This document shows positions 1-64,000 of a stretch of DNA of 64,000 nucleotides, in pieces. Each line of letters starts with the position of its first letter. The stretch's first letter is position 1. The notes beneath the pieces are model-generated. The model worked only from the letters and a program-made list of their open reading frames with translations. It did no database searches and was not told the DNA's origin. The translations under genes and the position numbers were made by a program. The stretch comes from Pisolithus tinctorius (lineage: Eukaryota > Basidiomycota > Agaricomycetes > Boletales > Pisolithaceae). The DNA lies in contig JANFAH010000026.1 in NCBI GenBank assembly GCA_024663395.1, positions 186,001 through 250,000 of the forward strand. Reading direction: 5' to 3'.

Positions 1-1557
1 CCTGGGGTGTTGGCATTCCCTGTAGCAATGGTTTGAATGGTATACTGCCCAGTACCCAGTCAATCGACAGATTGAAGTGGGTGAGCCAGTTGTGTCCTAA
101 CACCAGCAAACATGAAGAATCCAACAGAGTAACATAAAATGAAATGGAACTGACATTGCCAGAAGGAAAGCAGAGGGAAAGATCTACTTCTTGGGAAATG
201 ACAGCATTTGTACTACCATCAAACAAGCAGAGCGGAATTGGCAGAGAAACGGAGGAAACAGGAATGGCATATTTTTTGATTATAGATGGGTCTACGAAAC
301 AATGAGAAGAGCTGGAATCAATCAATGCAGAAACAGTATCAACAGAATAATCCAGAAGAGTTACAGATGGAAGTAAAGAATTGGGACTAGAAAGAGCGGA
401 CACGTTGAGTCAGATGTCTGGTTGCACACAATTGGGATCAACGCTTCCTCCAGGCTGTGCGAGCTCCCTGGAGGAGCAGACTAATTTTTTGGCTCTGCCT
501 TCTCCACAGGTGGAGGAGGCAGAGTTCCAGCTGTAGCTGCACAGGCTTTGGCTGCATGGGAGGTGGACTTGGGACAGTCCTTGGCAGAGTGGCCAGCCTC
601 ACCACAGAAGAGGCAGAGGTTATTTTTCATCCTGCACTGTCATTCAGTGGAGGTGAGTTTGCCATCCTTGCCCAGAAGATGGGCAATATTGGACTTGGGT
701 GTGTCGGACTTGGGCAGATCTTTCTGTTTGCCCTTGCCCTTGGCATCAGACTTTGGAGTGGAGGAGGATGACAATGATTTGGGTTTATTGTCTGAGTTGG
801 AAGTCTGTGACTTGTTGGAGGTGGACTTGGTGGTGCATGAGATCTCTGCTTTGCACTCCCAGTAGCACACATTGATGGTCTGGGTGAGTTCATGGAGTTG
901 TGTGAGGGTAGAAGGCTTTCTGACATGAGCAATCTCATCCTTGATGTGGTCTGGAAGTCCGCTATGGAAGTGGTGGCAGAGTGCACTGACACCGTAGTCC
1001 TTGACCTGTGAAGCCCAGCAATTGAACTCCACAATGTATTTGGTAATTCAAGAACCATCTTTCATAGTAAGGTTCTCAAGTTGTTGGATGGCATCCACTA
1101 TGGCATCATGCAGACCAAAGTTAGTTGTGAGCTCTTGTAAGAACTCATGATAGTCGTCCATCCAGAGTGGGCAGTCATAGTTGTCAGGGTTTAGCAGGTC
1201 TGCCTCAAACCAAGCCAGGGCCATACCCTTGAGATAAGACTGGGTGAAGGTAACTTTTGCTCTGTTGGAGTGGAATGTGTGAGGGCGGTCTTGGAAGTTC
1301 AGCTCGCATTGTATGAGGAACTTGTGGAGTTTCTTAGGGTCGGAGCTGTCGAAGGTGTCAGGCTCGCAGACTTTGGTTTTTGGAGTGGAGTCCCCAGTGC
1401 GTGAGCTAGACTGCACAAGCACATGGACAGCTCTAGCAAGAGCTACGAGGGGATCCTCTGGCAGCTCAGCCAGGTCTTTGGGGATATCCCTGTCACTGCT
1501 GCCCCTGCCATCGGGATCACCATCAGGATAATCAGGGTCGGGGTCGGGTCCATCATC
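1..1557 (-). pseudogene. Ty3/gypsy gag-protease remnant
   Basis: Reading right to left, an open frame runs from about 1557 to 1048 and a second from 1032 to 640. Together they give a retrotransposon Gag: the motif PDTFDSSDPKKL, then a WF core and the motif GLPDHIKDE. The same motifs occur in the plus-strand copy at 2368-3585. The two frames are separated by a small frame break near 1040, and the zinc-knuckle region near 560-640 is interrupted by a stop. Below 430 the frame continues into an aspartic protease, with LGHNWLTHFNLSIDW near positions 60-110. The protease active site reads Asp-Ser-Ser (codons 319-311) where the family has Asp-Ser/Thr-Gly. The element runs off the left edge, so reverse transcriptase and integrase, if present, lie outside the window. 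It is clearly a decayed copy. Confidence 0.8.
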
Positions 1558-1587
1558 TCAGTTATGAGGAGGCAGAGTTGGAAGGCT

Positions 1588-2190
1588 GTGTCATGACCAT
1601 GTCCAGACCACCCTAGACCAGCTCTATGCTGGTCTTGACTGGTCCCATCCAACCCTTGCCCTGGTCCCGGCCTTAACCCTTCGACCCAGAAACATGTTAG
1701 CTCACAAGGCACTGCAAGGCAGTGCCCAGTCAAGTTGTCCCCTCAGTTAGTACCAGGCCGGTGTAACACCTGGCCCGGCACATGTCCTGCCCCAGTTCCT
1801 GGCAATCCCTTGTTCTTGGTGTTTGCTTGATAAGATTCTTTGTAACACTACTTACCAATATGTTTACCAATCATCACTGTACTGGCGCAGACTGGTCTCC
1901 AGTGCTACGTTACACTTAGGATACTTCTAGTATTTAAGCCATAGGATATTCTGTTTAGCCTCAGTCTGAAATCAATCTAGTTCTTGTCTTAACCCAGTCT
2001 CTCTGACTCTCTGTCTTCTGCTCCTCGACTGGACTATGGCCCACGCAAGGGAATAGTGCTGCACCTACAGTTGCTAAGTCCAATAGTCCAAACCCCTTGG
2101 TTTCTTGTATTACCCTCTGACCCCTCACCAGACTCCAGACCGGCCTTTGACTGGTGAAGACCTGGACTTAACAGTATTTCAGACTCACAC
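1588..2190 (+). repeat. LTR-like region between two head-to-head gag copies
   Basis: This stretch lies between the start of the minus-strand gag (about 1557) and the plus-strand gag (from 2368). It is gene-free. It holds TGT-initiated blocks (TGTCATGACC at 1588, TGTAACACC near 1761), a TATA-like tatttaag near 1930 and a C/T-rich leader, as expected for an LTR promoter driving the plus-strand copy. The right border was not found with confidence: an end at ttaaca near 2171 is possible, but no paired LTR is present in the window. The LTR identity is inferred from position and composition. Confidence 0.4.
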
Positions 2191-2367
2191 TTGTGTGGGT
2201 CAACACCCTTCTGCTCAATCCTCAGCATCACACCCTCAGCATGCCTACCCAAACTAGAACCCAAGCAGCACGGGCATGTGCTACCACCAACCCAGATTCC
2301 ACCTTGGCAGTCGACTTGCGCTGTGCCACTGCCCTGGTGTCCTTAGGGACAGCCAGAAGGTCACCCA

Positions 2368-3585
2368 GTGAAGTCAATAACTTCAGGGGCTTCTCAGCCC
2401 ATAAATCCACTACCCCCATCCCTAATTGACCTCTCACACCCACTAATGATCTGGATGATGAACTGGACCTGGACGAGCCAGATGACTTCAATCACCCTGG
2501 TGATGATGGTCCTGGCAATGACAGGCCGGGAGATGACTCCAGAAGATGATGTCAAGCCAGGTGTAACTGTGCTGGACAACCTCGCTAAAGCCATTGAGCT
2601 TCTTGCATGCAATGCTTGCACTGGCTCTGAATCATCCTCCAGAACCAAGTTGCGCAAACCAGACACCTTCGATGGGACAGACCCAAAGAAGCTGCATGCA
2701 TTTCTTATCCAGTGCAAACTTAACTTCCGGGACCAGCCCTGGGCCTTTCGAAGTGATCAAGCCAAGGTCACTTTTGTGCAGTCATTCCTGAAAGGGATGG
2801 CTCTTGAGTGGTTCAAACTGGACTTACTTGGGACTGAGGACCCAGAGGATCAGCCCTACTGGATGGACTCTTGGAAGGAGTTTGTCATAGAACTTCAAAC
2901 TACTTTTGGACCCCATGACCCGGTGGCTGACACTGAAAGCCAGCTAGACCACCTCCAAATGAAAGATAATCACCAGGTCAATAAGTACGTGGTCAAATTC
3001 AACTGGCTTGCCTCACAAGTCTGCGGATACAGTGATGGTGCTCTGCACCACTTCTTCTACACTGGTCTCCCCAACCATATCAAAGATGAGGTCTGCCAGG
3101 TCAGCAAACCAAGAACCCTTCATGAGCTTCACCACCTAGCCCAGGAGATTGATGCATGTTACTGGGAGTGCAAAGAGGAGGTTCAGCGGTCCAGTAAGCA
3201 CCAGGGGTTGTCCTCTGGTAACAAGTCTACTCCCAACCCCAGTCACAACAATCAGTCTAAGCCTGGTCAAGAGAAATCCAAGACTGGCAATAACTCCAGA
3301 AATAGCAACTCCAGTAACCAAACTCAGTCCAAACCCACCTCGACCAGTCAGACCGGCTCTAACACACCCAAGCCAGACTCAAACAAACTGGGCAAGGATG
3401 GCAAGTTGACACTGGAGGAGCACAAATGCCATAGAGACAATAACCTTTGCATGTTCTGTGGGGGCACTGGACATTTTGCAGATAAGTGCCCCAAGAAAGC
3501 TGGGAAAGCCAAAGCTCACACTGTGGCCACCTCTGAGGCAGCACTGGCCTCAACCTCGGGCTCTGCCCCCGAGGCAAAAAAATAG
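2368..3585 (+). pseudogene. Ty3/gypsy gag ORF with zinc knuckle, pol missing
   Basis: This is an uninterrupted Gag frame of about 400 codons. It has the PDTFDGTDPKKLHAF motif, a retrotrans_gag core (KGMALEWFKLD, GLPNHIKDEV), a Ser/Asn/Gln/Lys-rich linker, and a C-terminal zinc knuckle CMFCGGTGHFADKC (CCHC), ending with TAG at 3583-3585. The acidic N-terminal part seems to lie in another frame near 2440-2530, so the true start is uncertain. No protease, reverse transcriptase or integrase follows before the NLR gene at 4147, so the copy is truncated. It is the same family as the minus-strand remnant at 1-1557. Gag packages element RNA into virus-like particles; this copy could at most supply Gag in trans. 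Confidence 0.75.
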
Positions 3586-3596
3586 GCAAAAGGACA

Positions 3597-3805
3597 GACC
3601 ATGAGGTGTCTGCATGTAGCTAGGTGAATACACTATTGGTTGAACAATGGTGACACATGTACACAATGAGGCTTTAGCAGGTAAAGCTAGTGGTGGAAAC
3701 AGGAGGCTGTCAGATCAGGGAGAAATCAACCAGAAAAGGAAACATAAGTCCATTGGAACAAGACAAGGTGAAAGGTAAGGAAAAAGGGGCAAACATAACA
3801 CAATG
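3597..3805 (+). repeat. dispersed repeat, copy 1 (partner near 42.4 kb)
   Basis: By eye this stretch matches 42376-42535 in the same orientation. Shared blocks include gaccatgagg, ctggtggaaa/tagtggtggaaa, aggaggc, aaaggaaa.a.taagtcca and ggggcaaa.cataacac, with mismatches and small gaps. It has no coding potential. It follows the truncated gag ORF, so it may be leftover LTR or a non-autonomous element; the sequence alone does not say which. Confidence 0.5.
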
Positions 3806-4146
3806 GCTTTCTGGGAAAAATCATTGTAGGTAGTGAGCACTGTGAGGTTGTAGATGCCAAAGAGGGAGCAGAGGGATGGGAGAGAATATTGGCCAGGGGC
3901 ATGGTTATTACTTAAGGGATGCCCATGGTGAATTATTATGCTGTGCTTGCTGTAACATGTACATCTCACCAGGTAGTGCATCATGAAGTGTAATTGAAAG
4001 TGGGTGTGATAACATGTGGTATGTGATATCAGAGGACACCAGTGCAATTAGCAGAGTAAAATGATCATTGGAAAAGCATGGGAGATGAACTAATATGTGA
4101 CAGTACAGCAGCAGGTATACCCAACATCAAAACACAATTCAAGACA
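3806..4146. other. intergenic stretch
   Basis: No gene, repeat or regulatory motif is recognised between the dispersed repeat and the end of the NLR-like gene. It would contain the 3' UTR of the minus-strand NACHT-WD40 gene. Confidence 0.5.
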
Positions 4147-7100
4147 TCATGCATTCACTGAATGGAAACATTTGCACCACTCCTTGCCATGGGCCATCTG
4201 ACTCAAGTCCAACTCAGTGCAACAACCTCTAGGAATGACTGCTCTGGTCCACATGGAGTAAAATGGACTCCTAAGTTTTGGGGGGATCCAAAGTAGTAGT
4301 TGTCCCTTTGGGCCTCTGATCCAGCCATCATCATGTATCTTGACTGCTTGGTCCAGTGGAACCTCCTGTTGCCTGTACCCATCAACAAGTGGATCACTGT
4401 TATGCAATGCATGTGAGGGGTTAAATGAAAAGCAAATGGGATATCTCTTGACATCTGCACTTTGTTTAAGTGAAATTAGGATAAGTAACAGGTGGAGGTA
4501 CATACCATCTGCAGGAGGGAATGGATGAATCATACTGGAGGGGTGGGATGCAACCAGTGTCAACTGCTCATTCTCCCAGGCCACCACAGTGTTTTCCATA
4601 GAGCCTGAGACAATCCTCTTGCCATCAGGGGAGAATGCAACTGATTCAACTCCATCTGTATGGCCCTCAAGAGCACTGCCAATCTGCATACCTCTCTCAA
4701 CATCCCAGACCCTTACAGTCTTGTCCAGAGACCCTGATACAATGCTCTTCCCATCAGGAGAGAATGCAACTGCATTGACTCCAGAAGTATGGCCCTCAAG
4801 AGGGTTGCCAATCTGCACACCTCTCTCAACATCCCAGATCCTCACAGTGTTGTCCCAAGAGCCTGAGACAATCCTCTTCCCATCAGGGGAGAATGCAACT
4901 GATTCAACTCCAGAAGTATGACCCTTAAGAGGGCTGCCAATCTGCACACCTCCCTCAACATCCAATACCCTCACAGTCTTATCCCAAGAGCCTGAGACAA
5001 TCCTCTTCCCATCAGGGGAGAAAGCAACTGATTTGATTCCAGAAGTATGGCTATCAAGAGGGCTGCCAATCTGCACACCTTCCTCAACATTCCAGACCCT
5101 CATAGTGTTGTCCCTTGAGCCTGAGACAATCCTCTTCCCATCAGGGGAGAATGTAACTGATTCAACTCCATCTGTATGGCCCTCAAGAGGGCTGCCAATC
5201 TGCACACCTCCTGTAACATCCCAGACCCTCACAGTCTTGTCCCTTGATCCTGAAACAATCCTCTTCCCATCAGGAGAGAAAGCAACTGATTTGACTCCAG
5301 AAGTATGGCCCTCAAGAGGGCCAACAACCTGCACACCTCTCTCAACATCCCAGATCCTCACAGTGTTGTCCCTTGAGCCTGAGAGAATTCTCTCCCCATC
5401 AGGGGAGAATGCAACTGATTCAACTCCAGAAGTATGACCCTCAAGAGGGCTGCCAATCTGCACACCTCCTGCAACATCCCAGACCCTCACAGTGTTGTCC
5501 AAAGAGCCTGAGACAATCCTCTTCCCATCAGGGGAGAATGCAACTGATTGAACTCCAGAAGTATGGCCCTCAAGAGGGCTGCCAATCTGAACACCTTCCT
5601 CAACATCCCAGACCCACACAGTGTTATCTCTTGAGCCTGAAACAATCCTCTTCCCATCAGGGGAGAATGCAACTGATTTGACTCCATCTGTATGACCCTC
5701 AAGAGGGCTGCCAATCTGCACATGTTCCTCAACATCCCAGACCCTCACAGTGTTGTCCCAAGAACCTGAGACAATCCTCTTCCCATCAGGGGAGAATGCA
5801 ACTGATTCAACTCCAGAAGTATGGCCCTTGAGAGGGCTACCAATTTGCACACCTTCCTCAACATCCCAGACCCTCACAGTCTTGTCCCAAGAGCCTGAGA
5901 CAATCCTCTTCCCATCAGAAGAGAATGCAACTGATTTGACTCCAGAAGTATGGCCCTCAAGAGGGTTGCCAATCTCCATGCCTCCTTCAACATCCCAGAC
6001 CCTCACAGTGTTGTCCAAAGAGCCTGAAACAATCCTCTTCCCATCAGGGGAGAAAGCAACTGATTCAACTCCATCTGTATGGCCCTCAAAAGGGCTGCCA
6101 ATCTGCACACCTTCCTCAACATCCCAGACCCTCACAGTCTTGTCCCAAGAGCCTGAGACAATCCTCTTCCCATCAGGGGAAAATGCAACTGATTTGACTC
6201 CAGAAGTATGACCCTCAAGAGGGCTGCCAATCTGCACACCTCCCTCAACATCCCAGACCCTCACAGCCTTGTCCAAAGAGCCTGAGATAATCCTCTTCCC
6301 ATCAGGGGAGAAAGCAACTGATTCAACTCCATCTGTATGGCCCTCAAGAGGGCTGCCAATCTGCACACCTCCCTCAACATCCCAGACCCTCACAGTCTTG
6401 TCCCTTGAGCCTGAAACAATCCTCCTCCCATCAGGGGCAAATACAACACATTCAACAAAGGAAGTATGGCCATGCAGTAGCTGTTGTTCAACTGGCCACC
6501 CTTGCAGCCCTCCTACAGCAACTCTAGCCAGGCTTGGAAATTTTGGCCAGAGCATCATTGATAGCAATGCATTGGAAGGAATAAATGGCAATGCAGAAGC
6601 ATACAAGTGTGGAGTGCTGTGCACTATTACACTGCCAAAATTCCGAATCAACTTGATTCCATCTTTTACCAATACCAATATATCCTTGGAACCATCTTGG
6701 CCCTTCATTGCTGTGTCAGATGTCATCAAATACTGTACATAGGGTACTCACCTGTAGCCATGTGGCAACAGTACTAAGAGCATCTACACCTTTTCCAACC
6801 ATCCCCAGAAGACTTAATACCTCCACCCAGAACAGAATCTTTTCACTTCCAACAATAGTCTTCACCAACCCTGCAAGTTCCAAGTCAAATCCTGCCTTCC
6901 ACAGATGCTGGGCCCAGAATTGACTGGAGTAGGAGAGATGGTGTGGAATCTTCTCCTTGATTCTCTTTGACAGATCAGAAACCTCAGCATTGGCGAGGTA
7001 GGAGCTTTCTAATTCACAGATGTTGAATTGAAGGCTATCATGAAGAATCTGCAATGAAGCATAGGCTAGGTCTCTCGTATGTTGTGTGTCGGAGGTGTCA

Positions 7101-9086
7101 ATGAAGTAGATACCACTCCGTGAATGATCCATTAGGAAGTCATAGAATGATGCATGAAGGGGCCGCACAGCAGAGACGCGGTCTACAATGCCACCCAGCA
7201 CCGGAGACATGAACTCGAGGATGAGAAAAATGTCATACCGCTCCTGCTTGCTTGGAAATTTTTCACGCATCGAATTCAAGGCTGCCATAGGAAGAGGTTC
7301 AAGCGTCATCACGACTTGCCGCATCACGGAGTGATATCGTTCCAGGCCTTTCCCAGATTCAGGTATGCCTCCCTTCAGGATTTCAAAGTAAGTCGTGTCG
7401 AGAAGTGTTCTTCCTTCTTTTGACTCGAGAGCCATCAGATTGTTGTAGCGTTCTTTGGAAGTTTCTCCAGCTTTACCTGGCCTGATGAACTCGCAAGCCA
7501 GACGAGCCCACTCGAACAGGCCTTCAGATTTTTTGACGACGCTCTGGACTTCTGTTGCTCCAATGCTGAGAAAACGGTCAAGTTCCTTGGAAACATATAG
7601 CTGGATGTCACGTTCCACCAACTCCCGAGGGACGTCGTCCAATGAGGTTGCCTTCACGTGTGGAACATCCCTCATGACACGTTCGATGTCCGGCAATGGT
7701 CTGGACGTCAAAAGGATCCGGAAATTGGCTGGTAGATGCGCAGCTTCTGATGATTTCAGGAGGCCCAAGATTTCCCTCCTCGATGTCTCCGGCCCACTTT
7801 CATCCAAGGCATCGATTACCACGACCACATTCCCAACTATCTCTCCATTAATCTCCGACAGCGGCTCCAAGATGAATCGTTTCCACTGCTGTAGCACATC
7901 GCATGTGGTCTTGAGAGAGTGGTCATTTGACACCACATTCGACAATGCTCGTCGAAATGCCGGATCACGATCCGCCAGATCACGAGCGATAGTAGTCAAA
8001 ATCTTTTCCTCCCGTCGTTCGGCCTGCCTGTCGCGAGCGAAGCAGAAACAGGTGCCAGGTGCTTTCACATCCTTGATCCACGATGCGATTGTATGGGCAA
8101 TGGCAGACTTTCCTCTTCCGGGCTGCCCGTGGAGCCACAAGATACGAGGGGCATTGACGTCACATGTGGTGATCCAGTTGGTGATATCCTTCAAAATTTC
8201 TGTCCTGGTGCCTTCGAGGCATTTCTTGGTCGTATTCAGGCCCGCACCAGCTGCGTAAGCCATGCCTTCGAGGTTCAGGTCTTCGAGCACGTAGGACATC
8301 TTGATCTGGATGTCCCGTATCGCGCGATCTCGATATTGTTGCATCAGATCACCGAGATTCTTGATGTGGCCACAGGCGACCGTCTGCGGGTCGGAAACAA
8401 GGCTGTCCCCGATTCTTATCACTGACGATGTGTCACATCAGCACACTGAAGCGGATCAGAGGACCATGACCATAGGACCTACAAATGTTCTTCTTTTTGC
8501 AATATTTTACGACAAACAGCGCTGCGGCACTCATCTCCTGTGAAATCCTCCGTAACGTCTCTTTCATGCTATCCATATTCTCAATGGTATCCTCTTCCAT
8601 CAGAAATTCGTAGAGAAGCTTTACGGTTTTGAGGAGGCCAAACACTTCGTTGTCCAGGTTTGCTTGATTGATGAGCAACTGATGAGGACTATATAAGCGA
8701 GGGATCCAGGAGAGAGAAGGGGGACATACTTGAGAAGCAGCGGTGAGAATCCCTAGTGCAAACTGGACATAAGGGTGGACCTGTGCGCTTACATCAGAGC
8801 GTGGCAGGCGACGGAAGGTTAACGCGCTTACATTCGATAAAGTGGTAACAAAGGAGTTGAACAGTTTGAGAGGCTGGAGAATCGTCTCGATACTTTGAAT
8901 CTGCGCCACCGCGGTACCGGCCTGCCCAACAAGACCCACAGCTGTTTGCAATACCGGGGGGATGGGCTTCATCTCAACCACTGCCTGTTGCGCATCATTG
9001 ACCTGGCTACCCCTTCCGGTGTCGGTTATCTCTGTAGTAAGAGGCTCTGATCGAGTCTGATTTGACCGATGGAAGAGATGTCTCAT
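4147..9086 (-). CDS. NACHT-WD40 NLR-like protein
   Basis: Large fungal STAND protein of the NACHT-WD40 (HET-E-like) type. These are intracellular receptors thought to sense non-self and, in some species, to trigger heterokaryon incompatibility. Exons as read: 9086-8730, 8678-8483, 8421-6752, 6732-4147. The N-terminal ~180 residues are a helical region of unknown role. NACHT follows, with Walker A GQPGRGKSAIAHT and Walker B VVVVIDALDES, then a helical linker ending in STPHLYASALPF. Fifteen WD40 repeats of 43 residues come next, each near GHT.GV.SVAFSPDGKRIVSGS. The tail has the family's closing block (DDGWIRGPKGQLLLW, TELDLSQMAHG). The intron at 8482-8422 has a good donor, a ctgat branch site and a cag acceptor. 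The 51-nt intron at 8729-8679 is in frame, as is a possible one near 4506-4456. A 19-nt gap (6751-6733) must be removed to join NACHT to WD40. The first in-frame ATG is at 9086; an upstream exon is possible. Confidence 0.88.
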
Positions 9087-9189
9087 CCTGGAGAACAGCT
9101 TTCGAGATGTTTTTGCCGACGGTCCAGCGACCAAGGGAGTGTCGGCAGAGGGGCGAGACGCTCCTTCCGACTGTTTGGGCAGAGATCAA

Positions 9190-10280
9190 TAAATACCATC
9201 GCGTGCAAGGTATAAAGTGTGTACCGAGGGAATGTTAGGTGCGGTCGAGCTAGGCCTTTCGGAGCTAAACAGACGATGTTTCTTCAGTTGCTTGCGAGCC
9301 ATTGAGAACTCCGTATTTTGTGTAAGCTTTGTAGGCTGGGTTCGAGGTTGAGAGGTGTAAATCAGACAGTAGTCTGAGTCAGGTGTTGAAAGCGCCGACA
9401 TGCTGTGGACACGTTTGCAGGTGGCACTGCTGGAGGCCTGGTGCCATGCGGACCAGATACATACGCAGTGACGCTATTCTCGATATCTAATGCTTATGAT
9501 AAGAAATTCGACTCCTTCATGCTCGCGTTGAACAGAACGTTGACGCCAAGTCTACGAACATTTTCGCTATGCAGTGGGAGCTGTAGTACCTTGCGAGAAG
9601 AGTCAGATCATTCAGTTTTGTAACTCGTGGACGAAGGCCCCAGTCATTGATCGACTTCAGTTCAACAGCAAGGATTCAGCTATAGCTCACGGTTGGCTGT
9701 GCATTTCACAACACACGAATTCCATGTTTCAACGAGCTTGCGCGCTGCTTCGGTTGTGCACCGATTCGATGACAAAGTGTAGGCCTTCTTGGTTTGTTGT
9801 TCGATTTCAAAAATTTCCACCAGTGATGTCAACAAGTGAGGTTTCAGCCTGACACCTGTTGGGTGTTCTCAGGAGTTGCTGGTTATCTGACAGATCCAAT
9901 AAGTTTCTCATTTGTTCTTGCTATTCTTACTTATCCTGTTCATCTACATTGACATATTTGTGCCTATCCTCTACAGTACTAGAAGATAGGGCTGTCGGGG
10001 ACAGCAGGCACCTTGTTTACAAATGCGAGATAAAAGCTGAACACAGAACAATGTCACTAAGACTATCATTTACATGCCAGAACTGGATAGGTAAATGCCA
10101 TAAAACTGCATTGCCCCAACTATCTCAGCCAGCATCCACACCCCCCTTGTGCTTGCACTCACTATTCCCTGAAATACCACCACATCAATCTTAGATTTCT
10201 TCACTTCCAATGAAACGGCAATCTGAGAGAAGCTCACTTTGGAAAATGAGCTTCATTGTACACAGTAGACGATAACAAAC
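9190..10280. other. intergenic region upstream of the NLR gene
   Basis: Only short ORFs occur here, on both strands. A minus-strand ORF at 9401-9186 (containing SARKQLKKHRLFSSER-like basic sequence) could be an extra 5' exon of the NACHT-WD40 gene, but no in-frame splice was found to join it. The remaining ~900 bp shows no recognised gene or repeat. Confidence 0.4.
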
Positions 10281-10923
10281 TTACATGTTGTTGTTGAACA
10301 CCAAGGAGTAGCTGTCTGTGAATGCAGGATAAGCACCACACACGTACCCCCCCAGCAACCACATGACATTGATAACACCCAAGCAATTGAAGGTGTCAGC
10401 AGCACTTAGGAGGTCACAAGTCAGGTCAGTAACCTGAACCCAGAAACAGCCCCTGTCAGTCAGGGACCAAGGCATTGACCAGCAAATGTGAGGCAACTGA
10501 TGGATGTCTTCGCATGGAATGAAGTCGAAACCATGTGAGTTATATTTTTGGAGGGCAGCCATTGTCTTGGATCTGAGAGAACCGGAATAAATGGGATATG
10601 CATTAATCAGCGCACGCCCATGGAGGGTCAAGCTGGTGTAGGGAGTAGTATACTCCCTGAGGCTGAAATAGGGATGCCAACACCAAAATTCCACAGTTAC
10701 CATCCACGTCTGTCATCTTTGGAATTATTCCATCTGCCTTGTGCATTGGCCTCGTGTGCTGCCTCGCCTGTTGAACCTTTGGAGCTCCCCTGTCCATCAA
10801 TAACACACACCAGTCATTGTCCTGAAATTCCATGTCAACATCAACCTGACATATGTCCACCCTTGGCAGCAGTTTTTTGGAGGGATGGTGGTCTGTTAGA
10901 TATATATTTTGTGACAGCAACAA
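10281..10923 (-). pseudogene. unrecognised gene fragment cut by the palindrome
   Basis: Two overlapping minus-strand frames, 10923-10603 and 10703-10281, read like decayed protein-coding sequence. The first contains DVDMEFQDNDWCVLL, and the second has the aromatic stretches HPYFSLREYTTPYTSL and ICWSMPWSLTDRGCFWVQ. They overlap near 10690, so a frameshift or lost intron would be needed to join them. The upstream end runs into the palindrome arm at 10867, which suggests the fragment was truncated there. No family is recognised. Confidence 0.3.
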
Positions 10924-13807
10924 TGTATCTAACAGACCCTACCTCCAGCAGTGGTTCCCAGATGTATCTAATTATGGTTATGCTTCTTGAAGTGATCCAC
11001 CCCTCCCCTGCCAAATCTGGATATGTCTTCTGCAACATAAGTGAAATAGGGTAATTTACCCCTATTCCCTGTGCTTCTGATGGACAGTGTTACTGATAAT
11101 CCCTCTGTTGACCCTCACTCAACCATCTTGAGAGCCTCTCAAGACCCTCACCCAACCATCTCAAGAGCCTCTCAGCAACCTCCATAGATACACATTTATC
11201 ATTCCAATATGGTATCCCATGGCTTCTGAGTGATTGCATAATCAATATGTGGCAACTTGTTACAGACATTCAGTGACTCAACCATCTTGGGAGCCTCTCA
11301 AGAGCCTCACCCAACCATCTCAAGAGCCTCTCAGCAACCTCTGAAGATATATATTTATCATAGTAACATAGTAACCTGTGCTTCTGAATGATTATGTAGA
11401 TTATGTAATCAAGAAGTGTCATTGTTAATGAATCTGAGACCTGTGGGCCCTGAGATCTCAGATCTGACCTGCACTTCTTTGTGATTATGTAATCAAAAAA
11501 GCGGACTGAATGCCCTGCTCTCCCCTGGCTTTTTCTGCTTCACCACACACTCTCCCTGCCTTGTGATGATGTTCTACTGAGTTCCAATGGAATGTTTGTA
11601 TGTTATTTCATAGATAAACATGCAATTTTGATCCAGTCAAGTGCCCTGGAAGGATGCCAAAATAAATAGGGGTAAAATGCGAACTCTGTCCGCATTTTTG
11701 CAATTCTTGACATATGAACATGTAGATTGTGTCCCCAGGCAGCCTTAACATACATCTACGATGTATCAAAATCCAAAGGCATCAGCACCAGCCCTTGCAG
11801 AGATATAATTAGTTCTCCTCCTCCACACTGTATGGGGTACAGGCTAGTATCCTTGTCATTTCTGGATTTTCTAATGAATTGGGACTATTGAGGGTATACA
11901 GTACAATGTCTAATTAGAAGTGGTTGGGTAATTTAATTGAAGGATGAGATGCTAGACCACTTTTTTGGTTTTTTCTGATATGGCCACCACAGGACTCCTG
12001 TATGGATAACTTGTGATTTAATACCTTAGAATGGCTCTTCTCTAGTAGTTCTACCAATATCCAGAGTTACAAGTCCATCCATTCAGGATTGGAGGAGCAG
12101 GAAAGAAAATGAGTTCTGAAGAGCGTGGGAAAGTGATCGAAGATTTTAGGAGACTTTGAGAACATATAAAAAAATTGTAATACTACAACATACAGTGATG
12201 AAATGATCAATATATGTGCATGGTTAGATTGCTACTGTCATTTCACACCTCTCTATGCCACCTTTCTGTTGTCCAACCTGTCCACTGAGTGCCCATTGTA
12301 TAGATGTGTTACAACTTTGCTAGACTTTGCTTCAGTCTGGCAGTGCATACACAGAATGCAGACCAGGAGGTTTTCGCATTTTTGGCATTTCATGCAGCTA
12401 TATTATAGTATCATTGCTATCAGAGTGTTCATTGCATCAGCCACATACTATCTCTACAGTATCATGTACATTGGAGTGCTGTGTGTTGTAGTATTACAAT
12501 TTTTTTATATGTTCTCAAAGTCTCCTAAAATCTTCGATCACTTTCCCACGCTCTTCAGAACTCATTTTCTTTCCTGCTCCTCCAATCCTGAATGGATGGA
12601 CTTGTAACTCTGGATATTGGTAGAACTACTAGAGAAGAGCCATTCTAAGGTATTAAATCACAAGTTATCCATACAGGAGTCCTGTGGTGGCCATATCAGA
12701 AAAAACCAAAAAAGTGGTCTAGCATCTCATCCTTCAATTAAATTACCCAACCACTTCTAATTAGACATTGTACTGTATACCCTCAATAGTCCCAATTCAT
12801 TAGAAAATCCAGAAATGACAAGGATACTAGCCTGTACCCCATACAGTGTGGAGGAGGAGAACTAATTATATCTCTGCAAGGGCTGGTGCTGATGCCTTTG
12901 GATTTTGATACATCGTAGATGTATGTTAAGGCTGCCTGGGGACACAATCTACATGTTCATATGTCAAGAATTGCAAAAATGCGGACAGAGTTCGCATTTT
13001 ACCCCTATTTATTTTGGCATCCTTCCAGGGCACTTGACTGGATCAAAATTGCATGTTTATCTATGAAATAACATACAAACATTCCATTGGAACTCAGTAG
13101 AACATCATCACAAGGCAGGGAGAGTGTGTGGTGAAGCAGAAAAAGCCAGGGGAGAGCAGGGCATTCAGTCCGCTTTTTTGATTACATAATCACAAAGAAG
13201 TGCAGGTCAGATCTGAGATCTCAGGGCCCACAGGTCTCAGATTCATTAACAATGACACTTCTTGATTACATAATCTACATAATCATTCAGAAGCACAGGT
13301 TACTATGTTACTATGATAAATATATATCTTCAGAGGTTGCTGAGAGGCTCTTGAGATGGTTGGGTGAGGCTCTTGAGAGGCTCCCAAGATGGTTGAGTCA
13401 CTGAATGTCTGTAACAAGTTGCCACATATTGATTATGCAATCACTCAGAAGCCATGGGATACCATATTGGAATGATAAATGTGTATCTATGGAGGTTGCT
13501 GAGAGGCTCTTGAGATGGTTGGGTGAGGGTCTTGAGAGGCTCTCAAGATGGTTGAGTGAGGGTCAACAGAGGGATTATCAGTAACACTGTCCATCAGAAG
13601 CACAGGGAATAGGGGTAAATTACCCTATTTCACTTATGTTGCAGAAGACATATCCAGATTTGGCAGGGGAGGGGTGGATCACTTCAAGAAGCATAACCAT
13701 AATTAGATACATCTGGGAACCACTGCTGGAGGTAGGGTCTGTTAGATACATTGTTGCTGTCACAAAATATATATCTAACAGACCACCATCCCTCCAAAAA
13801 ACTGCTG
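10867..13807. repeat. large palindrome: two 1,329-bp inverted arms around a 283-bp spacer
   Basis: The left arm is 10867-12195 and the right arm 12479-13807. Blocks compared along the arms match as exact reverse complements, with one visible mismatch near the spacer (acaacata/acaacaca), and the arms have equal length, so no net indel. The arm is A+T rich and non-coding. It contains a tandemly repeated block (about 11119-11185 and 11277-11345, sharing CCAACCATCTCAAGAGCC). It also has a 13-bp hairpin ggtctgttagata/tatctaacagacc at 10890-10938, mirrored at 13736-13784. The spacer (12196-12478) is unique. Weak inverted similarity extends about 35 bp beyond the arms (gaattcca, gacatatg), so the original structure may have been larger. 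No target duplication was seen. A foldback transposon or an inverted duplication would both fit. Confidence 0.9.
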
Positions 13808-13842
13808 CCTGAGGTGCATATGTCTATCTGGAATTCCACATA

Positions 13843-13937
13843 ATGTAGTCATGCTTAGTCACAACATATGGGTAGCCTGTGCGCCAAATTACCATTACTG
13901 ATATAGAACCCGACGCGGGCCCGTCAAATTAATTAAG
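13843..13937 (+). repeat. left terminal inverted repeat of the KDZ-type element
   Basis: It is 95 bp and matches the complement of 31591-31498 with six substitutions and one single-base indel (GTCATGCTTAG against GTCAGCTTAG). It begins 35 bp after the palindrome's right arm ends. Four of the six substitutions are C/T or A/G changes in CpG or TpG context. Confidence 0.9.
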
Positions 13938-13959
13938 CTGTGACACATGAACAGGCCTG

Positions 13960-15860
13960 AGGGCACAGAACAACAGTAACATATGAGCAGGCCCACGAGT
14001 CAGCTGTCACAACTGATGGAACGGGCCAACAGGGATAAGGATAGCGCAACATATAGGGGGGGCCTGCGAAGAGGGGAGATTACTGGTGAACTGTAAGAAT
14101 ATAGACAGGCCCATTCATGGTACAGTGGGTGAAGAGATAATACATGGGCAGGCCCATGCGCAAGGGTTTGAATGATGCCGCAACATAAGCACAGGCCCAT
14201 TTACCGTCTGGCAGATGGCATCGCAACAAATGGGCGGGCCCATCCATCATATCATGGAAATGCCCAATCATATGCCTGGGACTGTCTATCATATAGCAGA
14301 TGGAGTCACGACAAATAGAGGGGTCCAAATATCATACCATGGACGATGCCACATCCGATAGATGGGCCCATCCATCGCATGGCAAATAATGTCGAAACAA
14401 ATGGATGGGCCTGTCAACCATTTCATCAATAATGACTCAATGAATTAATGGGCCTGTCCATGGTGTGAATGGAAAGATCACAGCATAAACAAGGGCCCGT
14501 CTTTCGTATGATGGATTGCACCGCATCAGATGGATGGGCATGTCCAACGGCCCCCTCCATTGGGGAGTGGGTAATGGTCGCACTGCATGGATTGGCCAGC
14601 CAATGGTATGATTGCCTGGCTCAAAACATGAAAATGGGCCTGGCTGTCAGAATGTGGATCACATTGTATCATATGGACAGGTGGGTCGTGAATATCGCGG
14701 TTCAGGTCGCATCAAATGAATGGGCCCATCCTCCATTGTATAGCTGATGATGCATCACATGGGCAGGCCCATCGATGGTATGATCTGTAAGATCAAAAGA
14801 TGCAGATGGGCCTGTCCTCCATTGTACAGCTAATGTCGCACCACATGGACGGGCCCGTTAATTGTGTGATCTGGAAGATGGAAAGATAAAGGCAGGCCCG
14901 TCCACCCGAACACAGATCACGGCATTGCACATTGACGGGCCCATGCAATATGTCACGGATGAGTCGCATCTAATCAAAGGGCCCATCCCCCATTGCATAG
15001 CTAATGTCAAATTACAAGGACGGGCCCATCGATGGTATCGTGTAGAAGATAAAAAGATGAAGACGTGCAAAACCTCTATGGTATATCTACTGACGCATTG
15101 TATGGATGGGCCAAATGATGATATGATCAGCGAGATCAAGAGATGCAACCAGGCCCGCCTGGAAGAACATGGATCATGCCGAGTCATATGGATGGGCCCG
15201 TCCACCATGCAGGGGTTCACATTGCATCAAATGAACAGGCCCGTCCGCCACTACATAGCTAACATCACATCAAATGGACAGGCCCATCAACTGTGTGCTC
15301 TGCGAGATCAAGAGATAAAGACAGGCCCATCTGCCCACAAGCAGATCACGCCATATCACATTGACGGGCCTGTCCAATGTGGCACAGTCACCTTCATATC
15401 AAATCAAAAGGCCCGTCATCCATTAAATATACTGACGCATGACATGGACAGGCCAAAGGATTGTAGATCGTACGATAAAGAGGGGACCATCCATCAAACG
15501 CGGTTTATGGCACATCATGCGGACGGGTCCAACCACCATGCAGCTGTACACATTGCATGACATGAACGAGCATGTCTGTCAGAACATAGATGATGCCATA
15601 TCATACAGACAGGCTGGTGCACCATATCCTAGCTAAACATGCAGATGGGCCCGTCCATGGGCCCCTGCATCAAGCGTCATGATATAGACAGGCCCATCTG
15701 AAATGTCAGGGTTGAGGTCAAATCAAATGAACAGGCCTGCCCTCTATTGAATGGAAACTGTCGCAACAGAGGGACGGGCCCATCGATGGGATGACTCGCA
15801 AGATCGCAACATGAAAACAGGCCTGTCCGGCCTACCATGGCAGATGCTGCATCGCCAGTA
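13960..15860 (+). repeat. left subterminal array of GGGCCC-centred motifs
   Basis: About 1.9 kb contains dozens of degenerate copies of a motif close to GGACGGGCCCATC. It recurs mostly every 42-45 bp, for example near 14722, 14765, 14810, 14850, 14896, 14938, 14980 and 15022. Between copies lies a second recurring word, GTCGCAACA/GTCGCATCA followed by ATGG, also present in the terminal repeat as GTCACAACATATGG. The array has no coding potential; open frames across it (for example 14862-15560) reflect the repeat composition. A likely role is transposase binding sites, as for subterminal repeats of other large DNA transposons. That role is inferred. Confidence 0.8.
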
Positions 15861-16592
15861 AGGACACGACTACCATCTCATGATCCTTGTCGCATCATCT
15901 CAACTGTCCAGAATTTCGTCTGCTGGATCAAAAGTTAAAGATAGGGCATCCGATGGATTGTCAACCCGATCACAGCAAAGGGAGATCAATTGTCCCACAG
16001 AAACTGACATCGCAAATCAACGAAGGGTGGATCTGTCGCATACAAATATGCGCAATAAATGAGCAGGCAGGTTGATTGCATAAGCTGCCCAGTGATGAGA
16101 AAATGAGCGCACTGTCAGCATCAGGTGGATGACGTCACACAGCATGGAGGGAGCTGCCTGCCATACGATGTGCCAACTAATAAATACATTCCGACTAGTA
16201 CTTTGCATTGAAAAACCATATATTCATGCCGTTCCGAGTGATCTTAGGCTGCATTGCTTACATTTCATCTGAGGGTGGGTCAAGTAAACGCAACTAAGGT
16301 CCAAATATTCTGAATCCTGTATTCAATGGCAAGCAAATATTTTACTATCAGTTCATAAATCTATTGTACCTCCTGTCCAATAGTAATGTGATGTTAGTTT
16401 AATGCGACGCAATCCTTCCGCCCTGGAGACATTGGGGCATTCCAAGTTCATGACGATATTCCATGGGAATGATACAGCGAACAACAAACACAAAGTACAA
16501 AAGCGGTGCGCAAGCGTCGTGTTGGCATTGCTACCCAAAAATTAACGCAAACCGTCACTGCTACCCAAAGCCGCTTCACTCTCAACAATGCC
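15861..16592. other. non-coding stretch between repeat array and first element gene
   Basis: No gene is assigned. The open frame of the following gene extends upstream to about 16506 without an ATG, so a 5' exon may lie here near 16440-16500. No repeat motif copies are seen after about 15860. Confidence 0.4.
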
Positions 16593-18742
16593 ATGAGCAC
16601 CTACAATGCACACGTTGAACTCGAAAACACTGCGAAGTCGATCTTGGAAATCATCGAAAGCCAAGTAAATGGCTCGAGGGATTTTGCGGATAAGCCGAGA
16701 TTTGTGGCATGGAAGGCAGGTGTGAGAGCGGTCGCAGCAGTAGTGGTGAGTCGCTGCATAATCTCACAGAGGCCATGTCTGATGGATGAAGGACTCCGTG
16801 CGTGAGATTGCTCATGTCACTCAACAGATTCTGCTCACCCTCATTGCCGCTGAAAAATTTTGCAAATGGCATGAGAGGGTGGGTTACGAATGCGAGGGTC
16901 ACCCGTTCCCAAAGTGGAGGCAAATCACCCACCCTGAGAAGGCTGACCTTGCTGGCCACCTATGGTTACAGAGCATCAAAGAACGCGTGCATTCAACATG
17001 CGCAGGCACCTCCATGGCTCCCATTCCCCCAACCCCGAAACCAAAATCTGCAAAACCGTCGAAGGTGGCAAGTCAAAAAGGAAAGGAAAAGGCTTCAGCA
17101 GCCAAGGTCAAGTAGATGACGCAGGTCGACGACCGCGATGGAGAGGGTAAAGGCATTGATAAGGATGTGGAGATGGTGGGCCATTGGATCGACGAGGGCC
17201 GTGCTCGTGGACCATCTATCACGAACGAACAACCCGCGTCTACCTCCCGCCTGCCCAGTCGCAAATCCTGAACGCCAAGGCCAAAGGTAATCAAGCAGGA
17301 GATGGTGGAGGAGGACGAAGAGGACGAGTTGGATGATGATGAAGATCTGCATGTTGCCTTGGACGCAGGCCAGCCTGGTACGTCGACCTGTCTGCAACCT
17401 CATTTGACAGCACCTGCCATCACGGCTCTGCCGAAATCCATGCCGGGACGCAGACCCTGTGACACATGTGTTCGCCGCAATGTTACTTGCACTCCAAGGA
17501 CAAAGGGTTCGTGTGTGCAATGCAAGCATCGCAAGATTTGCTGCTCACAATCCGACCCGCGCCCTTCTAAAGGCAGTACTCCCAGGACTTCTTCAGGACA
17601 GAATCGCTCTTGCGCACGTAGCAAGAAACGGTCTTGCAGCACCACCACGCCTAGCGACGATGAGCAACTCGACAAACCAGACCGTCTGGCAAAGAAACCT
17701 CGCCAAACACCAGCTGTCACCCCCATCCCAAAGAACCGCCCAGTGGTCTTGATACCTCGGGGAAGACCAGGTGCATTTCAGCTCCAGCATAAGATGTGAT
17801 TTCATGACATCTAAAACAGTGATATGTCTACCAGCAAGGCCTGCTCGGACCACCTCGCAAGTCTTGCCTGCCCAACCACAGCAACGCCTGCAACCCACTT
17901 GCACTGCCATGCCAGGTGCTGGACCATCAAGAACGCCTCAATCGAGCATGATTACAGGTCAGCGTGCAGTTTATGAATCGTAATGTAGTTCTGACATTTC
18001 TCACCCGTAAATCGAACTAGCACATGAGCAGAATGCCGCCCCATCCACCCGCACTCCTCGGTCCGCACCAACACCACAACTGCAACCACCAACATTATTT
18101 GAAGTCGACATGCGCGATGAGCTCAACCAGCTCTTTTTCTTCTGTGAGTCCATCTCTGCGCAAATGGTGGAAGTCAAAAAGCGGCTGAACGCCATGGACG
18201 GCCGTTGACAGGCAGCCACGCCTGGGCTGGTTGAGGATCGGATGCGAAGCATGGCCAATGAGCTTGCCTGCATTTCATCATGACAAGCATCCACCGACAG
18301 GAAGTTGGACTGCGCAATCCACGCAATTGAAGCCTTGCGCTTACAGGTGGTTGGCCGCGCCGAAGGACCTCCCGACACTATTGAAAATTCGACCATGGCA
18401 ATGACCGCACTGCCTCCACCTGATGAGGAGTCGATGGATGGAATGGAAGGGTTGGGTTTGAGTGCTAAGGGTCCACTCAGCAGATCAGTCAGTGGCTTTG
18501 CAGTTGATGAGGTTGCAGGTGTTGTGGCAGAAAGGCAGGCGGCAGGCATTGAAGAGCACTTGCTAGATTCGGGTCCATGCAATGAGGACCAAATGGTGGA
18601 CAGGGATGGAGGGCAAGAACAACGAGAGGATTCAGCCAGACACCCAATGATGCCTTCCACAATTGCAGTTGCTCCCCCGCTGCACCCACAAACTGAATTG
18701 AACGTCGATCGGCCATCCACTGAGGAGCCACAACAGCATTAG
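16593..18742 (+). pseudogene. KDZ-element gene with a cysteine cluster, broken by stops
   Basis: Unrecognised gene in the left half of the transposon. The first in-frame ATG of the long exon is at 16593. An intron near 16747-16827 begins GTGAGT. Downstream the same frame continues through a Lys/Pro-rich segment, an acidic stretch near 17320-17360 (EEDEEDELDDDED) and a cysteine cluster CDTCVRRNVTC...CVQCKHRKICC near 17455-17550. Its spacing resembles Zn2Cys6-type or similar zinc-binding knots. A helical, coiled-coil-like segment follows near 18100-18340, then an acidic tail ending with TAG at 18740-18742. In-frame stops interrupt it: TAG 17113-17115, TGA 17269-17271, TGA 18206-18208 and TGA 18281-18283. 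Each TGA would be an Arg CGA codon with one C restored. The cluster suggests DNA binding, but the role is unknown. Confidence 0.5.
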
Positions 18743-19100
18743 ACAGTAGGAAATTCAGTACAAGATGGGACTGATGAGGTAGATACACCATTTACTATCG
18801 AATGTGATGTATGGGGTGGGGATATGACCGCCATGGTTGTTGGGTCAATGCCGGAGTGCTTGCCGAGGATCCTACCATCTTATATCAATTAGTTCTATTG
18901 TCCATCAGAAGATGTGGGTTTTGTCATGCAGTATCCTTAGAATGCATTTTTCTTAGTGGCTGAATATCAATTTTCAATTTGCCGCCTGTGACGGGAGGAC
19001 AGATTGGTGACATCTGATGGGGATATGGCAACACCAATGTCAACTGAACATTTGCACATGGGCAGCATAAGTACATTACACGGAGGATGCTGGTATATGG
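18743..19100. other. convergent intergenic gap inside the element
   Basis: About 360 bp separates the 3' end of the cysteine-cluster gene (plus) from the 3' end of the transposase (minus). No gene or motif was identified; it would hold both 3' UTRs. Confidence 0.5.
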
Positions 19101-22100
19101 CTATGTATCGACATTGTCAAGATCCATCAGATTAGGTATTTCCGTCAAGTTCATCTCCTGCCATTTGAACTGAGTCCACTCTGCAAGTTGCTCAAATATT
19201 GCTATCTGCTTCGCAGCATAGCAGGTAGGCCCAACGGCTTCACATTTGGACTGAAAGATCCACCATTGCGCGGCTTGATGGGTGAAGAAATTGAGCGTCC
19301 ATTGAAATTCAGCTGTCAGCAATTCTTGTTCTTCCATCCAGCGATCTTGTACCGCTTTGGCTCGAAGCCAATGAATCCGGTAAACTTACACAGCAGTAAA
19401 TCTCGCTGTCTACTGTGATAGATGAGTGACCTACATTCCGACATCCATGTATTTGATTCTGTATCCCTAGGCATGTCGATAGACCAAAACCATGGTAATT
19501 GGCTGCCCTGGTGGTCATGCGCATTCTGACTGATGGCTGCTGTACTGACGGTGAGGTGCAATTTCTGCATTTCCTGGAACCTCGAAAGGGTCTCTTCAGT
19601 TGCACCAAGAGATACCATCGCTGCTCAGCATTGCTTGTAAATTGCGGCTTGCTTGCGAACCGCGCCGTTGATGGTATGGATCATATCCCATGCCTGCATT
19701 TTCATAGCATAGCTTTTTGCCTGCCACACGGTGTTTTGGAAGACTACTGCCTTATCCACTAAGGCAAGCCAAAGCCCATGCAGCGTGTCATTCGCTTGGC
19801 CAATCCGCAGTTTCAATTTGATCTCCCAGATGCTGTCTAGTCCAGAAGCAATGCATTGATTAATTCCCAAGTTCGATGGGAGCGGCAGTGACATGCTGCC
19901 TACAAGGTCAGCAGCATCCGCGGTCGGTGATCCATCTGTGCTGTCATTCGGCTCATCAGGATCAGATGCGCATTCGCCAGATATACCAAACAGGTCATCC
20001 ATAGAGCCATCCCGTCCATGTTCGGCAGGGGAAATACCTCCCACTTCATGTTGTACACCAAAATCTACCGCTCCATCTGCGATAAATGCAGACCGCTCAG
20101 AGGATAAACGCTCCATCCGACGAGCAATGGCTAGTCGTTTCAATTCTGGGGCATGTGCACTGACATGGTGACGATCGATCCACAGTGTGATTGACGCCTC
20201 CTCAAGCCAGAGACCCTGTGCAAGCCAACTTCCAATGCCGAGCTGTATTCCGACATTCGATGTGTTTTCCAACAATTCCAGTTCGACGGCATGTACAGTT
20301 GGTGCTGTCTGGATGTCAGGATGGATGGAAAATTCAACACATTCCAAAGACCACACCCTTCTTCATTTGCACCTTGAAGACGTCCATAGCGGAGGCATTG
20401 TGAATTCTGTCATTGAATGCAGTTTCCTCTTGATTGCGCCAGGAATGTCATTGTGAAACGGATACTCCCTCATCAAGCATTTGGAATGCCTGCATCACCA
20501 GATCTGCAGCCACCCGCACGGCTGCAAGCTTCCGAGACAGACTATCGACTATGCGCACCGCATCAGCAGTGTGAACGGATCAAGAGAATTACTTACCCAT
20601 TCAAATCATCTTCATGAAGTTACAGTCACTCATCTGAAAATCTAACAGCTCCTGTCAGTGCGGGGAACTCATGCCCCGCACAGATGCGGATACAACGTTC
20701 AGTAATGACCACAAGGTTTCGATGATTTCACTGTCTACCCAGCCAGCACCTTTCATAAACAAGGGGGCATATCTTGCATAGCATTCCTGCTTGTGACCAT
20801 GCACATGCCAGATTCCGATCCCAGGCATAATCTGCAGCGATTGCGGGATTTCAATGAAGGAGCTATTTCCAACCCACATGCGTAGATTTTTCATGTAAGA
20901 ACAGTTTATGTCATAGAAACAGAGGACCTTGTTGATGCCTGCCATGTTGTAGTGTAAGGCATTTGCCAGTGAGTAATCCATATTTAACTGCCTACACTTC
21001 CGTGAGTGGGAGGCGCATGAGTGAATGGATGTATTACCTTTCACCCTTTTGGAAGTCGACAACAGAATGCAGGTAAAAGCACCCATGCCGCGTGCAAGCC
21101 GTCACGCCTATTCTGGTTGAGTGAAGTTTGCCGCAGTTAGCATTGGCCTGATTGATAGCTCTATGGCTGTTGCATGGCGATTTCTGGCCATCATATGAGT
21201 GCTTGAATGACGGAAAATGTCAGATATATGTACCTCTGTGACATGGGGAGTGGCCTGCAGGTATGCCTGATACTCAGAGTTGGAGACCATGTATCCACGT
21301 CCATCCATCATCCGCACCTGGTCTGCTGGACGCCTGTCATGCATATGTTCAGCTTTGAAATTTCCGTCCATCACCAGCGTGTGGGCATATTTCCAGCTTC
21401 AGAAGGTGAGCAGATGGTGAGTGAGTCGATTCTGGCCTCTCACTGATTCAAATCTTCTGTCGGGTCGACGTTGATACCCGGCTGTGGACATGTTGCGCAA
21501 AATAACACTAGGTCACCTCGCTTGTGCGTGTCTGTGCATTCCAAGATGCCGCTCCATTTCATCAGTTTCAGGAGTCACCATTGCTGTGCGACTTGCAGCA
21601 ACTCACAGTACCTGTCCTGTTTGCATGAAGTCATTAGACTGGTTAGTAAAGACGATTTTACTATGATCACTTACTGGAACCAAGTGAGGAAACACAGCAG
21701 ACGTGATCCGGTGCAATTTGCTGTAATAGTTCATCCCGGTTGTCCCGCATTCGAGGTTGTCTCTCACAAAATCGTCCAAAACTGCAAATGTAAACGTAGT
21801 GCTGGGTTTTTCGAAGGTTGCAGGAAATAACTTTGCTTGGAGTAACTGAATTGGGTAGGCTTCGGCATCTTCGCATTGGCACCAACGTACTGGGATGAAA
21901 TGCACCCCAGTGACATCGACCATGGTGAGATATTTCGACCTGACAGGTCGCCGCAAGTGGGGCAGCATATCATCCACATCTTCCCATTCCTTTCCATCAA
22001 TTGGGCAGGTCCCGCTAGCGCAACTTGCACTTGGCAGATCCAATGGACAAATTGCTCCACTGTGCCCGAGATGGAGCTCAGCCCCTGTCTATGGCCCGCT

Positions 22101-22523
22101 TTGTGATTGTCACCCGACTTCATGGACTGATCTCTCGCCATGTGCAATGCTGATTCCTCGAAGAAGTTCCCTGCCCATTGCTGGACTCTGTGGAACAGCA
22201 AGCCCTGATGGGTAACCCTGCAGCATTCCTTGCAGAACAGTGGCTGGTGGATGCAATCAGGACATCTGTAACCCCCTTCCACTCCACACCTGGCACAGTT
22301 CTGTGGCTTGGGGGGTGCTTCCAGATCCAAAAGGACCTTCATGAATTCCTCCTTGTGTGGAAGCCACTCTCAGATATAATCATTCTGTGTCTGACAATTG
22401 GAGTGAGCTTGGTTGTATGCCAGAAGGATGTCTTGGCACCTTCTTTTGAGGTAACTGTAATGGCTCTACAGGTGGGGCATCATTATCATGTTGCATGTCA
22501 AATGCATCCTCAATGGGATCCAT
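19101..22523 (-). pseudogene. KDZ-family DDE transposase with CxC zinc region
   Basis: Fungal KDZ transposase, read right to left. A candidate ATG is at 22523. A cysteine-rich CxC domain follows (CARCGVEGGYRCPDC, FCKECCRVTH; about 22320-22150), then the CxC companion block (VDVTGVHFIPVRWCQC). An LVMDGNFKAEH segment carries the first catalytic Asp, then CNSHRAINQANA, RHGCFYLHSVVDFQKGER, CFYDINCSY (second Asp) and VDSEIIETLW (Glu). The C-terminal part has KLRIGQANDTLHGL and LPWFWSID, ending at 19101. Introns seen: 21674 to about 21618, 21443-21397 (47 nt), a 32-nt one near 21220-21189, and one near 21034-20987. In-frame TGA codons at 22372-22370, 21577-21575, 20657-20655 and 20450-20448 disrupt it, the first three where the family has Arg. 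The DDE residues themselves survive. It would cut and paste the element through its TIRs. The first ~50 residues are uncertain. Confidence 0.88.
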
Positions 22524-23175
22524 GTGTGGCTTGGAAGGAGATCAAGAGTGCTTAGGATGGGGAGGAGCGGGGAAAATGGACAGAGGAGGTGGCATCTAGT
22601 GGTGTAATTGCCACCTCTACTAATCTCGATCTGCACCTACCACTTGTTGTCCTGAGTCTTAATCTGAAGCTGCTTGACTCGATGGCCAGGGGTATGGCCA
22701 ATCATTCGCATATGCTTTCCTCCACTGCGTTTAGCCATATCTATGCTGTTGACAGTGAACTATGTATCTGTTAGTTGCTGGTAGGAATGACCATGATCTC
22801 TTTACTACTGTTTCACTTTCAGCTCACAGATCTCAATGTGATGCACCAGATCTTCGGTATCATTGCCCAATGAAGGTGATTGGGTGGCTCCAATTTTGCC
22901 CCCGACCTAAACCCAGAAGCTGCCAACCTTATTGGGGTAGGATTAGTCAATGGAATGAATGCAATTGGTTCGCTTGCTGGATGTCAAGATTAATGGCCCC
23001 CGAAGTGCCGATAATTAATGGGGGAAGATCGCCAAAAGTCAATCGGCAAGCGGGCAGATGCAATGGGGATGTGATTTGGACAATGTCATGGATACCAAAG
23101 TGCATTGGATTAGTCTATTATAATACTTAATGCAATAATGTTGAAAGATACCCACTTTCCATTCCAGATATCGAC
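22524..23175. promoter_or_regulatory. divergent intergenic region, probable bidirectional promoter
   Basis: About 650 bp lie between the candidate start of the transposase (minus, 22523) and the ATG of the next gene (plus, 23176). No open frame of note occurs and no gene is recognised. Its position makes it the likely shared promoter of the transposase and the accessory gene. No specific motif was identified. Confidence 0.4.
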
Positions 23176-25741
23176 ATGGATTCACAATATGATGAAGACA
23201 ATGGCTACAATGATAGTGGCCTGACAGATCTCGATGATGGTGGTAGCATCTTCAACCAAGGCACAGAGCAGTCAGTCATTGGGGATGAGGACCAGGAGAG
23301 TTTTGACATAGATGAATTGGAGGTCTTGGTTCGAAGACGGAAGGATTGGAAAGAGTCTGGAAAGACGAAGAAGCTGATGATCTTGCAGTCCATATTGGGA
23401 GAGCTGCACGAATTAGAAAAAAACAGGGAGCTGTCGCATGCAGAAATGCAGCTGAAAGCAGGGGTATGTGGCTGCAACTATGGATGCCTCTTCCATGATT
23501 AACACGTACCTGGTAGCTCGTCACCTCTTGGTTGAAGAAGCCGCTGCGTGCACGGAAGCCCCATATTACTCTCCGGTCCAGATACAAGTACTCAGTGCGG
23601 TCGGTGGTTTGGGAACTATATCATGACCGTATCCAGCGGAAGCTGGCTGCCATGAGAGGGGAAAATGAGGATGGTGAAGGAACCAGGGCAATTGGGGTGT
23701 ATCAGCAGGCATTGACCTCGGTCATACAAGAGGACCTCTCTGACAAGCAGCTGGCAGCAGCGCAGGACATAGCCAACAAGTGGAATGGAATGGAAGGACC
23801 CACCCCCGAAATGAAAGCCAGGTGCATTGTCAGCTGTGAAGATCGTCGCTGAAGTTGCGAATTGATGTGAGTGCATAGAAATGCAGTGAAATATGGGTAC
23901 AAGTATTGCCGAAATTTCGCAGAAGAGATGTGGCGGTACTGTGGCATGCGGGTGGTATGCGTTGCAGGTTGGAAGAATGCGGAGGGCAGCGTTGAAGCAT
24001 GCACGTAAGTGCCAATACTCAGCCAGCATTGTAGCAGAACACTGATCCTCTGCAAGAATGGACTTCAACCGAGATATTGCCGATGGAACTGCGTTTAACG
24101 AGATCTGCAACCTAGAAGGGTCCTGGCAGGAGTACCTTGGTGAAGCATTCGAGGAGGATGGAATATTGACTGACGAAGACGACCCCCACACTGAAGGCAG
24201 TCCGTGGAAGAAGACGGTCTGCACCATTAAAGTGGATCCCGTGACTTTGGTTATGGATGCAGATGGGAGCATATCCATCCCTGAAATCGAAGGTCTGACG
24301 CGCGATTTGCTGCAGAAAACAGTGCACGGGTTCCTGACAGCACACTACAGTAAGTGTCAGTTTTGTATATGCGGCTTCTTCTGATAGGCAATGTTAAGGA
24401 CAAGCCTGCGGAAAAGCTACTGCGGCCGTCCCATTCAAACAGCTCGGGTCGCATCAAATCGAAATGATTGCGGCAGAGTATCTACCCGCCAATTTTTCCT
24501 TCACAGGTGACCCTAGTCATATGTCGGTGTCAGCGGCAACATGGCTGTTGAGCTTTTGGCGGCAACAGGCAACAAACTAATCCAGATGATGCGTTCACCT
24601 TTCACAAGTGGTTGGATTCGATTTGGGGAGTTGCACTCCCCAGTGGATGGCAGAATTCATCCACTACAAATCGCAAGGGACCAGCGATCAAGGTCTCGGA
24701 CCCCCTGCGGCCACTCGAGAGGGATCCAAGGTGCCTGGCCAGGAATACCAGACCATCGGGCATGGCAGGAAAGGGAAAGGGAAAAGCAGATGCAATTCCA
24801 GCAGATATTCATCAGACTGACGTAGGTATTGTTCAACAGACATCCCCCATGAGCCACCCGACGGGATGCATGTCTGGCTCGAGCCAACATCACCGTAGCC
24901 AGATTAATTCCACCGGCAATACATCCTGCAGAATGCGTCTTGTTGGCAATACGATCATGTCTGACACTGCCTCAGAGGGTGAAGATGCTGAGGATGAAGT
25001 GGAGCAGTGGTCAAATGGCCCTCGTGCTGCAACTCCCTTCCCGCGACCTACGGCTGTGTGCACCCGGCCAGCCGTCGAGCATCAGCAAGCAACCCATAAG
25101 TTGTGCAAGAAAACACCTTTGCCTGTCACGTTGGTAACAGCAAGCCTGTGGTCCCAATGCTGATCAGGACGAGGAAGGCCAGTCCGAAGGGAAAGCCTTG
25201 GACAGCATAGATGACACGGAGGAATTGCCTGTGTTGGCTCGCAGGAATTGAGGTCAGCCCCATTGTCATTGGAGAGATTGGATATTAAAACGTTCTTCAG
25301 ATATAATTGGCCAGATCAAAGACCTGCTCTGCAAATCAAGGCGATGATAGCCTGCATGGTTTGCCATTGGCGAAAAATGCATTGACTGTTCCAGATCGAC
25401 GCCAATTGAAGTCAGCAGATGGACGGTTGAGGCCATCTTTGAAAACCAGCCGAGGTCCACAAGCTACTAAGAATCCATCCGCACATGTGGCCACAGCAGC
25501 CCTGAAGAGTGGACCATCACGCACAACGCAGAAAGGCACAACCAACGGTAAATCATCCAAGGGCATGCCAGCCAAGACCCTCAGAGATGGAATGGGAGAT
25601 GCCATCTGGAAATCACCTCAGGTTCGCAAAGCACCTGCCCAGGCCAGATGCTGATGTCCTCTCGCCTCCATCAAAGAAATCGCGGAAGCACAAATCAGCT
25701 GCATCCCCTGGGCCAGCTGGCAAGAGGCGACGGATACAGTG
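23176..25741 (+). pseudogene. KDZ-associated accessory gene of unknown function
   Basis: It starts at ATG 23176 with an acidic N-terminus (MDSQYDEDNGYNDSGLTDL). A charged helical segment follows, then a block with YHDRIQRKLAAMRGENEDG (23616-23672). A conserved-looking core spans 23900-24350 (FAEEMWRYCGMRVV, MDFNRDIADGTAF, DADGSISIPEIEGLTRDLL), followed by SHQIEMIAAEYLPANFSF near 24440-24500. The C-terminal third is Lys/Ser/Pro-rich and ends KRRRIQ with TGA at 25739-25741, suggesting a nuclear basic tail. Clear introns include one at about 24008-24057. A tandem 7-bp duplication, GGCAACA twice at 24561-24574, shifts the frame; with one copy the frame continues as FWRQQTNPDDAFTFHKWLD. A stop at about 23863 also lies in the path. 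I recall similar proteins beside KDZ transposases, but no function is known. Confidence 0.55.
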
Positions 25742-26125
25742 ATATCAGATGGAATATGTATTGGAAGCTCTATACTGCAAGATAGACGTGATCATCTTAG
25801 TTTAGGTAGTCACTGTTGGAATGCCTATGCTAGCGGCCCCCCAGGCTCTGAAGTGGCATATCCGCGCTATGAGCTGCCAAGGAATCTCAGTCCAACCAAC
25901 CTTTTCAACGAACAGACAAAGTTCACAACGATGATCTCATCAAAATGAACATGGTACAATTTCAACCTGGAATATATTTCAGGCGGCAGGGGCATACCCG
26001 AGTTACGCGCCACAGCTGCATGACACGCGGGGCTCCCACCTCGCATACAGCATTCCCACAGTTTGAAATTGATATTGCGAGCACCAAAACCTTCCGATGG
26101 TGAAATTACTGAGTACTCTCCCATC
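25742..26125. other. intergenic gap between two accessory genes
   Basis: About 380 bp between the basic-tailed accessory gene and the proline-rich one, both on the plus strand. No gene is recognised. It would carry the terminator of the first and the promoter of the second. Confidence 0.4.
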
Positions 26126-28220
26126 ATGGCAGAACAATCACTGCGCGGCATTCATTTCAATCCTGGAGGTATGGTTCGCACCTTGTTCCACAGTAATCTC
26201 ACTAATCATTGGTAGTTCGGATCCATCGAATCGAAGCCAGAGGGGACAATCCGGGAACTGCAGACCCGTCGCGGAGCAATCGCAGTCGAAGAAGACATCA
26301 ACGACCTGCGAGCTACGGTGAAAAAACGATGCAGGATCCAGTGCCACCCCCACCACCCCCATCTGCAGCCGCCTATTCGAAGGACCATCTCGTTCCACCC
26401 CCCCCTCCACCATTTGAGACCGCTTTCCCAATGGAAGAGCTCCTTCCACCTCTGCCACCACCTTCGGACACCGCTGAGGTCGCAGCTGAGCTGGAAGAAG
26501 TTCCGCCACCACCACCGCCTGCTGAAGATATCGAGGACGAGGACACGGACCGTCTGCCACCGCCACCATCGTCTGATGACGACGAGTCTGCCGATGACCT
26601 TACCCCACCTCCACCTCCATCATCCAAGGACTGTAGTATGTCAGATGAGCCAATCCCACCGCTGCCTCCACCCGTGGATGAATCTGACTCTTGCGGTTCC
26701 ATTGCATCGCCCGCCGGTACGTCAAATCGATTGTTCATGCATTAGATTGGCCCCCTCATCGCTACAGCAATGGAAACAGAGGTAGCTTCAGCAGAACTAC
26801 TGCCAGCTGAAGCTGAAGGTAATCATTCAATGACTGATGACATGAAGTCAGCAATGATTATCTGAAATTACAGATACTCGATTCTTGGTGGCTGCAGTTG
26901 CTGCACCACAACATCCATCGCTGGAAGATCAACCTGACATATTTGCGCACACAGAACAGAACTGACTGCGACGAACGTTCCAGGATTTGTGTTCTGCTTG
27001 GATTGGTAAGGTTCATGACGTTTCATGAGACTAGTTACAATGGCTGACATGGTACAGGGCATGATCTATCTGATGAGGAGAAGATGCAAATGGAGATGGA
27101 TGGGTTCGTACATCCTGGAGCTGACATTGCGGGTAAGCATTCAGATAATGTTGGGACAGCCGGGTTGACATCTGAGCAGTATACTGGGAAATTCATCGAC
27201 TGAGACTTGATCATCGTCCTGTGCGGTATCATTTTCCCTTTGTCCCACATGAATGGCATGATAGGGCGATCGTGGATGGAATGTCCCGGACAGCAACTGA
27301 ATTCGCATATTCGGTAGCACGCCAGATGGACCTTCTTGAAGAAGGCAACAGGTGCCTGGGTCAGCTAGACGATCTAGAAGAGTTCCACGATCCATTCGTT
27401 TTGTTAGGCCTCCAACGCTATGCAGGACAGCCGCGAAATCTCGCACGAAACTCAGTAATGGACATGATTGTCATGTACATGGCTTGCCGAATCAATACTG
27501 CAGTGTGGCACCTGACCCAGCTGCCGAGCACCACTCACTGGCCTGAAGACTGGTATCAACATCTGCACATTGATATGGTGAGTTTTATTTCTAGGCAGAT
27601 GTTCCCACTTTTGTACATTTATCCAGGGCACCCTGGACTGTCTCATTCCCATTGCGGTCACCCAGAATTGTTATCGGCCCCCGCTTCCCGCTGCGTACAT
27701 CTTACATCGTATGGGCAGATGGACAGAAGCAACCTTCCGCGATGCTTTGTTTCAAATTCCTGAGGCGCAGATAACTGATTTCACCTATAGCATTATCGAG
27801 CTGCTGCCTCGGTGGTCTCCGTGTCCAGATACTGATGGCAGCTTCGTGTTGCCTTGGTGGTTGAACGGCATATCCAACTATGCAAGCGAGGCTCGGGTCC
27901 TGTGTTCCAACGAGGTCCAGACTATCACCCAGAGGTACTTCACTGTAGGGGTTCTGAGTTGTCCAGTTTATATGTGAGGATGATGATACTTTGCTCAGGA
28001 TCTTTGGCCATTGCAAAAGTCCCCCATCAAGGATCGCCTACATGGGGTCTTGGACGCCCAGGTAAAGTGGTATAAGAACAATGCACTGAGGGTAGAGGCG
28101 CTGCTCCCAGGTCTGACAGCCGAAGTCGAAGAATTATTTGAGTGGCCCAACTGCATGGCTCAGATGTTGGGGCGGTACCATGAACCCAATGCATGCATTG
28201 TATGTATGGATGGAAATTAA
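26126..28220 (+). pseudogene. proline-rich KDZ-element gene, single stop in an otherwise spliceable frame
   Basis: A multi-exon frame reads well through consistent splice sites. The ATG at 26126 begins MAEQSLRGIHFNP. Introns: 26169-26215 (ctaat branch site), 26717-26767, 26819-26873, 26006-26057 shifted by 1 kb (that is, 27006-27057), and 27133-27176. Exon 2 encodes polyproline runs (VPPPPPPSAAAY, PPPPPPFETAF, DLTPPPPPSS) alternating with acidic Glu/Asp blocks. After intron 5 comes a folded-looking region (YHFPFVPHEWHDRAIVDGM, RNLARNSVMDMIVMYMACR, HWPEDWYQHLHID), continued in exons near 27630-27943 and 28000-28220, ending with TAA. One in-frame TGA at 26963-26965 (Asn-stop-Leu) would be Arg as CGA. 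The last two junctions are not fully in phase as read. No family is recognised. Polyproline segments usually bind SH3, WW or profilin-type partners; that role here is speculation. Confidence 0.5.
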
Positions 28221-28290
28221 CTTGTATTACCGTAGCAGATATACATTTGTCTAGGACTTCTCCTAGCAATACATTAATTCTCGTCTACAT

Positions 28291-30184
28291 TTATGTGGGA
28301 CCTGCACACAGCTCTGTCGCGATATCCGATATATGCGGCCCACAACATAGTGGGATGTCTACATACTGATGCATGTTCTCTCGCATGTAATATGCAAGGC
28401 ATGCCTGATTGCCATCTGCGCTATCAACCTGATGAACCAATGACGCTCCTGACATTGCGATTACGGTGCCTGAATTGTATCGGAACCGCATTCCCAGCTC
28501 TGGGATGACAAAGTCCAGAGGAGTGTAGCGTCCGACTGTCAACAACGTATCCAACCATACCTTTCAGCCATTTGTATCTTTATGAGGGGGAGACTTCCGA
28601 TTTACCATTAATGACATGGAACTGTAGACACTGTTCCAGATTGGCAATATGGCCTGCATATCCTCGTCTTGCCATGCAACTGCCATTGATCTGAGTCGCA
28701 TGAGTGCCTCCCGCCCATGTAGGTACATTTTCGGGTGCATGATTCGCAATGCACCCAATAGAACGGTGTGTAGCCCAGCCATGCTATCCAGCCATTGACG
28801 GGTCTCATTTGCTCCCGACTTTTCTTTTAAAAGTAGCGATACTTCCGGGTGATGTGAAGGGTTGCTGGGCTGTTAGCAGAGTTACGAGAGTGAAATCATC
28901 TTTGAATGGATAATGACTCACCCCATGCCCTTGCTGAAACCATGCTGGTGAGAGGTCGATGGCGCCTTTAAGATCTGTGGCTGGGCGAAAATGGTTGGAA
29001 TCATGCCGCCAGCCGCCTGCCCCGTTGGACTTCACGCTCCGTGCAAGTGGGATACTGAGGTTGCCCAACGAATTCCAAATCTCAGCCTGATGGGATCGTT
29101 AGCAAAGTGCGGGATGCCCCATTCAGTTTGCCAACCTGATACGCCTCGCCGAACGCATTTGGTAGATACCACAGGAGGATGTTTCCCTCTTTGTCAATTA
29201 CCGCTGTTGGACAGTCGATTTCTGCGTAACTTGAATGGTCCACGATGACATTAACGTCCCGCATTTCCTCGACAATGACTGGGAATTTCTTAGCCTTTCA
29301 AATTTCGTGGATAGATGGACTGACTGCATTCACGATATGCCTCGACTATGACCAGCAAAATGTGATCCGCTTTGCACGCTATCTGCAACAGAATCGATAC
29401 ATGTGGGAGGGCGCATGGGCCACCAATGACCTCCTCACGCAACCGGGACACCATGTATGTAGAGACGCAGTCCATCAGATCCATTTTCCAATTACCTGGG
29501 AGGCTTTTGGGGCTTTTTAATGGTGTCATTGTATGGTATACAAGTGGCAGATCGTTGGACCAAAATTCTGAGATCATTGGCATGGGTGGACAATGAGATG
29601 AATCAGTATTTGAATTACGGAAACGCCGGGCACCCGATGTATTCTCAAGCATCAGGAAGGAAATCGAAGCTATCGATGGTAATGATATTGCACATTTGAA
29701 TTGTTGCTATTGTCCAGCATCATGGATGTACCCGCACGACAATTCCATCTTTACAACGTTTGTATATGCCCAAGTTGATATATCATGTGAGGCAGGTGCC
29801 CTTGGTCGCAATATTATGAAAACAGAGCCGATGTGAACCCACTTGTTGACAAATCCAGCACAGATACCAGTCCCGGCGTTCACGGCATCAGTTGGCAAGT
29901 GTCACTGGGCCTTGATATTCAGCGCGTTGTCGGGTTGGCCATGTATGTGAGGGGATGCTACTTTGGATCTGCCCACCGGCCGCCCGCAATGTTGCCAGAG
30001 CGGCATTTGACCGCATTGTCACTTGGACCTTCGCAATCAATACACAAAAAATGTTGCAAAGGCATTGCAATTCACTGAATACATTTCCTTCACTTGCAAT
30101 CTCCATCTCTATTTGCGGGGAACTTTCACAAAATGTCCAAGATGAATGACGGGTCCATCCATCGAGCGGGCCAATATCCACCAT
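28291..30184 (-). pseudogene. TET/JBP-like 2-oxoglutarate/Fe(II) dioxygenase
   Basis: TET/JBP enzymes oxidise 5-methylcytosine (or thymine) in DNA using Fe(II) and 2-oxoglutarate. Reading right to left, an N-terminal part starts possibly at ATG 30184 with unresolved exons. The segment at 29264-29082 contains AVIDKEGNILLWYLPNAF, and 29068-28920 contains DLSPAWFQQGHG. The segment 28852-28564 contains a helical stretch and NRKSPPHKDTNG, whose His-Lys-Asp (codons 28584-28576) fits the HxD iron motif. The segment 28563-28291 contains GRYTPLDFVIPELGMRF, SGASLVHQV (distal His) and LAYYMR (2-oxoglutarate-binding Arg region). These match my memory of the fungal TET/JBP family. A TGA at 28566-28564, just after the HxD, interrupts the frame where Arg CGA is likely. 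Another KDZ cargo dioxygenase is possible but less likely. Confidence 0.72.
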
Positions 30185-30479
30185 CCGGCGGCCATGCCTG
30201 AATATCTACAGGGTCCAGGCACTCTTAATTACGGCGTTAGGCCGGTTGTGATGGGTTCTCATGAATTGCAACTGCCCGGACCGTTCCATACAAGGTCCCT
30301 TGCTGCTGTTGCCGTGTTCAACCGTCACACAATTGATGATCCAGCTCATGCATTTTGTCATCATCTGGAACATGAACCATAGGCATGCGTATAACTTTCA
30401 ATGAATGCCATGTTGCGTAGACGAGCCTGTTCATTCATTGTGCCAGCATCTGCTGCATAAATTCGTCAGCCTGGAGATA

Positions 30480-31480
30480 AGTTGTGCAGGTTTCGACGTC
30501 ACACCATCAGGCCCGCCCAAATGTTATGAAAGCACATGCCATCCATGTGACGGGCTTTCCCACTCGATTCTCCTGGGTCAAGATGGCTTGCTAGCGGCCC
30601 TCCATGTGTTCGAATGGATCCGCCAAACCAACGTCAGGCCCCCCATAGGTTGTGCCACATGTGACATCCCATTGACGGGCCTGTACACGGCCTATGAGAG
30701 CACCCGCAACATTGCTCACGGCCCTCCTCATCTGTTTCGACAGGTTCAACGTTTCTTCGACAGGCCCATTGATGCCTTACGCTGGCATCTGCGATATACT
30801 GCGCGGCACTGCCCATCTGTTTTGACGCGCTCAGAAGTCCATGCATGCGCCCGTCCATGGGTTGTGACAGTGTCTGGAATTTAACCATCAGGCCTGCTCA
30901 TAAGTTGCGACACATGCAACATCGCTTTTATGGGCCCGACCGTTTGTTCCGACAGTACCATGTATTCCCAGGATGGGCCTGCCCATTAGTTTCAATGGGT
31001 TCAACATTCTTTGGATGGGCCCGTCCATGTATTTTCACAGCACCCACCCCGCATGTGACAGGCCCGCCAATAGGTTTGATGGATGTGATATCCTTTCGAT
31101 GGGCCTGTCCACGCCTTATTACAGCACCCATCCTGCATACGATGGGCCTGCCCATTAGCTTCGATGGGTTCAACATACCCTCATCAGGCCCATCCATTTG
31201 TTGTCGCAGCATCCGCCCCCGAAATGACAGGCCCACCCATATGTTGGGACAGATGCGATATCTTCTGGACGGGCCTACCCATCAGTTTCTATGGGTTCAA
31301 AGTTTCTTGGATGGGCCAGCCCATGGGTTGGGATGCCCTCTACTTTGATGATGACAGGCCCACACATTAGGTGCCGTGGGGTGGCACATCCTGCCACCAG
31401 CCTGCCTGGGCCTGCACATACGTTGTAATATACTTGTCATGGGCCTGCTCATTTGCTGCTGTCACTCTAGGCCTCTGGGC
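30480..31480 (-). repeat. right subterminal array of GGGCCC-centred motifs
   Basis: The motif here reads GATGGGCCCGTCC, the reverse complement of the left array's form, so the arrays are inverted like the TIRs. Copies near 30933, 30976, 31018, 31063, 31100, 31144, 31187, 31230, 31272, 31313 and 31356 are mostly 41-45 bp apart. A TTGTGAC/TTGCGAC word precedes many copies, matching the complement of GTCACAA in the TIR. Open frames across this array (30405-30884, 30845-31348) are repeat artefacts. The array is about 1 kb, shorter than the left one. Confidence 0.8.
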
Positions 31481-31497
31481 CTCTTCATATGTTGTGA

Positions 31498-31591
31498 CTT
31501 AATTAATTTGATGGGCCCGCATCGGGCTCTATGTGAGTAATGGTAATTTGGCGCACAGGCTACCCATGTGTTGTGACTAAGCTGACTACAT
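31498..31591 (-). repeat. right terminal inverted repeat of the KDZ-type element
   Basis: It is 94 bp, the complement of 13843-13937 with six substitutions and one single-base deletion. The flank immediately to the right begins ggggtcgggaac and soon becomes the tail of an older gag ORF (minus strand). Confidence 0.9.
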
Positions 31592-31599
31592 GGGGTCGG

Positions 31600-32136
31600 G
31601 AACACCTGGCATCAACTCAGAGTTCCCTTCTAAAAATCCTTCCCCAAGAGCCTGGCAATGTTTACCCAGGTGACTGAGGTCCCACAACTTCTTCTTCATC
31701 ACTTTCCTCCACTTCAATGATCTTTCTCACCTTTTTCACCTTTTTCTGTGGACTTTTCCTTTGCAAGGACACTCTCAGTAAAGATGTCCCTTTTCTCTGC
31801 AACTGAAACATCTTCCTTCTTTGATGTGATGGTCTCTTTCTTCTCTGGAGAGTCTCACTCCATCCACATCCATGGCATTTGGACCTTCTTCTTTGGTAAG
31901 GTTGTTCTTGGGGGAGAACATCCTTTTTTCTTCCCTTCCAGAGAGTTCATTCACCTTTCTCCATTTTGCATCAAACTTTTGTGCATGCTTGTACCACTCA
32001 TTGATCTTTGTAGGAGTGGATTCCATCATGTGGATGTGATTGGCAATGAACAGCTTAAGGCCTTGAGAGAAGGACTCAACCAAGGCTATGCCCTGGGTGA
32101 TGGTGGAGTCAGCAGCAGCAGTATGGAAGTCAGTGA
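31600..32136 (-). pseudogene. old Ty3/gypsy gag, C-terminal half
   Basis: On the minus strand the frame from 32136 to about 31640 encodes the second half of a Gag protein. It begins ITDFHTAAAD and continues through SFSQGLKLFIANHI and EGPNAMDVDGVRLSREERD to a zinc knuckle beginning CFSCREKGHLY. A stop follows an acidic tail. It is the missing half of the gag at 41036-41492: both halves stop exactly at copies of the 5-bp duplication TGTAC (32137-32141 and 41036-41040), and joining across one copy gives a continuous Lys-Gln-Tyr-Ile-Thr frame. The downstream pol part is lost where the big transposon begins. Confidence 0.82.
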
Positions 32137-32613
32137 TGTACTGTCATTACCATGACATCAGCATAAGCCCCTAACACCTACTCCACCCTCTTCTGACATG
32201 TTTCCACACTTCTCTGCCCTCTTCTGACATGTTCCCATGTTTCTCTGCCCTCTTTTGACATGTTCCTGCACTCCTCTGACCCTCCCAACACATCTCCACA
32301 CCTCTCTGAGGTCCCCTGTCCACATTCTGACCACCTCTGCTCACCTGAGCCTCCTCTGAGGCCTTGGTCAGCTCAGCAGAATGTCAGACTTGCAACCCTG
32401 CATTCTAGATAGGGTTCCACCCTTGTGTCAGTTTTTCTCCATTCTTCTGCTCCTTTGGTATATTTACCCTCTCTCCCTCATTGTAGTAGTTCCCTTGTCT
32501 CAGTCAAGGTTGCTGTCACCCATGTTGGAGGTGCTGCTAACCTCTTGTACATTTATTGGTTTGTGTTCTACACTGCCCCACCCTTGACCCACATTGTGCG
32601 TAAGGCCATGTAG

Positions 32614-33308
32614 TGTTATGCCCGCTTCACATATGCTTCCTTTTTTGACAACTTCCCCTAAGTCACCAGGTCATGTGTGTCATGTGCCTCATTGCATCAC
32701 TTGTCCTCACCATGATAGTCCTCAGTCTATTGGCATGTAGAGCCTTCAGATCACCAGTGGTGGTGGTATTTCCAATACCAACTGATGTGGCCTGTGCCAG
32801 TGTCATTCTGACTCGCAGCTGTGCCCACAGCTGATGGACATATATTTCATTTGTGTCTACATCCCTTCCCATGCTCTGTTAGCTCATTTATGTTACTCAC
32901 ATGTTTCTTTCCTTGCTCTTGGTATCAACGCCCCTCGCTGCAGACTGCATCCACAGCCAGTTTGGCTGTTCCCCCGGTACTTGACTCGTTTCTGTTTCAT
33001 CATTTACTTGTTTACGACTGACTGTGGATGTGTGTATGGTACAAACCCCATAGGGGTATATAAGTAGACCTACCATACCATGTATCCCCAGTTTTTCAAT
33101 ATCTTGCAACTCTGCTATCATCTTTGACTCGTCCCCCTATTCTTCCTCCATGTGATTCCAAGAGAATTCACCAGAAGGACAAACCTTTGTTTGGACTCGT
33201 CAATAACAAGTGGAGCCATCAGGGGTTATGATAAGTTTGGCCCGTAGATTCACCTCAAGACATTTGTGCCTAGTCCATTTGATGAAGTCACTCGTCATGA
33301 GCATAACA
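32614..33308 (+). repeat. 5' LTR of the chromovirus
   Basis: 695 bp, the same length as the 3' copy. A TATA-like ggggtatataagtag lies near 33053-33067, a plausible start region for the genomic RNA. Differences from the 3' LTR in the first ~200 bp are almost all C/T or G/A, mostly where the other copy has CpG. Confidence 0.93.
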
Positions 33309-33553
33309 AAATCGAAAAACTCAACACAGCTTTCCAGGACTCGATTGACCTCTTCATGCAAAGTCAATCTCATCCCTCAGTTTTCTGAACTTCAACAAAA
33401 CCAACCTTTTCAACTACCTCCTTTACCGGCTTAACACTCTACAGGCAGCCCATACGGGACTAATACATCACCTCCCTAGAGTCCGGAATCTTTCTCCCCT
33501 TTATATCCAACTGACAGGTTTCCCTCAGGATATAAATCCTCCCTCAGTCTTCA

Positions 33554-34975
33554 TTGTCACTATCTGTTAAAGTGTCTAACCCGTCAAAGTGTAAGCCTCT
33601 GATCCCTCCTCGACCTAACCCCTTAGGATTAGGAAGGAACCCCCCATTACCTCCCTTCCACTCTAGTCGCTTGGGACCTTTGGCCACCGCTTCAAACCCA
33701 CATTTGTCCATACTATCCCATTACAGGGAGTCAGAAGTTGCGCTTAGTTCAGGAGAAGAAGACAATCAGAAGTCTGATACTTCTTTCGGATCAGTCCTCA
33801 AAGAAGAACAGGAAGAAGCTGTGCAAGTTAACGTAATGTCAATGACGCAAGGGCATGGAGAGTCTTCTCTGGAAATACCTCCGAAACTATATACGGAAGA
33901 AGAAGTGCGTCAGCAAATCGAAGATCAGCGGATCCACATGGTGGAGGAAGCCCACAGGATAATGTCCAGATCAGCGTCTAATTCCAACCCATTTCCATCA
34001 GGGGCTCCAACCGAATCAGCCCTGAAGAATTGGTATGCACATTGTTATAGAAAGGACGTACTCCCAGAACCACACATTGGTGGTGGTAGTAAGGGGAAAT
34101 CCCGATATGATGATGATGACGAGCCATACATAAGGCCACCCAATGGTGGAAGGGAGTTCAATGTTGGATGCCCAGGAGAATATGATGGAAGCCATAACAG
34201 TCTTCAAACCTGGCTTACCCAAGTAGAAGGTTACCTTAACCTCAACCGACATGTCTACATGACCGAGGCTCTCAAGATCTCATTCGCACTCATGTATATG
34301 ACCAAAGGAGCTGCAGTCTCTTTCGCCAAGAACTACCAAAATGAAAACAAACTCTTAGACAGTCAGATCTACTACACCAATGACTTCAAAACATTTGTAG
34401 CCCGTCTTAAGGCCACCTTCGAGTCCAGAGATCAGACCACTCTTGCCATCCTTCGCCTCTCGAGCATTGAACAAGGGAATCGCAAACTTGAAGCTTATAT
34501 CGCAGAATTCACCAGGCTGGTCAACAAAGCCCAGTTGAAGGAAGAGTTGCATGAGGCTGGAATTTTCTTCGGAAAAGGCCTCAACAAAGAATACCAGAAT
34601 TGGATCCTTAACTCTGGTCGTGCCCCTTCTACTGTGATAGAATGGATCAAGGTCACAGGAGAAGCCCGAACCACAATCACTACGAAACACATCCTAGAAG
34701 GGAAGGAATCTCCGTACAAAAGAAAGTTTATTCATTTCCGAGGAAATACCCGAGATCCCGATGCTATGGATGTTGACAAACGAAAGAAGAACATCCGGCA
34801 ATCTGCCACTGATGTCACATGCTTTAATTGTAACAAGAAGGGTCACTACAAGAGTGACTGCAAGGCTAAGCAGCTTTCCAATGTTCGCATTGTCATTTCC
34901 AAAGACAGTACTAAGACCGCATATGTCAGAAATCGAGAGGCTAATGATGATGAGAAAAAGCTGTTGGGTTTTTAA
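33554..34975 (+). CDS. gag: chromovirus Gag
   Basis: The open frame is 474 codons including the stop. No ATG begins it (the 5' limit is a TTG); the first in-frame ATG lies near 33836, after a Pro/Asn-rich and then acidic N-terminal segment. A retrotrans_gag domain covers roughly residues 205-380 (CPGEYDGSHNSLQTWL ... FFGKGLNKEYQNWIL). A basic linker with DPDAMDVDKRKK follows, then a CCHC zinc knuckle CFNCNKKGHYKSDC near the C-terminus. The stop TAA at 34973-34975 directly follows a GGGTTTT slippery heptamer. Gag forms the particle shell and binds element RNA. Confidence 0.88.
   Translation: MSLSVKVSNPSKCKPLIPPRPNPLGLGRNPPLPPFHSSRLGPLATASNPHLSILSHYRESEVALSSGEEDNQKSDTSFGSVLKEEQEEAVQVNVMSMTQGHGESSLEIPPKLYTEEEVRQQIEDQRIHMVEEAHRIMSRSASNSNPFPSGAPTESALKNWYAHCYRKDVLPEPHIGGGSKGKSRYDDDDEPYIRPPNGGREFNVGCPGEYDGSHNSLQTWLTQVEGYLNLNRHVYMTEALKISFALMYMTKGAAVSFAKNYQNENKLLDSQIYYTNDFKTFVARLKATFESRDQTTLAILRLSSIEQGNRKLEAYIAEFTRLVNKAQLKEELHEAGIFFGKGLNKEYQNWILNSGRAPSTVIEWIKVTGEARTTITTKHILEGKESPYKRKFIHFRGNTRDPDAMDVDKRKKNIRQSATDVTCFNCNKKGHYKSDCKAKQLSNVRIVISKDSTKTAYVRNREANDDEKKLLGF
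34966..34972 (+). promoter_or_regulatory. -1 ribosomal frameshift heptamer G GGT TTT
   Basis: The seven bases GGGTTTT are read as G GGT TTT in the Gag frame, immediately before the TAA stop. This is a canonical X XXY YYZ slippery site. A -1 slip continues as Leu-Lys-Arg-Thr-Ala straight into the pol frame, which stays open to 35970. No downstream pseudoknot was evaluated. Confidence 0.75.
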
Positions 34976-37900
34976 AGAGGACTGCTGAAACTGTTCCTGC
35001 ATCAGTCAGTCCGGCTAAATGTACCTCTATAGATGATGAATCAAATATGCATATCCGTTCACCCCTTGGACTGGTCATTCTACCTGACTTCAAAGCAGGA
35101 ATATGGGCCTGTATCGACTCAGGTGCTGAAGTATCCCTAATATCCAAAGCAATGGTCTGGAAACTTCAAATACTGACTTACCGTGTCGAGCAGAAATTCA
35201 AAACCACTTCTTTCACCGGAAAGGACCAAGAATGGGTTACTCGAAAGTGTACCATCAAAATGGAAATCAAGGAACGGCTCATTCGTGTCAAATGTTATGT
35301 GGGGCCCCTCGTTGGGAAGGAACATGTTTTACTTGGAATGCCGTTCCTCAAAGAATATAAACCTCGCATGAACTGGGAAACCAGTAAGATTACATGTTGG
35401 GATGATGGTTTCGAGTATCCAGAAAAATCAACTGCTTCCGTAAAAGAAGTGTTACTGCCAGATGAACCGGCAGAAGTTAATAAAACTACTCTTTCCACAG
35501 AACTCGAAGCCGCCCAAGCAGCCTTGAAGGAAGAGGTCCGGTTGCCCGAAAGATACAAGAAGTTTGCAAAAGTGTTCGCAGAAGAGGACATACCGCTCCC
35601 AAAATATCGTCTGGGTCTGGATCATGAAATAAGACTCTGTGATGATTTTAAGCCCAAAAAGGCTGTGGTATACCCCATGTCCCCTGACAAACTAAAAGTT
35701 TTAGATGAGTTTCTTGAGGAAAATCTTAAATGCAAGAAAATCCGACCTTCTACTTCCCCACAAGCGGCCCCAGTGTTCTTTGTGGCCAAGAAAGACAGAA
35801 AGAAACGCCTTATCCAAGACTACCGGTACCTCAATTTGTTTACCATCCAGGACACCCATCCTTTACCAAATGCCCAAGCACTATTCGATGAGCTGGTTGA
35901 ATCGAAATATTATGCCAAGTTCGACATTCGGTGGGGTTTTACTAACCTTCATGTCAAGGACGGAGATGAATAGAAAGGAGCCTTCATAACTCCAAGAGGG
36001 TTGTTCGAACCCACGGTAATGTTCTTTGGTCAATGCAATTCACCACCTTCTTTCCAGCGTTACATGGATAAAACCTTTGAAAAGCAACGTGGAAAACAGG
36101 TTGGGTACATGGATGATGTCGTTGTCCATGCCAAAACCCTCGAAGAACTGCGCCAACAGGTTCAAGAGTTCCTGCAAATCTGCATGGACAAAGATCTCCA
36201 TCTCAAAATTAGCAAGTGTTGCTTTGAGGCTGAGGAAGTCAAGTTCCTAGGAATGATTATCGGAAAAGGTTGCATGGAAACGTCCCCTACCAAGACCGAT
36301 GCCATCTTGACCTGGGAAGCCCTGAAGAATCTAATGGGCCTCCATCGATTCCTCGGGTTCTGCAACTTTTATCAGAAGTTCATCCCTTCCTTTTCAAGCG
36401 TCACATGTCCTCTCCATGACCTTACCAAGAAAGGAGTCTCGTACCAGTGGACCCCTGAGAGAGAGGCGGCTTTTGAAAAGCTAAAATCTTTGTTATGCTC
36501 GTCTCCAGTCCTCACAATCCCTGATTTCTCGAAGCCCTTCGCTCTTTTCACCAATGCCTCGAAGTTAGGAACCAGAGTGGTCTTGGCCCAGAAAGAGGCT
36601 GATGACGAGTGGCACCCATGCTCGTACCTTTCCCAGTCTCTTGTCGGAGCAGAGCAGCGCTATCAGGTCTATGACCTTGAAATGCTTGCTGTCATTCGCA
36701 TGCTCAAGGCCTTCTGCCCATATCTCTTGTCCCCGGTTGAACCGACTATTGTGTTCACTGACCACAAGAATCTCGAGTATTATCAAGAGCCTCAACAGTT
36801 AACTCTGTGCCAGGCTCGGTGGGCTGCCACTGTTCAATCTTACCCCATCCAGTTCTCGTGGCAGGCTGGACATCTCCAGGTTCCCGCCGATACCTTGTCT
36901 CACAAAAACCTTGTGGAGGAGCCCGCCCCTATGGCCACGGTCCTCCCTGGGCACCTTTGGCTTTCGGAGGGGGTGGACCCTTTGAAATCTCAAGTTCGCC
37001 TTGTTTCTCCACTGTTTTCCTTAACAAAAATTCAAAAACAACTAAAAATTAATCGACTCGCACGCATAGGACATCTTCTGACACGCTTGGAGCGCTCGAA
37101 ATCCAAGCCCTACTCTCGCCCAACTGAGGAAAAGTCAAAAGAGAGTTTGGCCCCAACAGTTCACCCTGAGAGGGAACCCATTAAAAGAACTAGAGGGATG
37201 TATGCTATTTCTGCGGACCTGTACGAATGTGTCAAGAATGATATGTCAAAGGATTCGACAGGTCCGTAACCAAGCAACAATGTCACTATTGTGGAAGATG
37301 GAACAAAAAGGTTCGGAACAACTCGTCTGTATATACCTCCTGGAGATTGCTGCCATTGTATGAAGTCCTATCATGACCATGAGTCCACAGGACACCCCAG
37401 ACAAAAGGCAATGTTCACCAAGATGCATAAGGAAGTGTGGTGGGAAGGTATGGGAAAAGACATCAAGTCCTATGTCGCCGGGTGCCCTCTCTGTCAAACA
37501 ACCAAGGTCATCACACATCTGCCCACACTGCCCATTATCCCCCACGAAACCCCTAAAACTGCCTTTCCATTTCAACAGGTGTCTATGGATCTCATCACAG
37601 ATCTCCCCGTGTCTGGAGAACAAAAATACGATTCTATTCTCATGGTCGTTGATCAAGGCCTAACAAAGGCTGCCCTGTTTGTTCTGTGTCATAAAACCAT
37701 TGATTCCATTGGTCTCGCCTGACTCTTCCATCAATTCATTTATTCCTGATTTGGATTGCCGGAGTTGGTAATCTCAGATCATGGTCCACAGTTCGCATCG
37801 TCATTCACAAAGGAACTTTACAAAGCAATAGGGGTTAAAATGAAGTTGAGTACCAGATATCACCTGCAAACTAATGGAGAAAGTGAAAGGGTTAACCAGG

Positions 37901-38604
37901 AGGTTGAAGGGTATCTCCATCTCTACTGCTCCGAGTTCCCCAACTCATGGGCCACCAAACTCCCTTCCGCCAAGTTCACTCACAACTCCCGAGTTCACTC
38001 CATTCACAAGATGACTCCATTCTCACTCATACTCGGATACGACCCCTCCCCCTATCCCAAAAAGCGACTCACTCTGGTTCTGTCTGTGGATGAAAGACTG
38101 GAACGACTTGCATCAAGCCAGGATGTCGCCATAGTTGCACACAAAAAAGCACAGGAGTTGATGCATTTGTGCAGCAAAGGAACCTATGAACTGCCAAAAG
38201 TCGGAGATCAAGTTCTCCTTGATGTCAGCCATCTTAGGATCAAAAACCAGTGCAACAAGATTGCACCCTGACGTCTCAGACCTTTCAAGGTGACTCAGAT
38301 CATGTCACCAGTTGCTTTCCGATTGGAACTTCCTCCGACATGGAAGGTTCATCCAGTGTTCCATGCCTCCCACATCTTCCCCTATACCAAAAATGAAACT
38401 TATGGAGCTGCGCCCGCAGCACCATTGCCTGAGCTGGTGGATGATGAGATTGAATGGGAGGTAGAGGCTGTCCTAAACCACAAAACTGATGGTCATCGAG
38501 GGCAGCGCAAGTATCTGGTCAAGTGGAAAGGGTTCCCTCATTCATCAAATATGTGGGAACCTGAGGAACACTTAAAAGACCACGCCCAGGAAGCCCTCGA
38601 ATGA
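34972..38604 (+). pseudogene. pol: chromovirus Pol: protease, RT, RNase H, integrase, chromodomain
   Basis: A single frame with five stops. The protease has CIDSGAEVSLI near 35110. The reverse transcriptase runs from about 35650 (FFVAKKDRKKRLIQDY) through PRGLFEPTVMFFGQCN and YMDD (codons near 36106). RNase H is near 36530-36900 (FALFTNASKLG, where Asn replaces the expected catalytic Asp; YDLEMLAV; FTDHKNL). The integrase zinc finger is near 37365-37505 (HDHESTGHP...CPLCQ), and the core is near 37585-38000 (DLITDLP, VISDHGPQF, NGESERVNQ). The chromodomain is 38450-38601 (EWEVEAVLNHK, KYLVKWKGF, WEPEEHL) and is known to guide insertion to heterochromatin. In-frame stops: TAG 35971, TAA 37267, TGA 37720, TGA 37747, TGA 38269. 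The TAG replaces the conserved Trp of the GDEW motif. Confidence 0.92.
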
Positions 38605-39743
38605 TACAAGCTCGCTCGACACCTCAGAAATTAATGGACTCCCCTCACTCTGTAAACACCGAAAACGACTATGCTGACCTCCTTGGAGAATCCATTTATG
38701 ACCCTGCAGCTGACAGGGACGACTTACTCGTCCCCCCCGTCACCTGCTATCACCGCTCCCCTCCCCTGTCCTCCACCTCCTGTGTTCCTGAGTCGGATGC
38801 CTCATCCCTCGTCTCTCAGTGGGAGGTACTGACCCCTGTTGCCCACCCTCTCCAGCCATGTCCACACCAGGGCTTCTCAGTCTGCCAAGTACTGGTCCCC
38901 AAGCCCAGAGTCCCCACAAGTGGGGACAGTAAGCACAAAGGAAAGGGAAAGGGTGAGGAGGTCACTGACCATGACTCCCATTCAGGAACAGCTGCCCCCA
39001 CTCCTGCCAATGCTTCCGGCACTACCAACCTTCGCCCTGAACCCGTCTCCTCCCGCAATGTTGCCCTTGACTTGCTCGCCTCAGTTGCCCTTGCCAGGGA
39101 TGACGAGCCACGATTACCAGTCTCAGCAAGTGACTACTTGGACGTTGTTAGGGTGCTTGACATCTTCAACAACAGGGACAACATTGACAGGTGTACACCA
39201 GAACAAGTTAAGTATTTTGGGGTGCTGTCTGAAATCTACAGAGCAGCAGACATAATAGGACAAGCTACCAACAAAATCCATACCACTCAGCTGTTGGGAA
39301 CCATGCCCTTGGCAGAGGTCATCATGGTCTCTATGCTGGAAAAAGGGTACTTGGACGTTTTAGAAGCCATCACCGGTGGGGCCTTCCATCACCATCGTGA
39401 TCGACAGATTGGGGAGTTCCTCACCCCCACTGCTTCGCATCTTCTGGAATGGATCAAACCTAAAGAAAAGCCAGTCATCCCCAAAATGAAACCCGAAGCA
39501 GATCAGGAGGTCCAGTGGAACCCGCCCCTGGAGTTTATGGACAATGTGACAGTTTTTAAAGAGGTTGGTCATTGCCTAGGGATGGCAGTTAACCAGTTGG
39601 CTTGGGAAGCTCTACTACAGAATGCTTCATGGGCAGGACTGGGGAAGGACTACTACAATGCCGTCTACACCACTGACCCTCTCCCTCTGACTCCCTTTGT
39701 CCCTGTCTCTGAGGATCGCCTTTGGTACTACCTCGGGGGATGA
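38601..39743 (+). CDS. third chromovirus ORF, function unknown
   Basis: An intact 380-residue frame after pol, on the same strand. Its ATG overlaps the pol stop as ATGA (38601-38604), so it could be translated by termination-reinitiation. The N-terminal ~170 residues are Ser/Pro-rich with a KHKGKGKGEE basic patch. The rest looks folded and helical (SDYLDVVRVLDIFNNRDN, VKYFGVLSEIYRAADIIG, HCLGMAVNQLAWEALL). After the TGA stop (39741-39743) the same frame continues about 60 codons with CYQCHYLGHWSC, a zinc-knuckle-like motif, so the original protein was probably longer. It has no transmembrane segment, so it is not an obvious envelope protein. Not recognised. Confidence 0.7.
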   Translation: MIQARSTPQKLMDSPHSVNTENDYADLLGESIYDPAADRDDLLVPPVTCYHRSPPLSSTSCVPESDASSLVSQWEVLTPVAHPLQPCPHQGFSVCQVLVPKPRVPTSGDSKHKGKGKGEEVTDHDSHSGTAAPTPANASGTTNLRPEPVSSRNVALDLLASVALARDDEPRLPVSASDYLDVVRVLDIFNNRDNIDRCTPEQVKYFGVLSEIYRAADIIGQATNKIHTTQLLGTMPLAEVIMVSMLEKGYLDVLEAITGGAFHHHRDRQIGEFLTPTASHLLEWIKPKEKPVIPKMKPEADQEVQWNPPLEFMDNVTVFKEVGHCLGMAVNQLAWEALLQNASWAGLGKDYYNAVYTTDPLPLTPFVPVSEDRLWYYLGG

Positions 39744-39971
39744 GAACCTATCCCTGAGGGGCATCCCCTCTATAAGCATGCTTGCTACCAGTGCCATTAC
39801 TTGGGACATTGGTCCTGTCAGAATGGACAGGGATTGCATTGGACTCCCGCAATGGCCTCCCCACCTTCTCCATCGCCTCCGGCACCCATTGCTTCGCACA
39901 CCCACTCCCATCACCCCACTACCCCAGGTCCCTCTTGCTCCCATCACTCGTCCTCAAGGGTCTGAGGACCT

Positions 39972-39983
39972 TAGGGGGGGTGA
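39972..39983 (+). promoter_or_regulatory. polypurine tract before the 3' LTR
   Basis: A run of A and G containing seven consecutive G bases (about 39973-39980) sits 3 bp before the 3' LTR start at 39984. This is the place and composition expected of the plus-strand primer for retroelement DNA synthesis. Confidence 0.65.
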
Positions 39984-40678
39984 TGTTACGCCCGCTTCAC
40001 ATATGCTTCCTTTTTCAACAACTTCCCCTAAGTTGCCAGGTCACGTGTGTCATGTGCCTCGTCACATCGCCTGTCCTCACCGTGATAGTCCTCGGTCTAT
40101 TGGCACATAGAGCCTTCAGATCACCGGCGGTGGTGGTATTTCCAATACCAACTGATGCGGCCTGTGCCAGTGTCATTCTGACTCGCAGCTGTGCCCACAG
40201 CTGATGGACATATATTTCATTTGTGTCTACATCCCTTCCCATGCTCCATTAGCTCGTTTATGTTACTCACATGTTTCTTTCCTCGCTCTCAGTATCAACG
40301 CCCCTTGCTGCAGACTGTGTCTGCAGCCAGTTTGGCTGTTCCCCCAGTACTTGACTTGTTTCTGTTTCATCGTTTACTTGTTTACGACTGACTGTGGATG
40401 TGTGTATGGTACAAACCCCATAGGGGTATATAAGTAGACCTACCATACCATGTATCCCCAGTTTTTCAATATCTTGCAACTCTGCTATCATCTTTGACTC
40501 GTCCCCCTATTCTTCCTCCGTGTGATTCCAAGAGAATTCACCAGAAGGACAAACCTTTGTCAGGACTCGTCAATAACAAGTGGAGCCATCAGGGGTTACG
40601 ATAAGTTTGGCCCGTAGATTCACCTCAAGACATTCGTGCCTAGTCCATTTGATGAAGTCACTTGTCGCGAGCATAACA
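39984..40678 (+). repeat. 3' LTR of the chromovirus
   Basis: 695 bp, starting TGTTACGC and ending GCATAACA, followed by the target duplication TGTAG at 40679-40683. It retains more CpG dinucleotides than the 5' copy over the first ~200 bp. Confidence 0.93.
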
Positions 40679-41035
40679 TGTAGTACTCTGATGTAATCAG
40701 TACAAATATTGACAATAAAGTCCCCACTTCTGACTACCCCTGAGTTCCTCCAGAGTTTCATCCCCACTCCTCTGAGCCTGCTCTGCCTCTGAAATATGAG
40801 GGCTGAGCTCATGCAAGGGGGCAGCACACTAGCTGAACCCAATGCCCTCCCATCCAACCTCTGACTCCAACCCCTATCTCCAAAACTTCCCTCTGTACTC
40901 CTCCACTCCTTGTTCATTGCATATCTTGCCACCTAGTGGTTGGATTCACTTCAGACTTTGACCCCTGTACTCCACAGCCCAACCCACTCCTACTCTGCCC
41001 TAAGAGGAAGTCAGGGGTGTTGTGTGACTTTGACA

Positions 41036-41492
41036 TGTACTGTTTGATGGAGTCCTTTTGTTTCATGATGTGCAATTTGGTGATAGTGACACCTGCAGAG
41101 TCAGGGGAGGTGAACAATGCTTTGAAGGCATCTTTAAAGTCAGCAAAAGACCTGAAGTTAGGCAGGTTCTTTTCAAGGGAAGTCTTCTGGAAAATTACTG
41201 CCCAAGAGTGAGCAACTCCCTTCTTCATATATGACAGCACATAGACAACCTTTTTGGTGTCAGTGTCATAAATTTCTTTGTTGACCATGAGATAGGTCTG
41301 GACTGCAAACAGCCAGCCCATAGCATTCATTTGATCTCCATCAAAGTCAGAAGGAGCACCAATCTTCAGTTTGGTGGCTTTGACAGCAATGCCAGTCATA
41401 GCCTTCAATAATGATCTAGACATTGTAATCTGGGGTGGGGGTGGGGGTGCAGGAGCTGGGGTTGGCACCAGTGAGATGGGAGTGCCAAGCAC
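41036..41492 (-). pseudogene. old Ty3/gypsy gag, N-terminal half
   Basis: The minus-strand frame from 41492 to 41036 encodes the first half of Gag: a Pro-rich start (PTPAPAPPPPPQ), KIGAPSDFDGDQMNAMGWLF, YMKKGVAHSWA and LPNFRSFADFKDAFKALF. It ends at KDSIKQY, where the solo LTR was inserted. The second half lies at 31600-32136. The frame is otherwise clean, which suggests the gag was intact when it was hit. Confidence 0.82.
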
Positions 41493-41740
41493 GGTTCAAG
41501 AGGATACCAGAGGTAAAGCCTCTATCTGAATGTTCAGGTTCATTTGAGGTGTCAGTAGCCTCCTGTTTGTCCTCAGATGAGGATCCTTCTTGTGTGGGTC
41601 ACATCAGTGCCCAATGACAATTGTTTCAGGGGTTCATGGTGGTTCACTAAATAGTGACCTCTGGCCAAAGGCTGTGTAGACTTGAGCTTTTGTTGTGCTA
41701 GACTGCAGTCATGGTGTAGGTTGAGCTTAGTCACAGACTA

Positions 41741-42194
41741 CATCAGGAAATTAACACTTTACTATTTTTGACTTTTTTGTGACTATTGTGACTATTTGTG
41801 ACTTTTTGGGAAGGAGTCTACTATCTGTACTTTTTTTTTGACCATATACAACATTTTGAAGAATGAAAAGAGAACAGAATCTATTGAGACAACTAAGTGA
41901 TGATATATCTAAGCCAAGAAGACTAGAAAATGTCTCAAAATTCAGAGATATTGAGCCATTGGTGTGATGCACACTGCCTGAGAGAAAAATCACAATATCT
42001 CTTTGGAACCTCCATCAATTTGAATGTATGTGGTATCTACTGAAAGCTATGAATTAGGTGGTTTGAACAAAACCAAAATCAGCAAGAACAGTGCAGCCAT
42101 GCCTGCAGGACATGGGTAATGATAGTAGATTCCTTCCCAAACAGTCACATTAGTCACAAAAAGTCAAAAATAGTAAAGTGTTGTTTGCCTGATG
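41741..42194. mobile_element. 454-bp MITE flanked by TA
   Basis: The ends are inverted repeats of about 45 bp: CATCAGG followed by AACACTTTACTATTTTTGAC on the left, and its complement ending CCTGATG on the right, with a few mismatches. TA precedes (41739-41740) and follows (42195-42196). This fits a non-autonomous Tc1/mariner-type miniature element. No open frame lies inside. Confidence 0.8.
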
Positions 42195-42375
42195 TAAGGT
42201 TTCTACTGAGCAATGGCTGCAGTAACCTCTGTAAATGACAGAGGATTTAGGCAACACCAGTAAGGGTGGTCCTTGTTAGGGACACTGAGGGCAAAAGTTC
42301 TGAGAGAATGGTACATATAATTGAGCAGCTCAAGTCTGGGGTTCTTGTACTTGAGCTGACCATCTAATACTGTAC

Positions 42376-42535
42376 AGGGATGGACCATGAGGCAAGGGGG
42401 ACTGTTGCTACTGGTGGAAATAGGAGGCCATCAAAACAAAGAGAAGATAGCCACAAAAGGAAAAGTAAGTCCAATGGAAGGAAATGTGGTGCACAGCAGA
42501 TGAAAACAGGGGCAAAACATAACACCATCCCCTTA
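42376..42535 (+). repeat. dispersed repeat, copy 2 (partner near 3.7 kb)
   Basis: It matches 3597-3805 in direct orientation over about 150 bp with moderate divergence. It lies beyond the MITE, upstream (on the minus strand) of the old gag. Both copies therefore border gag fragments, although the two gags are from different families. Confidence 0.5.
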
Positions 42536-43107
42536 TCTGGAGGTCAGTTAGCATCCAGGTAGACAAGTCCTTAAGGTGTAGACAGATGATATGTTGATCT
42601 GTCTCCAAACCATAGGTTGAGATTTTTGCTGAGACTCAAGTAGATTTCATGAAGTCTGGATTTAGTACAGAAAAGCTCCCAAATATTTCTGATGATCAGA
42701 TTTGCTCAAGGAATATGGTTAGCTGCATTTGTATTACAGGCAGACCACCTTCCACAGTTTAGTTACTGCACTGACAGAATGTTGTTTCTGCAGTGACTGA
42801 TATTACTGTGGAACTGGGGTCTCTGGTTTCCCTAATACACTGTACATTACTAGGGTAGCACAGTGAACCCCTTGTCAAACTGTCATGCTCTATGAATTTT
42901 TTGGGGGGTTGCTGATGTAGTACTATGGTGTCTAGTTGGAAAAATGTGCTGCGCGTCCGGCAGGTTCCCGAAAATTATCCAAAATAGGACCTGCCAACGC
43001 GCGATTGTCCGGCTTTCCATAAAAAGGAATACCCTTCCGACTGCATGCTTGACGTGCCCTGACGTGTACCCATCTCCAGTGATTACAGGAACCCTACAGA
43101 CACTGGC
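42536..43107. other. intergenic region upstream of the STE24 gene
   Basis: About 570 bp without a recognised gene. The last ~200 bp is more G+C rich and contains ccggcaggttcccg-like sequence; it probably holds the STE24 promoter and 5' UTR. It marks the change from transposon DNA to core gene space. Confidence 0.5.
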
Positions 43108-44958
43108 ATGATGGACGTCCTGCATTCAGGACTGGCTGCTTTGCAGCAGAAACTATCCTTCGTTGCAACTGACCCAATAGACTGGAAATTTTTCGTTCAG
43201 GGCTCTTCCTGGGTTGTCACGCTTTTTGAATCTTACCTCCTGTACGTGGCTGGCATTCATTCAGCAAGTTACAGTCATAGATGAGCTAAATACTGCTTTT
43301 AGAATTCGTCAGTACCCGCTGTACTCGAAGGCTTCGCCGCCAAAAGTGTTGGAGAAACATTTCGACGAAGAGGTGTTCCGCAAATCGCAGAACTATGGCA
43401 AGGACAAGGCCAAATTCTCACTTGTCACTGGCTTGTTGAAGCAAACTCTCGACTCTGCGTTGATACACAGTGGGTTTTATGCGTGGGCATGGGACTCCGC
43501 AGGAAAGATCATGGCATACTTTGGTTTTGGAGGTGAATACGAGGTGAGGAAACACCGCTGATGATTTTAACCACTGTTGGCGATCCAAGCCTTGACACAC
43601 AGATCGTTCAATCCCTCACCTTCTCTGCCATCCTGTTTGTCGCATCTTCCATACCTAGCATTCCCATCTCTGTATATGGGACATTCGTTCTCGAGGAGAA
43701 GCACGGGTTTAACAAGACTACCCCATCGCTGTTCGTAAGCGATCTACTGAAGAGTTGGGTATTGGCATTTGTCATCGGAGGGCCATTCCTTTCTGCTTTT
43801 CTCTATGTGTTTCGGTGGGCGGGCGACCGGTTCGTGCCATGGCTCATGGCATTCTTGTGAGTGTTTCCATTCCACTCTGTTAACGCACCGTTTAGAAAGA
43901 TGCACAAACCAGGTTATTCTTCCAAATTACCATGGTCATCATCTACCCGACCTTGATCCAACCGCTATTCAACAAACTCTCGCCTCTCTCAGACGGGGAG
44001 CTTCGCACACGCACAGAAGCCTTGGCTAGCAAACTCAAGTTCCCACTGAAACACCTTTACGAAATTGATGGCTCGAAGCGCAGTTCGCACAGCAACGCCT
44101 ACTTCTTCGGTCTTCCATGGGTGCGTGTCTCGGATGTTTTGCGCTCGTAGAATTTTGGGTTTGATATTATCTATTCATGATGCCCCAGAGCAAGCACATT
44201 GTCATCTTCGATACCCTCATCAAAGAGAGCAAGCCTGCGGAAGTAGAGGCTGTCCTAGGTCCGTAGATCGGTGTGACGCTTTCTCACCATGCCTTCGCTG
44301 ACGTGCCGCCAACGTTTTTTGCGTATAGCCCATGAACTCGGACACTGGTATCATATGCACCCCACAAAACTCCTGTGCATATCTCAAGTCCACATCTTCA
44401 CAATTCTCGCACTGTTCCCTGCATTCCTCCATGCACCACAATTCCTTCGGGCATTCGATTTCTCAGATAAGGTCGCTGCGCACCCGCCTACGATCGTTGC
44501 GTTCCTGCTCTTCCAGGTATGCCTCTTGTCTCCTACATAGATACCCTACATCTCACCAACAATTCCAATCTTCTTCCAAACCCCGCAAGATGATCCTAAC
44601 ACCGCTCGAAGCTTTCGTAGGTATCGGCCTCAACTTTATATCTCGCCGCTTCGAATGGGAAGCCGATCGGTTCGCATGTGAATTGCAAGATCGACTCAAG
44701 GACCCCGAGATGACGGATATGGGCGAGCGACTTGGTCGCGCCCTTATCGCGCTGCATGTCAAGAACCTTTCTACTGTTTGGGTAGACTGGCTGTACGCAT
44801 TTCACTTTTGGAATTATCAAGACGAGATAACCTGATGTCGCTATTCTCTGCACAGTTATTCGGCATACCACCATTCGCATCCAACCCTTACAGAACGGTT
44901 GAAGGCGATGGAAAGCTTCCGTGTTAAAAGGGATGGACACGTCAAGAAAGAGCTCTGA
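43108..44958 (+). CDS. STE24: CAAX prenyl protease, Ste24 family
   Basis: An ER/inner-nuclear-membrane zinc metalloprotease that removes the AAX tripeptide from prenylated proteins such as a-type mating pheromone. Eight exons: 43108-43241, 43303-43543, 43603-43856, 43913-44120, 44189-44258, 44329-44516, 44590-44792, 44856-44958. All seven introns are GT-AG, 56-73 nt. The N-terminal part has hydrophobic membrane segments and the RQYPLYSK and EEVFRKSQNYGKDK motifs of the family. The zinc motif HELGH begins exon 6, its preceding Ala codon being split by the intron. Downstream come FEWEADRFA (third zinc ligand Glu) and SAYHHSHPTLTERL, a family hallmark. It ends KKEL. A second ATG at 43111 is equally possible as the start. 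In basidiomycetes it should act in mating-pheromone maturation. Confidence 0.93.
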
Positions 44959-45112
44959 ATGCATTTTATGATACATCGTCGCGCTTCCTTCAAAATCGTG
45001 TATCGTGTCATCTACTGGTTCGAACAATAGACAATAGATGCTGAAGCTAAATTATACTGGTACATGCCCCAACCAATGATTCTCCTATTGTATACTGTGT
45101 AAGTCGGGCTAA

Positions 45113-47171
45113 CTATGACTCGCTAGAAGAGACCTCGCAGAAACTCTGGTGTATGGGGTGGTTGTGCGCATCTGCTCGACCTCGCTCCACATCAACACTG
45201 AGGAGTATGGGTACGGCGAGCCAAATCATAAAGACGAGGAAGAAGAATGCATAGCGAATGTTGCCGGTCGCGTCCGCGATGAGCCCTACGATGAGAGGGC
45301 CAACGAAGGAGCTCGACTGATCAAGAAAGACGAATCAGTTACGTTTGTCCATGCAAGATTGGGGAAATTGTACCTTGTCCGTGATTGAAAATAGACCGTA
45401 CCATCGTGCTTCTTCTCCTCGGGGAATGAGCTCAGCATAGCAAGCCCTCGCATAACTCTGGAACGCGCCGTACGCAAAACCTGGACATCCGCACACCAAT
45501 AGAGATCCACGCCAACAGTTCTAGATTCACCTCCGGTGACTCCGAAAATACTAAAAACGACGCACCAAAATAAATCGCTAGCCCGAACATTTCGCCAGGG
45601 GTCGTGAGTCCTCCAAAGGGTAAACCCTTCACGATGGGCAGGAACCCCAAGCACCCATATGCGGGTATACACGAGACCATGATGACAAGGATGACGACGA
45701 CTTTGAGGTTGGACCAAGAAAATTTGTGTTGGAGGTACGGGAACACGAGTGAGCCGCTGATTCCCATCGCAGGTGTGATGGCACCAATGAGCACCAACCA
45801 AGAAGGTTCCATGTGTAACGTTGTTTTCCCGAAGAGGACTGCTGTTGAAGTGATCGTTGTGAACCCTATTTTAAAGGAGGATCGGGAACGCGCTGGTCAA
45901 TACAACGGCACGACGACACGCTAACCAAGGAGATAGGGATTTACCATCAGAAAGTAGGAACCACGCGGCGAGGTATCTGAAAGTATGTTGGAGTTGCTTG
46001 ATTTGGTTCCATCGCAGCATCACGCCCAATCTTTTCCAAGCGGCCACGATCTCAGACGACAGAGTCCATTGATCCCCTGGCTTTCCAGTGGCGGCATCAA
46101 AAGAGGCGACATCGTCGTGCGTGCCGTTGGGTAGCCATATAGCTGCAGGTATTGAAAAGATGGCCCACCAAGCACCGCTGAGCCCAATAGCGAGACGAAG
46201 AGAAAACGTTGAGCCACGAAGTTTTGTGACAGGAATCAGCGAAAGCAGTAAGAGGATTATGCCAGCGCCATAGCCAGATGCGATTCCCAGCGCAGAGATG
46301 CGGGAAGTAGCCCGGGAAAGCGTTGCATTGAATGCATTCTGATCGATCTTGGGAGGTGTTGATATGCCCAGTAAAGGGGCAGATACAGAATCCTGACTAG
46401 ACACCAACGGCTGTTCGTCCTCGACTTCGACTGACTCAGGAATAGATCCCGACGAGGGATCCAGTTCTCCAAGGTGCATACGTGCATTAACTACTTCGGG
46501 GGACGCATTCGCGAGGGATGGAAGGTAGGCGTTCATGGCGACAATAGAAGCACCGAAGCCGACATTTGCCAGAATGGCGAATACGGCGCATAGGAACCAT
46601 AGCGGCGACTTGGAGGATAAAGGTAGAAATAGCATTGCAGAGCACGCGCCGATGAAAGCGAACGTGAGCAGGAGTGGTTTCCGGCACGTCGCTTGGCGTC
46701 CGGTGAGTACGACGCAGCGTGAGCTACAAGCACAGAAGATGGTGACATACGTCTGTCGGCAATGCTGCCCATCGAAATGACCGTCAAAGCCTGAAAAGCG
46801 ACGGACATAGAATATACATATAGACTGCAGAATGAGTAAGCTCCGAGACACGGATGAAAGCTCGAAGAGTACCTGAAGCTGGCGGTGTCGATCCAAACCC
46901 ACCCAATCTTGACCGCACACCTCTCATCCGCATATGAAGTCCCGCTCCCTGACGAGGACGAACATGGCTGGACGTATTCTGGACTCAGGTAGCCATTGTC
47001 ACTTGCGAATTGTTCCAAGCAGATGGGTAAGAACAACGTCAAAGAAACGACGACGAATACCTCGCTGCGAACAACATGAGCTGGTCAGTGGGTAACCCAA
47101 CTGGCTATTTACCTTGCAAATGCATAACTCAGCCAACCCAGAAGTCGGCGCCTATACGGGCTGAGCATCAT
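45113..47171 (-). CDS. ATG22: autophagy-related vacuolar transporter Atg22
   Basis: A major-facilitator-like vacuolar membrane protein that exports amino acids from the vacuole after autophagic breakdown. The start is ATGATG at 47171-47166 (MMLSPYRRRLLGWLSYAF). Introns as read: 47112-47065, 46872-46825, one near 46746-46693, 45944-45866, 45565-45481 and 45373-45317. Family blocks: EVFVVVSLTLFLPICLEQFA, YSMSVAFQALTVISMGSIAD, FGASIVAMNAYLPSLA, a long hydrophilic loop with EDEQPLV, SALGIASGYGAGIILL, then AFQSYARACYAELIPRGEEA and WYGLFSITDK near the end. Several hydrophobic spans are evident. It is convergent with STE24, with 154 bp between their stop codons. Confidence 0.9.
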
Positions 47172-47359
47172 ACGATGACGATGAGCAGATGCACGCCTCG
47201 CCAGGTACTACTGACACGTGATCTAAGAGAGAGCCCCTGAGGACACGAATGATGACACAGTAGAACAGAGCAAAAAAATAACAGGTATGTAGTAATGGAC
47301 ACCTCCACATTCGACTGCTACCAACCCACGACCCATGTACAAAGCAACAGCACTGCGAG

Positions 47360-47943
47360 CTAGCAAGCGCCACCACCGAGCTAATAGACGGGAGCCTGCA
47401 TTAGCCACTTCCTGTGATACCGAAGTTGATGAAACTTGCCTGTTCCAGCATTGCATCTATCATGTCACCATTCTCCATCCCTACCTGTGCCCTCGTGATG
47501 AGTACAAAGTAGCTCCGGACAAGATGCGCGACGAGCCTCACCGAAGCAGGGGTTTCTGTGGGGTTCAATCTCTTCCCCTCAAAGACGAACTTAAAGGTCC
47601 CTATTGGCCGGTCACCGGAGGACGATCATATGAGACACATGTGACGCACCTGGTTCCTTCCCAAAGCGTTTCTACCCCGAGACAACCAAACCAAATCGTG
47701 GCATCTGGATGAGAGTACACACGACACCACCAACGCAAAACGTACACACCTCTGCAGCGTCGAATATTTTCTGGAATGGCATGTTCTGTTTCACTTTGAC
47801 CGTAATGTCTGCTCGTCTCCAAAGCTAAGTACTACACACACGGTCGTGCCCGAGGAGAACAGTGGCGGAATGTACTGACGAGTCCCTTCGTAGTTGAGGA
47901 CCAAGTCCAGCTTCGGCTTGACATCGTCGTTCTCGTTCGCCAT
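47360..47943 (-). CDS. SMT3: SUMO (small ubiquitin-like modifier) precursor
   Basis: Ubiquitin-like protein conjugated to lysines of nuclear proteins. Six exons give 89 residues: 47943-47880, 47808-47750, 47671-47650, 47600-47542, 47484-47440 and 47380-47360. The N-terminus is short and acidic (MANENDDVKPKLDLVL). The fold follows with HITVKVKQNMPFQKIFDAAE, KRFGKEPG, TFKFVFEGKRLNPTETPAS and VGMENGDMIDAMLEQ. The last exon is 21 nt and encodes only the LGGGAC tail, so the diGly that forms the isopeptide bond, followed by a three-residue pro-peptide (GAC) removed by a Ulp protease, sits on a micro-exon. The last intron (47439-47381) has a GC donor, GCAAGT. Exon phases sum correctly to 270 nt. Confidence 0.93.
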
Positions 47944-48199
47944 GATAATTTACCAAGCAAGTAGGATATGTAAAAGCACGGCACTCCAGACGCGTAAAGA
48001 AACGCGTGCCCAAGTGGCTGCACCGCGCCTTTCCCACGGCCAGACAGGGCAACTAGTCTCAGGACCATCTCACAAATGCAGGGCAACGAAAAGAGCCAGT
48101 CCCAGAGTGATGGGTATACTACGTTGGAAGAGACGTACATAGGATTAAAAGGAAGGCGAAACATACGATACTTACATGAGGAATGCCAGATCATCCTGT
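47944..48199. other. short intergenic gap between TFIIS and SUMO genes
   Basis: About 256 bp between the TFIIS stop and the SUMO start, both on the minus strand. It should hold the SUMO promoter. Open frames across it (for example 48215-47832) run through exons and introns and are not genes. Confidence 0.55.
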
Positions 48200-49617
48200 C
48201 TAGGAGAACTTCCATCTAGATAACACAGTCAAGAATAGCCCATGGCAAGCTGAGAGAAATACTAACTTATGGCCACAGTTGACGCATCTGCAAAAAAAAA
48301 GATCGTTAGGAGATACATCTACGGTGATAAAACGAGCAACATACGTAACGAATGTCTTTTCGCATCGTACATATATCATCGTCAGCCTCGAAAACGCTGA
48401 GGGACGAGTACTTACCGTCATCGGTTCGTCAGCACTCCTAGTCTGTGCTTGACGGTAACGGCACTTGCGCTATTGCAACGTCAGAGCGGCGAAAGAAACG
48501 ATGAGCATTGAATCTCACCTGTTTGCAACGGCCGCATTGGAAACCTTCGGTTTCCGCCTCTTGTGCTCCTGCACCGAGGGACTTGAACAAGTTTTCTTCT
48601 TTGATCTTCTGATCGGCGGCACGCCTCTCCTCCGACATCATTTCCTGGATGGCAAGGTGAGCGACACGCCGATAACAAACGGGGCAAGCATGACGTTACC
48701 TCGCTGGTCATTTTACTAAACTTTTCCGGGGACACCTCCCCGCTGACGATGCTTTCACGGAGATTTGGGTTGCCTTTGTCTTTGAGATTGACGAACAGAG
48801 ATCGGACCTTGCCCTTGTATTCCGGACTGGTACGGCCGAATTGGGCAAACACAGCCTGTTCAACCCCTTTTGCACGGCTGAGGATGAGGTCAGTTGCTAT
48901 ACTCAACACATCAGTGGCGATAGAGACGAAGAAAACTCGGATGAAAAGCTTACGAGCAGCGGAATCGCACGCTAGACCGTCGTAAATAAGCTCGATACAT
49001 CTGTCCCTCATAGTGTCCCCGGACACTGAAATCTTGACGCCGTCGCTCTTCGCAGTCCTCACCTCGGACTTGCCATTCGATGCGGGCGTCACACTACCGC
49101 TCGCCGGGGTCGCAGATGTAACAGGTTTGCGAGGTGCTGCTACACGAATCGTGTGATCAGGTCAGCCGTATGTGTGGCGATTGCATGCAGATGTCGCACC
49201 TCCTGTCGTTTTGGCATTGGCGGTTGACTTGCTGCCAGACCCGCCCTTTGCCCGTTCCACCTCGTTCTTCCACTTTTTGACGATTTCTTTCGCAAGGTCA
49301 GATATTTCCTTGACGTCGTGAGTTCTAAGTTTGCCGACAGCGAGACCAGCTTTGCTCTCCTGTCCATCCGTTATCGATCAGGGCGCTAAAAAGATGAACG
49401 ACGAAAGTGAAATACCCACCCTCAGGATTGATTCATTGACTTGGAAGTTCTTCTTGAGAATCTGCAGAATGGACACTCTTTCCTGTCATCGCACGAATGT
49501 CAGTAGATAAACCCAATGAGAGCGCCAGACCTGGGGAGAAAGACTTGGACATACCTCATTGGTGGTGACACTTTGGAGATCCTTCACAAGCTTTTTGAGC
49601 TCAGAGACATCAGACAT
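48200..49617 (-). CDS. DST1: transcription elongation factor TFIIS
   Basis: A nuclear factor that rescues arrested RNA polymerase II by stimulating cleavage of the nascent RNA. Exon 1 is 49617-49555 (MSDVSELKKLVKDLQSVTTNE). Next comes the N-terminal LW domain (ERVSILQILKKNFQV, AGLAVGKLRTHD, AKEIVKKWKNEVE), then a Pro/Thr/Ser linker. The polymerase-binding central domain follows (DRCIELIYDGLACDS, RSLFVNLKDKGNPNLRESI, SGEVSPEKFSKMTSEE). The C-terminal zinc ribbon is CGRCKQ plus CVNCGHKW, with the invariant acidic loop RSADEPMT between. The ribbon is split by two introns, and the last exon encodes only the final WKFS. The stop TAG is at 48202-48200. About eight exons in all; middle borders are approximate. 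Confidence 0.93.
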
Positions 49618-49828
49618 AGCTCACAGACACGCGCAGAGACTCTCTACTGCTACTACCGACGATGACAAAGTCTAACCAGTCAGTCCTCCAATCCAAGTCA
49701 GACGACAACACGAACGACGATGACAGAACTAAGAGTACTCCCTTTCCCGTACAAAACCAAATACATTCAAACACACCGTCCACCCAGCCAAGATTAGTAA
49801 TATTCAATGCTGGGATACACACCTCGAC
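49618..49828. promoter_or_regulatory. 211-bp bidirectional promoter
   Basis: The start codons of TFIIS (minus, 49617) and PRP46 (plus, 49829) face away from each other with only 211 bp between them. This interval must contain both core promoters and 5' leaders. CT/GA-rich and A-rich blocks occur, but no specific factor site is named. Confidence 0.65.
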
Positions 49829-51449
49829 ATGTCATTCACAAGCACACTACCACCACTGGAACCTCTGCTCAGGCAGAGTGCACAGGGAGCACAGGCCATA
49901 TTTGCTTCTTGTCCAGATGACAGTCTTAAGGATGAGGAACAGAGGTGTGTGCCCCTTCACTCCAGTACCTTTTCCCTCCCGACATATCTCCCAGTGCACG
50001 CTTGCGGTTATCTGTAAAGATAAATGACGAGTACAAGCATTACAAGGACCTTCCGCCAGCGCTGCTAGCTCAACAAGGCCCCGTGGGCCCAGCAAGACCA
50101 AACCCACACCAAAAAGCCATCACAGCAGGTCCAGCATCGAGCGAAACTTCCATGATGATTGCCGCTATCGACAACACACCAAAAGCACAACCATCCACCT
50201 TCGTAACGGCCAGCAAACTATCAGAAGCCCTCACATTGCACAAGACGACGCGAACTGTAAAACCACAGTTCCACCCACAATGGAAGTTGATGCGCGTCAT
50301 ATCAGGGCATTTGGGCTGGGTACGTAGTGTCGCTGTCGAACCAGGGAACAAATGGTTTGCGTCTGGTGCTGGTGACCGTGTCATCAAAATATGGGATTTA
50401 GCTTCTGGAGAACTCAAACTGTCGTTGACGGGCCATATCTCTACGGTCCGCGGACTCGCCGTTTCCCCACGCCATCCATACTTGTTCTCGTGTGGCGAGG
50501 ACAAGGTACGCTTTTACTCGCTAACTATTCTGCCTCCCACTAAATATTTGTACTGCACCCTCCAGATGGTCAAGTGCTGGGACCTCGAAGTCAACAAAGT
50601 CATTCGACACTATCATGGACATCTTTCTGGGGTGTACTCTCTCAGCCTACATCCAACTTTGGACGTCCTCGTCACAGCAGGAAGAGATGCCTCAGCGCGC
50701 GTTTGGGATATGCGCACAAAAGCCCAGATACATGTATTAACCGGTCACACCGCTACTGTCGCCGACGTCAAGTGTCAAGAATCTGATCCACAGGTCATCA
50801 CAGGCAGTATGGATACGACCATTAGGTAGGACCCTCCAATTTAACTACCCTCAAACGTGCCATCTGACTCATGACTATACAGATTGTGGGATCTAGCTGC
50901 CGGGAAAACAATGGTTACGCTGACTCATCACAAAAAGTCGGTTAGAGCACTCGCCATTCATCCAACAGAATACTCGTTCGCATCTGGTTCCGCCGGAGGC
51001 AATAACATCAAGAAATGGAAATGTCCCGAGGGGGCCTTTGTTTCCAACTTCTCTGGTCATAACGCGATCATTAACAGCCTCTCGGTGAATTCGGACGGCG
51101 TACTCTTTTCAGGAGGTGAGTCAACCAAGTCTCGTGTCCATGGTGTTGATCGATGGTTACTTATTTATTTTTATCAATCCATTTTTAATCTGCAAGGGGA
51201 TAACGGCACCATCACATTCTGGGACTATGGTACTGGGACCGCATTTCAAAATTTGGACGACGTGCCGCAGCCCGGTTCCCTCGAGGCTGAGGCTGGCGTG
51301 TTTTGTTCGACGTTTGACATTACTGGGACGCGGCTTATCACAGGTGGTGCGGACAAAACCATCAAGGTTCGCAGCCATTACTATTCCCCCTGTCTCTCTG
51401 AACAACAACTGACTCAATGATTTAGATATATGCAGAGCAGTCGCAATGA
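49829..51449 (+). CDS. PRP46: pre-mRNA splicing WD40 protein Prp46/PLRG1
   Basis: A core subunit of the Prp19-associated (NineTeen) spliceosomal complex. Six exons give 437 residues: 49829-49944, 49995-50505, 50566-50825, 50883-51115, 51197-51366 and 51426-51449 (total 1,314 nt, in phase throughout). The N-terminal ~140 residues contain the family region [15 protein letters not shown]. Seven WD40 repeats follow, opening with [17 protein letters not shown] and [15 protein letters not shown], then [58 protein letters not shown] and [12 protein letters not shown]. The C-terminus is short (AEQSQ). This is distinct from the NLR-type WD40 array at 4-6.7 kb, whose repeats are nearly identical; here they are diverged, as in ordinary propellers. 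Confidence 0.94.
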
Positions 51450-51938
51450 TCACTACGCTCGTATATCTTGTTCACTTCTCTCGTTTCTATGTGTATCATT
51501 ATTGTAACTGACTTTGCAGAATATATACTACCCACACCCAGATCAGACAGTAGTGGTACAGAAAAAGTACATGCATTGATTTTGAATTGAGTACATGCGC
51601 CAGAACGCCTATCGTACACTTGGCTACAAAGGAACAGTGTAGATGACAGTGAGACAGACAGACAGGAAAAGAACCCAACCACGACTATGTAGCAACTGAG
51701 CATCGCCATCAAGAGTGCCAACGAGTACTAGGAGACGGACACGAGGACGAAAAAAAAGAAAAAAGAAAAGTCAAATTCGGAGTGTCTCACCCACCAAAAA
51801 AAAAAAAAAATCAAATCAAATCCAGAGACATCAAACGAAGAAAGATATATGTCCTGTTGAAACGAAACAGGCATTTGGTCCGCGGAGGAGTAAATTTAAC
51901 CGGATGAATTCAGACAAGCGTCACAAACTTTAGCCGTG
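51450..51938. other. convergent 3' intergenic region with A-rich tracts
   Basis: It lies between the stop codons of PRP46 (plus) and the Ser/Pro-rich gene (minus). It contains A-rich simple sequence (about 51748-51830, including a run of A at 51798-51810) and no gene. It holds both 3' UTRs. Confidence 0.55.
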
Positions 51939-53090
51939 CTAGCCGGCCCAACCCTGTAGCGAACTGAACGAACTGCCGCCAAGGATAGCAGGAGAGTTTC
52001 CCTTGCTCCTGCTAGCTACCGGTTGGGTGGAGCACGTGGCGTAATTCAAGCTTGTTGTTGATGATGACACATGCTGTTGTGGAAAACTGGTGCTGTCTAC
52101 ATGCATAGTAGAGGTGGCACACACGATGGTTATGAACCGCGGACGGTGAGAAGAAAGATCAGTGAGCCACATCGTGGGGGGAGAAAATCCGACGCACAAA
52201 CTCCATCCGTCATATGATTGTCACCTGGCGCAAACGAAGGCTGGCTGAACGACGAACAGTGGAGAGCTGCTTGCAGTTTTGCGGCTGTCGCAGCCTCGAG
52301 CTCAGGAGAAAAGAGGAAAGGTGCGTCGCCAGCGTCCGTATACCGCGGTGTTGCATTCCAGGTAGATAACGACGCGGACGAAGAAGGTTGCTGGGATGAG
52401 ACACTGGTCACAGGGGTCGTCAAAGTGATCCCGGATCCTAGGTAGTCGACCTGGGTATTGGGTGATGACATTGATACACATGGGAAACCGGATGAGGAGG
52501 CCATAGTCATATACCCTGGAGATTCTGGATAAACAGCCATCACCGGTGGGGCGCCATGGGGAGTGGAAAGAGGCGTTGTCAATGCTGGGATAGTTTTCGT
52601 GTCAGACGGAGATATCCCTCGATGATGCCTCGGACTCCGCCGGGCAGGAGAAACTGGATCAGAAGGGCTCGAAGTCCTTTCTGGACTTCGAATTTTGCCG
52701 ATGCCGCTCTTATTCAATCCAGACTTGTCATCTGAACCGACGGGAATGGATAGAGGCGTCGGGGCTTGTCTGTACTTGGCTCGCACAGGTTCTTCACGGC
52801 AAAATGGCTGCCTTGGCGTCTGAGTGCCGTATACTTTCTTCCTGCTCAATCCATGTATTTTCTGCAGCGAACTGACTAAACTTGGAGGGGCGACACCTTG
52901 AGGTGTGGGAGGCGCTTCGGGAGAGGAACGCATAGCTTCCAGAGGGAAGGTCTGGTGACGATGAACAGGTGGTCGTGACGGGGAGGTTAGGTTCTGCCAG
53001 CCAGCGTCAGAATAGAAAAGAAGCTTGAGTTGCCCGTACCTTGTTCACCGGTGGTGTGGGCAGCTCTACACTCGTAACGATAGTCGACAT
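51939..53090 (-). CDS. Ser/Pro-rich protein of unknown function
   Basis: Not recognised. The best in-phase model has three exons, 53090-53040, 52951-52225 and 52096-51939, giving 311 residues. It begins MSTIVTSVELPTPPVNK. The body is Ser/Pro/Thr-rich and basic, with short proline-directed motifs (EAPPTPQG, RSPERTSSPSDPVSP, TTPLSTPHGAPP) typical of disordered phosphoproteins. A helical stretch (FSPELEAATAAKLQAAL) lies near residue 235. The last exon is again Ser/Thr-rich and ends LQGWAG. If the second intron (128 nt, longer than neighbours) is not used, the frame stops at 52130 instead. There is no signal peptide or membrane segment. A regulatory or cell-cycle protein is conceivable, but nothing in the sequence proves it. 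Confidence 0.6.
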
Positions 53091-56000
53091 TTGTCGAGGT
53101 CGTGCAGCGTGACATGCAGACAAGTAGAAAGAATAGTCAACGCTTGGCGAAAACCAAGGCTTTACAGACTGGTGGTTTTGAAGTTGCATCTGTTTGACAG
53201 TGTAAGGACATGTGAGCGCTTGGGTTGAATGGCCTTACATTAGCGATGAAAAGTTGTTCCAAAGACCCCATATTTTGCGAGGAAGAAAGAACCATGTGAC
53301 AAAAGATCTTATTCTGAAGCGTGGCTCAATGTGTTGCTCCGTACTTGCTGGTGAGGACGCATTACCTGTGCCAGTTTTTCCGCCATTAGTTGCCATTCCG
53401 ACTTGCCAGCCGGGGCAGGAAACGTGGGACGCGTGTTCCACGTGCCCTCCAGCGGGGGTGAGGCAGCAACGACGATAAGGTGGAAGGCTACGAGTCCATT
53501 TGGGAATCGCGCTCCAGCCTCCAGCATCAACTATCCGGTCGTCAACGGTTTCCAAACAGTAAAAGAAAAAAGACAGCTCGACCGACGTACCTCTATCGAA
53601 CGATTAATGATGCGAGCAGAGACCCTGTTTCCGGCTTGGAAACTAAATTTTAGGTCCGGAAGTTGGTTAAACTGTCTGGGCGGCGCAGACTGTGACGAGG
53701 AATCGCCTCCGGCCGGCGCAGTCGTCAACCAGAGAACTGGAATCTGGATATGATAAGGCTAAAGCCTAAGAGATGAAAGCAGGGACGAACGGGAACGACA
53801 GGATTTGCCGCCCTCATGGAGCCGAGGAGCGTGGGTAAGTAATGACCTCGCAGATTTCCCCAAGCAGGGACCATTTCTTGCGAGTTTTCGATTAGAACTA
53901 AGGTTATTACGGCCTCAACTGCGACGTCAGACTTGAATATAGTCGCTGCGGAGCCACTAGATGCCATGATCTCAGGTATCGTTGGCTCCCAAGCAGTTCG
54001 ATAGCAGGGAAGTTCGAGAAGAACCGTTGGAGAGCTGCAATCTGTGCACAAAACGGGCGGGAATGCAAGTATCGGTTTGGGGGTCAGGAGGGAGGGAGTG
54101 GGCGTTGCGAAGTTTATGGGTGCAGCTGGCGGACTTTCTATTTGGGCGATTATGAGCCTGACGAGAGATGAATCTCCGGTCAGCAATCCGATATCAACTA
54201 CCCTCCTTTAGCTCGACAAGTTGATACCTTGCAAGAGTTGGCACTCCTTAAAAGCGTTAACAACAGAACCTCAGGATACTTGCGCTGTCACGATCACCTC
54301 CTGCTACTGTAGTCCCTGTCTACGTCGCAGTTGACTTGACGCAAATCGATCGTGCTGGAAAGCTCAGTGCTTATGAGGGAGAGATTTTCCTCCTTTCAAA
54401 GGCCACCAATCGATATAGAGTAATTTGGGTCAACTTACAGTAGCGGGTTGGATGTCACAATAAGACCAGGGTCCGGGGACACGCCTCCGGCTGGTGATCG
54501 TGGCGGGCTGGGGTGCGCTCACGTGGCGAACACGATTGATATATTGATAGCCGAACGTTGGCCGAATTCTCTGGGGCCTCAGGGTTGCCGAACGCGCACC
54601 AAGGCTGAGATCTTGAGACTGCGCAGTCAAGGTCGTTACACAGGTTTCTTTCTTCGACTGGTCGATACTGCGCTATAATCTTATGGTTGTGCGCGCAGTA
54701 TGAATAAGTGTTGACCGAATTTATTTTGATGGCGCTGATTACCAACCCCCTAATCACTCTGGATCAGCTCTCAGTCGACAAGCTCTAAGCTTCGCAACCT
54801 ACTTCGTTTGTCCATGAGCGGATTTTGCCTGGTATGTAGGCCATAATCTACGCGCTTCGACTGACAGCCAGATTCGCATCCGCAGCTGGATCGGTGCGCG
54901 GCCCCAGAGAAAACATTTATTTTCTGTCGCTCAGCATTCGTTTTCAGTGTAGTGCGCCACATCCAAGCTTGGTCGACGGGAATGGGAGGTTAGGAAAACA
55001 GGTCGTGCAATTTTGGCGGGGATCCAGGTCTGTATTTTGCGCCTCTATCCAGCTGCTTTCGTCTGGGTATCACTACGTATCGCTGGCGAATCGAGGTTGG
55101 AAGGGACAAGCCGAGTCTTCAGCGCTGCATGGGCGCTCTCCTGTGTACCGATACCATGGCATGGAAGAAATGTTAACCATTATACATGGCTTCCACAATG
55201 GATTTCTCCCAGGCAACCTGCCAATCTCACAGGGCCACAACTCATGTGCCTTCATGTACGCTCCACACACCAGAATTTCAGATGCCTATCACGTGCTGCA
55301 CGTCATACGAGAGGCACGATAAATCAGCTTTGTGCCCGGGACCTAGACTTCTCCGGTTATAAGTGTCGTAGTGCCGACAACAGCGCGCTCTTAGATCGCA
55401 GGTGCGCTTTTTGTGGGCCCACATTTACCCATGGCCCGTCTGGGTGAGTCGACCATTCCCGAGCGTGCGCTGGTCAGATGGTCCTACGGTTCTTTGCCAG
55501 TTTCCGTTTGCAATTCTGGCCATGGCTTTTTTTAACTCTAATGGGGGATGTTTCTTCTTCCAAAAAATTGTTATGCGCCTTTCCCCCTCCGAACGCGAAG
55601 GATACATGAAAGGTCATTGGAACCAGCAGCAAATTCCCGAATCTTTCTACCCAAGCCGTAGTTTCATGCTCATTCACAGAGTTGGTGTGCGTATGGGCAT
55701 CATTTAGGGATGGAGGAAAGTGGTTTCGATCGCGGTATTTCGGCTAATAAGCACGGCCTGTGTCGGTCGAGCCAGCGGGTGGAGTCCATCGTTTCGATTC
55801 ATGTCTTAGCCGCTAACAGTAGGGTGGTGAGGTATGTCCGCCCCTTGGTTTTTCCAAAATGCGTGATACTACGTTTGGTTCGGACGGCTACATCTACGGT
55901 GTTGCATGGTTCTCGGTAACAACAATACAACAGGTCCCATGCGAGACAATATCCCCAGTATAAGTGTGTCAATAACTCTCGTGGCTCGATTGGTTTAGTC

Positions 56001-59000
56001 GCAGGCCCTTTATTAGTTTGAAGGGATATAACAAAACAAGTGAGGAACATCCCTGGGTAGCGGCGGGAGATATGACAACTGGGGAAGCTTTTGTGCTTGG
56101 CCTGTGGGCCCTGGATAATCAGGGAGAGTGAAAGCGAAAATAAAAAGACTACCCACCACTGAAAGGAGTGATTTTCAACACTGTAAGATGTAGGCGGTAC
56201 TTATACCTCGTCGGAGACTGATAACCGAAGCCAGGTCTCGCTTGGTGGCGGTCACAGTGATCACCTCAATAGCGGTGGAGGCTGTTAGAGGTTTTGCTGA
56301 GAGAGTCACCGCGCCTGAATGGGTCAACAATAACTCTAAAACTGTTGTTGGTGACATTGCTGATAATGTGCTTTGGCTTGCTTGATCGTAGTTGAACGCT
56401 AGCAGGGTTGGAGGCTCACATACATCGTGGCGAGAGTGGAAGATTCACGAATGGGTTTTGGACAGGAAAACGACAGGGAACACCTGTAACAGACGCCATA
56501 CCTAACGGCGCCGGATGACGCGAACGACCGGTGAAATTAAACTCTAGCTAATAGTGGAGTCTGGATTGAAGGCAGCGGTTTCTACGCTAGGTCTCAAGAT
56601 TCCAAAAGGGGCTAGAAAATTCCATTGCCCTATAGTCAGCATGACTGAACTTTTTCTGTCAAGCAAATGAACTTACGCAGGGCTCGCTACCTGGGCCCCA
56701 ACGAAGTATTACAAACCGTTAGGATGGGGAGACTAGAGACTCGACCTTCAAACTTACCACGATATACTGGCTGGAGAGTGTGGTGCACACAGGGAGTTGA
56801 TGCATCGATGGATAGCGATAATTACACACCGGGAGAATTCGCGGAGATTCGACCTGTTCACGTCAATTGGTCAGGTAAGTTCCAGAGCACGGCCTAAGTT
56901 CCCCACGCCAATCGGCGGCCAGAGGCTCCTAGGATTGTTCAGTAAGTACTTACTATAATGTCCCTCAGAAGACGGTGCAACCGACGCAAGCACAGGCGAC
57001 CAGGTTAGCCTCTGCCATTCAACATAAATGTGGAATAATATATCTCTGGAGCCGACTCGTATCTGGCTCAATCCTTACGTTGATTGCGCGGGCGATTCAA
57101 CACGCATCAGGAGGACAGGGAACTGTGGCATCACGGTCACGGCCGGGCAGTGACAGGTTTAAACCATCTATTCGCTTACTGATGCGGCCGAATGAGGAGT
57201 CGGGTGCCAAACTTGACTGACCAGCGAGTGCCCAGCGAAGGTAAATTTCCCGAATATTGTCTAAGAACTGGTGTGTCTCTGAGCTCTTGGTGACCACTGA
57301 CTTCTAGTCCCACACTTATAACGGAGACTCCCCCAGAGCGTCAGAGAATGATGAACCAGGGCCTAGCAGGTCATTGATTAGTTTCGTGTCGATCATGCCT
57401 TCTGCACCCAATACAACTAGAAGTCGCTAGTCCAATACAATTGATCATTACATAAAGTTCTAATGACGGTAAGTAAGCACTTGAAGGAGTAAAGTAGGAA
57501 AACTAAAATCTCTGACAGCCACACCGGTGTTGAGTACGAGGCGGGTGCGACCGGTTCACACCAATGGCGCCTTGCTTGCCATCCACAATCTGTAAATACT
57601 TATTCCTATCACTTGCAGCATGCAATCAACTCGCGAAATTACGCAACATCAACACTTTCCCCCTCTTTAATTTGTGATCGTAGTCAGTGGCTGATCAATC
57701 TGCAGAGTCTCCGAGTTATACAGGTCCCAAGTACGAAGGCTGGAGGGGCCACTAAATAATAGGACATCGGTTTTCTCCGAATTTGTGGCCTCCATTGGTA
57801 AGTCGTTCCACAATTAAACCCTATGTTAACGAGGATGCACGGCAGTCTTCAAGGTATCACCCCATGGAACAAACCTTATGGACGATGTCTTTCTTCAGGC
57901 TGTTGCAGGGACGACTTCTCTCAGATTGTAACTACTTGCCATGGTTTGTGGTTCGTGATACGCTTTATCTGCGACTTTTCATTGATCATCAAATCACCCC
58001 CCTAACTACCTCATCATCGGAGAAACAAATCTTATCACAACCTTCTTGTAATCCTATAGGAGGTATCCTCAATGTTTTCATCTGAAAGTAGCTAATTGGC
58101 GCTCGCAATAATGTTAGTATATGTACATCTCAATCGCCACTCAATATACTCTACGTAGCGGGATAATTAGAAGTCTGGTATCGCTGGCAACACACCGTAT
58201 CTTCCCGATATCAGCATGAGAAAGAATCGCTCAGTACCCATAATAGGGGTTATAGTGTCGATATGTCCTTCTCCCTGTCCTCCGCCGTGGACCACCACAT
58301 CTGCAGCAAAGGATGTCCAATATGACATCGACTATCGTCACAATGATCTGAGAGGACAGTTGAGCCATTCACGCCCGACACGACAGCGGAGGAACCAACG
58401 CACCATAGTGAAGGCACCAACGATAGCCATGAGCAAGTTTGCTATCGCTGCAATTATGGCATTCAGTCCATTTCCTATCGCTGAACATACACTGCCCTGC
58501 GTGTCGAGACCGCTTAAGAACCACTAAATTACCACAGAGTAGATGACTTACCATGTTGTGAAACGCGTAACGCCTGTCGTAGTCACTTCGTGCCCAACGC
58601 CGGTATGAATGTGTTTGGAAAGGTGGGAACTCGTGGTGCGGGGGCTATTTTATACATGCGGTCAGGCTGTGGTACTTTGACGTATAGGAAGCCCTGCGGT
58701 CACCCGGTGGGCACCTCGTTGCACGGCCATTGCCATTTTGCGCAGAAACGCAGGGAATAAAAGTGGCACCACAACAAACAACTAATACTAGTCACGAGGA
58801 ACAAATGGTTCCGTATGAAGATTGGTCAGTTCGGCTGCTTCATTTATCATTGCTTCAATTGTCACCAGCTTCCAGAGCGCCCACAGTGCTGCTGGAAGTT
58901 GACCAAGCAGCATTCTGAAGCGTAATACAACTCTTATTCTCCACGAGGTGGGAAGCAACAGTGGGAGAACCGGGAATTCTTACAGTAACCCACCGACGAG

Positions 59001-60310
59001 CATAATTATTTTTGCAAGACGCTGTAAGATAAGAGATATCACCTTGTTTCACAAATGGCACAAGTGACTCAAAGTGACGAACGCAACTTGCCAAAGGGGG
59101 AGAAAGAAGACATAACGCAAGGACTAGGGCACTGAGTACTGAGTGATGGATGTGGATTAGCCCTTTACATAATATCTGCCAACAGTGGGCGTATCAATCT
59201 ACTTGCGCTATGTATAACGGCCTCCATGATATGCCGGTTGTTCACAAACTTTGCAAGCGCGAGTCAAGTCTCAAAACCCCAGCCAGACTGACGTTCACTG
59301 GAAAATCAATACCCGCCAGAGAATAGAAGAATTGCCCTGGGATGACCATAATTGATGTGAATGGAAGGAAGACGCCCTGTCGAGAACATCTGGCCAGTGG
59401 CTGAACATCAAAGGATACAGTGGCTCGCGATCTATATATGGCCAACCTCGAGGAGAATGCACCTGGAAAGAACTCTCTAAAACGGGAGCAATCACAGCAA
59501 AAAGAGATAGATGATATAGGATACGAACGTGCTCGCATGTGGCACTAGACGGATCCGAAATCGGTCGACGGTGATACTTGTACCAGAGGGGAAATCCCGG
59601 TCTGCAGAGCTAGTACTGAACAACCACCTTCGTAAACCTTACGTTGGCACCGCACCCTAGATTAACCAGTACTCGTTTTCAGAGCGGCACGGAGTCACAA
59701 CCAACACCTCCACTTACGGGACAGAACGTTGCCTCCGAGAAATTAAGACAGTACTCATGCACCTCAGCCACCCCACTAAATAACATACTCGCTTTCATTA
59801 TCTTCTAAACTACCTGTTTGGATGTGCGAATTTGATATTGGGAGGGTCATAGTTCCGGTGACGTCAGATGGAAGTATGTGCTAAGTAGAAGCCGAAGTAC
59901 GTTACCAGATTATCAATTATCACGAGTAACAAATATTCACAGGAAGGAGGCAGGGGGGCAGGCAAGGGGAAAGGGTAGTTCTGACTTACTAAGCAACATC
60001 CGGTGGGAAATTTCGTTTCGACGATGATGGATTATGTAAGACGCACTTGGGTCTGTTACTCACACTCAGCGGGCAAAGGCCCAGTAGCATCCCTTCTAAG
60101 TCGCCTGCTGTGACCAATGGCCGATACCGATGGTGATGACCGACCTGTGACCCAAGGATCAACCCGTTGTGCTGGTTTGTCTGCTGAAATCACAAACAAT
60201 CGGCGAATGACTTGAAATGAGTCATCCCGTGGTATCATCTTTCGGATAAACGCACAACTGCAACCTCCTATAGAACCAACTTGCAACGTTGAGGCTCGGA
60301 AGAGTTGACT
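53091..60310. other. 7.2-kb gene-poor region
   Basis: All six frames are dense in stops and no protein family is recognised. The longest frame is a 153-codon minus-strand ORF (54186-53725, Ser/Pro/Ala-rich) that might be an exon of an unknown gene. Other short frames (56357-56175, 58216-58527, 59538-59242) show no motif. No terminal repeats, long inverted repeats or satellite arrays were noticed by eye. It may be decayed transposon DNA or a long regulatory interval. Confidence 0.45.
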
Positions 60311-61128
60311 ATGAACAGTTCAATGATCGTCGGAGAATGTTATCGCGGTGGCAACTTCGCAGTACGAGAGGTAGAGAACGACAGAGTAAAGCTCGTACCA
60401 TTCGTGGTGAGTTCTAACACACGCGCGCGCGCGCGCGCAGGGGTGCAAGAGTGCTGAGGGTCGATGTCGACCATCATATGTAGTCATCACTTCATGCTGA
60501 TCTCTTCTTCCAAGGCTCGGTTAACCATCCAGAGCTTTTCCGTTTCCTTCCCTATGGACCTTATGACTCTGCGGCAGAATTCGTCGAAGGGTTGATCGAG
60601 GGTTTTATCAACTCTGATCCGGGCGCCGCTCTCTATGCCATCATAGACAAGACACACCGTTTCCCTCACTCTCCTTCTCCTTCGCAAGCCGACTTTGCGG
60701 GGTTGATTGGTTACCTTAACACAAGTACCACGCACCTCAAGACTGAAATCGGCTGTATCACGATTCTTCCACCTTTCCAGCGCACACATGTCACCACGAA
60801 CGCAGTCGGGCTGCTGATGGAGTACGCGCTTAACTCTCCTTCGTTCTCTGGGCTGGGTCTTCGGAGAGTACAGTGGCAGGCAAATGAGTTGAACTTTCAG
60901 TCTGTTCAGACTGCGGAACGGATGGGATTCAAAAGGGAGGGGACACTCCGCTGGGATAGAGTTCTACCTAGCGATAAGGGAAAACCTGGGAATTCCACTC
61001 AGTCAAGGGCAGGGGACCCGAAGTCGGACTGTGTTGGGAGGCATACAGCGATACTGGCGATATGCTGGGACGATTGGGAGAATGGAGGGAGAGAGGAAGT
61101 ATTGAGGTTAATGGCGCGCCGAAAATAA
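60311..61128 (+). CDS. GNAT-family N-acetyltransferase, tandem copy 1
   Basis: Acetyl-CoA-dependent transferase of the RimJ/RimL-like (Acetyltransf_3) type; the substrate is unknown. Exons 60311-60406 and 60484-61128 give 246 residues. Exon 1 encodes MNSSMIVGECYRGG and the strand VKLVPFV. Exon 2 opens SSLHADLFFQGSVNHPELF, then FLPYGPYDSAAEF, ALYAIIDK, ADFAGLIGYLNT, KTEIGCITILPPFQRTHV (core strands before the acetyl-CoA loop), AVGLLMEYAL, GLGLRRVQWQANELNFQSV and AERMGFKREGTLRW, a classic GNAT C-terminal block. The 77-nt intron contains an alternating CG run. The neighbour at 61656-62500 is a close paralogue in the same orientation. Confidence 0.9.
60422..60438. repeat. (CG)n microsatellite inside the acetyltransferase intron
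   Basis: An uninterrupted alternating C/G run of 17 nt follows a short AC run within the intron 60407-60483. Such runs can adopt Z-DNA and are rich in CpG, so their survival contrasts with the CpG decay seen in the transposons. Confidence 0.9.
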
Positions 61129-61655
61129 GGCTCTGAAAATTCATCTTTTACAAGTCCCCCCGTACAAGTCTAATATTCTGACGACGCAAAGAATTGATCT
61201 CCATTATGCAAGCGACTGTTGAACCCATTCCATCTCTGCTGTGCAAACTAAGCCAGCAGAAGTGCACTGTTGCATCCTTGACGGATGTCGATGAGTCTCC
61301 ACAGAAATCTTAGTACCATTTTAAACTTACATACCTGCCATACCTGGAAATTGGTCTACGTCTATGAATAAGAGGAAACCTCCTCGCAGTACGACAGTAC
61401 AGATATGTGTCTTGGTGAGGGTCAACAGCTATGCCGCGACAACATCAGAACGAAAGTGAGTTACCGAGGCTGACTGGTGCGGTCACGATTAGCTCTGCTG
61501 TTGTCGGGTTTCCCACTAAGATCTGAATCGGAGGTACAATCAGCGGAATCGGTGAGTCATACTATGGCACCGGATAGACACAGGCTCTTGTCCCGTAGCT
61601 TTCTTAGCATGTACTACTGAAACACGCAGGCGTCATCGATTTCACATATTCGATC
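61129..61655. other. intergenic spacer between acetyltransferase paralogues
   Basis: About 530 bp with no gene recognised. It should hold the terminator of copy 1 and the promoter of copy 2. Confidence 0.5.
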
Positions 61656-62500
61656 ATGGCTAGCTCGATGGTCGTAGGTGACTTACACAGTGTCAACTTC
61701 CAATTCCCAGCCCGAGAGCTCCAAAATGACAGAATAAGACTCGTGCCATTCGCAGTGAGTCTCACTGCAGGGAAACCCTCCATGCCGAAAGAACAGCTGA
61801 CACCACAATATTGCTGCAACAGACGACTCTGCATGCTGAGCTTTTCTTTCAAGGATCGGTCAACCATCCCGAGCTCTATCGGTATCTTCCCTATGGACCT
61901 TACGAGTCTGCAACCGAATTTGTCGAAACCTTCATCAACAACCGAATCCATCCTACTCCCGGGAATATTCTCTATGCGATCATCGACAAGACACGCAGCC
62001 ACCCAGATTCACCTTCCCCTTCGCAAGCCGATTTCGCAGGAGTAATAGGCTACCTCAACACAGATATGAGCAATCTCAAGACCGAGATAGGTTTCATCAA
62101 GATTCTTCCGCCTTTCCAGTGCACGCATGTCACCACCAACGCAGTTGGGCTCCTACTCCAATATGCGCTTAACCGACCTTCGCATCTTCACGCCCCTGGA
62201 TTGGGATTAAGGAGAGTGCAATGGCAGGCAAACGTACTGAACTTGAAATCTATCCGAGTAGCGGAGAGAATGGGGTTCATGAGGGAAGGCATATTGCGTT
62301 GGGATAGGGCTTTGCCGGCTGACAGAGGAAAAGTTGGAAATGGAGCCCCGTTAAGGGAAGGGGATCCGGAACCGGGAAAGATGGGGAGACATACGGTCAT
62401 ACTAGCAATCTGCTGGGATGATTGGGAGAACGGAGGTGAAGAAGGGGCACTGTGTGTGATGGCGCGCCAGGAGCGACAAAAGCAGTCGATTTTGGCGTAG
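61656..62500 (+). CDS. GNAT-family N-acetyltransferase, tandem copy 2
   Basis: Exons 61656-61754 and 61823-62500 give 258 residues. The start MASSMVVGDLHSVNF is followed by RIRLVPFA. Exon 2 opens TTLHAELFFQGSVNHPELY, then YLPYGPYESATEF, ILY AIIDK-type, ADFAGVIGYLNT, KTEIGFIKILPPFQCTHV, LGLRRVQWQANVLNLKSI and AERMGFMREGILRW. Intron position and phase equal those of copy 1, so the pair arose by tandem duplication after the intron was in place. Differences concentrate at the N-terminus and near the C-terminal loop. The ends differ: ARRK in copy 1, a longer basic tail with KQSILA here. Confidence 0.9.
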
Positions 62501-63549
62501 AGTTCTAGACATGAAATCCCTTGGTAACGCCCACGCTATCGTCTAAGCGATTTTCATGCTCCTTGCGAAACGTAGATTGCTTATTCGCAGTCACGAAAAT
62601 GCAGGTAACCAACTGCAACGGCTTCTAGCGCGACGATTCCGCTATCATGACCGCGGAGACCGGGTTGCTTTGATATTCGTAGGCGCGGAATCACCAAGTC
62701 GCTGCATCATCTTCATGATGGGTAGGTCAGAAACGAACCCCTGCTTGTGAAAGACTCCACGTCTACCACAGAGCGAAACTCTCAAGGGACTGTAGGTGCA
62801 TAGTGTGCCACACTGCCAACCACTCCGGGCACATATGCTCGACGGTGTTGACAGTGAACTTACCAGAACTTCTTCTAAGATTCGTTGCTCTACAATGTGA
62901 ACGTTCGAGTAAGTGATACTGGTGCTGCTCCAACATCAGCTTGGCAGTGGGAAAACGTGACATACCACATGTGCCAATCACCCCGAAACTGCTAGCGTCC
63001 GACAGATCCAATGATTGTCTCGCATCATGGGTTTGAGGATAATGCGGTTTTGCGGCGCCAAGCTGATGTTTGGAGTCAGAGAAGATCATATCAGGGAGAC
63101 AGTAACAGGTGGCAACCAGGCATAATACGTGCGACCGTCGCGCTGCCATTTCTTGCCATCATATCCACTGACACGGCCGTGTCGACATTTGCTGCCGAGG
63201 GGTTCCGACGTGTCATGTAAGTGCCAGCGAATACAAGTCTGTAGTGATACTGCCTTCACCCTCCCATCAAACATTGCGCCAGGGACTGTCTATCGGTATC
63301 CAGATGGACATAATATCATGAAGCATGGTCAGTGGCGGAATACTGGATAATATAATAAGCGGACCAGATATTCCCTAGCTGTCAATCACGTCGGGAGAAG
63401 TCCCCCCCAACTGGGATGATATTCAGGGTCGTAGTGGCAGTGCCCGTGATTTAAGACACGGCGCCCCCTTACAATACAGACACTTGCTCTTTAACTGTTT
63501 TTTTTTGCCTATTGCACACCCTCCTTTCGTTTGTGAACGCACCTCAATC
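62501..63549. other. intergenic region
   Basis: About 1 kb with only short overlapping frames on both strands. No family, repeat or RNA gene is recognised. The last ~70 bp, with a T-run (63499-63507) and a C/T-rich leader, is probably the promoter and 5' leader of the secreted-protein gene. Confidence 0.5.
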
Positions 63550-64000
63550 ATGGTCGGAACCCTTCCTCTCCTTCAAGCTCTTGCCGTTGTCGGGACCTGT
63601 GCGATCTTTTTGGTGCCTGTGCTTGCCTTCGATGACTGACGACTTGAACGCGTCTTTACAGTACCCCATGCTAGCAGAGACGTGTCTAACGCACTTGTCT
63701 CTCGTCAATCAACTTTCGATCCTTCGGAACTGCCATCCCAGTGCCAGAGTCCTTGCCAGGTCATTTCGACCATGAGCGTATGTCCTCTCGGCCAGTTGAT
63801 CCTCCCTAGGCGCCCTCACTTTTTTTTTAGGACTCAAGCTGTGACACTAGCCTGAGCTGCCTCTGCGCCAGCTCTATTTCAAGCGAGCTGCAGACTTGCA
63901 TGTCCTGTCTGGTCGAGGCTGAGCCAACCGTTGAGTCATCCGCCCAATCTGCGCTTTCCAGCTACAACGATGCCTGCGGTACCTCACTTTCCGTGCGTGT
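63550..64000 (+). CDS. secreted Cys/Ser-rich protein, 3' end outside window
   Basis: The ATG at 63550 begins MVGTLPLLQALAVVGT, a hydrophobic signal-peptide-like start. The best model has introns 63599-63661 (ctgac branch site, tttacag acceptor) and 63778-63830 (long T tract, tttag). Exon 2 encodes SRDVSNALVSRQSTFD and QCQSPCQ. Exon 3 begins DSSCDTSLSCLC, then LQTCMSCLVEAEP and SSYNDACGTSLSV, and runs off the window. The spaced cysteine pairs and Ser-rich tail resemble small extracellular, possibly GPI-anchored, basidiomycete proteins. The donor at 63599 splits codon 17; if it is not used, the frame stops after about 29 codons. No enzymatic motif is visible. Confidence 0.65.

Follow-up and report, generated by a model that had tools for sequence, protein, structure and literature searches.

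A decayed KDZ transposon with a TET/JBP dioxygenase gene and phased subterminal CpG-palindrome arrays in Pisolithus tinctorius

Structure and surroundings of the element

The stretch of Pisolithus tinctorius DNA analysed here (the window; 64,000 nucleotides of contig JANFAH010000026.1) contains a KDZ element spanning 13837-31597 (17,761 bp), with the following features.

13837..31597, no strand: whole KDZ element, ends common to nine copies, without a target-site duplication in the window copy
13843..14000, plus strand: left terminal inverted repeat, inside six asymmetric end bases (CACATA); includes GTCACAACATATGGGTAGCC, similar to the array unit
13916..15825, no strand: left subterminal array, 29 YRGGCCYR sites with a phase of about 43 bp (measured on copies C4 and C24)
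16593..18742, plus strand: g1, a six-cysteine Zn2Cys6-like gene; exons provisional, two in-frame TGA in the last exon of the window copy
19101..22738, minus strand: KDZ transposase, including the CxC2 region, modelled in 11 exons; broken by seven in-frame stops and, in its first exon, by two insertions of 1 base
23176..25742, plus strand: g3a, unknown gene with relatives found only in Pisolithus; one in-frame TGA
26126..28220, plus strand: g3b, tail-to-tail neighbour of TET; unknown gene whose N-terminus is rich in proline and whose relatives were found in Pisolithus only
28291..29529, minus strand: TET/JBP dioxygenase of AG type, CcTet-like; CGA>TGA interrupts the frame and the probable 2OG-binding Arg is Gln
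30508..31519, no strand: right subterminal array with 17 YRGGCCYR sites, most units being oppositely oriented
31434..31591, minus strand: right terminal inverted repeat, with six asymmetric end bases (GGGGTC) outside the repeat

Inverted repeats lie at 13853-13998 and 31437-31582 (146 nt, 82% complementary, 17.4 kb between them), and comparison of nine copies (the window copy and eight others, with flanks all different) placed the true element ends 6 bp outside the repeats on either side (5'-CACATAATGTAGTC ... GACTACATGGGGTC-3'). The terminal repeats, matched over about 95 bp in the initial annotation, are about 150 bp long. Target duplications were 7 bp, exact in seven of the nine copies and matching at six of seven positions in one; at the two ends of the window copy none was found. 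The window copy, C21a and C4 form family A (96.5–99.6% identical) and the six other copies family B (95–99% identical), the two families being about 65% identical to one another. Private insertions were seen in two family B copies, C21b (4.1 kb, with direct-repeat ends of about 350 bp that are 85% identical) and C5 (0.8, 1.8 and 0.5 kb) (L041-L043, L050-L052). The nine-copy comparison shows a real, autonomous-type, TIR-bearing KDZ DNA transposon of P. tinctorius, of which the window holds a decayed copy; the ends, the TET gene and the three further genes proposed from the window were all confirmed.

To the left of the element lies another inverted-repeat element (10853-13821; 1,362-nt arms, 99% complementary, CpG observed/expected about 0.11), both ends of which recur at about equal distance at C11:435071-438023; it was rejected as a part of the KDZ element, since its end matches many genome places and it lies outside the common element ends. 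A retrotransposon to the right (32614-40678), Ty3-like by its reading frames, has 695-bp LTRs that are 94.2% identical and a 5-bp duplication (TGTAG), and served as a decay control. Further left, the reading frames at 4147-9185 (minus strand) have the look of a NACHT-WD40 NLR-like gene, in whose WD40 region a unit recurs 15 times in steps of 129 bp; 12 of 14 copies are 82–89% identical to the reference copy, which suggests concerted evolution of the repeats.

Genes of the element and their copies in the genome

Exon models were built from conservation between families A and B. The spliced C4 transposase matched the Pfam profiles KDZ (PF18758; E=2.5e-49, 168 bits) and CxC2 (PF18803; E=1.7e-22, 80 bits), and the window exons also gave both (CxC2, 2.9e-23; KDZ, 8e-22 within one exon), which bears out the KDZ assignment of the initial annotation. 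A PF18758 domain together with a CxC region places the element among the KDZ transposons. The spliced C4 TET matched Tet_JBP (PF12851; E=5e-15). The window TET fell into two pieces, each below the cut-off, but reached 54.8 bits, above the cut-off, in a genome search that read through the in-frame TGA. The HxD and distal His/Arg motifs attributed to the enzyme are present in C4, whereas in the window copy the distal Arg, which we take to be the probable 2-oxoglutarate binder, is Gln and the frame is broken before it. Compared with CcTet of Coprinopsis cinerea (PDB 7vpn, 7w5p, 8jkk; E=4e-27), the C4 protein is alike, keeping HxD, the distal His, the Arg and the equivalents of G331 and D337, residues whose roles are taken from PMC12730594; the window copy differs in its stop and its Gln. 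By its HxD, distal His, Gly331/Asp337 equivalents and CcTet homology, the C4 enzyme is predicted to be an AG-type TET/JBP protein. Elsewhere, 18 genome places share an equal-scoring short stop-free Tet_JBP match (36.6 bits, profile span 64-163; for example C1:1888455, C2:1438232, C6:517747 and C46:78983), and these probably represent a recently expanded TET+ family.

The cysteine-cluster gene and the two unknown genes also proved real. In families A and B, g1 has six cysteines (CX2CX6CX6CX2CX6C), a spacing that presumably fits the Zn2Cys6 rule, and its Pfam Zn_clus scores were below the cut-off (14.4 and 10.2 bits against 21); the g1 protein was taken from an automatic model and its exons are therefore provisional. 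No Pfam family scored above the cut-off for g3a or g3b, and PDB profile matches were rejected as noise (g3b to Prp8, best E 0.0083; g3a, best E 0.1). Relatives of g3a and g3b among the matches listed (8, 54 and 17 proteins, two of the lists representing about 8,000 candidates scored) all bear Pisolithus names, and g3a and g3b may be one gene or two, because some public annotations fuse both. Between C4 and C24, a pair with dS above 1, dN/dS was 0.17 for TET, 0.16 for the transposase, 0.23 for g3a, 0.20 for g3b and 0.25 for g1; with ratios of 0.16–0.25, all five genes have therefore been kept by purifying selection.

The left and right repeats were searched in the genome and the best 40 of 245 and best 40 of 209 candidates, respectively, were scored. 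The matches listed comprised 70 distinct ends, which formed at least 17 pairs 14–26 kb apart, and among the 17 pairs listed there are 15 different left flanks; C12 with C166, and C19 with C196, each appear to be a single site present in two haplotypes, and primary and secondary scaffolds are mentioned for Pisolithus in PMC10066745. Paired ends elsewhere do enclose the genes of the element, as the initial annotation would have it: g3b lay within all 17 listed pairs and TET within at least 15 of them (TET matches being the best 150 of 186). The transposase, g1 and g3a were surveyed in the nine aligned copies, three of which (C4, C24 and the window copy) have the whole gene set modelled. Of 130 g3b rows, 97 collapsed to 60 clusters, 41 with a listed TET within 3 kb, in every case tail-to-tail; the other 19 had none within 3 kb among the matches listed. 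In a distant TET+ family, g3b relatives (25–30% identity) adjoin TET, and a profile search of L001-L008 supports them (best E 7.5e-13); this suggests that the TET-g3b pair may be older than the families compared.

Subterminal arrays and known systems

The inner repeat arrays seen in the window are real and occupy the outer 2 kb or so on the left and about 1–2 kb on the right, where all but one of the YRGGCCYR sites of the window element fall (29 left, 17 right, 1 between). The commonest form of the site in less decayed copies is the CpG palindrome CGGGCCCG (14–15 in C4/C21a, 25 in C24), of which the window copy retains two. It is part of an array unit of approximately 25 bp (about GTCRCAACATATGGACGGGCCCGTC) that recurs every 42–44 bp, and the terminal repeat itself holds one unit-like sequence, GTCACAACATATGGGTAGCC. 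Spacings in the 42–44-bp register numbered 23 of 26 and 12 of 13 in C4 and 28 of 32 and 25 of 30 in C24 (88 of 101 in total; mean fraction 0.06–0.07 under random placement). In the distant family, L001, L006, L007 and L008 have the palindrome at 42–44-bp spacing and L002-L005 only its CpG-decayed forms, at that spacing and its multiples, so that arrays with palindrome and phase were seen in three TET+ families. Across the genome the two-site pattern occurred 88+83 times against 0+0 for a reversed control, both strands of one palindrome pair often being counted, and a listed TET stood no more than 16 kb from 14 of the 16 two-site clusters among the matches listed; for the remaining two the distance was 43 and 29 kb, and of these one adjoins an element end already known and the other has a g3b 10 kb away. 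The palindrome was not found in 18 Ty3-like fragments, and the companion motif YRCAACAW alone showed no enrichment at element ends.

Dense subterminal repeats are known from other transposons: those of maize Spm/En carry CpG, are bound by the element protein TnpA in a methylation-sensitive manner and resemble the Pisolithus arrays, although Spm/En is a CACTA element with a 3-bp target duplication and no TET. A likeness of design only is offered by VANDAL elements of Arabidopsis, in which dense short-motif arrays in non-coding element DNA are tied to methylation loss; their VANC is a motif-binding anti-silencing protein, in the available parts of these papers not described as a dioxygenase (PMC5735166, PMC10398659). 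Complete TET+ Kyakuja and Zisupton elements of Agaricomycetes were described by Kojima 2025 (PMC12730594), with Boletales listed among the hosts of TET+ Kyakuja and escape from methylation or silencing proposed for TET+ elements; that paper thus already covers the KDZ-TET link, which the initial annotation rightly took as established, together with complete TET+ elements and the idea of escape. The Pisolithus element shares with Kyakuja its KDZ transposase, AG-type TET and 7-bp target duplication, but the published Kyakuja termini are 5'-CA..TG-3' without TIRs, whereas the Pisolithus element runs CACATA..GGGGTC (CA..TC) with TIRs of about 150 bp lying 6 bp inside; a Zisupton identity was rejected (8-bp target duplications, against 7 bp here). 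Relative to the TET+ Kyakuja and Zisupton elements in the available text of that paper, the Pisolithus element adds the phased CpG-palindrome arrays and the recurrent pairing of TET with g3b. The paper's main text contains none of the words Pisolithus, subterminal and CpG, and no CpG-decay test was found in the text available; among the matches listed, no title or abstract opening on Pisolithus KDZ/TET transposons or subterminal repeats describes the arrays. While the window element is a dead copy of a known element kind with an unusually well-defined kit, the phased CpG-palindrome arrays at both ends, the purifying selection on all five genes, the recurring tail-to-tail TET-g3b pair and the CpG-decay test of a TET+ element are new here.

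CpG decay and the role of the dioxygenase

Compared with its two close copies, the window copy shows 498 CpG losses, 12 CpG gains and 75 other changes, with losses on both strands (260 and 238) and all along the element (0.15–0.28 of CpGs per kb). In all, 488 of 2312 CpG positions (21%) were changed, against 20 of 6882 non-CpG cytosines. All seven in-frame stops in the window transposase, and the one in TET, are CGA>TGA, whereas both frames are intact in C4 and C21a. The context of the losses (ACG 0.28, CCG 0.23, GCG 0.20, TCG 0.15) led us to reject a TCG-type RIP signature. The comparison of copies shows inactivation of the window copy by CpG-to-TpG decay, the footprint that would be expected of methylated CpG, and indirectly points to past methylation of the copies. 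A search of the host genome for a cytosine-5 methyltransferase gave three weak matches, all above the cut-off, and CpG hypermutation of repeats is reported for Tricholoma matsutake in PMC6980582.

The initial annotation held that the element, by carrying an enzyme able to erase DNA methylation, may have protected itself from silencing. Protection in cis would accord with the retention of TET under selection and with two copies that have intact transposase and TET frames, are 99.6% identical and show a CpG observed/expected of 0.97–0.98; that same youngest pair, however, has a saturation-corrected CpG:other rate ratio of about 43 (95% 25–102), and the window copy, its mutations overwhelmingly CpG transitions, lost 21% of its CpGs and had TET itself broken by one. 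Ratios in TET+ pairs ranged from 21 to 53 (11 of 18 computed). As controls, three LTR pairs were tried (one in the window, two elsewhere), of which the C66 pair gave no alignment and the two others, TET-less, gave 22 (95% 10–44) and 20 (95% 10–54); Ty3-like internal fragments (18 copies) were rejected for this purpose, four being identical and the rest old sub-lineages, many CpG-rich. CpG decay is no slower in TET+ copies than in the two TET-less LTR pairs, and no protection is visible in this low-power comparison. The record suggests that TET did not save the window copy from methylation and decay, and we regard cis protection as decidedly unlikely. A TET that works on many repeats in trans, or only briefly around transposition, and so leaves no cis protection in the long-term mutational record, has nearly an even chance of being the correct reading: 150 Tet_JBP genome matches were scored (best 150 of 186, some being haplotype duplicates), and oxidised 5mC lies also on retrotransposons in related fungi (PMC12730594), although a comparison with LTR elements would not be clean if TET worked in trans.

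Two other readings concern the structure itself. The window copy might be a recombinant or a misassembled join of two insertions, which we consider somewhat unlikely: it has no target duplication despite only about 0.6% non-CpG divergence from its closest copies, a multicopy inverted-repeat element stops 15 bp from its left end and on the right it is flanked by a dispersed repeat of another kind, but it is colinear end to end with the other copies. The arrays might be passive tandem duplications without function, as longer self-similarity inside them at shifts of about 128–170 bp could indicate; since palindrome and 42–44-bp phase recur in three families though the spacers differ, and the arrays stand at both ends with a unit-like sequence in the TIR, this appears highly unlikely.

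Taken whole, the locus is very probably best explained as a decayed five-gene KDZ-TET transposon whose arrays are putative binding sites that TET would demethylate during mobilisation. The roles of the arrays, g1, g3a and g3b are inferred from anatomy only: the arrays would serve for binding, as copies of the terminal site repeated towards the interior, on which the transposase would assemble with g1 and possibly g3b; TET would oxidise 5mC there, making binding and expression possible during mobilisation, and copies that stayed silenced would decay. A more specific version, in which g1 and/or the transposase, with g3b, assemble on the 43-bp-phased CGGGCCCG arrays and bring TET for sequence-addressed demethylation, is a speculative and rather unlikely proposal. 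If it were true, the CpG in each palindrome arm would mean that the site is blocked by methylation and lost through deamination, the array would serve as a sensor as well as the target of TET and hence as a switch for movement of the element, and the tail-to-tail TET-g3b pair would be an enzyme and its partner.

The question addressed by these data is why fungal transposons carry TET. The full kit, the candidate address sites and copies at various stages of decay occur together in one genome, and the escape hypothesis is therefore testable there; the mutational record points away from simple long-term protection in cis and towards a role of TET that may be transient or site-directed.
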